Below, in pieces: positions 1-64,000 of a stretch of DNA of 64,000 bases. The translations under genes and the position numbers were made by a program. The DNA is from Bacteroidetes bacterium 46-16 (GTDB lineage: Bacteria; Bacteroidota; Bacteroidia; Chitinophagales; Chitinophagaceae). The notes beneath the pieces are model-generated. The model did no database searches. It was not told the origin of the DNA and saw only the letters and a list, made by a program, of their open reading frames with translations. The DNA lies in the NCBI GenBank assembly GCA_001897835.1, contig MKUN01000033.1, positions 1-64,000 on the forward strand. Direction: 5' to 3'. Numbering within the stretch: position 1 is the stretch's first letter; each line of letters begins with the position of its first letter.

Positions 1-537
1 TACAGCAAAATCAATTTTGAAAATATTTTTTTCTCAACTGAACTACCCGCTAAATGCTCAAAGAACTATCCCCTTTTTTCGTTTTGGGAGTGCAAAGGTA
101 ACAAAGCCCGGCAATCTCCCAAATATTCCCTGAATATTATTATTCAGCATTTGAAACAAGACAGGATTTTTGCGGGGGAGTGTAAAGATACGCTGAGTTG
201 ATTTTTCGGCAAAGCATTTGGCTGCAAAAAGACAAAATAGTTTTCCACAAGGAGAACCTTCATTTTCATCTTAATCCCGGGGGAACACCTTGCCTGCGCC
301 ACTACTCTTATTGCCAGGCAACATGGTGTACCGCACCAATAAATGGCACCCACAAAAGTGTTTAAAGATTTGAACGCAATGCCTTGCAATGAAATACATT
401 ATAAAGAAAAACGAATACAATCTATCCGCCAGCAGCTAAAGTTTTTACTATCTTTACAACTTATTACCGCTTGAGCACTTGCCTGTAAAGCCATTAAACC
501 GCTGCAGGTGCTATGCAAAAAAGCACAGTGGACGCGC
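1..537. other. Intergenic region at left edge
   Basis: I see no convincing gene here. Short open frames on the minus strand lack a plausible start context and resemble no family. The one recognisable element is a minus-strand promoter near 93-123, which would serve a gene beyond the left edge. The sequence is AT-rich, as Bacteroidota intergenic DNA usually is. Confidence 0.6.
93..123 (-). promoter_or_regulatory. Bacteroidota-type promoter reading off the left edge
   Basis: On the minus strand the bases read TTTG, 19 nt, then TACCTTTG. This matches the Bacteroidota -33 (TTG) and -7 (TAnnTTTG) elements at the usual spacing. The predicted start of transcription is near position 89, heading towards lower coordinates. 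The target gene is outside the window. Confidence 0.55.
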
Positions 538-966
538 ATGGAAGGAATATTCATATTGATCGCAGAGGATGACGCTGATGATCGTTTTCTCTTACAAGCT
601 GCATTTGAAGAAAATGGCTTCAAAGACAGGTTGCATTTTGTGGATAATGGTGTTGAAGTGCTTGAATACCTACAATCGCTCCTCACTACACAGGACGAAA
701 CGAAGCTACCCAGATTCATGCTGCTGGATCTGAACATGCCTAAAAAAGACGGGCGGGAAGTACTTAAAGAATTGAAACTACATCCTGAACTGAAAAAAAT
801 ACCGGTGGTAATCTTCAGTACCACGAACAATGAGCAGGAGATGAGGCGCTGCTATGAACTGGGCGCAAACTCTTATATTACCAAGCCAAACAGCTTTGAA
901 AATCTTTTAAAGACGGTAGCCGCGCTCAGGAGCTACTGGACACACCCTACTGATATGGCCGTTTAG
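538..966 (+). CDS. Stand-alone receiver protein (Rcp1-like response regulator)
   Basis: This 142-residue protein consists of one CheY-like receiver domain and nothing else. The acidic pocket is E10-D11-D12, the phospho-acceptor is D64 (in LLDLNMP), the switch residue is T95/T96 and the conserved lysine is K116 (in ITKP). The longer linker before D64 resembles the Rcp1/phytochrome-partner class. I chose the ATG at 538 because the upstream in-frame ATG at 508 adds ten residues not expected before the first beta strand. With no output domain it probably works by protein contact or as a phosphorelay intermediate. No kinase gene adjoins it, so its partner is unknown. Confidence 0.88.
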   Translation: MEGIFILIAEDDADDRFLLQAAFEENGFKDRLHFVDNGVEVLEYLQSLLTTQDETKLPRFMLLDLNMPKKDGREVLKELKLHPELKKIPVVIFSTTNNEQEMRRCYELGANSYITKPNSFENLLKTVAALRSYWTHPTDMAV

Positions 967-1029
967 CCTTCATTCCCAGGCTCTTTTGTTTTTCACAGGT
1001 CAAAGGGCATCATTTTTGTACAGTTTAGT

Positions 1030-1047
1030 GATAATGAAACCATTATC
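1030..1047. repeat. Perfect inverted repeat upstream of the second receiver gene
   Basis: GATAATG and CATTATC form perfect 7-bp arms around the loop AAAC, 117 nt before the start of the receiver gene at 1164. No T-run follows on either strand, so it is unlikely to be a terminator. It could be an operator or a hairpin in the leader. Confidence 0.3.
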
Positions 1048-1163
1048 CCGGTGGGGAAAAATGCTTTGGTTTTTTTAAGAAAAGGTTCTTTAATTTGTTG
1101 GTATTGTAGTTACCTGCAACCATGTAATATTATACAGGGGCACGACCTAAAAACAAGACTTGT

Positions 1164-1517
1164 ATGGATAATGGTAAGAAGGTTTTGATAATAGACGATG
1201 AGACTGATCTATGTTTACTGCTGAAAGGGTACTTTCTTCGTAAAGGGTATGAGGTATTCATATCGCATAGTCTTTATGATGGTATTGCAGCGGTGGAAGA
1301 CATAAAGCCCGATATACTTTTCATAGATAATAACCTTCCCGACGGCGCGGGCTGGGAAAAGGTACCCCAAATATCGACAGCACATCCTGAAACATTTATT
1401 TGCCTGGTGAGCGCCTTCCATCCTGCGCCGCCACATATGCCGGCCAATGCGAAATATTCCCTTATCGAAAAACCGATAGGACTTGCCGACCTGGACCGGC
1501 AGTTCGCTTCGCTTTAA
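1164..1517 (+). CDS. Stand-alone receiver protein (response regulator)
   Basis: This 117-residue protein is a single receiver domain. The acidic pair is D11-D12, the phospho-acceptor D55 (in FIDNNLPDG), the switch serine S83 and the conserved lysine K103 (in IEKP). Its C-terminus stops right after the receiver fold, so there is no DNA-binding or enzymatic output. It lies 197 nt after another lone receiver gene on the same strand, but the two are not close relatives, so recent duplication is unlikely. A hairpin at 1534-1559 marks the end of its transcript. Partner kinase unknown. Confidence 0.85.
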   Translation: MDNGKKVLIIDDETDLCLLLKGYFLRKGYEVFISHSLYDGIAAVEDIKPDILFIDNNLPDGAGWEKVPQISTAHPETFICLVSAFHPAPPHMPANAKYSLIEKPIGLADLDRQFASL

Positions 1518-1533
1518 GCAAAGAGAAATAGAA

Positions 1534-1559
1534 AAAGCTATGTCGGAAAACATAGCTTT
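1534..1559. terminator. Bidirectional hairpin terminator
   Basis: The arms AAAGCTATGT and ACATAGCTTT pair perfectly around a 6-nt loop. Read on the minus strand the stem is followed by a T-run, so it best terminates the small membrane-protein gene at 1588-1740. It also sits 17 nt after the receiver gene on the plus strand. Confidence 0.7.
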
Positions 1560-1587
1560 AAAATGGTTTAATAAACGTTGACTGGCC

Positions 1588-1740
1588 TTATACTGTGCCT
1601 CTCCTGATGAAGCCCAGCAATAAAGATACCACTGCCAGTACCAGCAAAATATGTATCAGGCCGCCAAGGTTCCAGACAAAAGCTCCCAGTAACCAGCCAA
1701 CCACCAGGAGTACCGCTATCAAATACAATATAGAACGCAT
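1588..1740 (-). CDS. Small lmo0937-family (DUF5670-type) membrane protein
   Basis: This 50-residue protein begins MRSILYLIAV and ends GFIRRGTV. It has two hydrophobic segments (about residues 4-20 and 26-43) separated by a short FVWNLGG turn. The pattern matches the small lmo0937-type family that is widespread in Bacteroidota and Firmicutes, whose function is not established. It is too short for usual gene-length cut-offs and is easily missed. The hydrophobic pattern, the clean start and stop and the terminator just beyond its stop support it as real. It is probably inserted in the inner membrane. Confidence 0.75.
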   Translation of the reverse strand: MRSILYLIAVLLVVGWLLGAFVWNLGGLIHILLVLAVVSLLLGFIRRGTV

Positions 1741-1820
1741 AAAAAATCGTTTTGGTTACTATATAGCTTAAAAAGACTGTGCCAACATGCAAAAGGTATC
1801 CTGCAACTATAATTCATTTA

Positions 1821-1850
1821 TTGTGAATTGATATTTTGGGGTTAAATTTG
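1821..1850 (+). promoter_or_regulatory. Promoter of sucA
   Basis: TTG at 1821-1823, a 19-nt spacer and TAAATTTG at 1843-1850 fit the Bacteroidota -33/-7 consensus exactly. Transcription would start near 1854, giving sucA a leader of about 60 nt. Confidence 0.6.
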
Positions 1851-1915
1851 CCGCCTCAACCGGCCCTAAAGGCCATAACATAACCAGAACAGCGCAATAC
1901 AAACTCAAGGCTACA

Positions 1916-4651
1916 ATGGAAGATTTTTCGTACGTAATGGCTTCTGACCCTGAATACATTGACTCTCTATACAACAATTTTATAAAAGACCCCTCAGCCA
2001 TAGATCCTGAATGGAGAAAGTTCTTTGAAGGCTTCGATTTTGCGGTGGGTAAAGCCGGCATGAACGGCAGTACAGGTTCGGGTACATACAGCAGCGAACA
2101 GATCACAAAAGAGCTGAGTGTATATAAGCTGATCCGCGCATACCGTAAAAGAGGACACCTTGTAGCCACTACCAATCCTATACGCAAACGTAAAGACAGG
2201 CACGCACAACTGGACCTATCGCACTTTGACCTGGGCAATGCGGACCTGGATACAGAATTTCATGCAGGCAGCTCTATAGGGCTTGGGAAAGCCAAACTGC
2301 GCGATATAGTGGCCAAACTGCAAAAGCTATATGCCGGGAATGTGGGCATAGAATATACCTACATCAACGATATAGACGTGTGCAAGTGGGTAGGCACTAC
2401 CTACGAAGAAATAATGCAAAAACAGTTCACCATAGCGGAACGCAAACGCATACTGCAAAAGCTGAACGAAGGGGTGATATTTGAGAAGTTCCTGCACACA
2501 AAATATATAGGGCAAAAACGCTTTGGCCTGGATGGTGGGGAGAGCACTATACCCGCGCTAGATGCTATGATCAACGAAGCGGCCGATGCTGGTGTAAAGG
2601 AAGTAGTGATCGGTATGGCACACAGGGGCCGCCTTAGCGTACTGGCCAATACTTTAGGCAAAACATACGAGCAGATATTCTCTGAATTTGAAGGCTATAT
2701 GCCCCCGGATATGACAATGGGCAGTGGCGATGTGAAGTACCATCTTGGTTTTAATTCCGACGTTACAACGCCAAATGGGAAAAACGTGAACCTGCAACTG
2801 GCTCCCAATCCATCGCACCTTGAAGCGGTGGATCCCGTAGTGAGTGGTTTTGCAAGGGCAAAAGCCGATACCCTGTACGAAAATGAATATGACCGCATAC
2901 TACCCATACTCATACATGGCGATGCGGCCGTGGCAGGCCAGGGCGTGATCTATGAACTGCTGCAAATGAGTAAACTGGCAGGTTATGAAACGGGCGGCTG
3001 CATACATTTTGTGATCAACAACCAGATAGGTTTCACTACCGACTTTGACGATGCCCGCTCAGCCGACTACTGCACCAGCGTAGCCTCTATGGTGAAAGCA
3101 CCTGTACTGCATGTGAACGGCGATGACCCGGAAGCCGTGGTTAAAGCCTGCATACTCGCTGTAGCCTATCGCCAGCGCTACAACCAGGATATTTTCATTG
3201 ACATGGTATGCTACAGGCGCTACGGGCATAACGAGGGCGATGAGCCTAAATTCACCCAGCCGCAGCTATATGCGATTATCGACAAGCACCCCAACGCACG
3301 CGAAGTATATACCAATTACTTGCTTGAAAAAGGTGAAAGCGATGCAAAAGACCTGGCGAAACAAATGGAAAAACATTTCTGGGACAACCTGCAAATGCGC
3401 CTGGATGAGGTAAAACAAAACCCGCTGCCCTACACCTACCAAAAACCCGAACTGCAATGGCGCAAGATGCGCATGGCAGCCGCCAAAGACTTTGAAAGCT
3501 CACCTAATACCGCGATCAATGAAGGAGACTTTAAAGAACTGGTATCAAAACTCATGCAATGGCCCGAAGGCTTCAAACCACTGCGCAAGGTTGCCAAGCT
3601 GTTGCAGGATAAAATAAAACTCTTTGAGAAAGACGGCAAGATAGACTGGGCTACCGGCGAATTGCTGGCTTATGCCAGCCTGCTGGCCGGGCAGCACGAT
3701 GTGCGCCTGAGCGGCGAGGATGTAAAGCGTGGCACCTTTTCGCACCGCCATGCCGTGATATACGACGAAAACACAAATGCACCTTATAACAGGCTGGCAC
3801 ATCTGCGTGATAAGCAAGGCGATTTCCATATCTACAATTCATTGCTTAGCGAATTTGCGGTATTGGGTTTTGAATATGGCTATGCCATGGCCAACCCCGA
3901 TAACCTGGTGATATGGGAAGCCCAGTACGGCGACTTTGCCAACGGCGCACAAACCATAATAGACCAGTACCTCGTAAGTGCAGAGCAAAAATGGGGCCTG
4001 ATGAACGGCCTTGTACTGTTGCTGCCTCATGGCTATGAGGGCGGCGGCCCGGAGCACTCGAGCGCACGTATGGAACGGTTCCTGCAGATGAGTGCCGAGC
4101 ACAACCTTATCGTTACCAACATCACCACCGCGGCCAATTTCTTTCACGGCCTGCGCAGGCAACTGGCGTGGCCATTCCGGAAACCTATGGTCAATTTTTC
4201 ACCAAAGGCCAACCTGCGCCACGTACGCTCTTACTCCTCAATGGAAGAGTTTACTACCGGCGGCTTTAAAGAAGTGCTGGACGACCCCAATGTGAAAACA
4301 GCCTCTAAAGTAAAACGTGTATTGCTCTGCAGTGGTAAGATGTACTTTGACCTGAGCGAGAAACAACTTGCAGACAAAAGAACGGATATAGCCATAGTGC
4401 GGCTGGAACAGGTGTACCCTATGCCTATACAGCAGCTGCAGGCTTTGCGCGATAAATACAAGAAAGCTGAGTGGTATTGGGTACAGGAAGAGCCCCGAAA
4501 TATGGGTGCCCTGCCTTATATATTGCAAAATCTGCAGGAATCGTTCCCAATGAAACACCTCAGCCGCCCTGCCAGTGCCTCCACGGCTACCGGCTATTCA
4601 AAGATGCACGCCAGGGAGCAGCAGAAGCTGGTGGAACAGGCCTTTGCATAG
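1916..4651 (+). CDS. sucA: 2-oxoglutarate dehydrogenase E1 component
   Basis: This 911-residue thiamine-diphosphate enzyme decarboxylates 2-oxoglutarate and passes the succinyl group to the lipoyl E2 subunit in the TCA cycle. The N-terminal segment (about residues 3-42, with YIDSLYNNF) is the E1-specific E2-binding motif. H236 lies in HRGRLS, and the ThDP motif runs from G335-D336 to N368-N369. Transketolase-type pyrimidine and C-terminal domains follow. The length is normal for the family. The E2 gene (sucB) often lies next to sucA, but here the downstream neighbour is an unrelated gene on the other strand. A consensus promoter lies 66 nt upstream. Confidence 0.97.
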   Translation: MEDFSYVMASDPEYIDSLYNNFIKDPSAIDPEWRKFFEGFDFAVGKAGMNGSTGSGTYSSEQITKELSVYKLIRAYRKRGHLVATTNPIRKRKDRHAQLDLSHFDLGNADLDTEFHAGSSIGLGKAKLRDIVAKLQKLYAGNVGIEYTYINDIDVCKWVGTTYEEIMQKQFTIAERKRILQKLNEGVIFEKFLHTKYIGQKRFGLDGGESTIPALDAMINEAADAGVKEVVIGMAHRGRLSVLANTLGKTYEQIFSEFEGYMPPDMTMGSGDVKYHLGFNSDVTTPNGKNVNLQLAPNPSHLEAVDPVVSGFARAKADTLYENEYDRILPILIHGDAAVAGQGVIYELLQMSKLAGYETGGCIHFVINNQIGFTTDFDDARSADYCTSVASMVKAPVLHVNGDDPEAVVKACILAVAYRQRYNQDIFIDMVCYRRYGHNEGDEPKFTQPQLYAIIDKHPNAREVYTNYLLEKGESDAKDLAKQMEKHFWDNLQMRLDEVKQNPLPYTYQKPELQWRKMRMAAAKDFESSPNTAINEGDFKELVSKLMQWPEGFKPLRKVAKLLQDKIKLFEKDGKIDWATGELLAYASLLAGQHDVRLSGEDVKRGTFSHRHAVIYDENTNAPYNRLAHLRDKQGDFHIYNSLLSEFAVLGFEYGYAMANPDNLVIWEAQYGDFANGAQTIIDQYLVSAEQKWGLMNGLVLLLPHGYEGGGPEHSSARMERFLQMSAEHNLIVTNITTAANFFHGLRRQLAWPFRKPMVNFSPKANLRHVRSYSSMEEFTTGGFKEVLDDPNVKTASKVKRVLLCSGKMYFDLSEKQLADKRTDIAIVRLEQVYPMPIQQLQALRDKYKKAEWYWVQEEPRNMGALPYILQNLQESFPMKHLSRPASASTATGYSKMHAREQQKLVEQAFA

Positions 4652-4660
4652 TAAATGAGG

Positions 4661-5317
4661 TTATATTGCTATGATCCGGTGTTTTATTGCAAACAGTACC
4701 AGGCCTGTCTTTGACCTGATGCTGAACTTTTCGAATATCGATTCCCTGTAGCCGTCTACGGTCCTGCGGTGCATCCCCATCTTATCCGCTATCTGCTCGT
4801 AAGTGTATTCCTCGGCATCGCACACGAGTAGCAGGAAGGCCATTTCGCGCTCCGTTAACTGCTCCAGTATCTTCTGTCTTTCGGCATCCGGGCTTTTCCG
4901 TTCTTCGGCTTGCAGGGCTTTTTGCAGCAATTCATTATGATAATACCCGGTACGTTTTATATCATCTATCGCTTTCTTCAACTCTTCGGCACTACAGCTT
5001 TTAGGCAGGTAACCCCGCACACCCAGCCTGAATAGCTCGATGATCATACGTTCTGTTGTGTCAATAGTAAGTATCAGTATGGGCGTAATATCGTTCAGTT
5101 CCCTCAGCCGCTTCACAGTTTCTTTGCCATGCATCACCGGCATAGCCAGGTCTACGATCAGCAAATCAGGCTGCTCAATGAAAGGATAATTGCGTGTAAG
5201 TTCCTGGCCATTATCAAATTCACGCAACACTTTATAATCACCCATACGCTCTATGAGCTCTTTTAGTCCCTTGCGCACCACTGTATGGTCGTCGGCTATA
5301 TATATGGAAACCGCCAT
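4661..5317 (-). CDS. LuxR/NarL-family response regulator
   Basis: This 218-residue regulator has an N-terminal receiver domain (D9-D10 pocket, D56 phospho-acceptor in IVDLAMP, T84, K106) and a C-terminal LuxR-type helix-turn-helix (about residues 150-215, starting LTEREMAFL). It is the last gene of a reverse-strand operon, 12 nt after the histidine kinase, which is its obvious cognate sensor. The recognition-helix region MGMHRRTVDGYRE resembles the Bacteroidota regulators that pair with HisKA_3 kinases. It faces sucA tail to tail with a 9-nt gap. Target genes cannot be deduced from the sequence. Confidence 0.93.
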   Translation of the reverse strand: MAVSIYIADDHTVVRKGLKELIERMGDYKVLREFDNGQELTRNYPFIEQPDLLIVDLAMPVMHGKETVKRLRELNDITPILILTIDTTERMIIELFRLGVRGYLPKSCSAEELKKAIDDIKRTGYYHNELLQKALQAEERKSPDAERQKILEQLTEREMAFLLLVCDAEEYTYEQIADKMGMHRRTVDGYRESIFEKFSIRSKTGLVLFAIKHRIIAI

Positions 5318-5329
5318 AGTAACAGATAT

Positions 5330-6106
5330 TTAAGTATTTGCTTCCTGCAACATAAATATACTGCCTTTCCCTTCACATGCATCTATATGACATATTAAAT
5401 TTGCCAGGCTTGCCCGCTTCATGATATTCATTAATCCCGACCCCCCGGCTGTCTTCAATTGCTGCTCCGCGTCAAATCCACTACCGTCATCCCTTACTTC
5501 AAGCCTGAAGCCACCTGTGCCTTTTAGAAACAAATAAATGTTTTTAGCCCCTGAATGTTTCATCGCATTGTTCAGTATCTCCTGGCATATACGAAAGGCC
5601 ATTAGCTTTTGGTCTTTATTGAGTTTTGGCTCGGTATCATCGTGCTGCCAATGCATTGTGAACTTGCCTAAAGGTTCCAGCCTGGCCACCTCTGTTTGCA
5701 TGGCCTTTAGCAAGCCTTCCTGCTCCAGTACATCATTATTCAGGCTTTTGGCCAATAGCCGCAATTGTTGTATCGTGCTTTGCAGTGTATCATCTATTGG
5801 CTTCAGTATATTTTGCAGTTCCGGTTTGTCCAGCCGGCCATGCTCCACCTGCAGGTGCATCACCGTCAGCATCTGCCCGATATTGTCGTGCAGTTCACGT
5901 CCCACATTTACCAGCACCTGTTCCTGCACCTCGTTAGTCACCGTACGCAACTCCTTCTCGTAATCGGCCTGTACCTGGGCTATTTTGGTTTCCTGTTGCA
6001 GGCGTTGCCTGCCTGCAATAAAAAGCGTTATAACGATACCTGCAGCCAATAGTAAAATAACCAGCGTCGCAACTACAACTGTAAGTACTACATCATTATT
6101 TCCCAT
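5330..6106 (-). CDS. HisKA_3-type sensor histidine kinase without a sensor domain
   Basis: This 258-residue protein has one membrane helix (about residues 7-32), a short coiled coil, then a dimerisation/phospho-acceptor domain with H73 in RELHDNIGQ and a HATPase domain with an N-box (EILNNAMKHSG) and a G-box (DDGSGFD). No extracytoplasmic domain follows the helix, so input presumably comes through the membrane or from a partner. Its start codon lies inside the end of the upstream 7TM gene (11-nt overlap), so the two are probably translationally coupled. The kinase should phosphorylate the LuxR-type regulator encoded just downstream. Confidence 0.92.
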   Translation of the reverse strand: MGNNDVVLTVVVATLVILLLAAGIVITLFIAGRQRLQQETKIAQVQADYEKELRTVTNEVQEQVLVNVGRELHDNIGQMLTVMHLQVEHGRLDKPELQNILKPIDDTLQSTIQQLRLLAKSLNNDVLEQEGLLKAMQTEVARLEPLGKFTMHWQHDDTEPKLNKDQKLMAFRICQEILNNAMKHSGAKNIYLFLKGTGGFRLEVRDDGSGFDAEQQLKTAGGSGLMNIMKRASLANLICHIDACEGKGSIFMLQEANT

Positions 6107-6797
6107 CTGTTGGTTTCATTGACACTTTGGGTCTTTCATTCCGATATATCAAGAAACTAAGACCGATAATGAAGTAGCGAATAATATTCAGTATATCGTT
6201 AATACTATATAACCTTTCAGAAATATGCCTTTGCTTATTATTGAGATAAACGAGAAAGCCGAAATAAGGTATCATGCTACAATAATAGATTATAGTAGCG
6301 ATAGAAAACAATTTGACAGACCTGGATATCTTTCCGAGCTCTCCCCTTACGAATGCCCTGAACAATATAAAAGCAAAGTACAGGCTTATGGCAATGCCGC
6401 CTATAATATAAGCCCAATTGGCAAATATCTTGAAGCCATTGTTTCTTATGCTGGCAACCCATAAACCGGAATAGCCTAGTAAAAGTATGCCTGTAAGCAG
6501 CCGCGCAGTATTGTTGATCGTATTAAAGCAAATAGTCCCTGCGGCTACTATATAAAGCATAAACTCAATCAGGATATAACTATTTGCCACCCAAATGTTA
6601 TTATTGCTGTGCCGCCAGTATTGCAAATAGGTACCGAGACCATCCGCTGTTAAGGCAGCGAAAAGCTGCGCTAAAACAAGCCACTGTAACCACTTAGCCG
6701 ATACGGCCGTGCTCAAACCGATTAAAAATGACAGCAGCAATATGGTATAATATGCAACAAACAAAGGTGATAGATAAGATAGTGGCTCCATAAACAT
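6096..6797 (-). CDS. Uncharacterised polytopic membrane protein, candidate sensor subunit
   Basis: This 233-residue protein has about seven hydrophobic segments (roughly residues 11-32, 36-52, 69-90, 98-115, 127-150, 163-185 and 204-222) and a short positively charged C-terminal tail. I recognise no named family. It is the first gene of an operon with a sensor-less kinase (11-nt overlap) and a LuxR-type regulator. By position it is likely to detect a signal in or across the membrane and control the kinase. This role is inferred from gene order only; it could instead be the target that the system protects or regulates. Confidence 0.75.
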   Translation of the reverse strand: MFMEPLSYLSPLFVAYYTILLLSFLIGLSTAVSAKWLQWLVLAQLFAALTADGLGTYLQYWRHSNNNIWVANSYILIEFMLYIVAAGTICFNTINNTARLLTGILLLGYSGLWVASIRNNGFKIFANWAYIIGGIAISLYFAFILFRAFVRGELGKISRSVKLFSIATIIYYCSMIPYFGFLVYLNNKQRHISERLYSINDILNIIRYFIIGLSFLIYRNERPKVSMKPTDGK

Positions 6798-6900
6798 GAA
6801 TATCCACTAAATTACAAATTTCGCACATACCTCAACAACTATTTCATACCTTCATAAGTGCACCACTCACCGTATAAAAACTGAATTAAGGCAATTGCAC

Positions 6901-7752
6901 TCAGTTATCTTTAATATCTGCCATCATTGGTGGTGGAACGAATATTGACTTTGAAGGTTTTAAATACACTGCACACCTTGGTGGGCACATAGAGCCAACA
7001 TCGGCTGCCTGGTTATAAAATGAGGTTTCGCTGTTTGGTGTTCCGAGTCTTGCAATTATATTGCCTGAAGAATCCTCGTCTTTCATATACATCCATATGC
7101 CATGTGGCCAATTTACATTTGAATCCTGATGCATATAAGGCAGGTCAGACGAGCAACTCTGAAGACATACTACGGGATTTATGAACTCAGTTATTGCATC
7201 ATTATGGTCATATAATGCCTTTATTTCTTTCCAGGGGAATGTGATGTTTTTAACAAATATATTTTTACCGGGATCAAGGCTGTTGAGGCTCACAGGTGTC
7301 TCAATAGGATTTTCTCTATACAGCAAGTTATTATAGTATAATTGGTCGAAATAGGCTGATGGCAATGTGGTAGTTACTAGGCCTGCAGTTGTAAGATCAT
7401 AACGACAATAACTACCATGTGCGATAATATTATATATCTCCCTACCATCAGGGGTTTTACCGCTTAACTTTAATTCGCATAGTTCAATACATATAAACCA
7501 CGCGCTGCTATCAGCATCAAACCTGTGTATAAACGTTAAGCCAACATCTTTCGAACCTATCCCCACTGCTTGCGCAAAAGCAACGATTACAGATTTCAGG
7601 CTGTTGTAATTTACGTTAAGTGAATTGGTAAAAGATTGATTTTGCACGAGGCTATAGTGCTGACTAAAACTATATGTTGCTGCAAAAAGTTCTGCTTGGG
7701 TTTGTACACCAGTATCTGGGTTTTGCATCGCAATCTTTTCTTTTTTGCTCAT
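6901..7752 (-). CDS. Hypothetical protein, family not recognised
   Basis: This 283-residue protein has no signal peptide or membrane helix. I prefer the ATG at 7752 (MSKKEKIAMQ) over the one at 7806, because the upstream extension is an A/T-rich stretch coding mainly lysine and leucine. The sequence is rich in Asn, Ser and Tyr and has several cysteines near the C-terminus (CLQSCSS, MCPPRC). The codon use looks more AT-rich than that of the neighbours, which could mean horizontal acquisition. It is a single-gene unit between the sensory operon and a candidate RNA gene. No function is suggested. Confidence 0.7.
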   Translation of the reverse strand: MSKKEKIAMQNPDTGVQTQAELFAATYSFSQHYSLVQNQSFTNSLNVNYNSLKSVIVAFAQAVGIGSKDVGLTFIHRFDADSSAWFICIELCELKLSGKTPDGREIYNIIAHGSYCRYDLTTAGLVTTTLPSAYFDQLYYNNLLYRENPIETPVSLNSLDPGKNIFVKNITFPWKEIKALYDHNDAITEFINPVVCLQSCSSDLPYMHQDSNVNWPHGIWMYMKDEDSSGNIIARLGTPNSETSFYNQAADVGSMCPPRCAVYLKPSKSIFVPPPMMADIKDN

Positions 7753-7822
7753 AATATTATCTTTTTTTATCAACACAAATTTTTGATTTTTTTTTAATAA
7801 ATACAAGGGTGTTTTTCACGTA

Positions 7823-7830
7823 TACATTTG
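7823..7830 (+). promoter_or_regulatory. -7 box of a candidate RNA gene
   Basis: TACATTTG matches TAnnTTTG perfectly. No clear TTG lies 19-21 nt upstream, so the promoter is only half supported. It would start transcription near 7834, towards the terminator at 7962-7990. Confidence 0.35.
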
Positions 7831-7833
7831 CTA

Positions 7834-7990
7834 AAAGCACTTAATACAATTACAGTTTTTCACCTTTTCGCTACCTGGCATTTTCAGACTTTTGCATTGC
7901 AAATAAGCAAATTTAATGTCTTCAGAAGCAGACGACATTGATTTACTAACCAGAATCTCCAGGGCGTAATCATAGATTACGCCCCATTTT
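7834..7990 (+). ncRNA. Candidate structured small RNA
   Basis: About 155 nt lie between a consensus -7 box and an intrinsic terminator, with no coding frame between. Predicted hairpins include TTTGC/GCAAA at 7891-7903 and AATGTC/GACATT at 7915-7939, before the terminator stem at 7962-7984. Alternatively it is an attenuated leader of the peptidase gene that starts at 8088, since a transcript reading through would enter that gene. I match it to no known RNA family. Confidence 0.3.
7962..7990 (+). terminator. Intrinsic terminator not preceded by a plus-strand gene
   Basis: GGGCGTAAT and ATTACGCCC form a perfect 9-bp stem with a 5-nt loop, followed by CATTTTTTAT. The T-run is on the plus strand only. 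The nearest upstream plus-strand gene is sucA, more than 3 kb away, so the terminator implies a local transcript. Confidence 0.7.
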
Positions 7991-8087
7991 TTATATATCA
8001 CACAAAAATCCCCCCTTCTGCCACACGTTATCTTTCAACTAATAAACCTAATTTTAATCCCTTCAAACACGAAACAATATCTGAGAT

Positions 8088-10139
8088 ATGAACAAGGCGT
8101 TCAACGTACTCATGGCTGCTGCAATATGCTTCGCAGCCTGTAACAACCCGCAAAAAGAAACTCCGCAAACAGAGAGCGCTCCCAAAAGCGATATACTGGT
8201 TGATGATATAGACAGCACCGTGAACCCTGCTGACGACTTCTTCGACTATGCCAATGGCGGCTGGATAAAAAAGAATCCCATACCAGGCGATGAAACAAGC
8301 TGGGGTATAGCCAAGCTGGTGCAGGAAGAGCTGTACAGCCGCCTGAAGCACATCAATGAAGATGCGCTGGCGAAAAATGAAAAAAGCGGTACCAGCCAGC
8401 AGATCGCCGACTTCTGGTACAGCGGCATGGATACAACATCCATAGAGCAGAAGGGCCTTGAGCCGCTTGCAGGGGAACTGAGCAAAATAAATGCCCTGCA
8501 AACACCGAAGGATATAATGGCTTATACAGCCCATATGCACACCTATGGTGTAGGGGTGTTCTTTGGTGAGGGCGTAGGGCAAGACCTGAAGGCCAGCGAC
8601 GTGAATGCTTATTATATGTCGCAGGGGGGCTTGGGTATGCCCAACAGGGATTATTATTTCAATACTGATGCACGTACCACCAAAGTGCGCCAGGCATATC
8701 CCGGCTATGTGGCCACTATCTTCAGGCTGATGGGTGCCGACAGCAACCTCGCCAATAAAAAAGCGGCGGCTGTAATGGCGCTGGAAACGAAACTTGCAAG
8801 ATCATCGCGCAAACTTGAAGACCTGCGCGACCCCTATAAGAACTACCACAAAATGGCCATCAGCAGCCTCAATAAAATTTCATCGCACATTGACTGGCCG
8901 CAGACCCTGCAGCAGATAGGCGTGCAGCATGTGGACAGCGTGATCGTTGGCCAGCCCGAATTTTACCATACACTCGATGAAGTGATAGCGAAGGAAAATA
9001 TAGCTACGCTGAGGGACTATATGGCCTTTCATCTCGTCTCCGACTTTTCCGCTTACTTAAGCAAACCATTTGTTGATGCACACTTTGATTTTTACAGCAA
9101 GACCCTGCGGGGTGCTGAGCAGCAACGCCCCCGCTGGAAGCGTGTACTGGATAGTGAAGAAGGTGCTATAGGCGAAGCGCTGGGCCAGCTCTTCGCCAAA
9201 GAGTATTTCAATGAAATGGCCAAGAAACGTTATGAGCTTATTGTAGAGAACGTACGCACTGCTTATAAGAACAGGATGGAAAAGCTGGACTGGATGAGCG
9301 ACAGCACCAAACAAAAGGCCCTGCACAAGCTGGCCACCATCCACAAAAAGGTAGGCTACCCGGATAAATGGAAAGATTTCTCGGCCCTGAAAATAGACCG
9401 TGGTCCCTATGCGCTCAATATGATGCGCGCTAATGAATGGTGGAACAACTATTCGCTCAATAAACTGGGTAAGCCAGTGGACCGCGAGGAATGGGACATG
9501 ACCCCACAAACATATAACGCCTATTACAACCCATCGAACAACGAGATCGTATTACCTGCAGGCATCTTCACCGTACCCGGCTACAGGGACGAAGAGCTGG
9601 ATGATGCACTGGTATATGGTTATGCTGCTGCATCGACAGTAGGCCACGAGATAACACATGGCTTTGATGATGAAGGCCGCCAGTATGACGAGAATGGCAA
9701 CCTGCGCAACTGGTGGAGCAAAGAGGACGAAGAACAGTTCAATAAACGTGCAGCGGTATTGGTAAAACAGTTCAATGCATTCACGCCTGTCGACTCACTG
9801 CACATAAACGGTAAAGCTACCCTGGGCGAGAACCTCGCCGACCTGGGCGGCATACTCATAGGCCTCGACGCATTCAAGATGACCGAAACGTATAAAAAAG
9901 GGGAAAAAATCAGCGGCTTTACACCTGTGCAGCGTTTCTTCCTCGGTTATTCCCTGGGCTGGCTCTATTCGCAGCGTAAAGCAGAACTGGCAACCCGTCT
10001 GCTCACCGATGTGCACTCACCGGCCAAATATCGTGTGAATGGACCCTTCCCGAATGTACCTGAGTTTTATGAAGCATTTCATGTAACACCGGCCAACAAA
10101 ATGTATATCGCCGATAGCGCCCGTGTAAAATTGTGGTAA
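8088..10139 (+). CDS. M13 family metallopeptidase (neprilysin/PepO-like lipoprotein)
   Basis: This 683-residue zinc endopeptidase has a lipoprotein signal ending in FAAC (C18), so it is probably anchored to a periplasm- or surface-facing membrane. The M13 N-terminal domain spans about residues 45-430 and the catalytic domain about 485-680. The zinc site is HEITH (520-524) with the third ligand E581 in ENLADLGG, and NAYY and VNGP substrate-site motifs are present. Length and motifs are typical of functional family members. It stands as a single plus-strand gene and ends opposite ispH. A plus-strand terminator about 100 nt upstream could act as an attenuator. Confidence 0.95.
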   Translation: MNKAFNVLMAAAICFAACNNPQKETPQTESAPKSDILVDDIDSTVNPADDFFDYANGGWIKKNPIPGDETSWGIAKLVQEELYSRLKHINEDALAKNEKSGTSQQIADFWYSGMDTTSIEQKGLEPLAGELSKINALQTPKDIMAYTAHMHTYGVGVFFGEGVGQDLKASDVNAYYMSQGGLGMPNRDYYFNTDARTTKVRQAYPGYVATIFRLMGADSNLANKKAAAVMALETKLARSSRKLEDLRDPYKNYHKMAISSLNKISSHIDWPQTLQQIGVQHVDSVIVGQPEFYHTLDEVIAKENIATLRDYMAFHLVSDFSAYLSKPFVDAHFDFYSKTLRGAEQQRPRWKRVLDSEEGAIGEALGQLFAKEYFNEMAKKRYELIVENVRTAYKNRMEKLDWMSDSTKQKALHKLATIHKKVGYPDKWKDFSALKIDRGPYALNMMRANEWWNNYSLNKLGKPVDREEWDMTPQTYNAYYNPSNNEIVLPAGIFTVPGYRDEELDDALVYGYAAASTVGHEITHGFDDEGRQYDENGNLRNWWSKEDEEQFNKRAAVLVKQFNAFTPVDSLHINGKATLGENLADLGGILIGLDAFKMTETYKKGEKISGFTPVQRFFLGYSLGWLYSQRKAELATRLLTDVHSPAKYRVNGPFPNVPEFYEAFHVTPANKMYIADSARVKLW

Positions 10140-10149
10140 AATATTTGTT

Positions 10150-10183
10150 GCTTAAGCCGAAGCTTCCCAGCTTTGGCTTAAGC
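10150..10183. terminator. Inverted repeat between convergent genes
   Basis: Two 15-bp arms (GCTTAAGCCGAAGCT and AGCTTTGGCTTAAGC) with one mismatch surround a TCCC loop. It begins 10 nt after the peptidase stop and covers the last codons and stop of ispH. The T-runs are short, so termination may be weak in either direction. Confidence 0.5.
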
Positions 10184-11384
10184 TTTCCAAAGCCTCCTCA
10201 TTACCGGTTATACCGGCAAGCCTGCCGATAACACGTTCCACCAAAGCATCGGGGCAGGAAGCCCCTGAGGTTATCATCACCTTTAGCGGACGGGTAGCAG
10301 GCAGGTAATGATCACTTTCCTGCTCTGTATGTGTATGCAGGTCGAAGTGCCTGATAGTGGATGCCGACATGAGGCAGTCCTCATCTTTGATAAAGTAAGT
10401 AGGCAATTTCTGTTCGCATAGTTCCACCAGGTGCGATGTGTTGGAGCTGTTGTAGCCGCCTATCACCAGGGCCAGGTCGGCATCGGCCTCAAGCATACCC
10501 TGCACGGCCCCCTGGTTGTCATTGGTAGCATAGCAAAGCGTATCGCGCGTATCGGCAAAACGGGATGAAACATCATCCTGTAGCCCATACTGCCTCCTGA
10601 CCACCTCTTTCAGGTAATCGGCGATCGCCTGTGTTTCGCTGGCCAGCATCGTGGTCTGGTTCACCACACCAATACGCTGCAGGTCTTTTGCCACATCGAA
10701 GCCTTCGGAATACTGGTCCTTAAAATCGGTATAGAACTGCTCTGCAGCTAATTCCCCTTTTATATAGCGGGCAAGGTGCTGCGCCTGTTCCATATCTTTT
10801 ACCACTACGGTAGGCGTATTGGCCTTACTGTGTGAGAATGTGGCCCTTGTTTCTTCGTGCCGGGGCTTGCCATGTACTACTATTGTATAACCGTCCTTGC
10901 CTATCTTTTCAGCGCGGTTCCAAACCTTCTCTACAAAGGGGCATGTGGTCTCGTAGCGTGTCGGTTCTATGCCTTTCTCACGAAGCAGTTGTTCCAGTTC
11001 CAGCGTGGTGCCGAATGCCGGGATGATCACAATATCATTGCTATCCAGTTCATCCCAGCCCATCAGCATTTTACCGCCTGTATCCATAATGAAATGCACC
11101 CCCAGCGCCTGCAGATCGGCATTCACCCCGGGGTTATGTATCATTTCGCTAAGCAGGTACACGCGCTTACCCGGGTTTTCAGCTACAGCACGGAATGCGA
11201 TCTCTATGGCATTCTCCACACCATAACAAAAACCAAAATGCCGGGCAAGGATCACCTGCAATGAACCGAGCTGCAATACAGTTGGCGTAAAATCCTTCTT
11301 CATCTTATCCGCAGCCTTACGTTTTTGCTTTATAGCAGCTATTAAAGGGCTGCGGTAATGAACAGGAACATCGAACGACTTCAT
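10152..11384 (-). CDS. ispH: 4-hydroxy-3-methylbut-2-enyl diphosphate reductase
   Basis: This 410-residue iron-sulphur enzyme catalyses the last step of the methylerythritol phosphate pathway, giving IPP and DMAPP. The three cluster cysteines are C53 (GFCYGVENA), C148 (TTCPF) and C377 (GASCPD), and the substrate-site region HGKPRHEET is present. It carries about 45 residues before the usual IspH start. This is the long form seen in Bacteroidota, whose members begin much like MKSFDVP here, so I chose the ATG at 11384 rather than 11405. Its -7 box is only a few nt upstream. The C-terminal codons lie in an inverted repeat. Confidence 0.95.
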   Translation of the reverse strand: MKSFDVPVHYRSPLIAAIKQKRKAADKMKKDFTPTVLQLGSLQVILARHFGFCYGVENAIEIAFRAVAENPGKRVYLLSEMIHNPGVNADLQALGVHFIMDTGGKMLMGWDELDSNDIVIIPAFGTTLELEQLLREKGIEPTRYETTCPFVEKVWNRAEKIGKDGYTIVVHGKPRHEETRATFSHSKANTPTVVVKDMEQAQHLARYIKGELAAEQFYTDFKDQYSEGFDVAKDLQRIGVVNQTTMLASETQAIADYLKEVVRRQYGLQDDVSSRFADTRDTLCYATNDNQGAVQGMLEADADLALVIGGYNSSNTSHLVELCEQKLPTYFIKDEDCLMSASTIRHFDLHTHTEQESDHYLPATRPLKVMITSGASCPDALVERVIGRLAGITGNEEALESLSQSWEASA

Positions 11385-11394
11385 AAATACGCTG

Positions 11395-11402
11395 CAAAGG
11401 TA
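11395..11402 (-). promoter_or_regulatory. -7 box of ispH promoter
   Basis: On the minus strand TACCTTTG matches the Bacteroidota -7 element. The best -33 candidate (CTG, 23 nt upstream) is poor. Transcription would start near 11391, about 7 nt before the ispH start codon, so the leader would be very short. Confidence 0.5.
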
Positions 11403-11499
11403 CAACTAAGGAGAGAATTACTTTTCAGCCTGCCGTGCAGAAAGGTTAATAAATATAAAAAAGGTAACTTACGGGTATTGTACACTAAAATATTACCTT

Positions 11500-12945
11500 A
11501 TGAGAATACTCTTTACAATTCTTTTTCTTTCATTCAACATAAGCACATTCGCACAGATCACCTGGTCGGCACCTGTAGCAGTGGCCACGAATACTTATAG
11601 CAACCTGCACCCTCGTATTACGCTGGATGGTAATGGCGACCCACTGGTATTATGGGGCAATTCCGGTGCTAAAAAGACCTACTTATCCCGCTGGACAGGA
11701 GCTGCATTCAGCACCCCGGCCACAATAAATCCCGCTTCAATACCCGTGTTCGCCGCATCATGGGCCGGGCCGGATATTGCGTCGCACGGCGATACAGTAT
11801 ATGTGGTGTTCAAGCAAACACCTGAAGACACCAATCATATATATATAGTGCGCTCGACCGACGGGGGACAAAACTTTGCCGCCCCTGTGCGTGTGGATAG
11901 TTTCGTGCTTGATAGCGCTACCCGCTTCCCAACCGTTACGACCGATGTGTCAGGCAACCCTATAGTGGCATTCATGAAATTTGACAACACCTTCATGAAC
12001 GCCAAATGGGCGGTGGCAAAATCAACAGACATGGGCAATAGTTTCAGCCCCGATGTAAGGGTAAGTAATTTTGCCGGTGGCGATGTATGCGATTGCTGCC
12101 CCGGCCATATCCTCAGCTCAGGCAACAACACTATTGTCACCTACAGGAATAACCTCTCCAATATCAGGACCATATGGTCGTCTTTCTCTACAGACAATGC
12201 AGCAACATTCAATAATGCTATCGAGACCGATACCACTAACTGGATGGTGATGGCATGCCCTTCGAGTGGCCCTGATGCAATATTGCTGAACGACAGCATA
12301 TACACCGTATATATGAGCGGGGCAAGCGGCAGCTCAAGAGTGTATCTCAATAAAAGCGTAGCCAGCACACAGCAGGCCATTGCCTGCATGCCGCTTACCG
12401 GAAATTTTGCTGGCCTATCGGCTCAAAACTACCCAAGGATAGCCCATGCGGGCACTGCAGCAGCAATAGCCTGGAAAGAGAATGCCAATACTACAACAAG
12501 GATATGCCTGAAATTTTCCGACTCCATCACAGGGGGTTTCTCCTCCGCCTACGATACCATTGCATCAGGCTCCGTTGAGAATGCAGATGTGGCTATGAGC
12601 GAAGGTGTGGTACATATAGTATGGGAGGATGACAATTCAGGTAAAGTGATGTACAGGAAAGGCACTTATCCACTACCCGTATCAGTACAAAATATTGCCG
12701 CAAATACAAAACCAATAAAGGTATTCCCCAATCCTGCACACAGCTATTTCTCATGCAGTAACGACATAGGCGCTGTTACAGCATGCACCCTCATTGATAA
12801 CGGGGCTAAGAAAACCGAAGTAACTCCCGTTTTTACCAATGGGGGCTGGAGGATATCCTTAGCAGGTATAGCACAAGGTATCTATACGGTGATCTTACAA
12901 AACCGCGAAGGTCAAAAATATTCATCAAAGCTGCTGGTAGAATAA
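11500..12945 (+). CDS. Secreted sialidase-like repeat protein with T9SS sorting domain
   Basis: This 481-residue protein has a signal peptide (about residues 1-19, ending STFAQ). It then carries several BNR/sialidase-type repeats (S-T-D-G-G-Q-N-F near 130, S-T-D-M-G-N-S-F near 180, S-T-D-N-A-A-T-F near 230), which suggest a beta-propeller. The C-terminal 80 residues (from VFPNPAHS to SSKLLVE) form a type A T9SS sorting domain. It is probably exported across the outer membrane and attached or released there. Repeats alone do not prove sialidase activity, and I see no clear catalytic FRIP motif. It converges on a second T9SS cargo gene with a shared terminator. Confidence 0.85.
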   Translation: MRILFTILFLSFNISTFAQITWSAPVAVATNTYSNLHPRITLDGNGDPLVLWGNSGAKKTYLSRWTGAAFSTPATINPASIPVFAASWAGPDIASHGDTVYVVFKQTPEDTNHIYIVRSTDGGQNFAAPVRVDSFVLDSATRFPTVTTDVSGNPIVAFMKFDNTFMNAKWAVAKSTDMGNSFSPDVRVSNFAGGDVCDCCPGHILSSGNNTIVTYRNNLSNIRTIWSSFSTDNAATFNNAIETDTTNWMVMACPSSGPDAILLNDSIYTVYMSGASGSSRVYLNKSVASTQQAIACMPLTGNFAGLSAQNYPRIAHAGTAAAIAWKENANTTTRICLKFSDSITGGFSSAYDTIASGSVENADVAMSEGVVHIVWEDDNSGKVMYRKGTYPLPVSVQNIAANTKPIKVFPNPAHSYFSCSNDIGAVTACTLIDNGAKKTEVTPVFTNGGWRISLAGIAQGIYTVILQNREGQKYSSKLLVE

Positions 12946-12950
12946 GCAAT

Positions 12951-12982
12951 AAATAAAGCCCCGCAAAAGCGGGGCTTTATTT
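12951..12982. terminator. Strong bidirectional terminator
   Basis: AAATAAAGCCCCGC and GCGGGGCTTTATTT pair perfectly over 14 bp around an AAAA loop. The stem reaches into the stop codon of the gene at 12981-13808, so both convergent T9SS cargo genes share it. Confidence 0.9.
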
Positions 12983-13808
12983 ATTGAAGTAATATTTTTC
13001 GGACCAGCCTGTCCCTGCCGTTTGACAAGGTGAAATAATAAAGCCCCCGCCGCAAATGGGTCGCATCGTACTGAAACGAGACCTTGCCGGCAGACGGAAG
13101 GTTGTACTCTTTTTCATCAACCTCCTGCCCCAACATATTCATGATCTTTAACACAGCAGTACCGCTAACTGCTGCTGAAAAATCAAAGTTAACTATCGCA
13201 CTGGCGGGATTGGGATAAACGGATAGCCCTCCTGTTGTCGTTACATGGGCAACACCCGTTGCTGAACACAGATTACTGGCCGCGTATTCCCATGTGCTCA
13301 CATGCGGACTAAGTATTTTAAGAAATGTATCCTGGTATACCCTCCTGTCGGGGCATATCATGTAAAAAGTGGGATAATATGATATAGCATAGCCATTCCT
13401 GAAGCTGCTGAGTGCCGCACCCTGTGGCGGGTCGATAATGGTATAGGCCGCACCCTGCACCCAATCGCCCTGGGTATTGGTGCCCGATCCGTGCAAGTCC
13501 GCAGAGTCGGTACCTGCATCTGCCTCTATCAATATTATTTTCCAATCTCCCCCGGCAGGCTGGTCATGCAGCTGGTATATGCTATCAAGCGTACCGCTGT
13601 TATGATAATCCCAGCAAGGCACACACCAGGTGGCAGATATATCCAGCACTACATACCTACCCTGGTCGAGGTAGCTATACAGGTTTTGGGGGTTGCCATT
13701 GATATCTGTAAATGTAAAATCGGGCGCTATGGAGCCATCTGCAAGCTGCGCAGGGGCCTTCCACGCACAGGACAAGAAGCAAAACAATATGCAGCACAAG
13801 TATTTCAT
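12981..13808 (-). CDS. Thioredoxin-fold secreted protein with T9SS sorting domain
   Basis: This 275-residue protein has a signal peptide (about residues 1-21, ending APAQ) and a TlpA/AhpC-type thioredoxin domain with a CxxC site (ATWCVPCWDYH, near residue 62). Its C-terminal type A sorting domain starts VYPNPAS and ends RKILLQ. Family knowledge suggests a thiol-disulphide role outside the outer membrane or on its surface. The active site keeps both cysteines. The long insert after CxxC (Asp-, Ser- and Gly-rich) is unlike classic TlpA. Its minus-strand upstream neighbour is the RND adaptor gene, 35 nt away, so the two could be co-transcribed. Confidence 0.87.
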   Translation of the reverse strand: MKYLCCILFCFLSCAWKAPAQLADGSIAPDFTFTDINGNPQNLYSYLDQGRYVVLDISATWCVPCWDYHNSGTLDSIYQLHDQPAGGDWKIILIEADAGTDSADLHGSGTNTQGDWVQGAAYTIIDPPQGAALSSFRNGYAISYYPTFYMICPDRRVYQDTFLKILSPHVSTWEYAASNLCSATGVAHVTTTGGLSVYPNPASAIVNFDFSAAVSGTAVLKIMNMLGQEVDEKEYNLPSAGKVSFQYDATHLRRGLYYFTLSNGRDRLVRKILLQ

Positions 13809-13843
13809 AAAGCCTTATAAAATTAAGGCAATTCCGCAAAACA

Positions 13844-14890
13844 TCAGCCCTTCACCTTACTTACTTTTACATCCATATCCTGTTTCACCTGCATAATACC
13901 TGTAGTAATAATAGTATCTCCCTGTTGAAGACCTTGCAATATCTGTACCTTATCATTGGTACGTGTACCGGTGATCACGGTTACCAGGTTGGCCTTCCCA
14001 TTCCTGACGAGGGCCACTTTTTTATCACGGGTGGTGGGTATAACTGCCTGCGAAGGAATGAGTATGGCATTGTTAGTCACATCGAAGGGGATCATTACAT
14101 GGGCAAAAGAGCCGGGCAACAACTTAACATCCGGGTTAGGCACTATGGCCCGCACCCTGATGGTTCTTGTAGCGGCATTTGCAGAAGGATCTACCGCTGC
14201 AATAGTACCTTTTAAAGTATCCAGGCTGCCTGACACGGAAAACATGACTTCTTTACCATTATAAACAGCACTCTTATACTGATCGGGCACATTAAAATCC
14301 ATTTTCAGGGGATGTGTTTGCTGTAATGTGGCTACCACTGTAGACGGGGAAACGATGGCCCCCATACTCACATTCCTGATACCTATGGTACCATCGAAGG
14401 GGGCGAGTATCGTATATTTCCTGAGTTGTGCTTCCTCATAAGCTATGTCGGCATCTATCGACTGTATCTGTGTAGTGGTGCTTTCATAGTCCTGCTTGCT
14501 GATACCGCCGATGCGCAACAACTCTTCCTGCCGCTGTTGTATCTTCACCTGTAGTTCGCGCTGGGCTTTTGACTTCTGCACCTGCGCCCTTATATCGGCA
14601 TCATACAGCTGCAATAGTCTTTGTCCTTTTGATACATGCGCACCTTCTTTAAAATTGATACTTGTTATACGGCCCGATACTTCAGGATGTATCTCCACCT
14701 CTTCATTGGCTATCAGGGAGCCACTAGCTACATATTCATCACGAAAAGGTTGTGGTATAACTACATATCCCTCAGCTACCAGGCTTTTGGGTCCCTGTTT
14801 TTTTGCCGATGCGTCACTTTTATCATCTTTACAACCGGTAGCAATAATGGCGGTAAGGCTTATAAAAAAAATATGGCGGTATAAGTTCAT
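13844..14890 (-). CDS. RND efflux periplasmic adaptor subunit (HlyD/AcrA-like lipoprotein)
   Basis: This 348-residue membrane fusion protein has a lipoprotein signal ending ATGC (C20). A lipoyl/barrel-sandwich half (VEIHPEVSGRI, near residue 65), an alpha hairpin (about 105-155, Q/E/K-rich), a second half-lipoyl motif (LAPFDGTIG) and a beta-barrel domain follow. Such adaptors link an inner-membrane RND pump to a TolC-like channel. No pump or channel gene lies beside it: downstream is a T9SS thioredoxin protein and upstream a divergent DUF3810 gene. The partners must therefore be encoded elsewhere, or the adaptor is a leftover of a broken operon. A -7 box at 14938-14945 fits as its promoter. 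Confidence 0.9.
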   Translation of the reverse strand: MNLYRHIFFISLTAIIATGCKDDKSDASAKKQGPKSLVAEGYVVIPQPFRDEYVASGSLIANEEVEIHPEVSGRITSINFKEGAHVSKGQRLLQLYDADIRAQVQKSKAQRELQVKIQQRQEELLRIGGISKQDYESTTTQIQSIDADIAYEEAQLRKYTILAPFDGTIGIRNVSMGAIVSPSTVVATLQQTHPLKMDFNVPDQYKSAVYNGKEVMFSVSGSLDTLKGTIAAVDPSANAATRTIRVRAIVPNPDVKLLPGSFAHVMIPFDVTNNAILIPSQAVIPTTRDKKVALVRNGKANLVTVITGTRTNDKVQILQGLQQGDTIITTGIMQVKQDMDVKVSKVKG

Positions 14891-14937
14891 TATGTGTTTT
14901 TAATAAATAAATTACAAACGCATTGCTCAAAAGCCAA

Positions 14938-14945
14938 CAAATGTA
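14938..14945 (-). promoter_or_regulatory. -7 box upstream of the RND adaptor gene
   Basis: The minus strand reads TACATTTG, a perfect -7 element, with no clear -33 TTG at the right distance. Transcription would start near 14934, giving a leader of about 44 nt. The box lies inside the short divergent gap to the DUF3810 gene. Confidence 0.4.
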
Positions 14946-14966
14946 CTAAGATAAAGGAATGGAAAC

Positions 14967-16067
14967 ATGATGATGACGAACGGGCCTTATAAAAAAAGGT
15001 TAATTATCTTATCGGTCACCATTATAGCTGCCGCGGTCATACCATACATTTTTTCTGTGTCGTCAGCCGGCATAGCGGCTTATAGCACATATATATTCCG
15101 TCCAGTACAGCACTTACGCAATAAAGTGTTTAGTTATATACCTTTTAGTGCAGGTGATGTACTTTATCTTTTGCTTGGGGTCTCATTACTTGCGCTTATA
15201 GCAAAATGGATATTTATTATAATTCGCATTGCCCGCTACAAAGAAGATCTGATCACATCGCTCATCCGCAGCCTGTTGGCAGCCGCACTTATTTACCTTT
15301 TGTTCTTCATTGGCTGGGGAGGCAATTATAACCAGCCCCCCCTCAGCGATTCATGGCAACTGGAAGATACCAGCTTACTGAATAATGCTAAGCTCTATGC
15401 TTTCGACAGTAGCCTCGTTGACCGGCTTAACCAGTATGCACCCGCGTATCATCCCCTGCATTTTGGGGAAGCAGGCCGGCGCGCGGCAACCTACTACCGG
15501 GAATACAGTGACCTGCACCCGGCACTCAGCGGGCTTAAGGTAAAACCTGCTTTATACGGCAACCTGCTGGAGTATATGGGGGTGCAAGGCTATTACAATC
15601 CTTTTACCGGGGAGGCACAGGTGAACAGTAACTTACCCGCATTTGTACTGCCCTTTGTGATATGTCATGAACTGGCCCACCAGGCAGGCATAGCTGCCGA
15701 AGATGACGCTAACCTGCTGGCATATGCCATCGGTACACGAACTGAAGACAGCACATTCAGGTATTCCTGCTATTTCAATTTGTGGCTCTATGCACATAGC
15801 AGGCTTAAAATGGAAGACACGAGCCTTGCGCGTGAACTGTATAAAAAACTCAACAAAACCAGCATTACCCATCTCGATACGCTCAGGGCTATCAACAGGC
15901 GCTACCGCAGCAAACTGAGCCGCTACAGCAACGATTGGTATGACAGCTACCTGCGCTTTCATCATGTAAAAGATGGAATAAAAAGCTACGATGATGTGGT
16001 GCAAAGTGCTTACGCCTGGGAGCAGCTTTACCGGAACAAGCACGATCTGCCCGTGCATATACCCTAG
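14967..16067 (+). CDS. DUF3810 family membrane protein with HExxH motif
   Basis: This 366-residue protein has three N-terminal membrane helices (about residues 10-32, 54-77 and 97-117) and a large soluble C-terminal domain containing HELAH (234-238), a zinc-metallopeptidase signature. The family is conserved in Bacteroidota and Firmicutes and is not characterised biochemically, as far as I know. Proteolytic activity is inferred from the motif alone. The start at 14967 is the first of two neighbouring ATG codons. It diverges from the RND adaptor gene, and its stop codon overlaps the stop of the acyl-CoA mutase gene on the other strand. Confidence 0.9.
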
Positions 16068-17617
16068 CCCCTGTACTCACCCCACAGGCCACGCAGCACA
16101 TCAGCTATTTCACCCAGTGTGCAAAGGTTTTCTACAGCATCAATCACAGCAGGCATGAGGTTTTCAGTGGTCTCTGCCTTTTCCCTGATCGTGTCAAGAC
16201 ATGCCATTGCTTTTGCATTATCCCTTTTCTCACGCAAGGCCTTTAATTTTTCAGATTGCAGCTGGCGGATAGAATCATCTATCTTTAGTACCGGGGTATC
16301 GCTTACATCCTTCGACTCGAATTTATTTACGCCGACTATTACTTTTTCGCCGCTTTCTATGTCCTTATTATACGCATATGATGAGCGTGCTATCTCTTCC
16401 TGTATAAAGCCCTGCTCTATGGCCTTTACCGCTCCGCCCATCACATCTATCTTTTCTATCAGCTTCCAGGCAGCAGCTTCCACTTCATTGGTAAGCGTCT
16501 CCACGTAGAAGGAGCCTGCCAGTGGGTCGACTGTATTCGTAGCGCCGCTTTCATAAGCTATGATCTGCTGGCTGCGCAAGGCAATAGTAGCCGCCTCTTC
16601 TGTAGGTAGCGACAAGGCCTCATCATAGCCATTGGTATGCAAAGATTGTGTGCCGCCCAGCACAGCGCTCAGTGCCTGCAGGGTCACGCGTACTATATTA
16701 TTCTTTGGTTGCTGGGCCGTGAGTGTACTGCCCCCTGTCTGCGTGTGGAAACGCAGCATCTGCGCTTTAGGGTCGGTAGCGCCCAGCGAACTTGTGATCT
16801 GCGCCCACATACGGCGCGCAGCGCGGAATTTGGCTACCTCTTCGAACAGGTCGTTATGTGCATTAAAAAAGAAGGAAAGGCGCGGTGCAAATACATTTAT
16901 ATCCAGGCCTTTCCGGATGGCCGCTTGTAAATAGGCCTTCCCGTTAGCCAGGGTAAATGCCAGTTCCTGCACTGCATCAGATCCGGCCTCGCGGATATGG
17001 TAGCCCGATATGGATATCGTATTCCATTTAGGCACCTCTTTACTGCAATATTCAAATATATCCGTTATCAGCCGCATCGAGGGGCCGGGGGGGTATATAT
17101 ATGTACCCCGTGCAGCATATTCTTTTAAAATATCGTTTTGTATCGTACCGGATATTTTTTTGATATCCGCACCCTGCTTTTTGGCAAGGGCAATATATAA
17201 GGACAGCAGGATGAAGGCCGTGGCATTAATGGTCATAGAGGTGGATATATCCTGCAACTTTATGCCTTTGAAGAGCAGTTCCATGTCCTCCAGCGAATCG
17301 ATAGCCACCCCTACTTTGCCTACTTCACCCTCAGCCATGGCGTGGTCGGAATCGTAACCGATCTGGGTAGGCAGGTCGAAAGCCACCGACAGGCCCATAA
17401 CCCCCTGGCTCAGCAGGTAATGATATCTTTTGTTCGATTCCTCGGCCGTACTGAAGCCCGCATACTGGCGCATGGTCCAGAGGCGGTCGCGGTACATGGC
17501 GGCATGCACCCCCCGGGTAAAGGGGAATTCGCCCGGCTTTTCCGTCATGGGCACAGGCTCGCAGTACAATTGCTTTATTTCGATACCCGAATCCGTTATT
17601 ATCTTTTTATTATCCAC
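16064..17617 (-). CDS. Acyl-CoA mutase large subunit (methylmalonyl-CoA mutase family)
   Basis: This 517-residue TIM-barrel subunit of a coenzyme-B12 acyl-CoA mutase contains [16 protein letters not shown] (from residue 47), TIQNDILKE (near 158), SGYHIREAG (204-212) and [13 protein letters not shown]. It lacks the C-terminal cobalamin-binding domain with DxHxxG, so a separate small subunit must supply B12. The position equivalent to Tyr89 of methylmalonyl-CoA mutase is Y52, but the expected Arg207 equivalent is Q231, as in isobutyryl-CoA mutase by my alignment. Substrate is therefore uncertain. It lies 15 nt after a small membrane-protein gene, probably in one operon. Confidence 0.9.
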
Positions 17618-17632
17618 TATTATTATGCTTTA

Positions 17633-18175
17633 TTATGCCTGCGCACCATAAGAGAGTACACGTTTCGCCTCATCATTGATCACCTGCAGGGCTATATCCG
17701 TAGGCAATGCACTTTCCGTGGTCAGCACATAGTCCACTATTTTCACATGCAATTCTTTGGCCGGTGCATCCGGGGGCAATTGCTTGGCTATATGGCTTAT
17801 CATATTCAGTTCCTGCTCCTTCACTGTCTTTACAGTGCTCCATACTTCTTTAGATACATATATCTGCTGCGACAGGTTATGTTCAAATTCGGTACGTATA
17901 GTGAGCAGCAATGCCTGTTGCAGGTCGTTTACGGTCATGCCCGGTACATATACCCGGGGCACCAGTTGACGGGGGTGCATACGCTCGGTAAATAATGCAA
18001 GGCGCTCATAAGCCTGCAGGCGCAGGGGTATGGTAACATTCTGGGTTTCGTGCAGCAAGGCAAACTGCTTACGCTTCAGCTCATTCACCAGGAAACGCTT
18101 TACAATAAGATAGCTGCTGAGCAGTACCACTATAGCAGGCACGGTATATTTAACAATTTCTAAAATGGTCTCCAT
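17633..18175 (-). CDS. Conserved membrane-anchored protein of unknown function
   Basis: This 180-residue protein has one N-terminal membrane helix (about residues 6-24) followed by a helical soluble domain with a conserved-looking LRLQAYERLALF segment. It resembles a small family found next to mutase genes in Bacteroidota, but I cannot assign a function. I chose the ATG at 18175 (METILEIVK), which puts the helix right at the N-terminus; the ATG at 18196 adds seven residues. It is the first gene of a probable operon with the acyl-CoA mutase large subunit (15-nt gap), so a role linked to that enzyme or its membrane context is possible. Confidence 0.75.
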   Translation of the reverse strand: METILEIVKYTVPAIVVLLSSYLIVKRFLVNELKRKQFALLHETQNVTIPLRLQAYERLALFTERMHPRQLVPRVYVPGMTVNDLQQALLLTIRTEFEHNLSQQIYVSKEVWSTVKTVKEQELNMISHIAKQLPPDAPAKELHVKIVDYVLTTESALPTDIALQVINDEAKRVLSYGAQA

Positions 18176-18284
18176 GAAAATTAAATTGAACGGCAAAATA
18201 AGCGATTTATCGCGACAAATAACTGCGGCTTAACCCATATGGCATAGTTTTTAAAGGATTGATATAAAACTCAATAACATTTCT

Positions 18285-18749
18285 ATGGAAGCCAACGAAC
18301 AAGTAACCGAACTGCTTAACGACCTGGTTAAGATAAATAATGACCGTATTGCCGGTTATCGCCGCGCAATCAATGAGGCCAAAGACCTGGATATAGATCT
18401 TAAGAGCGTATTTGAAGGTATGGTGAGCCAAAGCGAGCAATACAAACAGGACTTAGCAGGATGCATCAATGAATTTGGGGGCATTCCTGAAGACGACACT
18501 ACCGCAGCAGGTAAAATTTACAGGGCGTGGATGGACGTAAAAGCAAAATTCACCGGCAGCGACCGCAAAGCGATACTGGAATCATGCGAATTTGGTGAAG
18601 ATGCTGCACAGCGTGCGTATGATGCAGCACTTGCCGCAGACGTGCCATTGCCCGAAGCATGCCGCACATTGATAGCTGAGCAACAGGTCGCTTTAAAAAA
18701 TTCGCACAATGCCATCAAAAAATACCGCGACTCATACAACGCGGTTTAA
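18285..18749 (+). CDS. PA2169-type four-helix-bundle protein (DUF2383)
   Basis: This 154-residue soluble, almost entirely helical protein contains LNDLVKINNDRIAGYRRA near the N-terminus and a closing YRDSYNAV tail. Both fit the ferritin-like DUF2383/PA2169 family, usually about 150 residues. Family members are associated with stress responses in several bacteria, but the biochemical role is unknown. It lies 39 nt before a DUF4142 lipoprotein gene on the same strand; both families are ferritin-like helical bundles, so they may act together. I see no consensus promoter upstream. Confidence 0.9.
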   Translation: MEANEQVTELLNDLVKINNDRIAGYRRAINEAKDLDIDLKSVFEGMVSQSEQYKQDLAGCINEFGGIPEDDTTAAGKIYRAWMDVKAKFTGSDRKAILESCEFGEDAAQRAYDAALAADVPLPEACRTLIAEQQVALKNSHNAIKKYRDSYNAV

Positions 18750-18788
18750 TACCGGTAACTTATACAATAACCATAAAACAACAACAAC

Positions 18789-19373
18789 ATGAAGTCGATT
18801 AAAGTCTTGATCACTGCCTTTTGCGCATCCACATTGCTAATGTTTGGTACCAGTTCCTGTAACAATACAGACAACGGATCTGCTGCCGACTCAACAGCCA
18901 CACTTGGTGAAAAATTATCGGCTGCAGCCGATAGTGCCAAAGCTGCACTGACCCCTGATCCAAACAAAAGCTTCACACAGGATGCCTCATCAGACAATAC
19001 CAAAGAACTGGCTTGGCTGCAAGCCGGTGTAGACCATGGCAGCAGCCGCGAATTGAAAGCACATGCCAAAATGATGATCGCTGACCATCAAAAACTGGCT
19101 GATGCATTATCGGGCTATGCTACGCAAAAAAGCATAGAACTGCCCAGCGTGGACACTACAGGCATTGCTTCGCTATCGGAAAAGCCCGGTAAAGACTGGG
19201 ATAAAGCCTGGGTGGACAAAATGGTGGAAGCCCACCAGGACGCTATCAACAAATTTGAGAGCGCACAAAACTCTGTGACCGATCCTGAGTTGAAAGGCAT
19301 TGTTGACAATACATTGCCTACCCTGCATAAGCATTATGATATGATGAAGCAAATGCAGGATAAGATGAAGTAA
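18789..19373 (+). CDS. DUF4142 domain lipoprotein (ferritin-like)
   Basis: This 194-residue protein has a lipoprotein signal ending TSSC (C24), a low-complexity Ala/Ser/Asp linker (25-65) and a helical DUF4142 domain (about 75-190) with LQAGVDHGSSRELKAHAK and MVEAHQDAINKFE. The family is predicted to form a ferritin-like bundle in the envelope; its activity is not known. It follows the PA2169-type gene by 39 nt and is probably co-transcribed with it. The transcript ends at a strong hairpin at 19408-19438. Confidence 0.88.
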   Translation: MKSIKVLITAFCASTLLMFGTSSCNNTDNGSAADSTATLGEKLSAAADSAKAALTPDPNKSFTQDASSDNTKELAWLQAGVDHGSSRELKAHAKMMIADHQKLADALSGYATQKSIELPSVDTTGIASLSEKPGKDWDKAWVDKMVEAHQDAINKFESAQNSVTDPELKGIVDNTLPTLHKHYDMMKQMQDKMK

Positions 19374-19407
19374 TTACCCTTTCTAAATAAAGATCACTAT
19401 TAAAACG

Positions 19408-19438
19408 AAGAACCGGCCCAAATGGGCCGGTTTCTTAT
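19408..19438 (+). terminator. Intrinsic terminator after the DUF4142 gene
   Basis: AACCGGCCCA and TGGGCCGGTT pair perfectly over 10 bp with an AA loop, and flanking A/T bases extend the stem. TTTCTTATTT follows, 35 nt after the stop codon. Confidence 0.85.
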
Positions 19439-19620
19439 TTATCGTAGAAGCATTTCTACATTTCACGCGATTACGAATAACCAATAACGATATGCAAAGG
19501 GGAGCGAAAAAATAAAATCAACCTAAAGCACTGATTTTCAACACCAAACGTTTTTAACAATCCCTGTGCAGCAAACTGGCAGTATATTTTCTATACTTAA
19601 GTAAATAAAACAACAAAGCT

Positions 19621-19995
19621 ATGTGGACACAGGAATATAATAAGCCCAATGACAAACCGGCCTTTATGAATACACTTACATCGTGTGTGAATAAAGTGAC
19701 CAAAGATGGCTATACGGATAATTTTAAGGTTACAAAAGAAGGTTTGTATTCATCACAGAAAGAAAAACATTTTAAACCCGAAGAAGTACAAGTGATCAAC
19801 TTTTACCGCTTTGAGGGCCAGTCTGACCCGGCCGATAATGCTATCATGTATGTGATAGAAACTGCAGAAGGCCAAAAAGGTATACTGATAGATGCCTATG
19901 GCCCATACGCTGATGAAAAGGTAAATGCCTTCATTAAAGCGGTGGAAGACATCAATAAAAAAGTGGATAAATCGGATAAAAAATTCACTGCATAA
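19621..19995 (+). CDS. Small conserved protein of the type often annotated phosphoribosylpyrophosphate synthetase
   Basis: This 124-residue soluble protein has the pattern F-K-P-E-E-V-Q-V followed by NFYRFEGQSDPADNAIMYVI and KGILIDAYGPYAD. It matches a small Bacteroidota family of about 100 residues that databases label phosphoribosylpyrophosphate synthetase. It has no PRPP-binding motif and is far too short for that enzyme, so the label is probably wrong. The start at 19621 (MWTQEYN) is the only plausible ATG. The C-terminal Lys-rich tail is extra. It is a single gene ending at a hairpin shared with the convergent kinase gene. Confidence 0.75.
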   Translation: MWTQEYNKPNDKPAFMNTLTSCVNKVTKDGYTDNFKVTKEGLYSSQKEKHFKPEEVQVINFYRFEGQSDPADNAIMYVIETAEGQKGILIDAYGPYADEKVNAFIKAVEDINKKVDKSDKKFTA

Positions 19996-20007
19996 AAAGC
20001 TGTTAAT

Positions 20008-20046
20008 ATAGCCGGTAAGTTACATGTTAGGTAACTGGCCGGCTAT
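20008..20046. terminator. Bidirectional terminator between convergent genes
   Basis: ATAGCCGGTAAGTTAC and GTAACTGGCCGGCTAT pair with two mismatches around a 7-nt loop. The stem covers the stop codon of the kinase gene at 20043. It is located 13 nt after the small gene ending at 19995. Confidence 0.75.
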
Positions 20047-21446
20047 TCTTCGATAGGGAAGAATAATTTGAATGTAGCGCCCATTTCAATGTGCCCATGA
20101 GCAAGTATATGCCCCTCATGATTGGTCATGATCCTCTGGCATATGGCAAGGCCAATCCCCTTCCCCTCATATTGAGCCTCACCATTATGAAGGCGCTGGA
20201 ATATGCGGAATAACTTATAGCCAAATTTATTATCGAAGCCAATACCATTATCAGCTATAGTAATGCGATAAAAGTGCTTTTTAGCAAGATTGGCATTTAT
20301 TTCGGCCAGTTCTTCACCGTTCACTTCCTCACTGGTGACAGATATCTCCGGCGGAATATTTTCTTTTGCAAACTTGATGGCATTGTCCAGTAAGGCCTTG
20401 AACAGTATGCTGAGCTGCTCCAGGCTGCCTTTTACCTTTGGCAGATCCCTACTGTTGATGCTTGCGTGCTTTTCTTCTATTTTGGCGTCCAGGTCGTTAA
20501 TGACATTTCGCAGCACTATGTTAAGGTCTACGCTTTCCTTTTTAATATCTTCTTTAGTAAGGCTGGTCAGGTTTACCAGGTCTTCTATCAGTTCCTGCAT
20601 GCGGCCTGCAGCATCATTCACTTTTTCCATGGTGGCCTTGCTCTCATCATCCATACTGTCTTTCTTGAGCCATACCAGGCGGTTGCTGAATACCTGTATC
20701 TTCCTCAGCGGCTCCTGCAGATCATGCGATGCAGCATAAGCGATCTGTTCCAGTTCCGTATGCGACCGCCTCAGGTCCAGCACTTTTACCTGCAACTGCT
20801 GCTGGTAGCCAATACGTTTTTTAAATTCACGCAACATAAATATGAACAGCAATATAGTAATGACGCTGAACACAAAAAGCAGGTATTTCAAGGCATCAGC
20901 TGTTATCCGTTGGTAAAACTTCCTGCTCTGGGCCCGCTCACTCAATAGTTTGTTCTCCTGTTCGTGCATGGCCTTTAGCTTTTCCATGCATTTCATCATC
21001 GTCTGCCGGCCTTCGTAATAATAAGATGATGGGGCCCGGTCATGCGCCGAATCGGCATAGATCACATTGCTCCTTATAAAGGCGATCCTGTCGGCCAGGT
21101 ACGTTTTTATGAGTATGATATTCTTTTGTTGCTGTAAATTGTCCTTTGTAAGCAACTTGATCCTGTCTGCTATTGGGTACAGACTATCCATATGCCGGTA
21201 CAGGCCGTTAAGATATACGGTATCATGGGTAAGCATGTAGCCGCGCTCTGTTTTGTCAATGTCCTTGATCTCTCCTTCCAGCTTATATAGCTGGTCTATT
21301 ATTTTCTGGGAATGATCTACCTGGTCGGAATACCGGATAAGTGTATCGAACTGCTGGAGCGAGAACAGGGAAAGAATAGCCATTATCGCGAATGATATGG
21401 AAAAGGCAATAATGATAAAACGCATTCTTTTTTTCATCGGCAGCAA
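20043..21446 (-). CDS. CHASE3-domain sensor histidine kinase
   Basis: This 467-residue inner-membrane kinase has a first helix (about residues 9-30) and a CHASE3-type extracytoplasmic domain (about 35-180) with the signature TERGYMLT. A second helix (about 186-205), a short coiled coil, HisKA with H241 in AASHDLQEPLRKI, and a HATPase domain (LLDNAIKFAKEN, DNGIGFD, GKGIGLAICQ) follow. The start may be three residues later (MKKRMRF). No receiver gene is fused or directly downstream. It diverges from rpoN and lies beside other kinases with near-identical H-boxes, so it may feed the same pathway. Confidence 0.93.
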   Translation of the reverse strand: MLPMKKRMRFIIIAFSISFAIMAILSLFSLQQFDTLIRYSDQVDHSQKIIDQLYKLEGEIKDIDKTERGYMLTHDTVYLNGLYRHMDSLYPIADRIKLLTKDNLQQQKNIILIKTYLADRIAFIRSNVIYADSAHDRAPSSYYYEGRQTMMKCMEKLKAMHEQENKLLSERAQSRKFYQRITADALKYLLFVFSVITILLFIFMLREFKKRIGYQQQLQVKVLDLRRSHTELEQIAYAASHDLQEPLRKIQVFSNRLVWLKKDSMDDESKATMEKVNDAAGRMQELIEDLVNLTSLTKEDIKKESVDLNIVLRNVINDLDAKIEEKHASINSRDLPKVKGSLEQLSILFKALLDNAIKFAKENIPPEISVTSEEVNGEELAEINANLAKKHFYRITIADNGIGFDNKFGYKLFRIFQRLHNGEAQYEGKGIGLAICQRIMTNHEGHILAHGHIEMGATFKLFFPIEE

Positions 21447-21452
21447 TCAAAT

Positions 21453-21470
21453 TTCTACATTTTTGTAGAA
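21453..21470. repeat. Inverted repeat upstream of the CHASE3 kinase gene
   Basis: TTCTACA and TGTAGAA form perfect 7-bp arms around TTTT, only 6 nt from the kinase start codon on the minus strand. It could fold in the mRNA near the ribosome entry site or act as an operator. Confidence 0.35.
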
Positions 21471-21610
21471 TATATTCCTCAGGCTATAGCGTTTGAAAGG
21501 TTAAATTAACAAAACTCTTCGACATACACAAGCCTCAAATACATCATAATTCATTGATTTTTAGAAAAATACAATGATTTCTAAAAAAAATTTGCCTGTT
21601 TATTGATATC

Positions 21611-21626
21611 TGGCTCCAAGGTTGTT
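21611..21626 (+). promoter_or_regulatory. Possible sigma-54 (-24/-12) promoter of rpoN
   Basis: TGGC at 21611-21614 and TTG at 21622-21624 have the register of the sigma-54 consensus TGGCAC-N5-TTGCA. The C of the -12 GC is replaced by T. Transcription would start near 21636, 26 nt before rpoN. One imperfect match is weak evidence. Confidence 0.25.
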
Positions 21627-21661
21627 TTAGAGAGGGTACACCATGCAAAATCCATAATCTT

Positions 21662-23083
21662 ATGATCTCACAGCAACAGACACAGAAACAGCAGTTAAAG
21701 ATACTGCCCCAGCAGATACAATTATTGAATTTATATTTCCTGAACACGATGGAACTGGAGCAGCGCATTAAGAATGAACTCGATGAAAACCCATTTCTTG
21801 ATGCGACAGTTGAAGAACCCAATGACGAAATCAATGAAAAACCATCGAAAGACACTGTGGCCGACTTCGAGGATTGGGACGAGCACGGATATGACGATGT
21901 GCCCGATTACAAGAACGAATACAGCAATTTTTTCGCTGCGGAACAATGTCCGGAACGGCCAATGGCATGTTATACAGATTTTAAAGCCGATGCCAAGCAA
22001 CAATTGAGGTTGCTCGACATGCCTGAAGAAGATCTGGCCCTTTGTGAATATCTTATTGACATCCTCGCCAGTAATGGCCTTATGGACCGCCCCCTGCAGG
22101 AAGTGGCCGACGACCTCTCATTTCATATGAAGAGCATTGTAGATGTTGATACAATAAAAAAAGGTCTTGCAATAGTACAGACACTTGATCCTGTTGGCAT
22201 TGGCGCCTGCAGCATACAGGAATGCCTCCTGCTGCAATTAAAGAACATGAACAGTGAACTGCCGAATGTAAAAAACGCACGGGAGCTTGTAGAACATCAC
22301 TACAACGACCTTATGCACAGGCAATTTGAAAAGATACACCACGCCCTGAACGTAAACGAAGAAGAGCTGAAACAGGTACTGAACCTGCTGGGATCCCTCA
22401 ACTTTCACCCGGTGGTAGAAAATGCTACGGGTATTGAGCCTAAAAACACCATCATACCCGACTTCCTCATCACACGCCACGGCGATAAGGTACTTGTTGA
22501 CCTCTACTCAAGCAGGGGCGGCAATGTATTCGTGAACCAGAGCCTTTATGACCAGCTGTCTGGCCAGGTGAGCCAGCGCGACAGGCAGGCAAACCAATAT
22601 ATAAAGAGCAAACTGCAATCGGCCGAATGGTTCGTAAATGCTGTTAAGCAACGGGAAGGAACTATGCTCAGTATCATGAAATGCATTGTGCAGATGCAGC
22701 GCGATTATTTTATGGATGGTGATATACATTTACTCAAACCCATGGTACTTCGTAATGTATCAGACCTTACCGGCCTTGATATATCTACTATCTCGCGTAT
22801 AACAAGCAATAAATATGCAGATACGCACTTTGGCCTTGTGTACCTGAAAGATCTCTTCAGCGAAGGTATAGCTGATAAGAAAGGCGTGGTGATCAGCAAT
22901 AAGGTGATACAATCGGTAATTGAGGAATCGATAGCAAAAGAAGACCGCCAGCATCCTTATACCGACCAGCAGCTTGTAAATATCCTCTCATCACAGGGTT
23001 ATAATATAGCGCGCCGTACAGTGGCTAAGTACAGGGAGCAAATGCAGATACCCATAGCCCAGATACGAGCGGTTTGGGCGTAA
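21662..23083 (+). CDS. rpoN: RNA polymerase sigma-54 factor
   Basis: This 473-residue sigma-54 factor has the Gln-rich activator-interacting region (residues 1-48, rich in QQQ and LQ, with LELEQRIKNELDENP-like sequence), an acidic region (48-100), the core-binding domain, a helix-turn-helix and the RpoN box ARRTVAKYRE (450-459), which reads the -24 element. Sigma-54 directs transcription that needs an AAA+ activator. One is encoded 50 nt downstream, followed by two kinases on the same strand, so this is an rpoN-activator gene block. The length is normal for Bacteroidota. Confidence 0.97.
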   Translation: MISQQQTQKQQLKILPQQIQLLNLYFLNTMELEQRIKNELDENPFLDATVEEPNDEINEKPSKDTVADFEDWDEHGYDDVPDYKNEYSNFFAAEQCPERPMACYTDFKADAKQQLRLLDMPEEDLALCEYLIDILASNGLMDRPLQEVADDLSFHMKSIVDVDTIKKGLAIVQTLDPVGIGACSIQECLLLQLKNMNSELPNVKNARELVEHHYNDLMHRQFEKIHHALNVNEEELKQVLNLLGSLNFHPVVENATGIEPKNTIIPDFLITRHGDKVLVDLYSSRGGNVFVNQSLYDQLSGQVSQRDRQANQYIKSKLQSAEWFVNAVKQREGTMLSIMKCIVQMQRDYFMDGDIHLLKPMVLRNVSDLTGLDISTISRITSNKYADTHFGLVYLKDLFSEGIADKKGVVISNKVIQSVIEESIAKEDRQHPYTDQQLVNILSSQGYNIARRTVAKYREQMQIPIAQIRAVWA

Positions 23084-23133
23084 TTTTTAGTATATTAGGC
23101 ATTCTTAATTAACACACAACAACTGAGAAATAT

Positions 23134-24582
23134 ATGAGTAAAATACTGGTAATTGATGATGATAATGATATGTGCCTGTTGCTCAACAGGTTCCTGGAGC
23201 GTAATGGTTATGATGTGGCTACAGTGAACAGCGGTAAAAGTGCTATAGACTGGATGAAAAAAAACAAGCCCGATCTTGCGCTTTGCGACTTCCGTCTCGA
23301 GGATATGACCGGTGCTGAACTGTTGGGCAAAATAAAAGAAATGCACTCCGAAACGCCTGTCATCATCATTACAGGATACAGCGATGTAAAAGATGCTGTC
23401 GAGGTAATGAAACTGGGCGCATTCGATTATGTCACCAAGCCACTTTTCCCTGACGAAATATTGCTCACCATCAAGAAAGCACTTTCAGGCGATAGTAGCG
23501 GTGAAAAAGGCCCTTCTAAACCTGCTGCACAAAAAAACACCTCAACTGCCGCAACAAGCGGGAAGGCCAAAATGCCCGGCAATGAGAACTATATACTCGG
23601 CGACACTCCCGAATTCCTGAATATCATCAAACAAATAGACCTTGTGGCGCCCACCAATTACAGCGTCATTATATATGGAGAAAGTGGTAGTGGTAAAGAA
23701 GTGATAGCCCAGCAGATACACCAGAAGAGTAAGCGTGCCGATAAGCCATTCGTGGCTATCGACTGTGGTGCATTGTCAAAAGAGCTTGCAGGCAGCGAAC
23801 TTTTCGGCCACGAGAAGGGTGCTTTTACCGGTGCCCTGAACCAGAAGATAGGCAGCATGGAGATAGCCAATGAAGGCACTATCTTCCTCGATGAAATAGC
23901 CAACCTGTCATATGACATACAGGTATCGCTGCTGCGTGTGGTGCAGGAAAGAAAGATAAGGCGTGTTGGCGGCAATAAAGATATAGAACTTGACGTGCGC
24001 ATAATCGTGGCCAGTAACGAAAGGCTGTGGGATGCAGCACGTAACGGCAAATTCCGCGAGGACCTCTACCACCGTTTCAATGAATTCAGTATAGAAGTGC
24101 CCCCGCTGCGTGAAAGAGAAAAAGACATTATGCTATTCGCTAACCACTTCCTGGAACTTACCAACAAGGAACTGGACAAAAATGTAAAAGGCTTTTCAAA
24201 AGAGGTGGAAGATATCTTCAATAACTATGTATGGTATGGCAACCTGCGCGAACTGAAGAATGTGGTGAAGCGCGCTACCCTGCTTACCGATGGCGACTAT
24301 GTATCTATAAAATCATTGCCTTTTGAGATCACTAATTTTCACAGGCTGCAATTTGATACGCCCGTGGCAGCACGTAAAAGCCCTGTGGAAAATGAACAAA
24401 GTAGCCCCGGCAATTATGAGAACAAGCTGAAAAGCGCCAACCTGGACGCAGAATATGAAGTGATACTGGATGCCCTGAAACAGGCAAACTTTAATAAAAG
24501 TAAAGCTGCCAAGCTCCTGAATATAGACAGGAAGACCCTATATAATAAAATGAAGCAATTCAAAGCTTTCAATATTGATTAA
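23134..24582 (+). CDS. Sigma-54-dependent response regulator (NtrC family)
   Basis: This 482-residue protein has a receiver domain (D8-D10 pocket, D52 acceptor, T/S switch in IITGYSD, K in VTKP), an AAA+ domain with Walker A GESGSGKE (K188) and the sigma-54 contact motif GAFTGA (229-234), and a C-terminal Fis-type helix-turn-helix (about 440-478, with NFNKSKAAKLLNIDRKTLY). All parts needed for phosphorylation-controlled, ATP-driven opening of sigma-54 promoters are intact. It lies 50 nt after rpoN and 46 nt before a PAS kinase. The REC-PAS kinase two genes on has an NtrB-like H-box and is the likelier partner. Confidence 0.96.
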   Translation: MSKILVIDDDNDMCLLLNRFLERNGYDVATVNSGKSAIDWMKKNKPDLALCDFRLEDMTGAELLGKIKEMHSETPVIIITGYSDVKDAVEVMKLGAFDYVTKPLFPDEILLTIKKALSGDSSGEKGPSKPAAQKNTSTAATSGKAKMPGNENYILGDTPEFLNIIKQIDLVAPTNYSVIIYGESGSGKEVIAQQIHQKSKRADKPFVAIDCGALSKELAGSELFGHEKGAFTGALNQKIGSMEIANEGTIFLDEIANLSYDIQVSLLRVVQERKIRRVGGNKDIELDVRIIVASNERLWDAARNGKFREDLYHRFNEFSIEVPPLREREKDIMLFANHFLELTNKELDKNVKGFSKEVEDIFNNYVWYGNLRELKNVVKRATLLTDGDYVSIKSLPFEITNFHRLQFDTPVAARKSPVENEQSSPGNYENKLKSANLDAEYEVILDALKQANFNKSKAAKLLNIDRKTLYNKMKQFKAFNID

Positions 24583-24628
24583 CCGGCCGGCAGACGGCAA
24601 ATACAGGCATACGCGCCCCTGAAATGAA

Positions 24629-26176
24629 ATGTCCGATATCTTAAAAAGTTTGCATCACGAAGATACTTTTGCCCGCGATATACTTTCGTCCGGGCCGGGC
24701 TCCGTGATCGTTATCAGCTACGAAGACCTTCATTTGCATTATTGCAATAAGCAGTTTGAGCACACTTTTGTAGGTAATAATACAGATACATCCTCCTTTG
24801 CGACTTTTCTTTCAGAAGAACAGCAATTGAGATTGAAAACCCAAATGGAGCTGGCAAAAAAGTATCCGGACACGCAAAATAAATATGCCATTTATTCCAT
24901 AAAAACTGCCGAAGGTAATTATCGGTCGTTCTACATTTACGCAGCCCCGGTAAAGAGCAGCAAACAAAGTGCTGCTGAACTTTACCATGTACTCTTACTA
25001 CCCGACCTATCGAAATGGCCCGTACCATTTATATCCTTCGATACCAGGGACCTTTTCCTGGAACAATTCAATAATGATCAGTTTGGCACTTTTGAATGGA
25101 TCATACCTGCCGACAAGGTATATTGGTCGGAAAGGTTGTACGATATTTTCGAGATGACCGACCGCGAGACCCTGTTAACACGAGCTTTGCTTGCATCATA
25201 CATACATCCTGACGACACGGCTAATGTAAACGAGTTCCTAAGCAACATTTTAAAAAGCAGCAAGCCGGGCAATATAAAAGCAAAAGTATTGACCCAAAAA
25301 GGGAACATAAAGATCATACAACTGATTGCGGAACCGTTAAAAGCTAAAAACGGCCGGCCCTTCAAGCTGGTAGGCAGCGTGCGCGACATTACCGAACAAT
25401 ACCGGATAGAAGAAGACCTGAAGCGTAATGTTACAGAACTGAACAGGTCGAACAGGGAACTGGAAGAATTTGCCTACGTGGCAAGCCACGATTTGCAAGA
25501 GCCATTGCGCAAGATCAGTACATTCAGCGACCGGCTGTCTGACAAATACCAGGACAAGCTGGAAGATGAAGCAAAAATGTATCTTGAGCGCATTATCGCC
25601 TCTGCCGATAGTGCCCGCATGCTCATTGACAACCTGCTTGAATTCTCCAGGCTATCACGCTCCAATCAGCCTTTTACCGAGGTAAATCTTGACTTTGTAC
25701 TGCGCGAGGTAAAGACAGAATTGGAACTGGTGATCGAAGAAACGGGAACTGCCGTACGCAATGAAGTACTACCCATGGTTGAAGCCGTGCACAGCCAGAT
25801 GAAACAGTTGTTCACCAATATACTGGGCAACTCAATAAAATTCCGGAAAGCCGATGTGCCGCCTGCTATAGATATTACTGTTTCCGAACTGGATGAGGCT
25901 GGCGCCATTAAAGCGGGCATGCCCCTGAATGGCATACGCTACTATAAGATACAGATCACAGACAATGGTATTGGCTTTGAAGAAGAATACTCCGAAAAAA
26001 TATTCCAGATATTTCAACGCCTGCATGCCAAATCAGAATATCCCGGCTCAGGTATAGGGCTTGCTATCTGCAAAAAAATAGTGGACAACCATTTCGGGGA
26101 TATATATGCGGAGAATATACCCGGGCAGGGCGCCAGGTTCACCATTATCCTGCCCGCAAAACAATATAAATCGTAA
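24629..26176 (+). CDS. PAS-domain sensor histidine kinase (soluble)
   Basis: This 515-residue kinase without membrane helices has an N-terminal PAS-like region (about residues 1-130) and a PAS_3-type domain (about 150-260, with YWSERLYDIFEM and IHPDDTANVNEF). HisKA with H287 in VASHDLQEPLRKI and HATPase (NILGNSIKFRK, DNGIGFEEEY, GSGIGLAICKK) follow. It probably senses a cytoplasmic cue or bound ligand. The H-box is nearly identical to that of the CHASE3 kinase upstream of rpoN. It follows the NtrC-type gene by 46 nt and precedes a REC-PAS kinase by 9 nt, in one probable operon. Confidence 0.93.
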   Translation: MSDILKSLHHEDTFARDILSSGPGSVIVISYEDLHLHYCNKQFEHTFVGNNTDTSSFATFLSEEQQLRLKTQMELAKKYPDTQNKYAIYSIKTAEGNYRSFYIYAAPVKSSKQSAAELYHVLLLPDLSKWPVPFISFDTRDLFLEQFNNDQFGTFEWIIPADKVYWSERLYDIFEMTDRETLLTRALLASYIHPDDTANVNEFLSNILKSSKPGNIKAKVLTQKGNIKIIQLIAEPLKAKNGRPFKLVGSVRDITEQYRIEEDLKRNVTELNRSNRELEEFAYVASHDLQEPLRKISTFSDRLSDKYQDKLEDEAKMYLERIIASADSARMLIDNLLEFSRLSRSNQPFTEVNLDFVLREVKTELELVIEETGTAVRNEVLPMVEAVHSQMKQLFTNILGNSIKFRKADVPPAIDITVSELDEAGAIKAGMPLNGIRYYKIQITDNGIGFEEEYSEKIFQIFQRLHAKSEYPGSGIGLAICKKIVDNHFGDIYAENIPGQGARFTIILPAKQYKS

Positions 26177-26185
26177 TTTGAACCT

Positions 26186-27670
26186 ATGCATAGCAAGCCT
26201 GTAAAAATACTGATCGTTGATGATGATGAAGATGATTTCATTATCACCGGCGATTACATCAAACACATCCCTAACACCAGGTATGTTATAGAATGGTGTC
26301 CCAGGTATAAAGATGCCATTGTGCATATGACGGAGGGCAATTATGACCTGTATTTTGTCGACTATCGTTTAGGGGCCAAATCGGGTGTCGACCTACTGAA
26401 GGAAGCCCTGCAAAACGGCTGCGAGGACCCGATCATCCTGCTTACCGGCAAAGGCAATTACGAGGTGGATATAGAAGCCATGCAGCTAGGCGCGGTGGAC
26501 TACCTCGTGAAAACCGAGCTATCGGTTGAGAAAATGGAGCGCAGCATACGCTATGCACTCGACCGCACAGCCACAATGAAGGCCCTGAAAGCAAACGAGC
26601 GAAAGTACAGGAGCATTTTTGAACGCTCAAAAGATATCGTTTTCATTACCGATATGGACCTGAACTTCAAAGATGTGAATGAAGCGGTTCAACTGCTGGG
26701 CTATGATAAAGACGAAATGATGCAGATGAGCCTCCGCGACATTGGCGGCAAACAATACATAGATCAACTGAAATACATTTTGGAGACGCATAAAGGCATC
26801 AATGACTATGAGCTGATACTGGGGTCCAAAACCGGAGAGCGTAAAACATGCCTGCTATCGGCTACCGTTGAAGAGAACCAGGCACACGAAAGTTATATAC
26901 AGGGCATCATACACGATATCACCAACCTTAAGAAAATGGAGAAAGCCACCCTGCAAGCCGAAAAACTTGCTGCAACAGGCAGGCTGGTCCGTACCCTTGC
27001 CCACGAGGTACGTAACCCTTTGAATAATATCACCCTGTCGGTAGAGCAAATGCAGCAGGACATTACCGATGAGACTTCGCTGCTGTATATGAACATCATA
27101 CAGCGCAACAGCAAACGTATCAGCGACCTCATCAACGAACTGCTGAACACATCGCGGCCATCAGAGATACGCCTGCAGGAAGAAAGCCTCCAGAATATCC
27201 TCGACAGCGTAATCGCTTCCACCATCGACCGCCTTACGCTAAAACGTATCAAGCTGAAGGTCAGCTATCCTGACGACGAGGTATTGATATTTGCAGATAA
27301 AGAAAAGTTGGAACTTGCGCTGCTAAATATCGTCATCAATGCCATAGAGGCTATGGAAGAACAAAAAGGGCTCTTATCTATCCTGTTCCATCTCACAGGG
27401 CAATATGCCACGGTGCAGATATCAGATAACGGCATTGGTATCAGCGAAGAGAATATCTCTCGTCTCTTCGAGCCTTACTATACGCAAAAAAGAAACGGGA
27501 TGGGCCTTGGGCTGGCTTTTACACTTAACATATTACAGGCACACAAAGCCGGTATCGATGTTAATTCAACCCTCGGCAAGGGCACTACCTTTGTCATTAC
27601 CTTCCCTACGGTCCACGCGCCGGAAGGCGAATCGATAAAACAAAGCCAGGAACGCAGCCTCCCTATGTAG
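26186..27670 (+). CDS. Receiver-PAS-histidine kinase (NtrB-like core)
   Basis: This 494-residue soluble protein has an N-terminal receiver (D12-D13 pocket, D59 acceptor, K in LVKTEL), a PAS domain (about 145-255, with MDLNFKDVNEAVQLLGYD), HisKA with H273 in LAHEVRNPLNNI, and HATPase (NIVINAIEAM, DNGIGISEENI, GMGLGLAFTLN). The H-box AHEVRNPL is the NtrB class that partners sigma-54 activators, so the NtrC-type protein in the same block is a natural substrate. The receiver may take phosphate from the upstream PAS kinase, giving a relay. It begins 9 nt after that gene and meets the porin gene tail to tail with a 2-nt gap. Confidence 0.93.
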   Translation: MHSKPVKILIVDDDEDDFIITGDYIKHIPNTRYVIEWCPRYKDAIVHMTEGNYDLYFVDYRLGAKSGVDLLKEALQNGCEDPIILLTGKGNYEVDIEAMQLGAVDYLVKTELSVEKMERSIRYALDRTATMKALKANERKYRSIFERSKDIVFITDMDLNFKDVNEAVQLLGYDKDEMMQMSLRDIGGKQYIDQLKYILETHKGINDYELILGSKTGERKTCLLSATVEENQAHESYIQGIIHDITNLKKMEKATLQAEKLAATGRLVRTLAHEVRNPLNNITLSVEQMQQDITDETSLLYMNIIQRNSKRISDLINELLNTSRPSEIRLQEESLQNILDSVIASTIDRLTLKRIKLKVSYPDDEVLIFADKEKLELALLNIVINAIEAMEEQKGLLSILFHLTGQYATVQISDNGIGISEENISRLFEPYYTQKRNGMGLGLAFTLNILQAHKAGIDVNSTLGKGTTFVITFPTVHAPEGESIKQSQERSLPM

Positions 27671-27672
27671 TA

Positions 27673-29661
27673 TTAATTGATCAGTATCCAGGTGAACCCG
27701 AAGCGGATCATGAAGTTCTGCGCGGCATAACCGGGTGCCACTATAGTATTGTGGGTGTAGAGTTGTTGCAACTGGTCGGCCATAACATAGGCCCTGAATT
27801 GCTTGATACGGAAGTTAAAGAACACGGAGCCTTCTGGCGAATTTGATACCTTATAAGCACCCTGGTAATAGAAACGGTTGAAGAAAGGGTCGTAACCGGC
27901 AGGGGCATATGTAGTAGTGTAGCGGGCCTCCAGCCCCACCGCTACCTGCAGGTGCCTTTTGAACATAGGGCGCTCTATACTCAACTGGTGCCTGCCCATC
28001 AGCTCCGGTATATTAACGGGCGCAGCGCCCGCATTTTTCTGGTAGGCCAGTTCATTATCCAGCACAAAGCTGCCCACTTTGAATATTTTTCTCAGCCACA
28101 ACTGTGTAATGTTAAAGGCCGGGCTGTATTGTGCCGGGCTATACGGCGCATCCAGGTATATATAGTTGGCGATAAGGTAATTGCGCAAACCGGCAGAGAG
28201 CTTCAGTTTTGGACTTTCGAACGAGGCATACAACTGCGATACACTTTCTTTATTGAAGCTGGTAAATACGGAATCGAACTGGTTACGGTATTCGGTGTAA
28301 TTATACGGCGCACTGTTCAGTTGTTGCAGGAAACCAGCTTTTATGCTGCCCCAGTCGTTCCCGAGGTCTTTACCTACATGGGCATGGAACATGAAGTCGC
28401 CGGCCGCTTTCCCGGTGAAATAAAATTGCACATTGGCGCCATAGAACCATTGCCCCGGCTTTAATGCCTCTTTTTTCAATTCCCCGGTCACATAATTACT
28501 TACCGGGCTGGTCACATCCCTGCCCGCAAGGTAATCGGTCGTAAATCGGTCGTAGCGGTTGCCTATGCCTGCGTCAAAGCTCAGTTGCTGTTCCGGCCTG
28601 CCCACAAAACCATTGAGCAAAAAACGGTTATCCACCCAAAACCATTTCTGAACGGAATAAACCGAGTCATCGCCGCTGGCACTGAAATATTGCTCAAAAT
28701 ATCCCGTGTACCTCAGTGAGTCAGGGTACAGGTCTTTATATTGGTGTTTCTCTGTGCTCAGCTCCAGCTTATGACTTATCCTGAACCTCGGGATGAGCCG
28801 GTAAGTGTACCGCGTAGAATCTTCATTATAAGTGGTGTCGGCCCTGCCAAACGTATAACTGTGTTGTAAGAGAACAGTAAAATCGCGCTGGTTATTGGTA
28901 ACGGCAGAGCGCTGGGTACTGTAAGCATCATTCTGGTAATTCACTTCAAGCAACTGGCGGTCATTGAACTGGCTGCTATCCAGCAGGCCTATATCCACAA
29001 GCCCCCCATTTTCATCATGTTGTTCCTTGTTGTAGATAATGCCCCCATATAGCTCATAATGTTTTCGCTTACCTGTATAATGCGTGGTGAACGAAGCATT
29101 GTCGTGATTATTTCGTTGTATCTTATAAAAACCGGGCGACGTGGTCTTCCTGTACTGTGCGGCAAAGTTCCAGTTGGGCTTTATGTTTTGGGTATGCAGT
29201 ATATAAGCCATTTGCTCCAGCTTACTACCCAATTGGTAGGTGAAATTGGTGTACGGTTTCGTGGTGTTATAATATCTTAAACTGTCGGGGCGATAGCGGT
29301 ATATATCATATACATGGTAGCCAAGGCTTGGCCCCATCCTTTCTTCAGCAGTAAAAAGCAGGTTCTGCGTGGGGCTCCCGAGGTTGCCCATATCCCTGTA
29401 CCAGGGCTGCGAAAAGGGCCTGCGCTGAAAAGTGTGCAGGGAAGTATCGGGGCTATAACTGATGTCTGAATTGATATACCGGTAACTGGTCTTTGCTGTT
29501 TCGTTATGCCACTGGTCCGTATTGGTCTTGTTGCCCGAAGTATCCGGCGCCGAACTGGCCCCGGTATTGATCAGTTGGGCAAATGCGGTACCGGTCCATA
29601 CCTGCAGGCATATAAAAAGGAAAAAAACAGGAATGAACGGACGGTGCCTGTAACGATGCAA
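27673..29661 (-). CDS. Putative porin (Bacteroidota outer-membrane beta-barrel)
   Basis: This 662-residue protein has a signal peptide (about residues 1-29, ending TAFAQ) followed by alternating aromatic-rich beta strands to the C-terminus. This is the layout of the Bacteroidota putative-porin family. Typical features are many Tyr/Trp/Phe girdle residues and the final FMIRFGFTWILIN, which resembles the C-terminal strand recognised by the BAM complex. Substrate is unknown. A short Ser/Thr/Asn-rich plug-like region follows the signal. A -7 box and a small leader hairpin (CCTGT/ACAGG at 29684-29698) lie upstream. The PNP gene is the next gene upstream on the same strand, 83 nt away. Confidence 0.88.
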   Translation of the reverse strand: MHRYRHRPFIPVFFLFICLQVWTGTAFAQLINTGASSAPDTSGNKTNTDQWHNETAKTSYRYINSDISYSPDTSLHTFQRRPFSQPWYRDMGNLGSPTQNLLFTAEERMGPSLGYHVYDIYRYRPDSLRYYNTTKPYTNFTYQLGSKLEQMAYILHTQNIKPNWNFAAQYRKTTSPGFYKIQRNNHDNASFTTHYTGKRKHYELYGGIIYNKEQHDENGGLVDIGLLDSSQFNDRQLLEVNYQNDAYSTQRSAVTNNQRDFTVLLQHSYTFGRADTTYNEDSTRYTYRLIPRFRISHKLELSTEKHQYKDLYPDSLRYTGYFEQYFSASGDDSVYSVQKWFWVDNRFLLNGFVGRPEQQLSFDAGIGNRYDRFTTDYLAGRDVTSPVSNYVTGELKKEALKPGQWFYGANVQFYFTGKAAGDFMFHAHVGKDLGNDWGSIKAGFLQQLNSAPYNYTEYRNQFDSVFTSFNKESVSQLYASFESPKLKLSAGLRNYLIANYIYLDAPYSPAQYSPAFNITQLWLRKIFKVGSFVLDNELAYQKNAGAAPVNIPELMGRHQLSIERPMFKRHLQVAVGLEARYTTTYAPAGYDPFFNRFYYQGAYKVSNSPEGSVFFNFRIKQFRAYVMADQLQQLYTHNTIVAPGYAAQNFMIRFGFTWILIN

Positions 29662-29711
29662 TTTTTACGATTTAATGAATGCGCCTGTACATTACAGGCT
29701 GCCTAATAAGG

Positions 29712-29719
29712 CAAAGTTA
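29712..29719 (-). promoter_or_regulatory. -7 box of the porin gene
   Basis: The minus strand reads TAACTTTG. No good -33 TTG is visible. Transcription would start near 29708, giving a leader of about 47 nt that contains a 6-bp hairpin (GCCTGT/ACAGGC). Confidence 0.4.
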
Positions 29720-29744
29720 AATAATAGCCCGGTTTGTACCTTTT

Positions 29745-30563
29745 TTACATTCTGCCAACCATCCCGGCCACTAATGCCGCAAGTTTAGGAGCTGCCGCAT
29801 TGGCTGCAGCCAGCACCTCTTCATGGCTTATGGTGTTCAGGTCTTCCCTGATGCCCATATCGGTTATTACACTGGCAGCGAATACCTTCATACCCCCATG
29901 GCGGGCCACTATTATTTCCGGCACTGTGCTCATACCTACTGCATCAGCACCTATCACATGCAGCATATTATATTCGGCACGCGTTTCAAAAGTAGGGCCC
30001 TGGAAGCCAACATATACACCTTTACGCAATTCGAGGCCTTGCTCCTTAGCAACCTCGCCAGCCAGCGCTATTAGTTGCGGATCATAGGGCTCGCTCATGT
30101 CGGGGAAGCGCACCCCCAGCCGCTCATCGTTAGGGCCGCGCAGCGGATGCTCGGGAAACAGGTTGATATGGTCATGTATCAGCATAATGTCGCCCACCTT
30201 AAAACTCACATTCATACAGCCCGCTGCGTTCGATACCACCAGCGTTTCCACACCCAGGGCCTTCATTACCCTTATCGGGAAGGTAACTTCCTGCATAGTA
30301 TAGCCCTCGTAATAGTGAAAGCGTCCTGCCATCATCACTACAGGTTTGCCATGCATGGTGCCGAATATCAGTTTGCCCGCATGCCCTTTTACGGTCGATA
30401 CCGGGAAATGCGGGATGTCTTTATACATGATCTCCGTTTCCGTCTCTACTTCATCTATCAGCCCGCCGAGGCCACTGCCCAGCACTATACCTATTTGCGG
30501 TGTATGATTTATCCTTTCTTTAATAAACGCTGCTGTTTCCTGTATATTGTCGAATAAGCTCAT
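29745..30563 (-). CDS. punA: Purine-nucleoside phosphorylase (trimeric type)
   Basis: This 272-residue enzyme cleaves purine nucleosides with phosphate in purine salvage. Phosphate and base-site motifs of the trimeric PNP class are all present: GSGLGGLID near residue 30, the segment around VKGHAGKL, GRFHYYEGY, VSNAAGCMN, and FETRAEYNM leading into GADAVGMSTVPE. The length fits the class. A -7 box lies 20 nt before the start, and the UbiA prenyltransferase gene diverges on the other side. It is probably a single gene; the porin gene downstream has its own -7 box. Confidence 0.95.
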   Translation of the reverse strand: MSLFDNIQETAAFIKERINHTPQIGIVLGSGLGGLIDEVETETEIMYKDIPHFPVSTVKGHAGKLIFGTMHGKPVVMMAGRFHYYEGYTMQEVTFPIRVMKALGVETLVVSNAAGCMNVSFKVGDIMLIHDHINLFPEHPLRGPNDERLGVRFPDMSEPYDPQLIALAGEVAKEQGLELRKGVYVGFQGPTFETRAEYNMLHVIGADAVGMSTVPEIIVARHGGMKVFAASVITDMGIREDLNTISHEEVLAAANAAAPKLAALVAGMVGRM

Positions 30564-30582
30564 GGTTATATTTTATGCGCGG

Positions 30583-30590
30583 CAAAAATA
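30583..30590 (-). promoter_or_regulatory. -7 box of the punA gene
   Basis: The minus strand reads TATTTTTG, matching TAnnTTTG. No -33 element is clear. Transcription would start near 30579, about 16 nt before the start codon. Confidence 0.4.
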
Positions 30591-30659
30591 CATAACAAAT
30601 CCGCAAATGGCCCTATCGGCTATTTGTTCTATTTTGCAGCGCGAAACACATTTCCATAC

Positions 30660-31610
30660 ATGGCCTGGCTCCGACTTATTAGATGGCCTAACCTCCTCAT
30701 TATTTTTTTTACCCAGCTGCTGGCATGGGCATGTGTGGTCATACCTTCCCGACACTTCGAGGATATACCCTACCTGCTGAATACCCGGAATTTCCTTTTT
30801 TTATCCCTCTCCACGGCTTTGATCGCTGCTGCGGGCTATATTATTAACGATTATTTCGACATTAAGATAGATGCTATAAACCGTCCCGGCAAGGTGGTGC
30901 TCGAGAAGCAGATACCACGCCGCAGAGCCATCATAGCCCATTCCGCCATCAATATCATTGCTTTATTACTGGCTGCATATGTAGCCCGGCAGGCAGGGCA
31001 CTACGAATGGCTACTCCTGCAACTGTCCTGCACCCTCCTCCTCTGGTTTTATTCTACCGACTTTAAGCGCCAGTTCATGAGCGGCAATGTGATCGTGGCC
31101 ATACTTACTGCGCTCACTATCTTTGCGCTGATCCTGTATGAGCCGGCCATGCATTATTATTTTAGCAGGTTCTACTTTCTCTATGTCGGCGGCAAAAAAT
31201 TTATCAACCCGGTATGGGTATTGGGTGTGTATGCCTATTTTGCTTTTATCCTTACCTGGATGCGCGAGATCGTAAAGGATATGGAAGATTTTAAGGGCGA
31301 TGCAGAGCAGGGTTGCGTCACCATGCCGATAAAATGGGGGCTTAAACGCTCTGTACAGCTTGCGCAGCTATTAGGCCTTGCAGCTATCATACCACTGCTC
31401 GTTGCCGCTTACAAGCTGTGCAGGGCCCAGTGGTGGTTTATGGGCCTTTATTCGCTTTTTGCACTGGCCATACCCATCACCATATGGATATTCTATTTAC
31501 AGCGCAAAGCAGTTACCGAACATTACCATATGGCCAGCCGCTGGCTCAAGATCATCATGGTGCTGGGCATCGGTTCACTTATTATTTACTACTTTCAGTC
31601 ACATGCATAA
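30660..31610 (+). CDS. UbiA-family prenyltransferase
   Basis: This 316-residue integral membrane protein has about eight or nine helices. The two Asp-rich motifs of UbiA enzymes are clear: NDYFDIKIDAINRPGK (about residue 63) and REIVKDMEDFKGD (about 202). Bacteroidota relatives are often annotated as geranylgeranylglycerol-phosphate geranylgeranyltransferase, but the acceptor cannot be told from sequence, and a quinone precursor is possible. I chose the ATG at 30660 (MAWLRLIRWPN) because UbiA proteins start directly with this amphipathic helix; the frame stays open upstream to 30624. Its end overlaps the start of maf by 8 nt. Confidence 0.9.
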   Translation: MAWLRLIRWPNLLIIFFTQLLAWACVVIPSRHFEDIPYLLNTRNFLFLSLSTALIAAAGYIINDYFDIKIDAINRPGKVVLEKQIPRRRAIIAHSAINIIALLLAAYVARQAGHYEWLLLQLSCTLLLWFYSTDFKRQFMSGNVIVAILTALTIFALILYEPAMHYYFSRFYFLYVGGKKFINPVWVLGVYAYFAFILTWMREIVKDMEDFKGDAEQGCVTMPIKWGLKRSVQLAQLLGLAAIIPLLVAAYKLCRAQWWFMGLYSLFALAIPITIWIFYLQRKAVTEHYHMASRWLKIIMVLGIGSLIIYYFQSHA

Positions 31611-32166
31611 AATAATCCTTGCCTCGCAATCGCCACGTCGCAAACAGTTGATGGAAGCGGCTGAACTTGACTTTGAGATCGTAATTGCCGATGTGGATGA
31701 GACCAATCCTCCCGGTATGCCGGGGGAGGAAGTACCGGAGTTTCTCGCCAAAAAAAAGGCGGCAGCTATAGAACATAACTATCCTGATTCCCTCATTATA
31801 GCCGCCGATACGGTTGTACTGCTCGACCATGATATCCTCGGTAAGCCTGTGAACGAAGCCGATGCCATACAAATGCTGCACAGGCTGGCAGGCCGCATGC
31901 ACCAGGTAGTGACGGGCGTGTGCATGCAGAAAGGTGACAAACAGGTCGCCTTCTCCGTAACCACTGGGGTATTTTTCCGTCCGCTGACCGATGAGCAGGT
32001 AAAGCACTATGTACGCAACTACAGACCTTTTGACAAAGCAGGCTCATACGCCATACAGGAGTGGATAGGCATGGTAGGCATCGAAAAAATAGACGGCGAT
32101 TATTACAATGTTATGGGCTTGCCTATCGGGGAGGTTACGCTTCGGTTAAGGGATTTTGCCGGCTAG
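31603..32166 (+). CDS. maf: Maf-family nucleoside triphosphate pyrophosphatase
   Basis: This 187-residue house-cleaning enzyme hydrolyses non-canonical or methylated nucleoside triphosphates. The family signature SQSPRRKQLM (from residue 7), AADTVV and the late YAIQEWIG segment are all present. The frame stays open upstream inside the UbiA gene, but the Maf fold starts at MHKIILASQ, so 31603 is the real start. It overlaps UbiA by 8 nt, which suggests translational coupling. Its end overlaps the end of the FAD oxidoreductase gene on the opposite strand by 21 nt. Confidence 0.93.
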   Translation: MHKIILASQSPRRKQLMEAAELDFEIVIADVDETNPPGMPGEEVPEFLAKKKAAAIEHNYPDSLIIAADTVVLLDHDILGKPVNEADAIQMLHRLAGRMHQVVTGVCMQKGDKQVAFSVTTGVFFRPLTDEQVKHYVRNYRPFDKAGSYAIQEWIGMVGIEKIDGDYYNVMGLPIGEVTLRLRDFAG

Positions 32167-33276
32167 TTGTTCCGCAACTTTGCTACCCAGCGCCACGCCC
32201 ATACCGCCTAAACGAAAAGCGCCGAACACCCGGTCTGAAAAGGCCTTTACTATGGGTTGCTTGCTTTCGCCAAAGGCCATAATACCGCTCCAGCGCATAG
32301 CTACTTTGTAGTAGCTGCCGGGTATGATGATGTCCTCCAGCTTTTCTTCCAGCTCTTTTTGTATATGCCCGGTAAGTGTAAGCTCCGTACTGGTTTCATA
32401 TTCAAAATCCAGGTGCCTGCCGCCACCGATCAGTATCCGCCCGTCTATCTCGCGGAAGTAATAATAGCCCTCATCAAAATGGAATATGCCCTTGAATTTC
32501 AATCCTTCTATCGCTTCGGTTATCAATACCTGTCCCCTGCCCGGTGTCACATCCACATCGGGCAATAATTGTTTGGTAAAGGCATTGGTGCAAAGTATAA
32601 GTGCTACTGCATGCAATATCCATTCTTCATCACGGTAAGGGTCTTTAACGATCACGGATACATATTCCTCCTCCTCTTCAAAACGCAGCACCTCTGCCCC
32701 TGTCTTGATCACTATTCCTTTCTGCATCGCCAGCGTGGCAAGGGCCTGCATCATCATGCCGGTATTCAGCTCGCCTTCGCAGTTGTTCTGTATCAGCGCT
32801 TTGGTATATGCGGGCGAAAAGCCAAACTCTGCGATCTTTTCATTTGCCATCTTAAATGCAGCCTGCCCGCTAACCGGCTTTAATAAGTCGTTCAGTTGAT
32901 CTATTTTATCCAGCGCCGCCTCTTCCGCCGCACCGATCAGTTCGTAGCTGCCCCTTTCAGCATAGCCGATACTGCTGTCCCCCAGCCTGCTTCTCAATTT
33001 TTCCAGCCCCAGCTTCCTGGCTTCAAAAAGCTGCAAAACCTCGTTCTCGCTGGCCGATGCAAGGTCGTCGAGCAGCTCGGTCACACTGCCCATACAGGCA
33101 AAACCCGCATTGCGTGTACTGGCCCCTGTGGGCAACAGGCCCCGTTCCAGTACCAGCACCCTTGCCCCGGGGCGGCGTTCCTTTAGTTCAATAGCGGTAC
33201 TAAGACCCACGATTCCCGAGCCTATAATAATATGGTCGTATTTCGTAAAACTCTGTTGTTCCCAATAGCTAAGCAT
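32146..33276 (-). CDS. FAD-dependent oxidoreductase (DAO family)
   Basis: This 376-residue protein has an N-terminal Rossmann FAD site (IIGSGIVGLS, near residue 19), an E-rich end of the second strand (VLERG) and a C-terminal FAD motif (FGAFRLGGMGVALG). It belongs to the glycine/D-amino-acid oxidase-like group that acts on amines or amino acids. Substrate is unknown and no signal peptide is present. I chose the ATG at 33276 (MLSYWEQQSF), which matches the usual start of this Bacteroidota family; the ATG at 33291 adds five residues. The 3' end overlaps maf by 21 nt. Confidence 0.9.
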   Translation of the reverse strand: MLSYWEQQSFTKYDHIIIGSGIVGLSTAIELKERRPGARVLVLERGLLPTGASTRNAGFACMGSVTELLDDLASASENEVLQLFEARKLGLEKLRSRLGDSSIGYAERGSYELIGAAEEAALDKIDQLNDLLKPVSGQAAFKMANEKIAEFGFSPAYTKALIQNNCEGELNTGMMMQALATLAMQKGIVIKTGAEVLRFEEEEEYVSVIVKDPYRDEEWILHAVALILCTNAFTKQLLPDVDVTPGRGQVLITEAIEGLKFKGIFHFDEGYYYFREIDGRILIGGGRHLDFEYETSTELTLTGHIQKELEEKLEDIIIPGSYYKVAMRWSGIMAFGESKQPIVKAFSDRVFGAFRLGGMGVALGSKVAEQLAGKIP

Positions 33277-33394
33277 ACCGTGAAAATACAATACTATGCG
33301 AACTGCATGTTAATTTTAAATGAAGCCTTTCCCGCGGCATTATTTTTTTGTTCTTATAGGTCCTGCACATTTCTTAAGCCAAAAAAACGAAGCT

Positions 33395-33571
33395 ATGCCA
33401 GCCATAAGAACAACCACAACAAGCCTTGCTGCTCCTGCCCGCGACCGGGAAGAGGCCGCAGGAAGAGTACTTCCCGATACAGGCTCATTATATGATTTGC
33501 GTACTGCCACGCGGTCCAAAAACGGGGTAGAAAAACCCCGGCCTACACTCAGGAATATCCCCATATTCTAG
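33395..33571 (+). CDS. Possible 58-residue protein
   Basis: An open frame reads from an ATG preceded by an A-rich stretch (AAAAAAACGAAG) to a TAG, just before a hairpin at 33599-33620. The product starts MPAIRTTTTS and ends LRNIPIF. It is hydrophilic with Arg, Thr and Pro, and has no helix or signal. The codon choices look ordinary for this genome. It matches no family I know. It may be real, or a chance frame in a 718-nt gap. Confidence 0.3.
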   Translation: MPAIRTTTTSLAAPARDREEAAGRVLPDTGSLYDLRTATRSKNGVEKPRPTLRNIPIF

Positions 33572-33598
33572 TCACATCACAAATACACTACAGGTTTT

Positions 33599-33620
33599 GG
33601 CGGGGTATGTACCCGCCTTT
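33599..33620 (+). terminator. GC-rich hairpin, possible terminator
   Basis: GGCGGGGTA and TACCCGCC pair with one bulge around a 4- to 5-nt loop. Outer bases ACAGG (33590-33594) and CCTGT (33624-33628) could extend the stem. Only a short T-run follows. It sits 28 nt after the possible small gene. Confidence 0.4.
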
Positions 33621-33790
33621 ATGCCTGTATAGATTTTTGCATTTGGATACCCTTTGTTAATAAATATATATTGCTGATCTCGCTACTCTGCCCGGCCTGG
33701 GACAGGGTAAGAAAAGCCCCCCGGGGCTAAACTGGCAGGCTGTAGCGCACACAGCATTCCGGCAGCTTTTAAGGCGGGCAGGTAAAGACA

Positions 33791-33890
33791 GGAAATAACT
33801 AAATATCACATACATCAATACCGGCAAGGCTTTCAGCAGCTAGAAGCAAAAAAACAGGAAATAATAAGGCTCGCGAAAAACCGGAAATAA
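33791..33890 (+). repeat. Three GGAAATAA direct repeats upstream of leuS
   Basis: ACAGGAAATAA, ACAGGAAATAA and ACCGGAAATAA occur with GGAAATAA starting at 33791, 33857 and 33883. Spacing is 66 and 26 nt. They lie 40-140 nt upstream of the predicted leuS -7 box. Confidence 0.4.
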
Positions 33891-33928
33891 CAAGCAAAAC
33901 ATCTCCCCCGCTTCTCCCATCCCTTTTG

Positions 33929-33936
33929 TATTTTTG
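33929..33936 (+). promoter_or_regulatory. -7 box of leuS
   Basis: TATTTTTG matches the Bacteroidota -7 element. No -33 TTG is at the right distance. Transcription would start near 33940, giving leuS a leader of about 55 nt. Confidence 0.4.
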
Positions 33937-33994
33937 CCTCGCCTGAAAAATATTCAGATATACAGGCTTTTGATTTTCGACTTTTGATTTATAT

Positions 33995-36787
33995 ATGGAA
34001 TATAACTTTAGTAAGATAGAACAGGATTGGAAAAAGTATTGGAAGGAAAATAATGTCTATAAGGTCAGTAACGACAGCGACAAGCCCAAGTACTACATCC
34101 TCGATATGTTCCCTTACCCCAGCGGGGCCGGCTTGCACGTAGGGCATCCACTGGGTTATATTGCAAGCGATATCTATGCCCGTTACAAACGCCTCAGCGG
34201 TTATAACGTATTGCACCCCATGGGTTACGATGCCTTTGGCCTGCCTGCAGAGCAGTATGCACTGGAAACAGGCCAGCACCCGGCTGTAACTACCGAAAAG
34301 AATATAGCCCGCTACCGCGAGCAACTGGATAATATTGGCTTCTGCTACGACTGGAGCCGCGAAGTGCGTACCAGCGACCCGAAATATTATAAATGGACGC
34401 AGTGGATATTCCTGCAGCTATTCCATAGCTGGTTCGACAGGAAAGAAAATAAAGCAAGGTCTGTCAGCACACTGATAGAAATATTCGAAAAAGAAGGTAA
34501 TGCACATATCCCCTCGCCCGGCAATGAAGAGCTGCACTTTGATGCACCGGCCTGGATGGGCTTTAGCGAAAAAGAAAAGCGTGATGCGCTGATGAGCTAT
34601 CGCCTTGCCTACCAGGGTTATGCCGTGGTTTGGTGGTGCGAGGCTCTGGGCACTGTACTGGCCAATGATGAAGTGGTGAATGGCGTATCCGAACGCGGGG
34701 GGCATCCCGTAGAACGCAAGCAGATGCGCCAGTGGTTCCTGCGTATTACCGAATATGCCGAAAGATTACTCGGTGGCCTTGATACGCTCGACTGGAGCGA
34801 GGCCATGAAAGAAATGCAGCGCAACTGGATCGGCAAAAGCAATGGCGCCGAGGTAGATTTCAAGCTTGCCAACGACAAAGGGGAGATCAAAGTGTTCACC
34901 ACACGGCCCGATACCATATTCGGCGTCGATTTTATGGTACTGGCCCCGGAGCACGAATTGGTGGACAGCATTACTACTGCAGAGCAACAACATGCTATAG
35001 ACGAATATCGTCAATATGTAAAGAGCCGCAGTGAGCGTGAGCGTATGAGCGAGGTGAAACAGGTTACCGGCTGCTTTACTGGAGCCTATGCCATCCACCC
35101 CTTTACTAAAAAAGAGATACCGGTATGGATAGCAGAGTATGTGCTGGCCGGCTATGGCACAGGCGCCATCATGGCGGTGCCCAGTGGCGATGACCGCGAC
35201 CATGCTTTTGCAAAGCATTTCGATATACCCATTACCAATATCTTCGGCGACAAGTACAATGGCGAAGAAGCCTATAGCGACAAGGGCGGCAGGATAGCTG
35301 AGCAGAGCGATTTCCTGAACGGTATGGATGTGGCACAGGCTATTGATACGGCCATAGATGCACTGGTGAAGATAGGCGTAGGCAAAAAGAAAGTGAATTA
35401 CAAACTGCGCGATGCAGGCTTCAGCCGCCAGCGCTACTGGGGCGAGCCTTTCCCCATTATATACGTGGATGGTGTACCTTATGCTAATGACGAAGAAATA
35501 TTCAATGCCTATCCCCAACTGCAGCAGCTCCCAGTTGAATTACCACATGTTGATAATTACAAACCCGGCCCTGAAGGGCAGGGACCTCTAGCCAATATAC
35601 CCGCATGGGTAAACACTCCATTAGGACAAAGAGAGACCAACACCATGCCGGGCTATGCCGGCAGCAGCTGGTATTTCCTCCGTTACATGGACCCGCATAA
35701 TGACGAAACATTTGCCGGCAAAAAAGCTACGGACTACTGGCGCGAAGTGGACCTATATATAGGCGGTACCGAACATGCCGTAGGCCATTTATTATACAGC
35801 CGTATGTGGACAAAAGCCCTGCATGACCTTGGCCACATTTCTTTTGATGAGCCCTTTAAAAAACTGGTGAACCAGGGTATGATACAGGGCAGCACCCGCT
35901 TTGTATACCGCAAAACCGGGACAAACATTTTCATATCTGCAGGATTGAAAGAGAAAGACCCTGTCGATGAAATACGTGTTGACGTGAATATCGTAGATGG
36001 GCTTGAACTGGATATGGAAGCCTTCAAAAAATGGCGCCCGGAATATGCTGATGCTGAATTTATTCTGGAAGATGACAAATACATCTGTGGAGCAGAGGTA
36101 GAAAAAATGTCTAAATCGAAATACAATGTGGTTAACCCTGATGACATTGTAGCGCAATATGGTGCGGACACCTTCCGCATGTACGAGATGTTCCTCGGCC
36201 CTATCGAAATGAGCAAACCATGGGACACCAAAGGCATTGAGGGTGTGCACCGCTTCCTGAAAAAGATGTGGCGCCTGTATTTTGATGAGCAGAAAGGATG
36301 GATAGTAACGGACGAAACGGCAACAGAGGCCGAGTTGCGCACGCTGCACAAGACCATCAAAAAGATCACTGACGACATAGAACGCTTCTCTTTCAATACC
36401 TGCGTAAGCCAGTTCATGATATGCGTCAATGAATTGTCTTCACTGAATTGCCACAAACGGGAAGTGCTGGAAAAGCTGGCAGTATTGATATGCCCCTTTG
36501 CCCCCCACTTTGCCGAAGAGCTTTGGCACCGCTTTGGCCACGATAGCAGTGTTGTAGCCGCAGGCTTCCCCCGGCACGAGCAGAAATATGTGACGGAGAA
36601 CAGCAAGAAATACCCGGTGGCTGTAAATGGCAAGACAAGGGTGGAACTGGAGTTCCCGCTGGATATGGAGCAGGCCTCAATAGAGCAAGAGGTACTTGCC
36701 GATCCCACCATCATCAAATGGCTGGAAGGGAAGACACCTAAGAAAGTGATATACGTAAAAGGGAAGATGATCAATGTAGTGGTTTAA
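33995..36787 (+). CDS. leuS: Leucyl-tRNA synthetase
   Basis: This 930-residue class I aminoacyl-tRNA synthetase charges tRNA-Leu. The ATP-site motifs are HVGH (48-51, the HIGH equivalent) and KMSKS (704-708). The connective-peptide editing domain (about 240-430, with TTRPDTIFG-like sequence and GTGAIMAVPSGDDRD) and the C-terminal anticodon-binding domain are complete. The length is normal for Bacteroidota. It appears to be a single transcription unit with a long upstream region that holds repeats and a -7 box. The SCO gene follows after 108 nt with its own box. Confidence 0.97.
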   Translation: MEYNFSKIEQDWKKYWKENNVYKVSNDSDKPKYYILDMFPYPSGAGLHVGHPLGYIASDIYARYKRLSGYNVLHPMGYDAFGLPAEQYALETGQHPAVTTEKNIARYREQLDNIGFCYDWSREVRTSDPKYYKWTQWIFLQLFHSWFDRKENKARSVSTLIEIFEKEGNAHIPSPGNEELHFDAPAWMGFSEKEKRDALMSYRLAYQGYAVVWWCEALGTVLANDEVVNGVSERGGHPVERKQMRQWFLRITEYAERLLGGLDTLDWSEAMKEMQRNWIGKSNGAEVDFKLANDKGEIKVFTTRPDTIFGVDFMVLAPEHELVDSITTAEQQHAIDEYRQYVKSRSERERMSEVKQVTGCFTGAYAIHPFTKKEIPVWIAEYVLAGYGTGAIMAVPSGDDRDHAFAKHFDIPITNIFGDKYNGEEAYSDKGGRIAEQSDFLNGMDVAQAIDTAIDALVKIGVGKKKVNYKLRDAGFSRQRYWGEPFPIIYVDGVPYANDEEIFNAYPQLQQLPVELPHVDNYKPGPEGQGPLANIPAWVNTPLGQRETNTMPGYAGSSWYFLRYMDPHNDETFAGKKATDYWREVDLYIGGTEHAVGHLLYSRMWTKALHDLGHISFDEPFKKLVNQGMIQGSTRFVYRKTGTNIFISAGLKEKDPVDEIRVDVNIVDGLELDMEAFKKWRPEYADAEFILEDDKYICGAEVEKMSKSKYNVVNPDDIVAQYGADTFRMYEMFLGPIEMSKPWDTKGIEGVHRFLKKMWRLYFDEQKGWIVTDETATEAELRTLHKTIKKITDDIERFSFNTCVSQFMICVNELSSLNCHKREVLEKLAVLICPFAPHFAEELWHRFGHDSSVVAAGFPRHEQKYVTENSKKYPVAVNGKTRVELEFPLDMEQASIEQEVLADPTIIKWLEGKTPKKVIYVKGKMINVVV

Positions 36788-36868
36788 TTCATGGCAGTAG
36801 TGGCCGGGGCGGCAGTATTCTTTAACATATTAACTGCTTGCTGCCGCTGCAAACTGCTGCTAAGTCTG

Positions 36869-36876
36869 TAACTTTG
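36869..36876 (+). promoter_or_regulatory. -7 box of the SCO gene
   Basis: TAACTTTG matches TAnnTTTG, 19 nt before the SCO start codon. The nearest TTG is about 28 nt upstream, too far. Transcription would start near 36880. Confidence 0.4.
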
Positions 36877-36895
36877 CGGGCAAAATTGAATTGTT

Positions 36896-37534
36896 ATGGC
36901 AGGCATGTCTGGTAAAAGAACGGGGATATTCTTACTGCTTTTCTTCCTGATACTTTGCGGAATATTCATAGGTTATCATATGTACGAGGTGAAGCAGCAA
37001 CCCCAAACGCTGCCTGTATATGGCAACCCCGGGCATAAAGTAGGCGCCTTCACTTTCGTGAACCAGGACGGTAAGACGATAACGGATAAAGATGTGGCCG
37101 GCAAAATAAGGGTGGCCGAATATTTCTTTACCACCTGCAAGACCATTTGTCCCAAGCTGAATGAGAATCTCAACAAAGTGTACGAGGCATACAAAGGCAA
37201 TGATGATGTAATGCTGCTCTCGCACACGGTGGATCCCGAACATGACAGCATACCCGCATTAAAAGAATACAGCCGTCGTTTTGATGCCGATTCCAAACAA
37301 TGGGAATTCATGACCGGCAAAAAACAGGACCTTTATAACATGGCGCGCTACGAATACCTCATCAGCGCACAGGACGATACATCGGGCGTGCCCATCAGCT
37401 CCGACTTCATTCACGACAATCACTATGCCCTCGTTGACCGCGATGGCCGTATACGGGGCTTCTACGATGGCCTGAAACAGGAAGATGTGGACAAGCTCAT
37501 AGCAGATATAGGCACATTACTGAAGGAGCAATAG
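36896..37534 (+). CDS. SCO1/SenC family protein
   Basis: This 212-residue membrane-anchored thioredoxin-fold protein has one N-terminal helix (about residues 9-28) and the copper-binding CxxxC (C81 and C85 in TTCKTICPK). A conserved late histidine lies in FIHDNHYALVD. Family members deliver copper to the CuA site of cytochrome c oxidase or act as thiol reductants. The start could also be the ATG three codons on. It is 49 nt before a small membrane-protein gene that is probably co-transcribed. No oxidase genes are nearby. Confidence 0.93.
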   Translation: MAGMSGKRTGIFLLLFFLILCGIFIGYHMYEVKQQPQTLPVYGNPGHKVGAFTFVNQDGKTITDKDVAGKIRVAEYFFTTCKTICPKLNENLNKVYEAYKGNDDVMLLSHTVDPEHDSIPALKEYSRRFDADSKQWEFMTGKKQDLYNMARYEYLISAQDDTSGVPISSDFIHDNHYALVDRDGRIRGFYDGLKQEDVDKLIADIGTLLKEQ

Positions 37535-37583
37535 GCACAATTATTTTCCTTACCTTCATATACAACTATCAAACAAAATAAAA

Positions 37584-37790
37584 ATGTCGCTGAAAGCTAT
37601 CCTCTTCATTTCGATATTTACAGCCGTCGGCAGCACCTTTTTCATTCATCTTGCTAATGCCGCGGGCCGCCCCGCCACGGTCTCAAACATTTCATTCGAG
37701 ATAGGCTTTAAGATCATAATTATGTTCTTCGGGCAATGGGGCCTTGACCGGCTTATCGCCCGGTATCTCAGGAAAAAGCCTGTTAACTAA
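37584..37790 (+). CDS. Small hypothetical membrane protein
   Basis: This 68-residue protein has two hydrophobic segments (about residues 5-23 and 42-56) and a basic tail (RYLRKKPVN). The start is preceded by the A-rich AAAATAAAA, a typical Bacteroidota ribosome-entry context. It follows the SCO gene by 49 nt. Its stop codon overlaps that of the chromate transporter gene on the other strand. I do not recognise the family. A role with the SCO protein is possible but rests only on position. Confidence 0.6.
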   Translation: MSLKAILFISIFTAVGSTFFIHLANAAGRPATVSNISFEIGFKIIIMFFGQWGLDRLIARYLRKKPVN

Positions 37791-38998
37791 ACATTCATCG
37801 CAAGTCCCATCAATAGCCATCCCAGCACGATCAGGGGTGCCGGCACCTTGGAGAAATACAGTAAAGAGAAGGTAATGACCACCACCAGCAGGTTGGTCCA
37901 CTCAAAGGGCATGGTCTGGAAGAGGATAAAGCCAGAGGCCCAAATGATGCCCACTATAGCGGCATTGATACCCTCCAGCGCCCGGAAGATGATAACATGC
38001 TGCTTGAGGTTATGGTATATGGGAAAGAGGAAGAACAGCAGCAGCGTACTGGGCAGGAACACGGCTACAGATGCCACCACACTGCCACCCAGTTGCCAGC
38101 CCGGCCCGTAAGCACTCATAGCCATGGCCCCTACATAAGAGCATACCGAGAATACCGGTCCCGGCACGGCCTGCACCATACCAAAGCCCGTAAGCAGCTC
38201 AGAGGAAGATAAAAATTCTGTATGCCCAAGTTGCACAGGGTGCTGCACGAACTGGTAGAACATCATGGGCAGCAGGGCCTGCCCGCCACCGAACACGATA
38301 CTACCGAAGCGGTAAAAGTTCTCAAAAAGATTAAAGATGCGCCGGTGCTCCCAGTTGCCCGTACGGGCAGCCTCACTGAATATGATGGCCACTACATAAA
38401 TAGCTACAAAGAGCCAGAGGTTGACCCAGCTTATCTTCTTGGGCGTCTCCTTCACATCGGGTATGCGCTTGTTACTGAAGTTGCTGATGGTACCCGATAC
38501 CAGCAACAGTATAGGGAAGACCCAGGGCGATTGCACGATCCATGTGGCCAACAGGCTGCCGATCATTATGGCCCAGGTAGCAAAGTGCTTCACACTTTTG
38601 CGCATCATCCGTACGGCGGCATAAGCGGCAAAGCCTACCGACATGGGCCGCACATATACGAATAGATTTTGCTGAATATCCTTGGTGTTGAAGTAATACA
38701 CGATAAAAGATACCCCCGTCATGATGAGCGTGGCCGGGAACATCCACAGCAGCAGGGTAAGGATGGCCAGCGGTACACCGCCCCGCTTCATAGCTATGAG
38801 CATCACCGTCTGGGTGGACGATGGGCCCGGCAGCATCTGGCAGAAGGCATTATATTCCAATAATTCTTCTTCAGTAAGGTCATGCCGCTTTTGCACAAAG
38901 GTCTTTATCATCATGCCGATATGCCCCTGCGGGCCGCCGAAAGCGGTGAAAGCGTAGAAGAACACCGCTTTCAGAAACGGTATGTGTCTTAATAACAT
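37787..38998 (-). CDS. chrA: Chromate transporter (CHR family)
   Basis: This 403-residue membrane protein has two CHR domains. The first begins FTAFGGPQGHIGMM and contains LPGPSSTQT (near residue 75). The second contains FGGGQALLPMM and FGMVQAVPGPVFS. The duplicated layout is that of long-chain ChrA, which exports chromate or related oxyanions. The substrate is inferred from the family. I chose the ATG at 38998 (MLLRHIPFLK); the longer frame back to 39070 adds a 24-residue segment that is not family-like. It is a lone gene without a recognisable ChrB regulator. Confidence 0.9.
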   Translation of the reverse strand: MLLRHIPFLKAVFFYAFTAFGGPQGHIGMMIKTFVQKRHDLTEEELLEYNAFCQMLPGPSSTQTVMLIAMKRGGVPLAILTLLLWMFPATLIMTGVSFIVYYFNTKDIQQNLFVYVRPMSVGFAAYAAVRMMRKSVKHFATWAIMIGSLLATWIVQSPWVFPILLLVSGTISNFSNKRIPDVKETPKKISWVNLWLFVAIYVVAIIFSEAARTGNWEHRRIFNLFENFYRFGSIVFGGGQALLPMMFYQFVQHPVQLGHTEFLSSSELLTGFGMVQAVPGPVFSVCSYVGAMAMSAYGPGWQLGGSVVASVAVFLPSTLLLFFLFPIYHNLKQHVIIFRALEGINAAIVGIIWASGFILFQTMPFEWTNLLVVVITFSLLYFSKVPAPLIVLGWLLMGLAMNV

Positions 38999-39111
38999 AA
39001 CCCTTGCCGGCGTGATGCGTAGTGAAAATAAACACAAAAAACGGGAAAATACAGCATAGTGGAATTTCAAAAGCTAGTTTGTATCTTGCAGCCGTAAAAA
39101 CAAGGCATTTC

Positions 39112-39252
39112 ATGAACTATTTAATGTTAAGCGCGCTATACGACACAGTTGACAAAAGCGTTGGCCCTACTTTAGCAGCGATATTCTTTTTGCTTATGTG
39201 CATAGAGCTTATCTACGTGATGGCCAAGTATCTTGGCTCTTCTGATAAATAA
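39112..39252 (+). CDS. Possible 46-residue membrane protein
   Basis: The product starts MNYLMLSALY, has one hydrophobic helix (about residues 20-39, LAAIFFLLMCIELIYVM) and ends YLGSSDK. It lies 5 nt upstream of the likely TTG start of pdxH, so the two may be coupled. A frame continues upstream to 39022, but the inner ATG gives a sensible small protein. I match it to no named family. Confidence 0.5.
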   Translation: MNYLMLSALYDTVDKSVGPTLAAIFFLLMCIELIYVMAKYLGSSDK

Positions 39253-39257
39253 TCGTT

Positions 39258-39905
39258 TTGTCTCAAAAGGCTTCACATATTGCGGATATACGCCGCGATT
39301 ACCGCATGGCTGCCCTTGATGAAGTAATGGCAGGTGATGACCCTTTGATGCTCTTTACCACCTGGTTCTCCGAGGCTGAAACCGCTGAAATAGAAGAAGT
39401 GAACGCCATGGTGCTGGCCACCTGCGATGCTGAGGGCAAGCCTCATGCACGCATCGTACTACTCAAAGGCCTTGATGCCAAAGGTTTTATTTTTTTCACC
39501 AATTACCATAGTGCCAAAGGGCGTGAAATAGCGGCCAATCCTAATGCATCGCTGGTCTTCTTCTGGAAAGAGCTGGAGCGGCAGGTACGCATAGAGGGCA
39601 AAATAGAGCAGGTAACTGCTGCCGAAAGCGATGCCTACTTCCGCTCGAGGCCGGCAGAGAGCAGGCTGGGCGCATGGGCTTCAGCGCAAAGCAGCCCCAT
39701 AAGCGACAGGCAGGTGCTGGAGGATAATTTCCATAAATACCAGCAACAGTTTGGGGAGGATATCCCCCGGCCCGATCACTGGGGCGGTTACCGCCTGGTA
39801 GCCACCCGTATCGAGTTCTGGCAGGGGCGCAGCAACCGCATGCATGATCGCATTCGCTTTAACCAGACCGGGAATAGCTGGAAAAAAGAGCGCCTGGCCC
39901 CCTGA
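39258..39905 (+). CDS. pdxH: Pyridoxamine 5'-phosphate oxidase
   Basis: This 215-residue FMN enzyme oxidises pyridoxine or pyridoxamine 5'-phosphate to pyridoxal 5'-phosphate. Motifs include MVLATCDAEGKPHARIVLLK, RLGAWASAQSS (from about residue 134) and the C-terminal FWQGRSNRMHDRIRF, which binds FMN and substrate. The conserved N-terminal segment IADIRRDYR lies upstream of the first in-frame ATG (39306). The start is therefore probably the TTG at 39258, a rare codon choice. No strong ribosome site is visible. It may be translated together with the small gene ending 5 nt before. Confidence 0.92.
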   Translation: MSQKASHIADIRRDYRMAALDEVMAGDDPLMLFTTWFSEAETAEIEEVNAMVLATCDAEGKPHARIVLLKGLDAKGFIFFTNYHSAKGREIAANPNASLVFFWKELERQVRIEGKIEQVTAAESDAYFRSRPAESRLGAWASAQSSPISDRQVLEDNFHKYQQQFGEDIPRPDHWGGYRLVATRIEFWQGRSNRMHDRIRFNQTGNSWKKERLAP

Positions 39906-40309
39906 TATAGGACTGAATACGGAAACGCAGGAACAGCTTTAAAGCCCTGAAAATCAATTCCAAGGAGCTTCCCATATATATATTACCATAGCCATTAACT
40001 TGTAAATAACATCAAAACAGTTCATCATTAAATAAATCCGCCTTATCTTCGTATCCGATCGCTACCGGGAAAAAGATCCTTTATCCCAAAAAATCATCTT
40101 AATCGGGTGGTACCGATCTCTATTTTGCGATAGTTTTAAGGCTAATAGCCATGGGAAACAAACAAAAGATTTGTTTTTCGCCAATTCCCAAAAACTTGTT
40201 TCGATAGAGCGAGAGAGCTTAGCAGCAGGTCCTTATACAGGATGTGCAAGGAGAATTATGTAGGTAAACAATAAAAAAAATAAACACATTACATTTGTAA
40301 TGCCCTAAT
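39906..40309. other. Intergenic region upstream of the glycan locus
   Basis: No gene is apparent in these 404 nt. Long inverted elements occur: GGCTA-A-TAGCC at 40140-40150, and TGGGAA/TTCCCA (40152-40190) enclosing AAACAAA/TTTGTTT. The second could form a structured leader or weak terminator. A palindrome with a -7 box at 40287-40302 follows. I see no JUMPstart/ops sequence. Confidence 0.45.
40287..40302 (+). promoter_or_regulatory. -7 box embedded in a 16-bp palindrome, glycan locus promoter
   Basis: CATTACA-TT-TGTAATG is a perfect 7-bp inverted repeat, and TACATTTG (40290-40297) within it matches the -7 element. Transcription would start near 40301, only 9 nt before the wza-like start codon. 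No -33 TTG is in place. A dimeric regulator bound here would cover the promoter core. Confidence 0.4.
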
Positions 40310-41125
40310 ATGCAGCGTTTATTACAAGTTATAGCAATAGCAGGTGTTTGGCTTTTATCGGCCTGCGCGGCGCCACAAAAAACCATCTATTTCGCCGAGA
40401 ACACACCTAATGATGTGCAGGTGCAGGTGCAGCGTATGGAGCGGCTCAAAGAGATAACGGTGCAGCCGGATGATATCCTTGCGATACACGTTACCACGAT
40501 AAGCAGCCTGGCTGAGAAAACGCCGGTGAGTATATTCAACGATGGGGGCACGGCATTCAGCATAGGCGGCTCTGCCGGAGCGGGCGGTGGCGCACAGAAT
40601 ACAGGCTACCTTGTTGACCCGGATGGCTTTATAGATTTCCCCGTGGTAGGTAAAATAAAAGTAGCCGGGCTGAACCTGCGACAGGTGAAAGACCTGATAG
40701 CGCAAAGGCTGACCGCTTATGTGAAAGAGCCTGTGGTGGAAGCGCGCATCATCAATTATAAGATAACCGTGCTGGGCGAAGTGAACCATCCCGGTACGGT
40801 GATAGCCCCCAATCATAAAATAAGCATTATAGACGCAGTGGCCGCTGCCGGTGATATACCCATATCGGGCAGGAAGGACAATGTGCTCATCATACGCGAG
40901 AATGAAGGGACGAGAGAATTTGCAAGGCTGAACCTCAACAGTAAGAACGTGTTCACCAGCCCATATTATTATTTGAGACAAAATGATATAGTGTATGTAG
41001 AACCTGCGCGCATACGTCGCCAGCAGTCGAACGAGTTCCTGCAGTTCTACCTGCCTACTATAACAGCATTGCTCTCAACAGCATTGGCCGTATACGGAAT
41101 AGTACAAATATCGAATGTGAAATAA
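40310..41125 (+). CDS. Wza-like polysaccharide export lipoprotein
   Basis: This 271-residue outer-membrane export protein has a lipoprotein signal ending LSAC (C19), a Poly_export domain (about residues 50-140, with VQPDDILAI and VDPDGFIDFPVVGKIKVAG) and an SLBB-type domain (about 145-230, with VLGEVNHPGTV). A hydrophobic C-terminal segment (about 244-267) may cross a membrane. It forms the periplasmic-outer-membrane channel part of capsule or exopolysaccharide export. It is the first gene of a long same-strand locus and lies 21 nt before its usual partner, a Wzc-like kinase. Confidence 0.92.
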   Translation: MQRLLQVIAIAGVWLLSACAAPQKTIYFAENTPNDVQVQVQRMERLKEITVQPDDILAIHVTTISSLAEKTPVSIFNDGGTAFSIGGSAGAGGGAQNTGYLVDPDGFIDFPVVGKIKVAGLNLRQVKDLIAQRLTAYVKEPVVEARIINYKITVLGEVNHPGTVIAPNHKISIIDAVAAAGDIPISGRKDNVLIIRENEGTREFARLNLNSKNVFTSPYYYLRQNDIVYVEPARIRRQQSNEFLQFYLPTITALLSTALAVYGIVQISNVK

Positions 41126-41146
41126 TTAACGAAGCGCCTGCGCTCC

Positions 41147-43594
41147 ATGGAAAACAACAACCAACAACAATTTTCAGAAAGGATATTAAAGCAATTTAAT
41201 TCCTCCTTCGACTTCAAGCGCCTGCTGGGGTCTATACTGAGCAATTGGTATTGGTATGTGCTGTCGCTTACCCTCACCCTAACGATGGGTTTCCTGTACC
41301 TGCGCTATACTACCCCCAAGTACTCCATAAAAAGCTCGCTGCTGATACAGCAAAATCCTGAAAACGGCGCCAGCAGCGTACTGAACAAATTGGACCCCGA
41401 CAAAGCGGGAGAATCATCCACTACCCTTTATAATGAAATGTTCATCCTGCAATCGCAGGACCTTATAGCAACTGTGGTTGACTCCCTAGACCTGTATATA
41501 CAATACTGGGCTGTGGGCAGGATAAAAGAAACAGAAGTATATGAAGACTGCCCCATACAGATCATATTTGACTCTGCGGGCTATAAAGGCGACAAGGCCG
41601 ATTTCGAGATAAAACAGATCGTAGAGGGGCAATTTGAAATGAAGCATAATAATGTGTCGGAACGCATACTTTATGATTCATGGACAAAAAGGCCTTTCGG
41701 GCGGTTCAAGATCGTGTACCGCAGGGGGCCGCTGGTCAACAGGGGCTACCTGAATACCACTTCTTTCATTGTAAAAATGGAAAACCCGGCAACGACCAAT
41801 GGCCGGATACTGTCGCATTTCAATGTATACCCCAGCGACGGGCGTACCAGCCTGCTGGACCTTGAATTTACAGACAATATACCCCAGCGTGGCGTAGACT
41901 TCATGAATGTACTCATCTACTTTTACCGCAAAAAAGAACTTGAGAACATAAACTATACCGCCCAAAAAACGCGTGAGTTCATCAATAAGCAGAAAACAAC
42001 GATGGCCGAGGAGATAAAGTCGATGGACTCTATCGAGGCTACCATTAAAGTGAACAGCGATGTTGTAGAGCCCACGCAGCAGACCAGCGCTTACCTGACC
42101 GAGCGCAATGCATCTGAACAAAAACTCAACGACCTTTATACACAGAAGCAAGCACTGGCCAGCCTGAAACACAGCATACTGGCCAACCAGAACCAGGTAG
42201 TGGCCGGCATAGGTGTCACCGACCCTTTCCTTTCGGAGCTGATAGGCAAATACAATACACAGGTGCAGCAACTGGAGATGCAGGAGAAGAACCTGGGCCC
42301 ATCGAACCCATACCTCTTGCAAACCAAGAGCGAACTGGCCTCTTTGCGGAAACGCATAGCCGATGCCTGCGATAAGATATCGAGTTCACTGAACATCACG
42401 GTAGAAAACACTGCCCGCAATGCAGCAGAATACACCAGCCGTATAAGGGAAGTGCCTAATGTGGACAGGAGCATTAAAGATGTGAAACGCGGCTACAACG
42501 TGCTGCAAAGCATGTACCTGCTGCTGTACCAGAAAGGTGTTGAGAACGAAATATCGGTATATGCTGCCACCAATAAATCGAAAGTAGTGGTGGTACCTTA
42601 TGCCTCCGGCGTGCCGATAAGCCCTGTAAAAAAGACCGTGTATGCCATCGCATTCCTGGTAGGATTGCTTATCCCTTCGAGCGTGATCATAGCCAAGGAG
42701 ATGCTGAACAATAAAGTGATCAATGAAAATGACATAGAATCGCTGACCACTATACCTATCATTGGCACGATCAGCCGTGTGGAAGGAACCGAGAACAGGG
42801 AAAACACAATAGTAGTGGGGCCACATGTGCGCACAGGCGTTGCCGAGCAATTCAGGCTGGTGCGTGCCAACCTTGAATTCATGTCGGCAACGCAGAACAG
42901 CCGCATATTCATGGTAACATCAAGTACCAGCGGCGAGGGCAAATCGTTCATATCCATCAACCTGGGCATAACCATGACGCTGGCCAAGAAAAGGGTCATC
43001 ATCATGGAATTTGACCTCCGCAAGCCTAAGATATCTGCATACCTTGGCCTGAGCAATGAAGGCGGCATCAGCGGTTATCTTGCCGGCATGGTAGAGCTGG
43101 ATGGCGTCATTAAATCATCGGGTGTGCATGAGAACTTATATATCGCTAACTGCGGCCCGATACCACCCAACCCCGGCGAACTGCTGGTACTGCCTACAGC
43201 ACAAAAACTGCTGAATGAACTACAGGAAATGTTTGATGTGATCATCATCGACACAGCACCTATAGGCCTGGTGTCTGATGCGCTGATACTCTCTCAATAT
43301 GCCGGTATTACCTTATTCATAGTACGCCAGTCGTACACAGTAAAAGACCAGGTGCGCATGTTTGATGTGCTGCACAAAGACGGGAAAATACGCAACCCTG
43401 CCATACTCTTCAATGGCGTAGAATACCTTAAGAAATATGGCTATGGCTATGGTTCAGGCTACGGTTATGGCTATAGTTACGGACAAGGATATGGCGGCAG
43501 CGGCGGTGGTTATTATGATGAACCTGGCAAAGGCAGTGGAAAGGGCAAGAGCAAAAAGAAAAAGAAATCCATTGCAGGTTTTTTCATGAAATGA
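41147..43594 (+). CDS. Wzc-like polysaccharide co-polymerase and tyrosine kinase
   Basis: This 815-residue inner-membrane protein has an N-terminal Wzz domain with a first helix (about residues 32-52), a coiled periplasmic region and a second helix (about 500-520). The C-terminal BY-kinase has Walker A GEGKS (K599), a Walker A' of the form IIMEFDLRKP and Walker B VIIIDTAP. The tail (about 765-790) carries ten tyrosines in Gly-Tyr repeats, followed by a Lys-rich end. Such proteins set chain length and control export with Wza through tyrosine phosphorylation. The tail is the likely autophosphorylation cluster. It follows the Wza-like gene by 21 nt. Confidence 0.94.
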   Translation: MENNNQQQFSERILKQFNSSFDFKRLLGSILSNWYWYVLSLTLTLTMGFLYLRYTTPKYSIKSSLLIQQNPENGASSVLNKLDPDKAGESSTTLYNEMFILQSQDLIATVVDSLDLYIQYWAVGRIKETEVYEDCPIQIIFDSAGYKGDKADFEIKQIVEGQFEMKHNNVSERILYDSWTKRPFGRFKIVYRRGPLVNRGYLNTTSFIVKMENPATTNGRILSHFNVYPSDGRTSLLDLEFTDNIPQRGVDFMNVLIYFYRKKELENINYTAQKTREFINKQKTTMAEEIKSMDSIEATIKVNSDVVEPTQQTSAYLTERNASEQKLNDLYTQKQALASLKHSILANQNQVVAGIGVTDPFLSELIGKYNTQVQQLEMQEKNLGPSNPYLLQTKSELASLRKRIADACDKISSSLNITVENTARNAAEYTSRIREVPNVDRSIKDVKRGYNVLQSMYLLLYQKGVENEISVYAATNKSKVVVVPYASGVPISPVKKTVYAIAFLVGLLIPSSVIIAKEMLNNKVINENDIESLTTIPIIGTISRVEGTENRENTIVVGPHVRTGVAEQFRLVRANLEFMSATQNSRIFMVTSSTSGEGKSFISINLGITMTLAKKRVIIMEFDLRKPKISAYLGLSNEGGISGYLAGMVELDGVIKSSGVHENLYIANCGPIPPNPGELLVLPTAQKLLNELQEMFDVIIIDTAPIGLVSDALILSQYAGITLFIVRQSYTVKDQVRMFDVLHKDGKIRNPAILFNGVEYLKKYGYGYGSGYGYGYSYGQGYGGSGGGYYDEPGKGSGKGKSKKKKKSIAGFFMK

Positions 43595-43649
43595 CCTTAT
43601 TTTACTGGTGTTTAGCACTAGTGCATTTACAAATCAATAACAGAGGATA

Positions 43650-43674
43650 ATCCATTTATTAAGAGGAAATGGAT
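43650..43674 (+). repeat. Inverted repeat between the kinase and ABC transporter genes
   Basis: ATCCATTT and AAATGGAT pair perfectly over 8 bp with a 9-nt loop, followed by AGTTTTACATTTT. It could be a weak terminator or attenuator that lowers expression of the rest of the locus, or an operator for a second promoter. Confidence 0.4.
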
Positions 43675-43701
43675 AGTTTTACATTTTAATTTTTAATTGA
43701 A

Positions 43702-45477
43702 TTGATGAAATTCAGGGGGACAACTGCATTATCTACAATTAGCAAGCTCTATAACATCTTCAACCGGAAACAAAAAAAGTCTTTCGGCTGGCTTGTTGTC
43801 CTTACGTTCCTGAGCTCGATATCGGACCTTGTAGGCCTTATCTTCGTGATACCGGTAGTGAGCCTCGTGCTGTCCGACAAATCATATAATACCATTACTC
43901 ATGCCCTTCCTTTTCTTTCGCAATTTAACCAGCAACAGCTGCTGCTGATCACGGTAAGTATATTCTTCCTGCTCATCGTAGCCAAAAATTTATTCGGCCT
44001 GTATATCAACCGCCTGCAGGTGCGCTTTGTACAAAACCTGTATGTAAGCTCATCGATGAACGTGCTGGAGAAAGTGTATAACCGCTCACTGCTAGACCTG
44101 TTAAAAGATACATCGAATGAACTGGTAAATAAACTGACGGGGCTGCAGGTAAGCCTTTGCAGCAATGCCACCATATCTACTATCATACTGATCAATGAAT
44201 CAATAGTCTTTACCCTGACGGCAATAATAGTATGTATCTGGAACTGGCAATTATTCGTATTGCTGGTAGGTGTGCTGCTGCCCACTATGGGCTACTTCTA
44301 TTACAGGGTAAAAGAAATGATAAAAACCGCCGGTACAGAAAAAAACAATAATGCTATCCGCCTGTATGCCAGTGCTCAGGAAATGATATTCGGCTACACA
44401 GACATCAAGATAGCCGGTACAGAAAAAACATTCAAAGAGCGTTTCAGGGAACTGGCACGCAAGTTCAGCATATACCAGGGCCGGATGGATTTCATGCTCT
44501 TCATCCCCACCCGTATCATAGAAATAGCCACCTTCCTGGGTATCATATTGATCTTACTCTATGGTGTCTATGTACTGAAAGACACGGAAAAGATCATCAG
44601 TACCATCAGTTTATTTGCCGTGATAGCATACCGTTGCATCCCATCGGTCAACCGCTTCGTTATCGCCATCAATAATCTGAACTCAACCGAATTCATTTTC
44701 CAGGACCCGGATTTTATGAACGAGGAGAAAGCGGACAGCACCATGGCTAAGGCCCCGGTACTCTCCTTCAACAATAAGATAATATTCGAAAATGTATCTT
44801 ACCACTATCCCGATGCCACAAAATATGTGGTGGAAAATTGTAACCTTGAAATTAAGAAGGGGGATAAAATAGGGATCGTTGGCAAATCAGGGGCAGGAAA
44901 ATCGACACTGATCAATAACATACTCGGGTTCCTGCCTCCTACGGAAGGCAGGATACTCATAGATAATACAGAGCTCAGCAGGGAAAATATAACCGACTGG
45001 TGGCGGATAACTGGCTACGTGCGGCAGGAGGTATTCATCATGAATACTACACTGCTTGAAAACATTGCCATAGGTGAAGAAAAGGAAAGCATAGACATTG
45101 AAAAAGCAAAGAAAGCCGTTAAGCTTGCCAGCCTCGATGAACTGGTGCGCGAGTTGCCTGAGGGCTTATATACGCAACTGAATGAAAGAGGCAATAATCT
45201 CTCAGGCGGGCAGAAACAACGTATTGCCATTGCCCGTGCCATATACAAAGGTGCAGAAGTATTGATCTTTGACGAGGCCACATCGGCCCTGGACTCAAAG
45301 ACCGAAGAAGAAATAACCAATGCCATACAGCAACTGGGACATGAACACCTGACGATCGTGATCATAGCGCACCGGTATACTTCGTTGAAGTATTGCGACA
45401 AGATATATGAACTGGATAAAGGGCGCATCAGCGCATCGATGTCGTATAATGACCTTGTAACACAAACAAACCCATAA
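43702..45477 (+). CDS. ABC transporter, fused membrane and ATPase domains (flippase-type exporter)
   Basis: This 591-residue half-transporter has a six-helix membrane domain (about residues 25-320) and an ATPase domain (about 355-590). Walker A has K400 (GKSGAGKST), the signature is LSGGQKQR (from 500) and Walker B has D524-E525 (LIFDEATSALD). It resembles MsbA/PglK-type lipid-linked glycan flippases. The setting next to Wza and Wzc genes and glycosyltransferases suggests that it flips a lipid-linked oligosaccharide. This is unusual because Wzc systems normally use a Wzx flippase. It is separated from the kinase gene by 107 nt with an inverted repeat. Confidence 0.93.
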   Translation: MMKFRGTTALSTISKLYNIFNRKQKKSFGWLVVLTFLSSISDLVGLIFVIPVVSLVLSDKSYNTITHALPFLSQFNQQQLLLITVSIFFLLIVAKNLFGLYINRLQVRFVQNLYVSSSMNVLEKVYNRSLLDLLKDTSNELVNKLTGLQVSLCSNATISTIILINESIVFTLTAIIVCIWNWQLFVLLVGVLLPTMGYFYYRVKEMIKTAGTEKNNNAIRLYASAQEMIFGYTDIKIAGTEKTFKERFRELARKFSIYQGRMDFMLFIPTRIIEIATFLGIILILLYGVYVLKDTEKIISTISLFAVIAYRCIPSVNRFVIAINNLNSTEFIFQDPDFMNEEKADSTMAKAPVLSFNNKIIFENVSYHYPDATKYVVENCNLEIKKGDKIGIVGKSGAGKSTLINNILGFLPPTEGRILIDNTELSRENITDWWRITGYVRQEVFIMNTTLLENIAIGEEKESIDIEKAKKAVKLASLDELVRELPEGLYTQLNERGNNLSGGQKQRIAIARAIYKGAEVLIFDEATSALDSKTEEEITNAIQQLGHEHLTIVIIAHRYTSLKYCDKIYELDKGRISASMSYNDLVTQTNP

Positions 45478-45511
45478 AACAACTGTAGTGACAGGCCCTG
45501 AACCACATAGC

Positions 45512-46447
45512 ATGAAAGTAAGCATAATGATGTGTGCCTATAATACCTCGGCATACATCAGGGAAGCTATTGAGAGCATCCTGGCGCAGACCTACAGCAA
45601 CTGGGAACTGATCATAGGCGATGACTGCTCGACCGACGACACAGCAGCGATCATAAAAAGCTATCTTGTCGACAAACGCATCAAGCTCATAGCCCATAAA
45701 ACCAACATGGGCTACATAAAGAATAAGAACAGCATTTTCACCGCTGCTACCGGCGAACTGCTGACGCAGCTGGATGCAGACGACACATGCCCGCCTGACC
45801 GCATAGAAAAACAGGTAGCCGTATTTGAGGCCTATCCTGAAATGAAAATATGCGGCAGCAATTACAAAACCATCGACACAACAGGAAATACGCTCGAGAC
45901 CTTTTATTACGATCAGGATTTTGTCATCAACGAATTATTGAGGCCCTATCCTTTTTGGTACCCGGGCATGATGTTCCGCAAAGAGATCGTGGATGAGTTT
46001 GGCCTGTTCTCTGAATATTTCGACAGTATATACGGAGACGACAACTATTACGTGTATCGCATAAACAGTAAATACCCAATCTACTTCATTAAAGAACCGT
46101 TATACTATTACCGCATACACCCCACCTCAATAACTAATATACATGACCAGCCCCGGAAACTGATAGCCGACGATATACTCAAAGAGTTGTTCACACAAAG
46201 GAAGAACACAGGTACCGACTGGCTTGAGGAGCAACAATATGATAAAATGAAAGCTTACGAGAACAAGCTATTCAACAATAAAAGGCTGATGGCCGAAAAG
46301 TACAGGATATGGGCAGCGAAGGCCATTGATAACAACAACTGGCCACAGGCAAGATTTTTTTTAAAAAAATCGATGAGTCTTAGCCTCGCCAACACAAGAA
46401 CGTACGCCACCCTATCCTATTATTTAAGAAACAAATTTTTGAAATAA
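45512..46447 (+). CDS. Family 2 glycosyltransferase
   Basis: This 311-residue GT-A enzyme starts VSIMMCAYNTSAY (nucleotide-sugar site near residue 3), has the second motif LIIGDDCSTDDT and the metal-binding DAD in QLDADDTCPP (about residue 94). The C-terminal half is helical and basic. I chose the ATG at 45512; an upstream GTG at 45488 adds eight unlikely residues. It builds part of the glycan from a nucleotide sugar at the inner face of the membrane; donor and acceptor are unknown. It begins 34 nt after the ABC exporter gene. Confidence 0.92.
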   Translation: MKVSIMMCAYNTSAYIREAIESILAQTYSNWELIIGDDCSTDDTAAIIKSYLVDKRIKLIAHKTNMGYIKNKNSIFTAATGELLTQLDADDTCPPDRIEKQVAVFEAYPEMKICGSNYKTIDTTGNTLETFYYDQDFVINELLRPYPFWYPGMMFRKEIVDEFGLFSEYFDSIYGDDNYYVYRINSKYPIYFIKEPLYYYRIHPTSITNIHDQPRKLIADDILKELFTQRKNTGTDWLEEQQYDKMKAYENKLFNNKRLMAEKYRIWAAKAIDNNNWPQARFFLKKSMSLSLANTRTYATLSYYLRNKFLK

Positions 46448-46475
46448 AACGAATACGCAGCGGCAGGAACAGCAG

Positions 46476-47678
46476 ATGTATATAGTAATGGCAATAGAAG
46501 TAATAGCACCCGGAGGGGCTGAAACCTTTGTACTGAGGCTGGCGAAAGCGCTCGAGGACAAGGGCAACAGGGTTATCGTATATGCTTTCTATAAAAACAA
46601 TTTCAACCAGGCCCTTCACCAAAGCATCGCCCCCAACGTGCAGATCATATGGCCCTATATGCGGCTGCCCCGGCTGGCGAGAAAAATAGACAGCCTTTTC
46701 TTCAGGCTCAAAATAAGGCGGAACATACAGGGCAAATACATTAAAGGCGCATTAAAACGCCTGTTGCAGGTCACCAAACCTGATGTGATACACAGCAACC
46801 TGCTCAAAGTGGACAGGACCTGCTTAATGGCAGCGAAGGCAATGAATGTGCCGGTAGTGACAACGATACATGGCGACTACCTGCAGTTTTATGATAAAAC
46901 ACAAAAAGGCGAAGCCATACCCCTGCTCGACTATGAAGAAAAAGCAAGATGGAACCTGGCCAACCTGAAAAAAATAGCCTGTATATCGGATAAGCAAATA
47001 GCTTTCTTCAAGAAGAATTTCCCTGCCGAAACAGAGGGAAAGATCAATAAAATATACAATGGCTACCCCGCCACGAAGCCGGCAGATAAAGGCATTAGGA
47101 AAAGGCTGGGCATAGCCCCGGGTGCTTTTGTTTTCGGCATGGTGTCACGGGGCATACCTGAAAAAGGTTGGGAAACAAGCATTACAGCCTTCAGGCAACT
47201 GAATAATAAAAACACCCACCTGGTGCTGGTAGGTGGTGGTGAATACCTGGACAAACTGAAACAGGAATACGGCACTCACAGCAACATACACTTTGCAGGC
47301 CATAGCAATGAGCCCCTGGAATGGGTAAATATATTTGATGTGGGGCTGTTACCCAGCGTATATGCATCGGAAAGCCTGCCAACCGCTGTAATAGAATACC
47401 TGTGCTGTAACAAACCTGTGATAGCATCGGGCGCCGGAGAAATAAAAAACATGCTGCAAAAGGATAACAGGCCTGCCGGCATAATAATACCCATAGTAAA
47501 CAACAAAGTGGATAGCAGCATACTTGCCGATGCCATGCAGCAATACATGGATGATAAGGCACTCTACGCACAGCATAGTGCAAATGCGGCAATATGCTTC
47601 GAACAGTTTGACATGAACGAGTGTGCAGAAAAGTACCTGGACCTGTATGTAAAAGCTATAGCGGGGATAAAAAACTGA
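46476..47678 (+). CDS. Family 4 glycosyltransferase
   Basis: This 400-residue GT-B enzyme has an N-terminal Gly-rich acceptor-side motif (VIAPGGAETFVLRLAKAL), the central donor-domain start (VSRGIPEKGWETSI) and the EX7E site E299-SLPTAVI-E307. The nucleotide-sugar donor and the linkage are not readable from sequence. It lies 28 nt after the family 2 enzyme and 6 nt before a GT25-type gene, in the middle of the locus. The N-terminal region between residues 60 and 95 is strongly basic, which would favour contact with the membrane surface. Confidence 0.92.
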   Translation: MYIVMAIEVIAPGGAETFVLRLAKALEDKGNRVIVYAFYKNNFNQALHQSIAPNVQIIWPYMRLPRLARKIDSLFFRLKIRRNIQGKYIKGALKRLLQVTKPDVIHSNLLKVDRTCLMAAKAMNVPVVTTIHGDYLQFYDKTQKGEAIPLLDYEEKARWNLANLKKIACISDKQIAFFKKNFPAETEGKINKIYNGYPATKPADKGIRKRLGIAPGAFVFGMVSRGIPEKGWETSITAFRQLNNKNTHLVLVGGGEYLDKLKQEYGTHSNIHFAGHSNEPLEWVNIFDVGLLPSVYASESLPTAVIEYLCCNKPVIASGAGEIKNMLQKDNRPAGIIIPIVNNKVDSSILADAMQQYMDDKALYAQHSANAAICFEQFDMNECAEKYLDLYVKAIAGIKN

Positions 47679-47684
47679 CCGCCC

Positions 47685-48476
47685 ATGAAAGTATATGTGA
47701 TCAATATGGAACGCAGCAAGAGCAGGCGGGTTGCTATAAAAAAGCAATTGAGCCGGCTAAAGCTGGACCATGAAATTATATCTGCCGTAGATGGCCGCAG
47801 TATGAGCGATGCGGAACTGGAGGGAATAGTAAACCCTGCCGAATTCACCAAATCGCAGGCGGGCTGTATGCTATCACACTGCAAAGTATATGAGGCTATG
47901 CAGCGTAGTAATGACCCCTATGCACTGGTGCTTGAAGACGATGTGCTGATAACTGATAATAAGTTAAAGGAAATGCTGGGCAACATGCAGCCGATGCTTC
48001 ACGATAAACACATCACATTACTTACTTATTACTGGTGCAGGGAAAACTCATTGTTGCTGGATAAAATACAACCGGAACGTAAAATAAGCGGGGCTGCCGG
48101 CAATTACTTCTTATGCGCCCCCGAAGAAATACACGGCATCGGCAGGGCTGCTGCATATATCCTGTCGAAAGATACCGCCAGGCGCATACTTGACTTTCAC
48201 CAACCCAAACTAATATGCCAGGCCGATTCCTGGATCGTGTATTATAAAGAAGGCGTGATAGGTGGAGTTGACTGCCTGTATCCCATGCCGATAACAGAAA
48301 ACCCTCAATTTGGTTCGGAAATAGGATATACCCGGAATAAAGCAGAGGCATTTGCAAAAAAACTCGTCGAAAAGGCCGTGAATATGAACCTGCCTGTTAT
48401 TAGTACGATGATCAAGAAGAAGCGGATGAATTTTGCACAAGGCTACAAGAATATAAAACTGAACAACGAAAACTAA
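47685..48476 (+). CDS. Family 25 glycosyltransferase (LPS-type)
   Basis: This 263-residue protein shows GT25 motifs: VYVINMERSKSRR at the N-terminus, ISAVDGR (about residue 30), GCMLSHCKVYEAM (about residue 63) and the EDD triad in LVLEDDVLI (near 83). Family members add galactose or related sugars to lipooligosaccharide. The presence of this type suggests a lipid-anchored surface glycan rather than a purely secreted polymer, though GT25 also occurs elsewhere. It starts 6 nt after the family 4 enzyme gene and overlaps nothing. The C-terminal 30 residues are basic. Confidence 0.88.
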   Translation: MKVYVINMERSKSRRVAIKKQLSRLKLDHEIISAVDGRSMSDAELEGIVNPAEFTKSQAGCMLSHCKVYEAMQRSNDPYALVLEDDVLITDNKLKEMLGNMQPMLHDKHITLLTYYWCRENSLLLDKIQPERKISGAAGNYFLCAPEEIHGIGRAAAYILSKDTARRILDFHQPKLICQADSWIVYYKEGVIGGVDCLYPMPITENPQFGSEIGYTRNKAEAFAKKLVEKAVNMNLPVISTMIKKKRMNFAQGYKNIKLNNEN

Positions 48477-48506
48477 ATATCACTAATTTGTAAACCACTT
48501 ATTGAT

Positions 48507-49394
48507 ATGCGTTTCGCAATTAGAGATGATGATACTAACTTTTTCACCAGCCCGGAAGAGCTGGAAGCCTGCTATGGAGACATTTGGAATGATACACCGG
48601 TGAGCCTGTGCCTTATATCGAAGGTGAAGGGCAATTGGGCAAAATGGGTACACCAGATATATAAAGACAAGCAAGATACAGATTGGGATGCCTGGACAAA
48701 AGATGATACAGTATACCCTATAGAAGATAATGCCGAACTGGTAAGCTACCTGCGGGAGAAAATAAAAGAGGGCAAAGTGGACATAGGCTTCCATGCGATA
48801 CATCACAGGAATGAGGATGACGCCCTGCCCGGCGAGATGAACAATAATTATGTACGTGGTGCTGAATTTTATACCGGGAGGGACCTTACCGAGGCCATAA
48901 AAACAGAAGTGGCCCACCTGGGCAATGTTTTTCAATACCCTATTACGGTATTCACCCCACCACAGAACCTGCTATCGATGAAGGGCTATAAGGCCGTAGT
49001 AAATGCAGGCCTCAATATTTGCGGAGGTGGCCTTAGCTTCATGAAAAAAGAAAAGGACCTGAAGGGCATCGTCAACCTAAGCAAGCAACTTACATTCAAA
49101 CTAATGCACCGGGAAAGTGATTATCCTTACGTGGTAAAATACAGTACCCACGCCGAAGCGCCATATCACTACCCCCTGCAACCCGGCACGCTGCTGCGTA
49201 CACTTACAGATGCGTTTGATATGGTGCACCGTTATAACGGTGATTTTATACTATCGACCCATTATGTAGAATTCGACTACCCTATGGTATATGATGAAAC
49301 AAAAACGATGAAGAATATTATGCATGATTTTCTCGATTATGTATCGGGGTTTGATGTGGAGCGGGTAAGTCTATCTCAACTGCTAAAAAAATAG
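48507..49394 (+). CDS. Divergent polysaccharide deacetylase-like protein
   Basis: This 295-residue protein begins MRFAIRDDDTNFF, where DDD is the expected metal-site aspartate region of NodB-type deacetylases. It has GFHAIHHRN near residue 98 (histidine metal ligands) and FTPPQN near 150 (like the third NodB motif), and ends with a LSTHYVEFD segment. The motifs are relaxed, so the assignment is by pattern, not exact. In this locus it would remove acetyl groups from a sugar before or during assembly; two acyltransferases next door could supply other acyl groups. No signal peptide is present, so it acts in the cytoplasm. Confidence 0.7.
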   Translation: MRFAIRDDDTNFFTSPEELEACYGDIWNDTPVSLCLISKVKGNWAKWVHQIYKDKQDTDWDAWTKDDTVYPIEDNAELVSYLREKIKEGKVDIGFHAIHHRNEDDALPGEMNNNYVRGAEFYTGRDLTEAIKTEVAHLGNVFQYPITVFTPPQNLLSMKGYKAVVNAGLNICGGGLSFMKKEKDLKGIVNLSKQLTFKLMHRESDYPYVVKYSTHAEAPYHYPLQPGTLLRTLTDAFDMVHRYNGDFILSTHYVEFDYPMVYDETKTMKNIMHDFLDYVSGFDVERVSLSQLLKK

Positions 49395-49395
49395 G

Positions 49396-50661
49396 ATGCC
49401 GGACAGCACAGCGCAATCATACAAGATAAACTTTAAAATAATAGACTGGATGCGCGGGCTGGCAGCATTATACGTGGTATTTAACCACTCACGCGGTTTC
49501 CTGTTCACAAGTGCCAACGAGTTTGCGGAAAAAGTAGAGCCCAAAGCGCAATGGCATTGGTGGGAAAGGCTTGACTTCATCGTGATGCAGCATGCCAATC
49601 TCAGCGTGGAATTCGTAACGCTCTTTTTCCTGCTGTCGGGTTTTTCCATAGCGCACAGCCTTAATAATGAGCATAAAGTATCTGCATTTTATAAGCGCAG
49701 GTTTGTACGCCTTTATCCCCCTTATTTACTGGGTATAATATGGGCGTTCGCAGTATTTCTCATTATAAGGTCCTTTGCCTCAGACGTATTCCTGAAAACG
49801 ATTGAGGGACACCTGCCACTCGATTATGAGTACAAGAAATTCGGATCGCTAAAAACCATCCTGTTCAACCTGCTCTACATGCCTATCGGCAATTACCTGA
49901 CACCACAATACTGGTCTTTACCTTACGAGGTGATCTTTTATCTCAGTATTCCATGGTTCATACGGCGGTTCAGGCTTTATGGTGTTTTAACAGTAGGTAT
50001 ATTCATTTATGGTTGCATAAGATTCGGAGCCCTGGTACTGGATACTGACGATGCTTTGACTGTGCATCTGTTCAACCATGAGATACTCACATTTTACCTG
50101 CCCCAGTACTTTATTGATTTCAATCTCTTCTTCCTGATCGGCTTTTTATTTTATAAATATAAAGACATCTTTATCCGAAAATTCATGCTAAATAAGTGGC
50201 TATCGATAGCCATATTGTTCGTGCTCTTTGAAGCCATGGTCATGATAAAAGCCTATAAGTTCCATAATGATCCGAATAAGATCACAGACATGATCATGGT
50301 CTTATTTACCTTCATACTTATATTCGGCTCCCTCAAATACAATATCAGGATAAAGTGGCTGGAGTGGATCGGCGGCTTCAGCTATACTTTATATGTTACC
50401 CATGTTGCATCAATATTCCTGGTCAAAATGATCGCGTATAAAATGGGATTCCACTTTTATGATATTTATAATCTTTACAGTTGGTATTTTGGCATCGTAG
50501 TTTCGGTATTATGCGCCTATTTATTATATTATGCTGCAGAATACCCCTCGATGAAATATTTGAAGAAATTAAGGATCAAAAAAAGAGAAGAGGCACAGGT
50601 TTACACCGCAGCGACTGCAATAGTAACTGCAGAGACAGAGGAACCCGGCATACAAAAATAG
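49396..50661 (+). CDS. Acyltransferase 3 family membrane protein (OafA-like), first copy
   Basis: This 421-residue inner-membrane protein has about ten helices. The N-terminal acyltransferase 3 motif (IDWMRGLAALYVVFNHSRG, from residue 16, containing the catalytic-type His) and a central RRFVRLYPPYLLG (near 105) are clear. OafA-type enzymes move acetyl or other acyl groups from acyl-CoA across the membrane onto a sugar. It starts 1 nt after the deacetylase-like gene and precedes a close paralogue by 11 nt. The C-terminal 25 residues (Thr/Glu-rich) are extra compared with the second copy. Confidence 0.92.
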   Translation: MPDSTAQSYKINFKIIDWMRGLAALYVVFNHSRGFLFTSANEFAEKVEPKAQWHWWERLDFIVMQHANLSVEFVTLFFLLSGFSIAHSLNNEHKVSAFYKRRFVRLYPPYLLGIIWAFAVFLIIRSFASDVFLKTIEGHLPLDYEYKKFGSLKTILFNLLYMPIGNYLTPQYWSLPYEVIFYLSIPWFIRRFRLYGVLTVGIFIYGCIRFGALVLDTDDALTVHLFNHEILTFYLPQYFIDFNLFFLIGFLFYKYKDIFIRKFMLNKWLSIAILFVLFEAMVMIKAYKFHNDPNKITDMIMVLFTFILIFGSLKYNIRIKWLEWIGGFSYTLYVTHVASIFLVKMIAYKMGFHFYDIYNLYSWYFGIVVSVLCAYLLYYAAEYPSMKYLKKLRIKKREEAQVYTAATAIVTAETEEPGIQK

Positions 50662-50672
50662 AGGATCGTTAA

Positions 50673-51851
50673 ATGGCTAATGCTGAAATAAGTTCAGGTT
50701 CAAAAATAAATTTCAGGATCATTGACTGGATGCGGGGACTTGCCGCCCTGTATGTATTGGCACAACATGCCCGGGGCTATTTATTTGCAGATAATGTACG
50801 CTACGAAAAATACATAGCACCAAAGATCAACTGGAACTGGAGACAATGGCTCAATACCCTGATCGTACAGCACACGAACCTGGGTAAGGAATTTGTGATC
50901 GTATTTTTTGTGCTTTCAGGTTTTTGCATCATGCACAGTGTTAGCGCCGAGCCGGGGGGTAAAAAAGGATTTTTTCAAAGGCGACTGCTAAGGCTATATC
51001 CTACCTATCTTTTGGGTATTGCCTGGGCGATAGCGGTTTTCCTGATCCTGAAAGTTACCGTACCTGATGTATTTAACAGCCAAACTGAAGGCTACCCCCC
51101 TTTAAAAATAGCCTATGATGCCTTTGTAAATATCAAAACCTTATCACTAAACCTGGTGTATTTCATCAAAGATAATTACCTCACACCCCAATACTGGTCA
51201 TTGCCGCTGGAGGTAATATTCTATTTATCCATACCATTCTTCGCAAGGCGGTTCAATGCTTACACCATTTTTTCTATAGTCGCATTTGTTATCAGTTGCA
51301 TCTGGACAGGACTTGATTATCTTGATGAAAACAAGTATGATGGCCTGCTCGTGACTGTACGCTACATTTTCGACTATAACATCTATTTTTTTATCGGCTG
51401 TATCTTTTACAAATACAGGGATTTTTTCTTAGCTATATTTAAGATGGACCGGATGCGCAGTATCGTTGCCCTGATGCTGGTATTCCTGCTTTCGGTTTTT
51501 GTAAAATCCTACCTTTTTGAGCAGAATACGAATAAAGCGACGGGCCTGTTAATGGTCCTATTCACCTATATTATGCTGATAGCCGGCCTTAAACACCAGG
51601 TAAGGATAAAATTGCTGGAATGGGTTGGTGGCTTCAGCTATACCTTGTATGTATCGCATTTAGCCAGCTTGTTCATTGTGAAAATAGCAGTGTATAAAAT
51701 GGGGCATCATTTTTACGATATCTTCCTGGTATATGTATGGTACATAGGTGTTGTATTTGCTGTGCTGGTCGCATGGCTGCTGTATTATATTGCCGAATAT
51801 CCCAGCAAACGTTACTTAACACAACTAAGAAATAAACCCACACAACAATAA
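50673..51851 (+). CDS. Acyltransferase 3 family membrane protein (OafA-like), second copy
   Basis: This 392-residue protein is clearly a paralogue of the preceding gene: both contain IDWMRGLAALYV, LTPQYWSLP and EWVGGFSYTLYV-type stretches at matching positions. About ten helices and the N-terminal motif with the His (AQHARG) are present. Tandem duplication followed by divergence would let the two enzymes acylate different positions or sugars. It ends 1 nt before the next glycosyltransferase gene, so the genes are probably translated together. Confidence 0.92.
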   Translation: MANAEISSGSKINFRIIDWMRGLAALYVLAQHARGYLFADNVRYEKYIAPKINWNWRQWLNTLIVQHTNLGKEFVIVFFVLSGFCIMHSVSAEPGGKKGFFQRRLLRLYPTYLLGIAWAIAVFLILKVTVPDVFNSQTEGYPPLKIAYDAFVNIKTLSLNLVYFIKDNYLTPQYWSLPLEVIFYLSIPFFARRFNAYTIFSIVAFVISCIWTGLDYLDENKYDGLLVTVRYIFDYNIYFFIGCIFYKYRDFFLAIFKMDRMRSIVALMLVFLLSVFVKSYLFEQNTNKATGLLMVLFTYIMLIAGLKHQVRIKLLEWVGGFSYTLYVSHLASLFIVKIAVYKMGHHFYDIFLVYVWYIGVVFAVLVAWLLYYIAEYPSKRYLTQLRNKPTQQ

Positions 51852-51852
51852 A

Positions 51853-53055
51853 ATGGGGGACAAAAAAAACATACTGGTCGTTTCTTTCCAGTCGCTTACC
51901 GAGCGCAGTGGTGCGGGCATGGCACGGCTGGGCTATTACCTGTCGAACGAATTGCACAAACGTGGCTTGCTGAAAGAATTTATCGTTTATTCAAAAGGCA
52001 AGTTCACCACCCCCTTTCCCTCGGCAGCAGTATCGCCCCTTTCTCGCTATTTCCTCTTCGTTCTCAATAAATTCAACAAGTACTTCCCCATAAAACCACA
52101 CAAATTCAGGTTCGTGCAGGAGCAATTGTTCGATTGGTTTTGTGCTAAACACCTTGAAGGGCCGGTTGATATATTATTTGTCACTCAGCCTTATTTGTTG
52201 CGCACCTTTCAGAAAGCCAAAAAGCTGGGAATGAAAATTATTTTTATACCGGCCAACCCAGAAGAGAATTATATCAATAGCATAGTAACAGAGGAGAAGC
52301 AAAGAGTGGGTATTGAAGAAGATGATGCCTATACGTATAAGAAACGTATTGATTACTATAACAAGGCGATACAATATGTAGATGTGGTGGTAGGTTCTTA
52401 CCCTACCGTATATGAATCTTATTCGCGCTCAGCATATAAAGGCGAAGTAGTAAAACTCATTGGTCATCTCAAGCCGGACTTCAAGCCAGTATCACCGATA
52501 GACAGGCCGATAGGTCCTGAACTCAAAGTTGGCTATCTTGCCCATACGGTCATTCTTAAGGGCCTGCAATACCTGCTTGATGCATGGGAAATGCTGATGA
52601 AGGAAACCGGGAACGACCCCAACCTGAAACTATATATTGCGGGCGGCATAGACGAATCGATGCATGAATATGTAGTGAAGAACTACCTGAATATAAAAAA
52701 TGTACAATTCGTGGGCAGGATCGGTAATGTACCCGACTTCATGAAAGACAAGGACCTGTTCATTGTACCCAGTCTTGTGGACGGCGGACCATACACCGCG
52801 CTGGAAGCAGCACATTATTGCCTCCCAGTCATTATTACGGCTAATGCCGGATCAGGAGAATTGCTCGGCAGGGATAATAGCGGCTGCCATATCATACCGA
52901 TAAAAGATGCAGCAAGCATAAAAAAGGAAATACTCTGGGCTTACCATAACCGGGAAGAAGCAAAACAGTTGGGCCTGAATGCCAAACACAACCTGGACCA
53001 TTATAAGATGGAAGATTTTATTTCGGAACTGGCCGACTACCTCGAAAAAGTATAA
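51853..53055 (+). CDS. Family 4 glycosyltransferase
   Basis: This 400-residue GT-B-type enzyme starts ILVVSFQSLTERSGAGMARLG (acceptor-side loop, residues 6-26). Its C-terminal donor domain contains VDGGPYTALEAAHYCLPVI, where the first acid of the EX7E pair is Asp and the second Glu. Function and donor are unknown. It follows the second acyltransferase by 1 nt, and the next glycosyltransferase starts 6 nt after it. The variant first acid (Asp) of the usual Glu pair deserves note, but similar swaps occur in the family. Confidence 0.88.
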   Translation: MGDKKNILVVSFQSLTERSGAGMARLGYYLSNELHKRGLLKEFIVYSKGKFTTPFPSAAVSPLSRYFLFVLNKFNKYFPIKPHKFRFVQEQLFDWFCAKHLEGPVDILFVTQPYLLRTFQKAKKLGMKIIFIPANPEENYINSIVTEEKQRVGIEEDDAYTYKKRIDYYNKAIQYVDVVVGSYPTVYESYSRSAYKGEVVKLIGHLKPDFKPVSPIDRPIGPELKVGYLAHTVILKGLQYLLDAWEMLMKETGNDPNLKLYIAGGIDESMHEYVVKNYLNIKNVQFVGRIGNVPDFMKDKDLFIVPSLVDGGPYTALEAAHYCLPVIITANAGSGELLGRDNSGCHIIPIKDAASIKKEILWAYHNREEAKQLGLNAKHNLDHYKMEDFISELADYLEKV

Positions 53056-53061
53056 AGCATA

Positions 53062-54261
53062 ATGAGAAAAGTATTGCTGATAGGGTCGGAACTGGGCAAG
53101 GGAGGGGCGGAACGCTCCATCTCGCTGCTTAGTTATTACTTGCAGCAACGTCAATATGATGTTACACTTTGTATCCTTTCGGGCCGGGACAGGGAAAAAT
53201 TCTATAAGACCTGCGATAAAGTAGTATTTATAGACCCTCCTGCACACAGCAGCATATGGGGCAAGATCACGGCCTGGCGATACCGTCTTAGAAAGGTGAG
53301 GCAATTAAAAAAAGAAGCCGGTACCGATGTGTCCATCAGCTTTCTTGAAGGCCCCGACTATGTGAATGCTATGACAAAGGGAAAGGAGAAAGTAGTGCTG
53401 AGCATAAGAGGCTCAAAGATACATGACCGGGTAATAGCCGGCAGCAAAGGACAACTGCGCAAAAAAGTACTGATACCGATGCTCTATAAAAAGGCCGATG
53501 AGATCGTATGTGTGACCCATGCACTTGCCGGTGAGATGCAGCAATACTTCAATATCCCGGCAAGTAAACTGCGTACTATCTATAACTTCTATGAAAAAGA
53601 AGACATCATTGCAAAAAGCAATGAGCCATTAAGCGCCGATGAGGCTAAAATATTTTCAAAGCCGGTCATCATTACATCGGGCAGGCTGCATGTAGCCAAA
53701 GAACATGATAAACTGGTGCGCATACTCAAAGAACTGAAACAAAGAAGCGATGCCCGGCTAATGATACTTGGCGATGGTGAATTGAAAGAAATGCTCATTT
53801 CACTCGCGTGTGAACTGGGTATGAACGCCTGCGACTGGAAGGGCCAATACGAAGATGCCGATGTGTATTTCATGGGCTTCCAGTCCAATGCCTTTAAATT
53901 TTACCGGCATAGCAAAGTTTTTGCACTGGCCTCATCATGGGAAGGTTTCCCAAATGTACTGGCAGAGGCCCTTATCTGCCACATACCCGTGGTAAGCACC
54001 GACTGCTATACAGGCCCGCGGGAGATATTAAACATCGCGGGGTTGGGTAATAAACCTGTAGAAAATACAATTAGAACCGTAACCGGTTCGTTAATGCCTA
54101 TGCTGGATACCATAAATGCCGCTAAGGCCGCGCTGTGGGCTACAGAGCTGCAATACTGGTTAAATGCTCCTGCAACGCCCGCCGCAGCGTTTGAAGAACT
54201 GCTGCAACGATTTACCTTAGATGCCATGCTGCAGCAATGGGCAGAAGTAATTGAAAACTGA
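53062..54261 (+). CDS. Family 4 glycosyltransferase
   Basis: This 399-residue enzyme has the N-terminal ELGKGGAERSISLLSYYL motif (from residue 9), GRLHVAKEHDKLVRI at the donor-domain start (near 210) and the EX7E pair in WEGFPNVLAEAL (near 295). The motifs resemble those of WaaG/PimB-like enzymes that build lipooligosaccharide or glycolipids. It follows a similar GT4 gene by 6 nt and overlaps the next glycosyltransferase gene. It is likely to extend the glycan after the first sugars. Confidence 0.9.
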   Translation: MRKVLLIGSELGKGGAERSISLLSYYLQQRQYDVTLCILSGRDREKFYKTCDKVVFIDPPAHSSIWGKITAWRYRLRKVRQLKKEAGTDVSISFLEGPDYVNAMTKGKEKVVLSIRGSKIHDRVIAGSKGQLRKKVLIPMLYKKADEIVCVTHALAGEMQQYFNIPASKLRTIYNFYEKEDIIAKSNEPLSADEAKIFSKPVIITSGRLHVAKEHDKLVRILKELKQRSDARLMILGDGELKEMLISLACELGMNACDWKGQYEDADVYFMGFQSNAFKFYRHSKVFALASSWEGFPNVLAEALICHIPVVSTDCYTGPREILNIAGLGNKPVENTIRTVTGSLMPMLDTINAAKAALWATELQYWLNAPATPAAAFEELLQRFTLDAMLQQWAEVIEN

Positions 54262-54265
54262 CATT

Positions 54266-55363
54266 GTGAACATACTCATTATAGATAACTCCATAGCATT
54301 CACAGGCGCCTTTAAATGTGCGCTTAATGAGGCTATGCTTTTATCGCATGAGCACACTTTCGTTTTCGTGATCCCGGGCAATAGTGTACTAAAACCTATG
54401 CTTGAAGAGCATGGATTTACAGTATATACCCTCCCCATGGTGGAAATACGGAAGTCGGCATCTGTGCTTTTAAAGTATTTCCCTGCTTTATACGCCAATA
54501 CAGCCCGCTTGAAAAAGATAATACAGAAAGAGGGCATAGATATCGTGCAGGTAAATGATTTTTACAACCAGCTTGGCGTAGCCCTGAAACGCAGTGGGTT
54601 CAAAGGTAAGCTGTTCACTTATGTGCGCTTTCTGCCTTCGGTAATGCCCGGGATACTCAGGAAAATGTGGCTAAAGGCCGCAGCGAAACACGCGGATAAA
54701 ATAATAGCCGTATCGGACGCTGTACTGGAGCAACTGCCCATAATGCCTAAAACTATACGTATATATGACCCCGTGCAGCTAAGCGAAGTATTACCACTAA
54801 GAGTAACGCAATCCAAAAATACAGTTGATATATTATACCTGTCCAACTATATCAGGGGAAAGGGACAAGACCATGCGCTGGAAGCATTTGCACTGGCATA
54901 CAGGCAAAACAATTCACTCCGTTTAAAATTTACGGGTGGCGATATGGGACTTGAAAAGAACAGGTTGTTCCGCCGGGAACTTGAAGACAAAGCAAAACAA
55001 CAGGGCCTGCCGGTCACCTTTGCCACTTTCAACCCTAATATAGAAGAAGAAATCAAAGCCGCAGATATAGTGCTCAATTGTTCCGAAGCCGAATCTTTCT
55101 CCATGACCTGCCTTGAAACGGCATTTTATGGCACTGCCCTTATAGCTACACGTTGTGGCGGCCCTGAAGAGATCATTGAAGACGGAACAACGGGCCTGCT
55201 GGTGCCTGTGGGCGATATACATGCTATTGCCGATGCCCTGCTTACCCTTGCCAATAACCCGGCAGAAAAAGAAAAAATGGCGGAAGCCGGCAGGGCTTAT
55301 GTACGTACCAAATTTGCACCAGCTAACTTTATGCGCCAATTCGGGACTATCATAAACGAATAA
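54266..55363 (+). CDS. Family 4 glycosyltransferase with non-ATG start
   Basis: This roughly 365-residue enzyme has NILIIDNSIAFTGAFKCAL at the N-terminus and the EX7E pair in SEAESFSMTCLETAF (near 285). No ATG occurs before the conserved N-terminus. The start is either the GTG at 54266 or the TTG at 54251, which overlaps the previous gene by 11 nt. I annotate the GTG because it sits 4 nt after the preceding TGA stop and gives the usual short N-terminus. A weak start codon might lower its expression. It precedes the final glycosyltransferase by 6 nt. Confidence 0.85.
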   Translation: MNILIIDNSIAFTGAFKCALNEAMLLSHEHTFVFVIPGNSVLKPMLEEHGFTVYTLPMVEIRKSASVLLKYFPALYANTARLKKIIQKEGIDIVQVNDFYNQLGVALKRSGFKGKLFTYVRFLPSVMPGILRKMWLKAAAKHADKIIAVSDAVLEQLPIMPKTIRIYDPVQLSEVLPLRVTQSKNTVDILYLSNYIRGKGQDHALEAFALAYRQNNSLRLKFTGGDMGLEKNRLFRRELEDKAKQQGLPVTFATFNPNIEEEIKAADIVLNCSEAESFSMTCLETAFYGTALIATRCGGPEEIIEDGTTGLLVPVGDIHAIADALLTLANNPAEKEKMAEAGRAYVRTKFAPANFMRQFGTIINE

Positions 55364-55369
55364 GCAAAT

Positions 55370-56449
55370 ATGCCTGCTCAAACTAAAATATTGTTCCTTG
55401 TACCATACCCGCTGAAACATGCGCCATCACAACGCTTCAGGGTAGAGCTATACGAACCTTATTTACAACAGGCCGGCATAGCTTACAAGATTGTGCCCTT
55501 CATGGATGAGCATACCTGGCAGGTACTCTATCAAAAAGGTTCCACCATACAGAAAGCATGGGGCATCATTAAGGGATACCTACGCAGGCTGAAAACAGTT
55601 CTCTGGGATATTCACAGCTACACCCATGTCTTCGTACACCGTGAAGCTGCCCCCCTGGGCCCGCCGGTATTCGAGTGGACGATTGCAAAACTGTGGCGCA
55701 AAAAACTCCTGTACGACTTTGACGATGCCATATGGATACCAAACACCAGCAATGAGAATAAACTGGCTGCATGGCTCAAAGCATGCTGGAAAGTAAAACG
55801 TATTTGCCGCTGGGCCTATAAAGTAACGCCCGGCAACCAGTACCTGTGCAACTATGCCGCCCAATATAACAACAATGTAGTACTGTTGCCCACCTGCGTA
55901 GATATGGAGCGGGGCCACAATAAAGTAAAGAACCATACTGCGCACAAGCCTGTCCTTGGCTGGACAGGCAGCCACTCCACCCTGCCCTATCTTGACCTCA
56001 TCATACCCGTGATACAGGAGTTGCAACAGGAAATGGATATATCATTTGCTATTATTGCCGACAAAAAGCCTGCATTGCCACTAAATGACTGGACCTTTGT
56101 AGCATGGAATGAACGAACCGAGATCGAGGACCTGCTAAAAATGGATATTGGCATCATGCCCCTGCAACAAGATGCCTGGAGCGAAGGTAAATGCGGCTTT
56201 AAACTGATCCAATACCTGTCTGCCGGTATACCGGCAATAGCCAGCCCGGTGGGTGTGAATACGATCATTATTGAAGACGGCATCAATGGCTACCTGTGCA
56301 GCGATATGGCAACATGGAAAAAACGAATAAAGGAACTGGCCGCTGACGTACAGCTACGGCAGGCTATGGGAACTGCGGGACATGAAAAGATGCTTAAAGA
56401 ATACAGCATACGATCGCAAAAGGATAAATTCCTGTCTTTATTCACATAA
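55370..56449 (+). CDS. Family 4 glycosyltransferase
   Basis: This 359-residue GT-B enzyme has ILFLVPYPLKHAPSQRFR at the N-terminus (residues 6-23), the central TGSHSTLPYLDLI (near 205) and EGKCGFKLIQYLSAGIPAIAS (near 272). The second Glu of the EX7E pair is missing, and the motif instead reads GKCGFKLIQYL, as in a known GT4 subgroup. It is the last gene of the 13-gene surface-glycan locus. The next gene (DUF6580) has its own promoter after 71 nt. Donor unknown. Confidence 0.88.
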   Translation: MPAQTKILFLVPYPLKHAPSQRFRVELYEPYLQQAGIAYKIVPFMDEHTWQVLYQKGSTIQKAWGIIKGYLRRLKTVLWDIHSYTHVFVHREAAPLGPPVFEWTIAKLWRKKLLYDFDDAIWIPNTSNENKLAAWLKACWKVKRICRWAYKVTPGNQYLCNYAAQYNNNVVLLPTCVDMERGHNKVKNHTAHKPVLGWTGSHSTLPYLDLIIPVIQELQQEMDISFAIIADKKPALPLNDWTFVAWNERTEIEDLLKMDIGIMPLQQDAWSEGKCGFKLIQYLSAGIPAIASPVGVNTIIIEDGINGYLCSDMATWKKRIKELAADVQLRQAMGTAGHEKMLKEYSIRSQKDKFLSLFT

Positions 56450-56478
56450 AATTTATCCCAAGGTGTATAGCACTCATT

Positions 56479-56514
56479 TTTGTCTTTTGAATTTTGAATT
56501 TTGAATTACATTTG
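56479..56514 (+). promoter_or_regulatory. Promoter with triple 7-bp repeat before the DUF6580 gene
   Basis: TACATTTG at 56507-56514 fits the -7 element. Upstream lie three exact tandem copies of TTTTGAA (56485-56505), any of which could supply the -33 TTG. The gap is 17 nt from the first copy and 24 nt from the TTG at 56480. Predicted transcription start is near 56518, 3 nt before the start codon. Confidence 0.4.
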
Positions 56515-56520
56515 CATACT

Positions 56521-57108
56521 ATGAAACGTACGCATATCATTCTCGCAATATTATTGATATTACTGGCTACTGCTTTGCGCATAGTTAACCAGGAAATGCA
56601 TTGGTACAACCTTGCTCCATTGGCTTCTTTAGGCTTATTCAGCGGGGCCATTATTAAAGATAAACGTATCGCCTTCAGCATCACGCTCATAGCCCAGTTC
56701 ATATCCGATATATATATCGCATTGTTCACCCAATACCAGGGCTTTTATGGTGTCGACCAGTTCTTTGTATATGGCGGTATGGTCATGGTTACTTTACTCG
56801 GCACAGGCATGGGGCAGCCCAAAGCACTCAAAGTGCTTGGTTATTCCATTGCCGGCTCAGCCATATTCTTCCTGGTGAGCAATTTCGGCGTGTGGGTAAA
56901 GATCGAGGCTACCGGCGACATATTTGGTTATGGTACAGGGCTTAAGGGCTTGGGTACAACCTTCCTGATGGCCCTGCCATTCTATAGCAAAATGGGCACT
57001 ACCTTATTCTTCAACTCCTTTATTGGTGATATTGTTGGCTGCAGTGTCTTGTTTGGTGCCTATGCCTTGCTGAAACAACCGCTTAGCACAAGGTTGCAGA
57101 AAGCATAA
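56521..57108 (+). CDS. DUF6580 family membrane protein
   Basis: This 195-residue protein has about five to six helices (for example residues 5-22, 31-50, 82-100, 112-130 and 155-180). Its fold resembles the substrate-binding (S) subunits of ECF vitamin/metal transporters, as annotated for the family. Its substrate is unknown, and no ECF ATPase genes are near. I use the ATG at 56521 (MKRTHIILA); an upstream start at 56494 would place the promoter box inside the gene. It has its own promoter and a strong terminator. Confidence 0.8.
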   Translation: MKRTHIILAILLILLATALRIVNQEMHWYNLAPLASLGLFSGAIIKDKRIAFSITLIAQFISDIYIALFTQYQGFYGVDQFFVYGGMVMVTLLGTGMGQPKALKVLGYSIAGSAIFFLVSNFGVWVKIEATGDIFGYGTGLKGLGTTFLMALPFYSKMGTTLFFNSFIGDIVGCSVLFGAYALLKQPLSTRLQKA

Positions 57109-57128
57109 GCTTAATACAATATTCAAAA

Positions 57129-57165
57129 AATGTCCCGCAGCGAAAACGTTGCGGGACATTTTTTT
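57129..57165 (+). terminator. Strong intrinsic terminator
   Basis: AATGTCCCGCAGCG and CGTTGCGGGACATT form a 14-bp stem with one G-T pair and an AAAA loop, followed by TTTTT. It ends the DUF6580 transcript 20 nt after the stop codon. Confidence 0.92.
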
Positions 57166-57216
57166 GTACTTCTGCAAATCACACACATAACACATATTTA
57201 TAAGCTATAAAAAGGC

Positions 57217-57248
57217 TTGCAATTCCCGCAGCGGATTTACTATATTTG
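57217..57248 (+). promoter_or_regulatory. Promoter of the 2TM protein gene
   Basis: TTG at 57217-57219, a 21-nt spacer and TATATTTG at 57241-57248 match the -33/-7 consensus. Transcription would start near 57252, about 15 nt before the start codon. Confidence 0.55.
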
Positions 57249-57266
57249 CGCAAAAGAAAGTTATCC

Positions 57267-57512
57267 ATGCCAAAGAAAATAAAACCAACAGCAGGGCAAA
57301 AAAGCAAGTTCTATATACATTTTGTAGTTTATGCCATAGCCACAGCAGCCATGTTGATGTTATATGACAAAGGGGCTACCGAATGGGTTTACCCATGGCC
57401 GGCATGGATCGTAGCCGCATGGGGCCTTGCCCTCATAGGCCACTGGTGTACCGTATATACCAGCTACGAAGACAAAGGCATGCAGGAATACGAGCAACAA
57501 GCCAAAGGTTAA
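57267..57512 (+). CDS. 2TM domain small membrane protein
   Basis: This 81-residue protein has a basic N-terminus and two hydrophobic helices (about residues 18-36 and 44-62), then an acidic Gln/Glu-rich tail. It matches the 2TM-domain family of Bacteroidota, whose members can stand alone or join to LytTR regulators. The start at 57267 (MPKKIKPTAG) has an A-rich upstream context and lies after the promoter box; the TTG at 57246 is part of that box. The gene stands alone between two terminators. Function unknown. Confidence 0.85.
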   Translation: MPKKIKPTAGQKSKFYIHFVVYAIATAAMLMLYDKGATEWVYPWPAWIVAAWGLALIGHWCTVYTSYEDKGMQEYEQQAKG

Positions 57513-57533
57513 TCTTTACTGAATATATTTTAC

Positions 57534-57561
57534 ACCCCTTGCTTAACGGCAAGGGGTTTTT
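57534..57561 (+). terminator. Intrinsic terminator
   Basis: ACCCCTTGC and GCAAGGGGT pair perfectly over 9 bp around a 6-nt loop, followed by TTTTAACTT. It ends the 2TM transcript 22 nt after the stop codon and lies 30 nt before the next gene. Confidence 0.9.
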
Positions 57562-57590
57562 AACTTTATGATAATTCAAGCCTACGATTT

Positions 57591-60257
57591 ATGGACACTC
57601 CCCGGTATAAAGAGCTACTGCAGGAATATGAAAAAATAGCCGATGAAAGGGCACGCATAGACCTGTATATTGAAATGGCCATGGAAGAGCGTAATGTGGA
57701 TATAGAGCGCGCTGCAGACATGGCCGACGAGATCATAGAACGTGCCACAAAAGTAGGCCATACCCTGGCCATAGGCAGGGGTATGAACCTGAAGGGCTGG
57801 TGTTTCTGGTCGCTGGGCAATTATGATGCAGGGGTGGAGATACTCCAAAAAGCAATCAATGTTGCGCACACGGTAAATAACAAACCGCTCGAAGCCCGTA
57901 TCTACAACAACTTTGGCTATATATACCGTGACCGGGGTGAACTTGCAAGCGCTCTTAATTATTTTGAGAAGGCACTGGCCATAAACGAAAAGCTTGGTGA
58001 TGAGGTAGCACAATCGGTTAACTTATCGAGCATAGCATATATCAACTATGACCTTGGCGATTATGAGAATGCATTGGAATTTGCCCTCCGCTGCCTGCCC
58101 ATATTCGAGAAAGCGAAGGATATGCACCGGCTGGCAGCATTGCACCATATACTCGGCAATATCTATTTTAAGCAAGAGCAATACGAAGAAGCCCTGAGAT
58201 ACTTCCGGAAGAACCTCCAGGAGACCGAATTCGATACAGTGATCAATATCATGGCTATCAATGGCATGGGTAAGGTCTATTATAAGACCCACCAGTTCGA
58301 TGAGGCCAACAGGTACCTGTCTGATGCTTTGGCGCAGGCACTCACTATTAATAATGTAGAAGTGCAGATAAGCTGCCATTATTACCTGGGCAGGCTGTAT
58401 ATGGACGATGGCAATTATCGCAAAGCACTGGCATCGCTAAGCGAATCGCTGGAATTGGCAGAACAATACATGCGCCGCCACGATGTTATGAGCATACACG
58501 AGACCCTTTCCGTGCTATACGACCAGATGGGCAATATCCCTAAAGCTTTTCATCACCTGAAGGCCTATGAACAATTAAAAGAAGATATCTTCAGGCAAAC
58601 CACCTTCAATAAGTTGCGCAACCTGCAAACGCGTCAACAGATAGAGCTGGCACAGAAAGAAAAGGAAGTGGCCAAGCGTACAGCTTACCTCAAGCAGCAG
58701 TTCATGGCCAATATGAGCCACGAGATACGCACGCCGATGAATGCCATCGTAGGCATGACCCGCCTGCTGGTGACCAAAGAGCCACGCCCCGACCAGATGC
58801 GCTACCTCGATGCCATTCAGAAATCGGCCGATAACCTGCTCATTATCATCAACGATATCCTGGACCTGTCGAAGATAGAGGCGGGCAAAATAATAATAGA
58901 AAAAACAGATTTTTCATTGCGCGAGGTGATTCAAAGCCTGAGCGATATGCTTATGTTCAAGGCTGAAGAAAGGCATATCTCGTTGCGCACAAACGTGGCC
59001 GATGACATACCTAACCTCATGGTAGGCGATCCTACCCGCATCAACCAGGTATTGATAAACCTTGCGGGCAACGCTATAAAATTCACAGAGAAAGGATATG
59101 TAGCCGTCAATGTATCGATACTTAAAAAAGAGGATAAGACCTGGTGGATAAAGCTGGATGTGGCAGATACCGGTATCGGTATTTCATCTGAATATGTGGA
59201 TAAGATATTTGAAAGCTTTACCCAGGCCGGCACCGATGTAGCGCGTAAATATGGCGGCACAGGCCTTGGGCTCACCATATCCCGTCAATTGGTATCGCTG
59301 ATGCATGGCGAAATGTCTGTCAAGAGCGAATTGGGAAAGGGCACCACTTTTACGGTAGTATTGCCACTTGAAGAGTCGGCAGTACAGGCAGAAGAAGTGC
59401 CCCGGGGCGTGATAGATGATGCTACAATGCAGCGCCTGAATAAAGTGAAGCTCCTGCTGGTGGAAGACAATGAATTTAACAGGATGGTTGCAGAAGATAC
59501 GCTTAAAGATGTGATACCGGGGGTGATTATTGATATAGCGGTGAATGGACAGGAAGCCCTGGCAAGAGTGCAGCGTGAGAACTATGACGTAGTGCTCATG
59601 GACATACAGATGCCTGTAATGGATGGTGTTACTGCCACAAAAGCTATACGCGAAACAATGCCGCCCCCATGCTGCGATGTAAAAATAATAGCCATGACGG
59701 CAAACGTGCTGCAGGAAGATGTACAGCAATATCTTAATGCCGGCATGAACGCTTATGTATCAAAACCCTTCCAGACCGATGAGCTACTGCTGAAGATGGC
59801 TGCAATGATAGAACATAAAGTGCTGGATAGCGAAAAACAGAATGTGCCCAACAGGCCGGAAAAGGATGCCGGCCCGATAAAACCCGGGAAGCAATCGTCC
59901 CCCCCTCAACTACCTGAGAAAGTAACCGATATGCAGTTCCTGACACAATTTGCAGGCGGCAATAAAGAAAAAATAAACAAATACGTCAACATGTTCCTTG
60001 AAAATGCGCCTCGTTTGCTGAGCAATATCCAGGAGGCATTGAACCTAAAAGACTACCCGGCTTTAAAGATCGCAGCCCACTCTCTTAAACCACAACTTTC
60101 TTACATGGGTGTAAAAGAAGAGATAAGTCATATCTTCCTGATAGAACAAACAGCCGGAGAAGCAGCTCATTTTGAACGACTTCCGGAACTTGTAGGCACT
60201 CTTATAGACGTGTGCCGTAAGGCTTTTGAGGAATTGAAACAAGCAGTAGGAACATAA
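57591..60257 (+). CDS. Soluble TPR - histidine kinase - receiver - Hpt hybrid
   Basis: This 888-residue multidomain signalling protein has an N-terminal region of about seven TPR repeats (about residues 60-335, with GYIYRDRGELASALNYFEKAL-like units). A short coiled coil, HisKA with H377 (MSHEIRTPMNAIVG), HATPase, a receiver with D671 (LMDIQMP) and an Hpt domain with H830 (AAHSLKPQL) follow. All phospho-sites are present, so an internal H-D-H relay is possible. There is no membrane helix; the TPRs probably recruit partner proteins. The next gene, 68 nt downstream, codes a membrane-tethered receiver that would be a fitting final acceptor. Confidence 0.93.
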   Translation: MDTPRYKELLQEYEKIADERARIDLYIEMAMEERNVDIERAADMADEIIERATKVGHTLAIGRGMNLKGWCFWSLGNYDAGVEILQKAINVAHTVNNKPLEARIYNNFGYIYRDRGELASALNYFEKALAINEKLGDEVAQSVNLSSIAYINYDLGDYENALEFALRCLPIFEKAKDMHRLAALHHILGNIYFKQEQYEEALRYFRKNLQETEFDTVINIMAINGMGKVYYKTHQFDEANRYLSDALAQALTINNVEVQISCHYYLGRLYMDDGNYRKALASLSESLELAEQYMRRHDVMSIHETLSVLYDQMGNIPKAFHHLKAYEQLKEDIFRQTTFNKLRNLQTRQQIELAQKEKEVAKRTAYLKQQFMANMSHEIRTPMNAIVGMTRLLVTKEPRPDQMRYLDAIQKSADNLLIIINDILDLSKIEAGKIIIEKTDFSLREVIQSLSDMLMFKAEERHISLRTNVADDIPNLMVGDPTRINQVLINLAGNAIKFTEKGYVAVNVSILKKEDKTWWIKLDVADTGIGISSEYVDKIFESFTQAGTDVARKYGGTGLGLTISRQLVSLMHGEMSVKSELGKGTTFTVVLPLEESAVQAEEVPRGVIDDATMQRLNKVKLLLVEDNEFNRMVAEDTLKDVIPGVIIDIAVNGQEALARVQRENYDVVLMDIQMPVMDGVTATKAIRETMPPPCCDVKIIAMTANVLQEDVQQYLNAGMNAYVSKPFQTDELLLKMAAMIEHKVLDSEKQNVPNRPEKDAGPIKPGKQSSPPQLPEKVTDMQFLTQFAGGNKEKINKYVNMFLENAPRLLSNIQEALNLKDYPALKIAAHSLKPQLSYMGVKEEISHIFLIEQTAGEAAHFERLPELVGTLIDVCRKAFEELKQAVGT

Positions 60258-60325
60258 CTATTGGGTGTTCTTTTGCTTTTATAATATTTTTATTTATTTT
60301 TCTACGAAATTGAACAACACAAATT

Positions 60326-60829
60326 ATGGCAACAGATAAGCGTTACATTTTCCTCGTGGACGATGAACCGATACAGAACGAAATGCTCAAGGATTATCTC
60401 GCAGAACGTTTTGTTTATGACATTAAAACCTACGAAAGCGGTGAGGATGCACTAAAGGACATGCACCTGAACCCGGAAATAGTGGTGCTCGATTTTCACC
60501 TGAACAGCAATAAAGCAGGTGCCCAGAACGGTGTAGAAATATTAAAAGCTATAAAAGAGCGCCATCCTTCCACCCAGGTCATCATGCTCTCGGGACAGGA
60601 TAAGATCGATGTGGCTATAGACAGCATGAAATATGGCGCATACGATTATGTGGTTAAGGGCGAAACAGCCTTCTCCCGTATGGAGAACACCATGAACAAC
60701 ATCAGCGAATTACACAGGATAAAGACCATAAACGGGGCATATAAGAACACTATAGTGTTCCTATCCATCGTTATAGGCCTCATTGTGCTGCTGTCTATCT
60801 ACATTTCATACCGCTATATCTTCGTATAG
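60326..60829 (+). CDS. Receiver domain with C-terminal membrane anchor
   Basis: This 167-residue protein has a complete receiver domain (D12-D13 pocket, D56 acceptor in VVLDFHLN, S89 switch, K111), then a short helical linker (112-138) and one hydrophobic helix (about 142-162) ending YRYIFV. There is no output domain. The membrane tether on a receiver is unusual. It lies 68 nt after the TPR hybrid kinase, so it may accept phosphate from the Hpt H830 and carry the signal to a membrane partner, or act as a phosphate sink. Cytoplasmic orientation of the receiver is expected. Confidence 0.85.
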   Translation: MATDKRYIFLVDDEPIQNEMLKDYLAERFVYDIKTYESGEDALKDMHLNPEIVVLDFHLNSNKAGAQNGVEILKAIKERHPSTQVIMLSGQDKIDVAIDSMKYGAYDYVVKGETAFSRMENTMNNISELHRIKTINGAYKNTIVFLSIVIGLIVLLSIYISYRYIFV

Positions 60830-60855
60830 TACTGAACCTCAGCAAGCAAAACTTT

Positions 60856-60901
60856 TAACAAGTTATTGGTTAGTTTATAACAAGTCACTTGTTTACTTTT
60901 G
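60856..60901 (+). promoter_or_regulatory. Operator-like repeats and -7 box upstream of the aminotransferase
   Basis: TAACAAGT occurs at 60856-60863 and 60878-60885, 22 bp apart (two helical turns). The second copy belongs to a perfect palindrome AACAAGT-C-ACTTGTT (60879-60893). It directly precedes TACTTTTG (60894-60901), a -7 element. A dimeric repressor or activator could bind here. Confidence 0.45.
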
Positions 60902-60924
60902 CTGCTTATTCAAAAGCAGGCGTC

Positions 60925-62115
60925 ATGCAATTAGCCAAAAGACTGGACCTGGTATCTGAGCCCCAAACAATAAAAATGGCGAAGCTCAGCAGAGAGTTAA
61001 AAGCCAAAGGAATCAATATTATAGACCTGAGCATAGGCGAACCTGACTTCCGAACTCCCCAACATATTTGCGATGCTGCGGTAAGGGCTATGGAGGAAGG
61101 ATACACGAAGTATGCGCCTGTTGCCGGCTTTCCTGAACTGCGGGAAGCTATTTGCACCAAACTGAAAAGAGATAATGGCCTGGACTATGCCCCGGGGGAG
61201 ATCTTGGTTTCCGCCGGTGCCAAACACTCATTGGCCAATGCGGTCCTTTCGATCATAGACCCGGGCGATGAAGTGATCATCCCTACACCATATTGGGTTA
61301 CGTACAGCGCCCAGGTGCAACTGGCGGAAGGCACTGCAAAATTCGTGAACTGTACTATCGATAATGATTTCAAGATAACGCCCGAACAATTAGAAAATGC
61401 GATAACCGAAAAAACCAGATTATTTATATACTCATCGCCCTGCAATCCATCAGGCAGTGTGTATTCAAAAGAAGAACTGGCTGCCCTTGCAGAAGTATTC
61501 AAAAGGTATCCAAAGGTCTACATAATCAGTGATGAGATCTACGAATACATTAACTATACTGCCAAACACCAGAGCATAGCACAGTTTACAGAATTGCGCG
61601 ACAGGGTGATCGTGATCAATGGTATGTCTAAAGGCTTCGCAATGACCGGCTGGCGGCTCGGTTATATGGCCGGTCCGCAACCCCTGATACAAGCCTGCGA
61701 AAAATTACAGGCGCAATTCACCTCAGCAGCAAACTCCATTGCGCAAAGGGCCTCGATCACTGCCTTATTAGGCGACCTCGCACCAAGCCATGAAATGACC
61801 CGGGCTTTTCATGCACGGAGAGATTTCGTGATAGATGAACTGGACAAAATTCCCGGCGTTAAGATCAATATGCCTGAGGGCGCTTTTTATGCCTTCCCGA
61901 ATATAAGCGCCTTTTTTGGCAGGAGCGATGGTGAAACTACCATACATATAGATGAGGACTTTAGTATGTACCTGTTGCATAAAGCGCATGTAAGCACAGT
62001 AAATGGCACGGCTTTCGGCAACCCAAATTGTATCCGTATCTCATTCGCTACATCTATGGAGCAACTAAAGGAAGCAATGGCACGCATACGCACTGCAGTA
62101 GCGCAGCTATCTTAG
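60925..62115 (+). CDS. Pyridoxal-phosphate aminotransferase (aspartate aminotransferase family)
   Basis: This 396-residue fold-type I, class I/II aminotransferase has the PLP lysine K236 in SKGFAMTGWRLGY. SSPCNPSGSVYS and SDEIYEYINY are family motifs. It probably transfers amino groups between aspartate or another amino acid and 2-oxoglutarate; the precise substrate is unclear. I chose the ATG at 60925 (MQLAKRLDL), because the upstream TTG at 60889 lies within the promoter box. A palindrome 32 nt upstream suggests control by a DNA-binding dimer. It converges on a lipoprotein gene with a 3-nt gap. Confidence 0.93.
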   Translation: MQLAKRLDLVSEPQTIKMAKLSRELKAKGINIIDLSIGEPDFRTPQHICDAAVRAMEEGYTKYAPVAGFPELREAICTKLKRDNGLDYAPGEILVSAGAKHSLANAVLSIIDPGDEVIIPTPYWVTYSAQVQLAEGTAKFVNCTIDNDFKITPEQLENAITEKTRLFIYSSPCNPSGSVYSKEELAALAEVFKRYPKVYIISDEIYEYINYTAKHQSIAQFTELRDRVIVINGMSKGFAMTGWRLGYMAGPQPLIQACEKLQAQFTSAANSIAQRASITALLGDLAPSHEMTRAFHARRDFVIDELDKIPGVKINMPEGAFYAFPNISAFFGRSDGETTIHIDEDFSMYLLHKAHVSTVNGTAFGNPNCIRISFATSMEQLKEAMARIRTAVAQLS

Positions 62116-62118
62116 GTA

Positions 62119-62463
62119 TCACTTTTCTTTTGCCAGTTCGCTTATCATGTCATTGTATATACTGTCGAGCTTGGCAGGATGGGCCTTGTACCAAAGCATA
62201 CTTTTATCAAATTCCTCTTTGGAGACCTTATAGTGAGCCAATATCTCGTTATAATAGCGGGCAAGGGAGTCTGAGTTCTTGCCCCTGTTCAATATGCTGC
62301 TGTCTTCCTTCTTTACCATCACACTATATACTTCAGCAGCATTCATATCATACAGTATCTGCCTCATTTTCGCAGGGCTGATGCCATTACCTTCATTACC
62401 AGTTTTGCATGCCGGCAATAAATAAAACACTAAAAGCACTAAAAACAGTTTACGCCCCATCAC
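62119..62463 (-). CDS. DUF4296 domain lipoprotein
   Basis: This 114-residue protein has a lipoprotein signal ending LPAC (C19) and a helical DUF4296 domain (about residues 28-110, with LYDMNAAEVYS and YKVSKEEFDKSMLWY). The family is conserved in Bacteroidota and its role is unknown. Its start overlaps the stop of the upstream DUF4835 gene by 4 nt (ATGA arrangement), so the two are co-translated. It is the last gene of the coaBC operon segment in this window. Confidence 0.85.
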   Translation of the reverse strand: MMGRKLFLVLLVFYLLPACKTGNEGNGISPAKMRQILYDMNAAEVYSVMVKKEDSSILNRGKNSDSLARYYNEILAHYKVSKEEFDKSMLWYKAHPAKLDSIYNDMISELAKEK

Positions 62464-63383
62464 TTTAGTGCATTATATTTTGCTGCGTTGGCTATATCTA
62501 TCTGTGCAAGCTGCGTAATATAAGGCGCTCGTTCCGCCTTAGGTAGCTGGGCTACCACTTTAAGAAATTCATCGCTCTTGGCATTAAAGATGAACTGCAT
62601 CAGTATAGAAGATGGATTTTCGCGTTGCACCTGTGCAAAGGTGCTTATCGTGCTCAATATCTTTTGCTTGGCCTCTGCCGGTTTCCCATACATATTATCA
62701 AGGCCCTCACGGTGCAGTGCATACCAGGCATCGCGCAATGATTGAAAACGCGGGCTGAGGAACTGATCTATGATCCAGTAGCGGTTCCGGTTGCCTTCTA
62801 CCGCCTTCCAGCCGGTTATGGTCTTGCCTTGCTCAGGGGCATTATTCACTATATTCTGCGCTTTTTTCAGGTATGGCGTACCGCCATTTTTTGAAAAGCT
62901 ATCATAGTCGAGCGCCAGTATGATATAAACGTAATAGGCCAGCACAGCGGTAAGATTAGATGCAAGGGGGTCATTGCCCGCTACGCGGTTATCGTCAAAA
63001 TCAAGCGTAGTATACTGGGAGAAATGAAAAAGCACGTCCCTGTCCACAAAATTCACAGTAGGCGTGTTATAGTTGGTATTATAAACCGGGCGCGAGGCCT
63101 GGATATTAAGGGTGGCATTGTACCCATCATTATCCCCATTCATCCTGCCGGTAAGATTTATGAGCATATTACACTCTATCTTTTCATTCACCGCATACTC
63201 ATCCGTGGTCCATTTGCGCGTATTCAGGAAGGCAGTAATGGATCGCTCCATGGTATTGAACACCTCCTGGTCAACTCCCTGTATCTTATCATGCAGCACC
63301 TTCACCTTGCAATTCAGCTCCTGTGCAGTAGCCGTACTCCAAAGTGCGGTCATCAATATTATATTAAACAGTTTTTTCAGCAT
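62460..63383 (-). CDS. DUF4835 family protein
   Basis: This 307-residue protein has a signal peptide (about residues 1-21, ending STATAQ) and the DUF4835 domain (about 24-300, opening ELNCKVKVLHDKIQG). It is conserved beside coaBC in Bacteroidota. A member has, as I recall, been linked to the type IX secretion machinery (named PorD); I could not check this. Its start lies 20 nt inside the end of coaBC, which suggests coupled translation. It is probably periplasmic. Confidence 0.87.
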   Translation of the reverse strand: MLKKLFNIILMTALWSTATAQELNCKVKVLHDKIQGVDQEVFNTMERSITAFLNTRKWTTDEYAVNEKIECNMLINLTGRMNGDNDGYNATLNIQASRPVYNTNYNTPTVNFVDRDVLFHFSQYTTLDFDDNRVAGNDPLASNLTAVLAYYVYIILALDYDSFSKNGGTPYLKKAQNIVNNAPEQGKTITGWKAVEGNRNRYWIIDQFLSPRFQSLRDAWYALHREGLDNMYGKPAEAKQKILSTISTFAQVQRENPSSILMQFIFNAKSDEFLKVVAQLPKAERAPYITQLAQIDIANAAKYNALK

Positions 63384-64000
63384 GCCTTAATTCCAGTATG
63401 TGTTTTACGATCGCCTGTGCCGATTCTTTCTTGCTCATCAGCGGCAATTGTTCATTGTAACCTTTGTTATCCAGCAGTGTAAGTTTGTTGGTATCATGGC
63501 CAAAACCCGCGCCTTCGTCGCGCAGTGAATTAAGTGCCATCATATCCGCATTCTTACTCTTCATTTTCGCTATTGCATTTTCCAGTTCATTGGTGGTTTC
63601 GAGGGCAAAACCGACCAGCAACTGGTTGTTTTTTTTCTTTTTGCCAAGCGATGCCAGTATATCATTGGTCCGGGTCAGGTTCAAATCTAACGTTTCTTCT
63701 TTCTTTTTTATTTTCTCAAGGGCCATTTCTTTGGGTTTATAATCGGCCACAGCAGCTGCCAGCACTGCTATCTCGCATTGCGGGAAGAGTTTGATACTCG
63801 CATCATACATCTCGGCAGCGCTCTCTACTTTGATCACTTTTATATTAGCATGGTAAGTGCCCAGGTGAGTGGGACCTAATACAAGGCTGATCTTAGCCCC
63901 CATATCTGCCAATGCTTCCGCGATAGCAATGCCCATTTTGCCGGTGGAGAAATTACCTACGAAACGAACGGGGTCTATACGCTCAAATGTAGGGCCCGCG
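63364..64000 (-). CDS. coaBC: Phosphopantothenoylcysteine decarboxylase/synthetase, C-terminal part (5' end outside window)
   Basis: The frame enters from the right edge and ends at 63364, giving about 211 residues of CoaB. The nucleotide-binding motif ([23 protein letters not shown], as TFERIDPVR and FSTGKMG) lies at the very edge. [11 protein letters not shown] and the ATP/CMP-site [18 protein letters not shown] segment follow, and [13 protein letters not shown] is further on. CoaB joins 4'-phosphopantothenate to cysteine with CTP in CoA synthesis. The CoaC half and the true start are beyond position 64000. It is the first gene in the window of an operon with DUF4835 and DUF4296. Confidence 0.93.

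Follow-up and report, generated by a model that had tools for sequence, protein, structure and literature searches.

A hybrid kinase and a receiver with a predicted membrane tail anchor as a candidate phosphorelay in Bacteroidota

Response regulators are usually classified by their output domains, and single-domain response regulators (i.e. of the CheY, Spo0F and DivK type) are soluble. Regulators consisting of a REC domain alone are described in excerpted text of PMC12471899. Response regulators with a membrane-anchored part are described in archaea, namely the MetOD3-REC-MetOD2 regulators, for which an excerpt of PMC5847659 gives four members in Methanoregula. In the PorX-PorY system of type IX secretion, the genes porX and porY are at separate places in the genome, and PorL is a binding partner of PorX (PMC5005315). 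A first-pass annotation of the locus described here held that receivers with a membrane anchor and no output domain are rarely described; in agreement, none was found in searches of an open-access collection, as judged by titles and abstract openings.

Locus layout and phosphorelay residues

The window (i.e. the whole 64,000-nucleotide stretch analysed, from contig MKUN01000033.1 of Bacteroidetes bacterium 46-16) encodes a hybrid kinase and, after a spacing of 68 bp and also on the + strand, a receiver with a C-terminal predicted membrane helix (REC-TM; Table 1). The terminator-like hairpin upstream of the kinase gene has a stem of 10 pairs, six of them G-C, followed by a T run; this pattern was matched at four sites in the region as against a shuffle mean of 4.5.

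Table 1. Features of the kinase/REC-TM locus (window coordinates)
Feature	Position	Strand	Basis
DUF6580 gene	56494-57108		
2TM-domain gene	57246-57512		
Terminator-like hairpin between 2TM gene and kinase gene	57534..57557	+	pattern match
Hybrid kinase, 888 aa, TPR-HisKA-HATPase-REC-Hpt, soluble	57591..60257	+	ORF, Pfam, AlphaFold
TPR region, residues 69-324	57795..58562	+	TPR_MalT 69-324
HisKA, residues 368-432; H377 at 58719-58721	58692..58886	+	Pfam; H377 in 55/55
HATPase_c, residues 479-594	59025..59372	+	Pfam
Kinase internal receiver (Response_reg), residues 622-734; D671 at 59601-59603	59454..59792	+	Pfam; D671 in 55/55
Hpt, residues 798-853; H830 at 60078-60080	59982..60149	+	Pfam; H830 in 55/55
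REC-TM, 167 aa, receiver and C-terminal predicted membrane helix	60326..60829	+	ORF, Pfam
REC-TM receiver domain, residues 8-112; D56 at 60491-60493	60347..60661	+	Response_reg
Continuous helix, residues 115-166 (alpha5, linker and membrane segment)	60668..60823	+	AlphaFold
Predicted tail anchor, residues ~142-161	60749..60808	+	Kyte-Doolittle, conservation
Aminotransferase gene	60889-62115		

The kinase carries the H, D and H residues of a tripartite hybrid kinase in its HisKA, REC and Hpt domains, within the motifs SHEIRTP (H377), LMDIQMP (D671) and AAHSLKP (H830). These residues and D56 of the receiver, all named in the first-pass annotation, were confirmed in the translations. The TPR region was also matched by TPR_12 (E 1e-33), and the Hpt domain scored 28.6 bits against a Pfam cut-off of 24.6. 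The 19-residue Kyte-Doolittle maximum of the kinase was 1.18, and 53 of 54 full-length kinase ORFs were without a hydrophobic segment of at least 1.6 on this scale. In the AlphaFold model of the kinase (pLDDT 81.6, pTM 0.44), a helix spanning residues 316-395 connects the TPRs with the DHp.

For REC-TM, the sole Pfam match was Response_reg (E 4e-18), with the acidic pair, phospho-Asp (D56, in VLDFHL), Ser/Thr, Lys and switch aromatic of a PF00072 receiver all present. Nine phosphorelay and switch residues were invariant across 55 pairs, three in the kinase and six in REC-TM (i.e. D12, D13, D56, S89, Y108 and K111, each in 55/55). Conservation of REC-TM over the same pairs was 0.92 in alpha1 and 0.99 in the beta5-alpha5 loop, with 0.81 for the core; these two regions, the likely docking parts, were its most conserved. 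Among the 25 NCBIfam models listed of 68, none exceeded its curated cut-off for REC-TM, the best being NtrX with 55.1 of 600 bits. With only the receiver seen by Pfam and no listed NCBIfam model reaching its cut-off, domain-based censuses miss a conserved group of this kind, which has nothing beyond the receiver except a predicted membrane helix.

The kinase and receiver as a genomic pair

The kinase and REC-TM are a real genomic unit. Among 244 genomes of the family (own genome included), with the kinase scored from the three best candidates per genome only and co-occurrence clustering by descent, the receiver was found in 53, the kinase in 53 and both in 51; the two genomes with the receiver alone and the two with the kinase alone were 69-90% complete. 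A hand count from coordinates placed the genes next to each other in 30 of the 51 genomes, with one intervening gene in one and elsewhere in 20, some of these at contig ends. In a set of 80 loci (i.e. the best 80 of 253 REC-TM relatives found), kinase and receiver were adjacent in 61, apart in 16 and undecided in three; L111, where one kinase ORF ends just before the receiver, was counted as adjacent. Nine changes between the adjacent and apart states were counted, at least six of them forced by starred branches, with L111 there scored as apart though adjacent.

Both neighbourhoods of separated pairs were read in nine genomes (i.e. G024, G035, G375, G382, G394, G399, G450, G520 and G548). The 2TM gene stays with the kinase in G375 and G382 and the aminotransferase gene with the receiver in G024, G382 and G450, which places the breakpoint between kinase and receiver. 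An enoyl-CoA-hydratase-like gene (identified by eye) lies near both separated genes in G394, and in G399 a further one is close to the kinase; this is most likely due to chance, the family being large. For separated pairs, the two unlinked genes are expected to share a phenotype.

One part of the family retains a longer syntenic block (2TM gene, kinase, receiver and aminotransferase), as would be seen if the pair were an accident of neighbourhood in a conserved chromosomal region. This explanation is extremely improbable, as kinase and receiver are co-located within unrelated neighbourhoods and both genes are kept when apart. The earlier expectation that the two genes are conserved together was borne out, with both in 51/244 genomes and also where they are separated.

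Other neighbouring genes were considered and set aside. The aminotransferase gene was near the pair in only 33 of the 80 loci, the 2TM-domain gene in only 20 and the DUF6580 gene in only four (with short flanks in that comparison), and none is regarded as part of the system. An upstream polysaccharide cluster was set aside as a target; it is beside the kinase in the same-genus genomes G002 and G003 but not in G004, and it could not be read in G001, where the contig ends. A sigma-54/NtrC/PAS-kinase run within the window was likewise set aside as a partner, no evidence of linkage having been found.

The C-terminal hydrophobic helix

In the AlphaFold model of REC-TM (pLDDT 93.9, pTM 0.83), alpha5, the linker and the hydrophobic segment make up a single 52-residue helix that projects outside the receiver fold. 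The 19-residue Kyte-Doolittle maximum was 2.82, at residues 142-161, and the five best windows all fell inside 140-162. A C-terminal hydrophobic segment was present in all 80 loci with maxima of 2.1-3.2, placing REC-TM outside the class of single-domain soluble response regulators. No hydrophobic segment reaching 1.6 was detected in the 14 other stand-alone receivers of the genome (open frame of up to 172 aa; 11 + 3). Chance or an annotation artefact as the origin of the tail was rejected on the contrast between 80/80 loci with a tail and 0/14 of these receivers.

Since the anchor is read from hydrophobicity and a predicted model only, the tail might instead pack within the fold or a soluble oligomer. 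This is very unlikely, as the model sets the tail outside the receiver, continuing alpha5, and the hydrophobicity recurs in all 80 loci. The first-pass description of a complete receiver whose only other part is a C-terminal helix was confirmed in the sequence, and the model does not bury this helix.

REC-TM has a single hydrophobic helix near its C-terminus and no second membrane segment, as in tail-anchored proteins, and the helix is better termed a tail anchor because only 4-17 residues follow the 19-residue hydrophobic core (80 loci). This anchor is predicted to hold the receiver against the cytoplasmic side of the cell membrane. A positive-inside bias was modest, the N side being more positive in 56/80 loci, equal in 15/80 and less positive in 9/80. 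One heptad face of the membrane helix (143/146/150/153/157/160) was conserved with a permutation p of about 0.001 that depends largely on positions 143 and 146; a simple test for helical periodicity in the membrane segment gave a p of only 0.03-0.04.

Candidate relay and comparison with known systems

We propose, with a probability of about 0.6, that the kinase and REC-TM form one His-Asp-His-Asp phosphorelay in which the tail-anchored receiver is the terminal acceptor and contact with a membrane partner is the output. The kinase would autophosphorylate on H377; the phosphate would then move to D671 within the same protein, from there to H830 in the Hpt domain and finally to D56 of membrane-anchored REC-TM. 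Phosphorylation of D56 would switch the alpha4-beta5-alpha5 face and thereby alter how the linker and membrane helices pack together in REC-TM, which is probably dimeric, and the output would be contact with a membrane partner. We infer the phosphotransfer steps, membrane insertion, topology, dimerisation and the partner. As the receiver is without the usual output part and has a predicted membrane helix, the probable end point of the signal is the membrane and not DNA. A more specific version is doubtful: the transmembrane helix would itself be the output domain, phosphorylation reorganising a coiled-coil linker that runs unbroken into paired membrane helices, so that the signal crosses the membrane out of the cytoplasm (i.e. 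the signalling helix of a sensor kinase reversed), in a design that recurs throughout this genome's order and also in another class of the phylum and whose NtrC1-like receiver swapped AAA+ for a helix.

Of 55 REC-TM genes across the order, which are not independent and include several near relatives (L247-L250, L254-L260), 34 had an Hpt encoded on the same strand no more than 600 bp away, either by itself or as part of a kinase. By hand, these were split into 25 separate Hpt genes and nine cases with Hpt in a complete or fragmentary hybrid kinase gene; of three stand-alone Hpts checked by Pfam, two were above cut-off. Hpt genes beside REC-TM relatives outside the family fit with the phosphate ending on a membrane-bound acceptor. 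A further 18/55 were without a two-component neighbour, and so some REC-TM proteins may serve other donors. Runs of HK, REC, REC-HK-REC, Hpt and REC-TM genes occur in L158, L168 and L247-L250. In L172, an HK-REC-TM pair is followed by genes judged by eye to resemble polysaccharide export genes.

Stand-alone receivers serve as phosphate sinks in other systems. REC-TM, having no output domain, could similarly drain phosphate from Hpt at the membrane while another, unlinked regulator delivers the true output, for which a genome with 63 receiver matches offers other regulators. We consider this unlikely: alpha5 of REC-TM is conserved like the core (0.82 versus 0.81) but conservation of the kinase internal receiver falls from 0.79 to 0.69 at alpha5, and the runs in L158, L168 and L247-L250, read from their first gene to their last, have no space in which a DNA-binding regulator could be encoded.

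Alternatively, REC-TM might chiefly bring a soluble kinase to the membrane through Hpt binding, the phosphate being secondary, as could be suspected from the kinase ORFs without a membrane segment (53/54) and from a kinase that nearly always accompanies the anchor (both in 51 genomes, each alone in two). This is distinctly improbable, as the complete phosphorylation site is invariant (55 pairs), the L158 and L168 runs open with a kinase bearing two hydrophobic segments and, in another class, REC-TM accompanies TPR kinases with their own hydrophobic segments (L173, L174); a hydrophobic segment is also present in the L239-L244 kinases, where TPRs were not scanned. The L173 and L174 kinases indicate that a soluble kinase is not essential to the design. 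The relay from soluble kinase to membrane acceptor put forward in the first-pass annotation thus stands in part: the pair is real, its residues hold in 55/55 and the helix is neither sporadic nor, in the model, buried, but solubility of the kinase can be dispensed with. The receiver clade of REC-TM also contains proteins of about 144 aa that are soluble and lie next to hybrid kinases, so that other lineages do without the anchor. If the anchored receiver does end the relay, these systems would be a set of Bacteroidota phosphorelays not ending on DNA, and the membrane partner would be a definite target to seek.

No match to plasmids was found at E 1e-20, and the top matches of a viral structure search were mostly receivers and kinases. 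The HisKA-HATPase-REC-Hpt order of the kinase is shared with the tripartite hybrid kinases ArcB, BarA and TorS, but its input is a soluble TPR region whereas theirs is a membrane sensor; TorS and BarA were the best NCBIfam models, with scores well short of the curated cut-offs listed (TorS, 401 of 676 bits). Like the CheY, Spo0F and DivK type, REC-TM has every element of the phosphorylation site and lacks an output domain, but it differs in its conserved hydrophobic tail. The best profile matches to solved structures were 1zy2 (E 9.5e-21, residues 9-143), 4l4u (7-142) and 1ny5 (9-142), and NtrC receivers grouped with REC-TM in a tree with moderate support. REC-TM matches the receiver and linker of NtrC1, but the linker leads into a hydrophobic helix and not AAA+, and Pfam detected no AAA+ sigma-54 activation or HTH domain, only Response_reg. 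REC-TM resembles an NtrC1-type receiver that keeps the alpha5/linker helix but has a predicted membrane helix in place of the AAA+ output domain. The MetOD3-REC-MetOD2 regulators differ in having a 180-aa MetOD3 before REC and MetOD2 after it (PMC5847659, excerpt). PorX differs in its PglZ domain and its recruitment by PorL, and the excerpted text mentions no membrane segment in it, but it resembles REC-TM as a Bacteroidota response regulator acting at a membrane machine (PMC5005315).

The kinase and receiver genes across genomes

The genome holding the window (G000, contig C33) is 4.36 Mb in size and encodes the kinase and receiver listed in the Table. Pfam searches of the kinase detected TPR, HisKA (368-432), HATPase_c (479-594), Response_reg (622-734) and Hpt (798-853) domains, and the sole match in the receiver was Response_reg (8-112). 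With NCBIfam, every one of the best 25 of 174 models for the kinase and of the best 25 of 68 models for the receiver fell below cut-off. The phosphorelay residues named in the first-pass annotation were borne out, as positions 377, 671 and 830 of the kinase are H, D and H, respectively, and position 56 of the receiver is D. The kinase lacked a hydrophobic segment (Kyte-Doolittle maximum 1.18) and the receiver, termed REC-TM, contained a single one (2.82 at about residues 142-161).

Table. Coordinates of the kinase, the receiver and other genes in the window
Feature	Length	Position	Strand	Remark
Hybrid kinase	888 aa	57591-60257	+	
Receiver (REC-TM)	167 aa	60326-60829	+	68 bp after kinase
Sigma-54 factor gene, then NtrC-type regulator, PAS kinase, REC-PAS kinase		21662-27667		no link to REC-TM made here
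Polysaccharide export and glycosyltransferase cluster		40310-56446		immediately upstream of the pair
Stand-alone 2TM-domain protein (PF13239)		57246-57512		

Among 59 genomes, own included, 12 had a receiver match of at least 60% identity at E 1e-62 or better, and the identical 12 carried a kinase match at E 1e-292 or better. One further kinase match was above the search threshold (G045; E 4.8e-123, 41% over residues 350-884), and a weaker receiver match (G055; 43%, E 1.1e-43) occurred in a genome devoid of a kinase match at 1e-120. The two genes had been expected to be conserved together. An even sample of 244 Chitinophagaceae genomes, own included, agreed with this: 53 carried the receiver (E 1e-40), 53 the kinase (E 1e-180) and 51 both, some with the two genes apart. 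Only the three best kinase candidates per genome were scored in this sample, so weaker kinases would escape. The receiver occurred without the kinase in G508 (87% complete) and G525 (70%), and the kinase without the receiver in G454 (69% complete) and G348 (90%, 790 contigs), where the match is cut at a contig end.

A hand count of coordinates placed the genes next to each other in 30 genomes, separated by a single gene in one (G512) and elsewhere in 20, although for some of these a contig end intervenes and adjacency is possible. Kinase and receiver were apart in nine genomes for which both neighbourhoods were inspected. In 80 loci, the best 80 of 253 relatives, 61 pairs were adjacent, 16 apart and 3 undecided; this set overlaps the 244 genomes (the L046 contig equals in length the receiver-bearing contig of G024) and is not independent of them. 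On a quick receiver tree with many weak forks, the adjacent or apart state had undergone several separate changes. Distances of kinase and receiver correlated at 0.77, much of which shared descent alone would yield.

No gene other than the pair was common to all neighbourhoods examined. Among separated genomes the sole family seen near both genes was an enoyl-CoA-hydratase-like gene (named by eye) in G394, which also occurred near the kinase in G399 and is taken for chance. The polysaccharide cluster adjoins the pair in G002 and G003 and not in G004. The 2TM-domain gene, which is separated from the kinase gene by a predicted terminator-like hairpin, remains by the kinase after the receiver has moved off (G375 and G382). 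One locus (L057), in a record titled Azovibrio restrictus (MAG), holds a Bacteroidota pair whose receiver equals that of L058 over the tree columns, and is probably a mis-binned contig.

Relay residues and the hydrophobic tail

Kinase residues H377, D671 and H830 and receiver residues D12, D13, D56, S89, Y108 and K111 were invariant across the 55 pairs compared, namely that of the window and 54 loci with a full-length kinase ORF. Mean conservation in the receiver reached 0.92 for alpha1 and 0.99 for the beta5-alpha5 loop, both regions that normally contact the histidine donor, and was 0.82 for alpha5, 0.59 for the linker and 0.57 for the membrane part. For the internal receiver of the kinase, values were 0.69 in the alpha5 region versus 0.79 in the core.

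Burial of the hydrophobic segment within the receiver fold would have spoken against an anchor. An AlphaFold model (pLDDT 93.9, pTM 0.83; alignment A1, 51 relatives) instead predicts an unbroken helix at 115-166, formed by alpha5, linker and hydrophobic segment, that leaves the receiver as a single rod. In all 80 loci a 19-residue stretch of 2.11-3.16 (Kyte-Doolittle) was present C-terminal to the conserved lysine, beginning 30-34 residues past it and followed by 4-17 residues. Mean net charge was +2.6 in the 15 residues preceding this stretch and +0.8 in the tail, with the N side more positive in 56 loci, equal in 15 and less positive in 9. A comparable segment was found in none of the 14 other stand-alone receivers of G000 (open frames of at most 172 aa, out of 63 receiver matches), indicating that the tail is a stable family trait rather than a general tendency of G000. 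REC-TM is very probably tail-anchored in the membrane.

Conserved positions within 142-161 (143, 146, 150, 153, 157 and 160) formed a heptad a/d face, extending a linker face at 129, 132, 136 and 139, of which position 136 is a nearly invariant N. This analysis used 41 of 45 rows, those less than 80% alike, and gave permutation p values, allowing for the best of seven registers, of 0.0016 for the membrane part and 0.0007 with the linker. A second alignment, from the 80 loci (40 rows), returned the identical face (p 0.0007); plain helical periodicity was weaker (p 0.03, 0.017 and 0.04). The alignments give moderate support to paired helices or a fixed partner for the membrane helix.

REC-TM genes beyond the family

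The family profile matched at least 97 of 248 Chitinophagales genomes at E 1e-28, including its own family and NtrC-type regulators. Sixty regions were inspected, 40 around copies reaching into the tail, with look-alikes (e.g. G694:C106 and G702:C817) excluded, and 20 around further copies. The tail was absent from five (L162, L164 and L175-L177), leaving 55 REC-TM genes, several closely related to one another. For 34 of the 55, the same strand carried an Hpt-bearing gene no more than 600 bp away (25 separate Hpt genes and nine Hpt domains ending a kinase or kinase fragment), a kinase core adjoined 29, and 18 had neither neighbour.

A frequent run was kinase, REC, REC-HK-REC, stand-alone Hpt and REC-TM (L158, L168, L247-L250 and L257), its genes packed too closely to accommodate an intervening DNA-binding regulator. 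For the stand-alone Hpt, the Pfam cut-off was exceeded in L158 and L247 and narrowly missed in L168 (23.1 of 24.6). The head kinase, a Reg_prop/Y_Y_Y sensor kinase in L158 by Pfam, bears hydrophobic segments: two in L158 and L247-L250, except for one in L248, where the ORF begins at the stretch edge. Other families within the order and within the class encode soluble versions of about 144 aa beside hybrid kinases, indicating that the same relay slot occurs with and without the anchor.

A second class of the phylum gave matches at E 1e-30 in 9 of 149 genomes, all of one family, and a HisKA-motif gene adjoined six of the seven new REC-TM loci, with none seen in L245. In this class, L173 and L174 encode TPR-HK-REC-Hpt kinases with two hydrophobic segments. 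The tails of these loci (L239-L245, family f55) are strikingly alike, with GFQK then FW.L...L..Y..YLR.H in 6/7, a likeness exceeding what anchoring alone would require. Two short receivers, L150 (160 aa) and L152 (156 aa), of which L150 alone reaches threshold, have hydrophobic tails of a different kind, which may have arisen as a separate means of membrane attachment.

Proposed relay and known systems

By sequence, the kinase and REC-TM are a conserved two-gene set with every phosphorelay mark tested, and merit a bench test. Phosphate is predicted to pass from H377 to D671 and H830 inside the kinase and to end, at the membrane, on D56 of REC-TM as the terminal receiver. The S89/Y108 switch would alter the alpha4-beta5-alpha5 face and the helix entering the membrane, and a putative membrane partner would respond to this change.

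In the open-access literature, exact-phrase searches on response regulators or receivers anchored in the membrane matched no paper, which does not prove absence, and titles and abstract openings yielded no description of a receiver whose sole additional part is a C-terminal membrane helix. Output directed to a membrane machine has a precedent in the Bacteroidota response regulator PorX, which binds PorL, a membrane protein (PMC5005315). The closest solved structure by profile was Aquifex NtrC1 (1zy2), aligned over 9-143 (receiver and linker; E 9.5e-21), and phmmer with the single protein gave a like result (8-135, E 5.5e-14); CheY and NtrC1 structures took the top Foldseek ranks. A receiver tree built from few columns, in which forks were weak and branches long, grouped REC-TM with its soluble versions and with NtrC receivers (93-94). 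The membrane helix of REC-TM can reasonably be inferred to occupy the place that the AAA+ domain has in NtrC.
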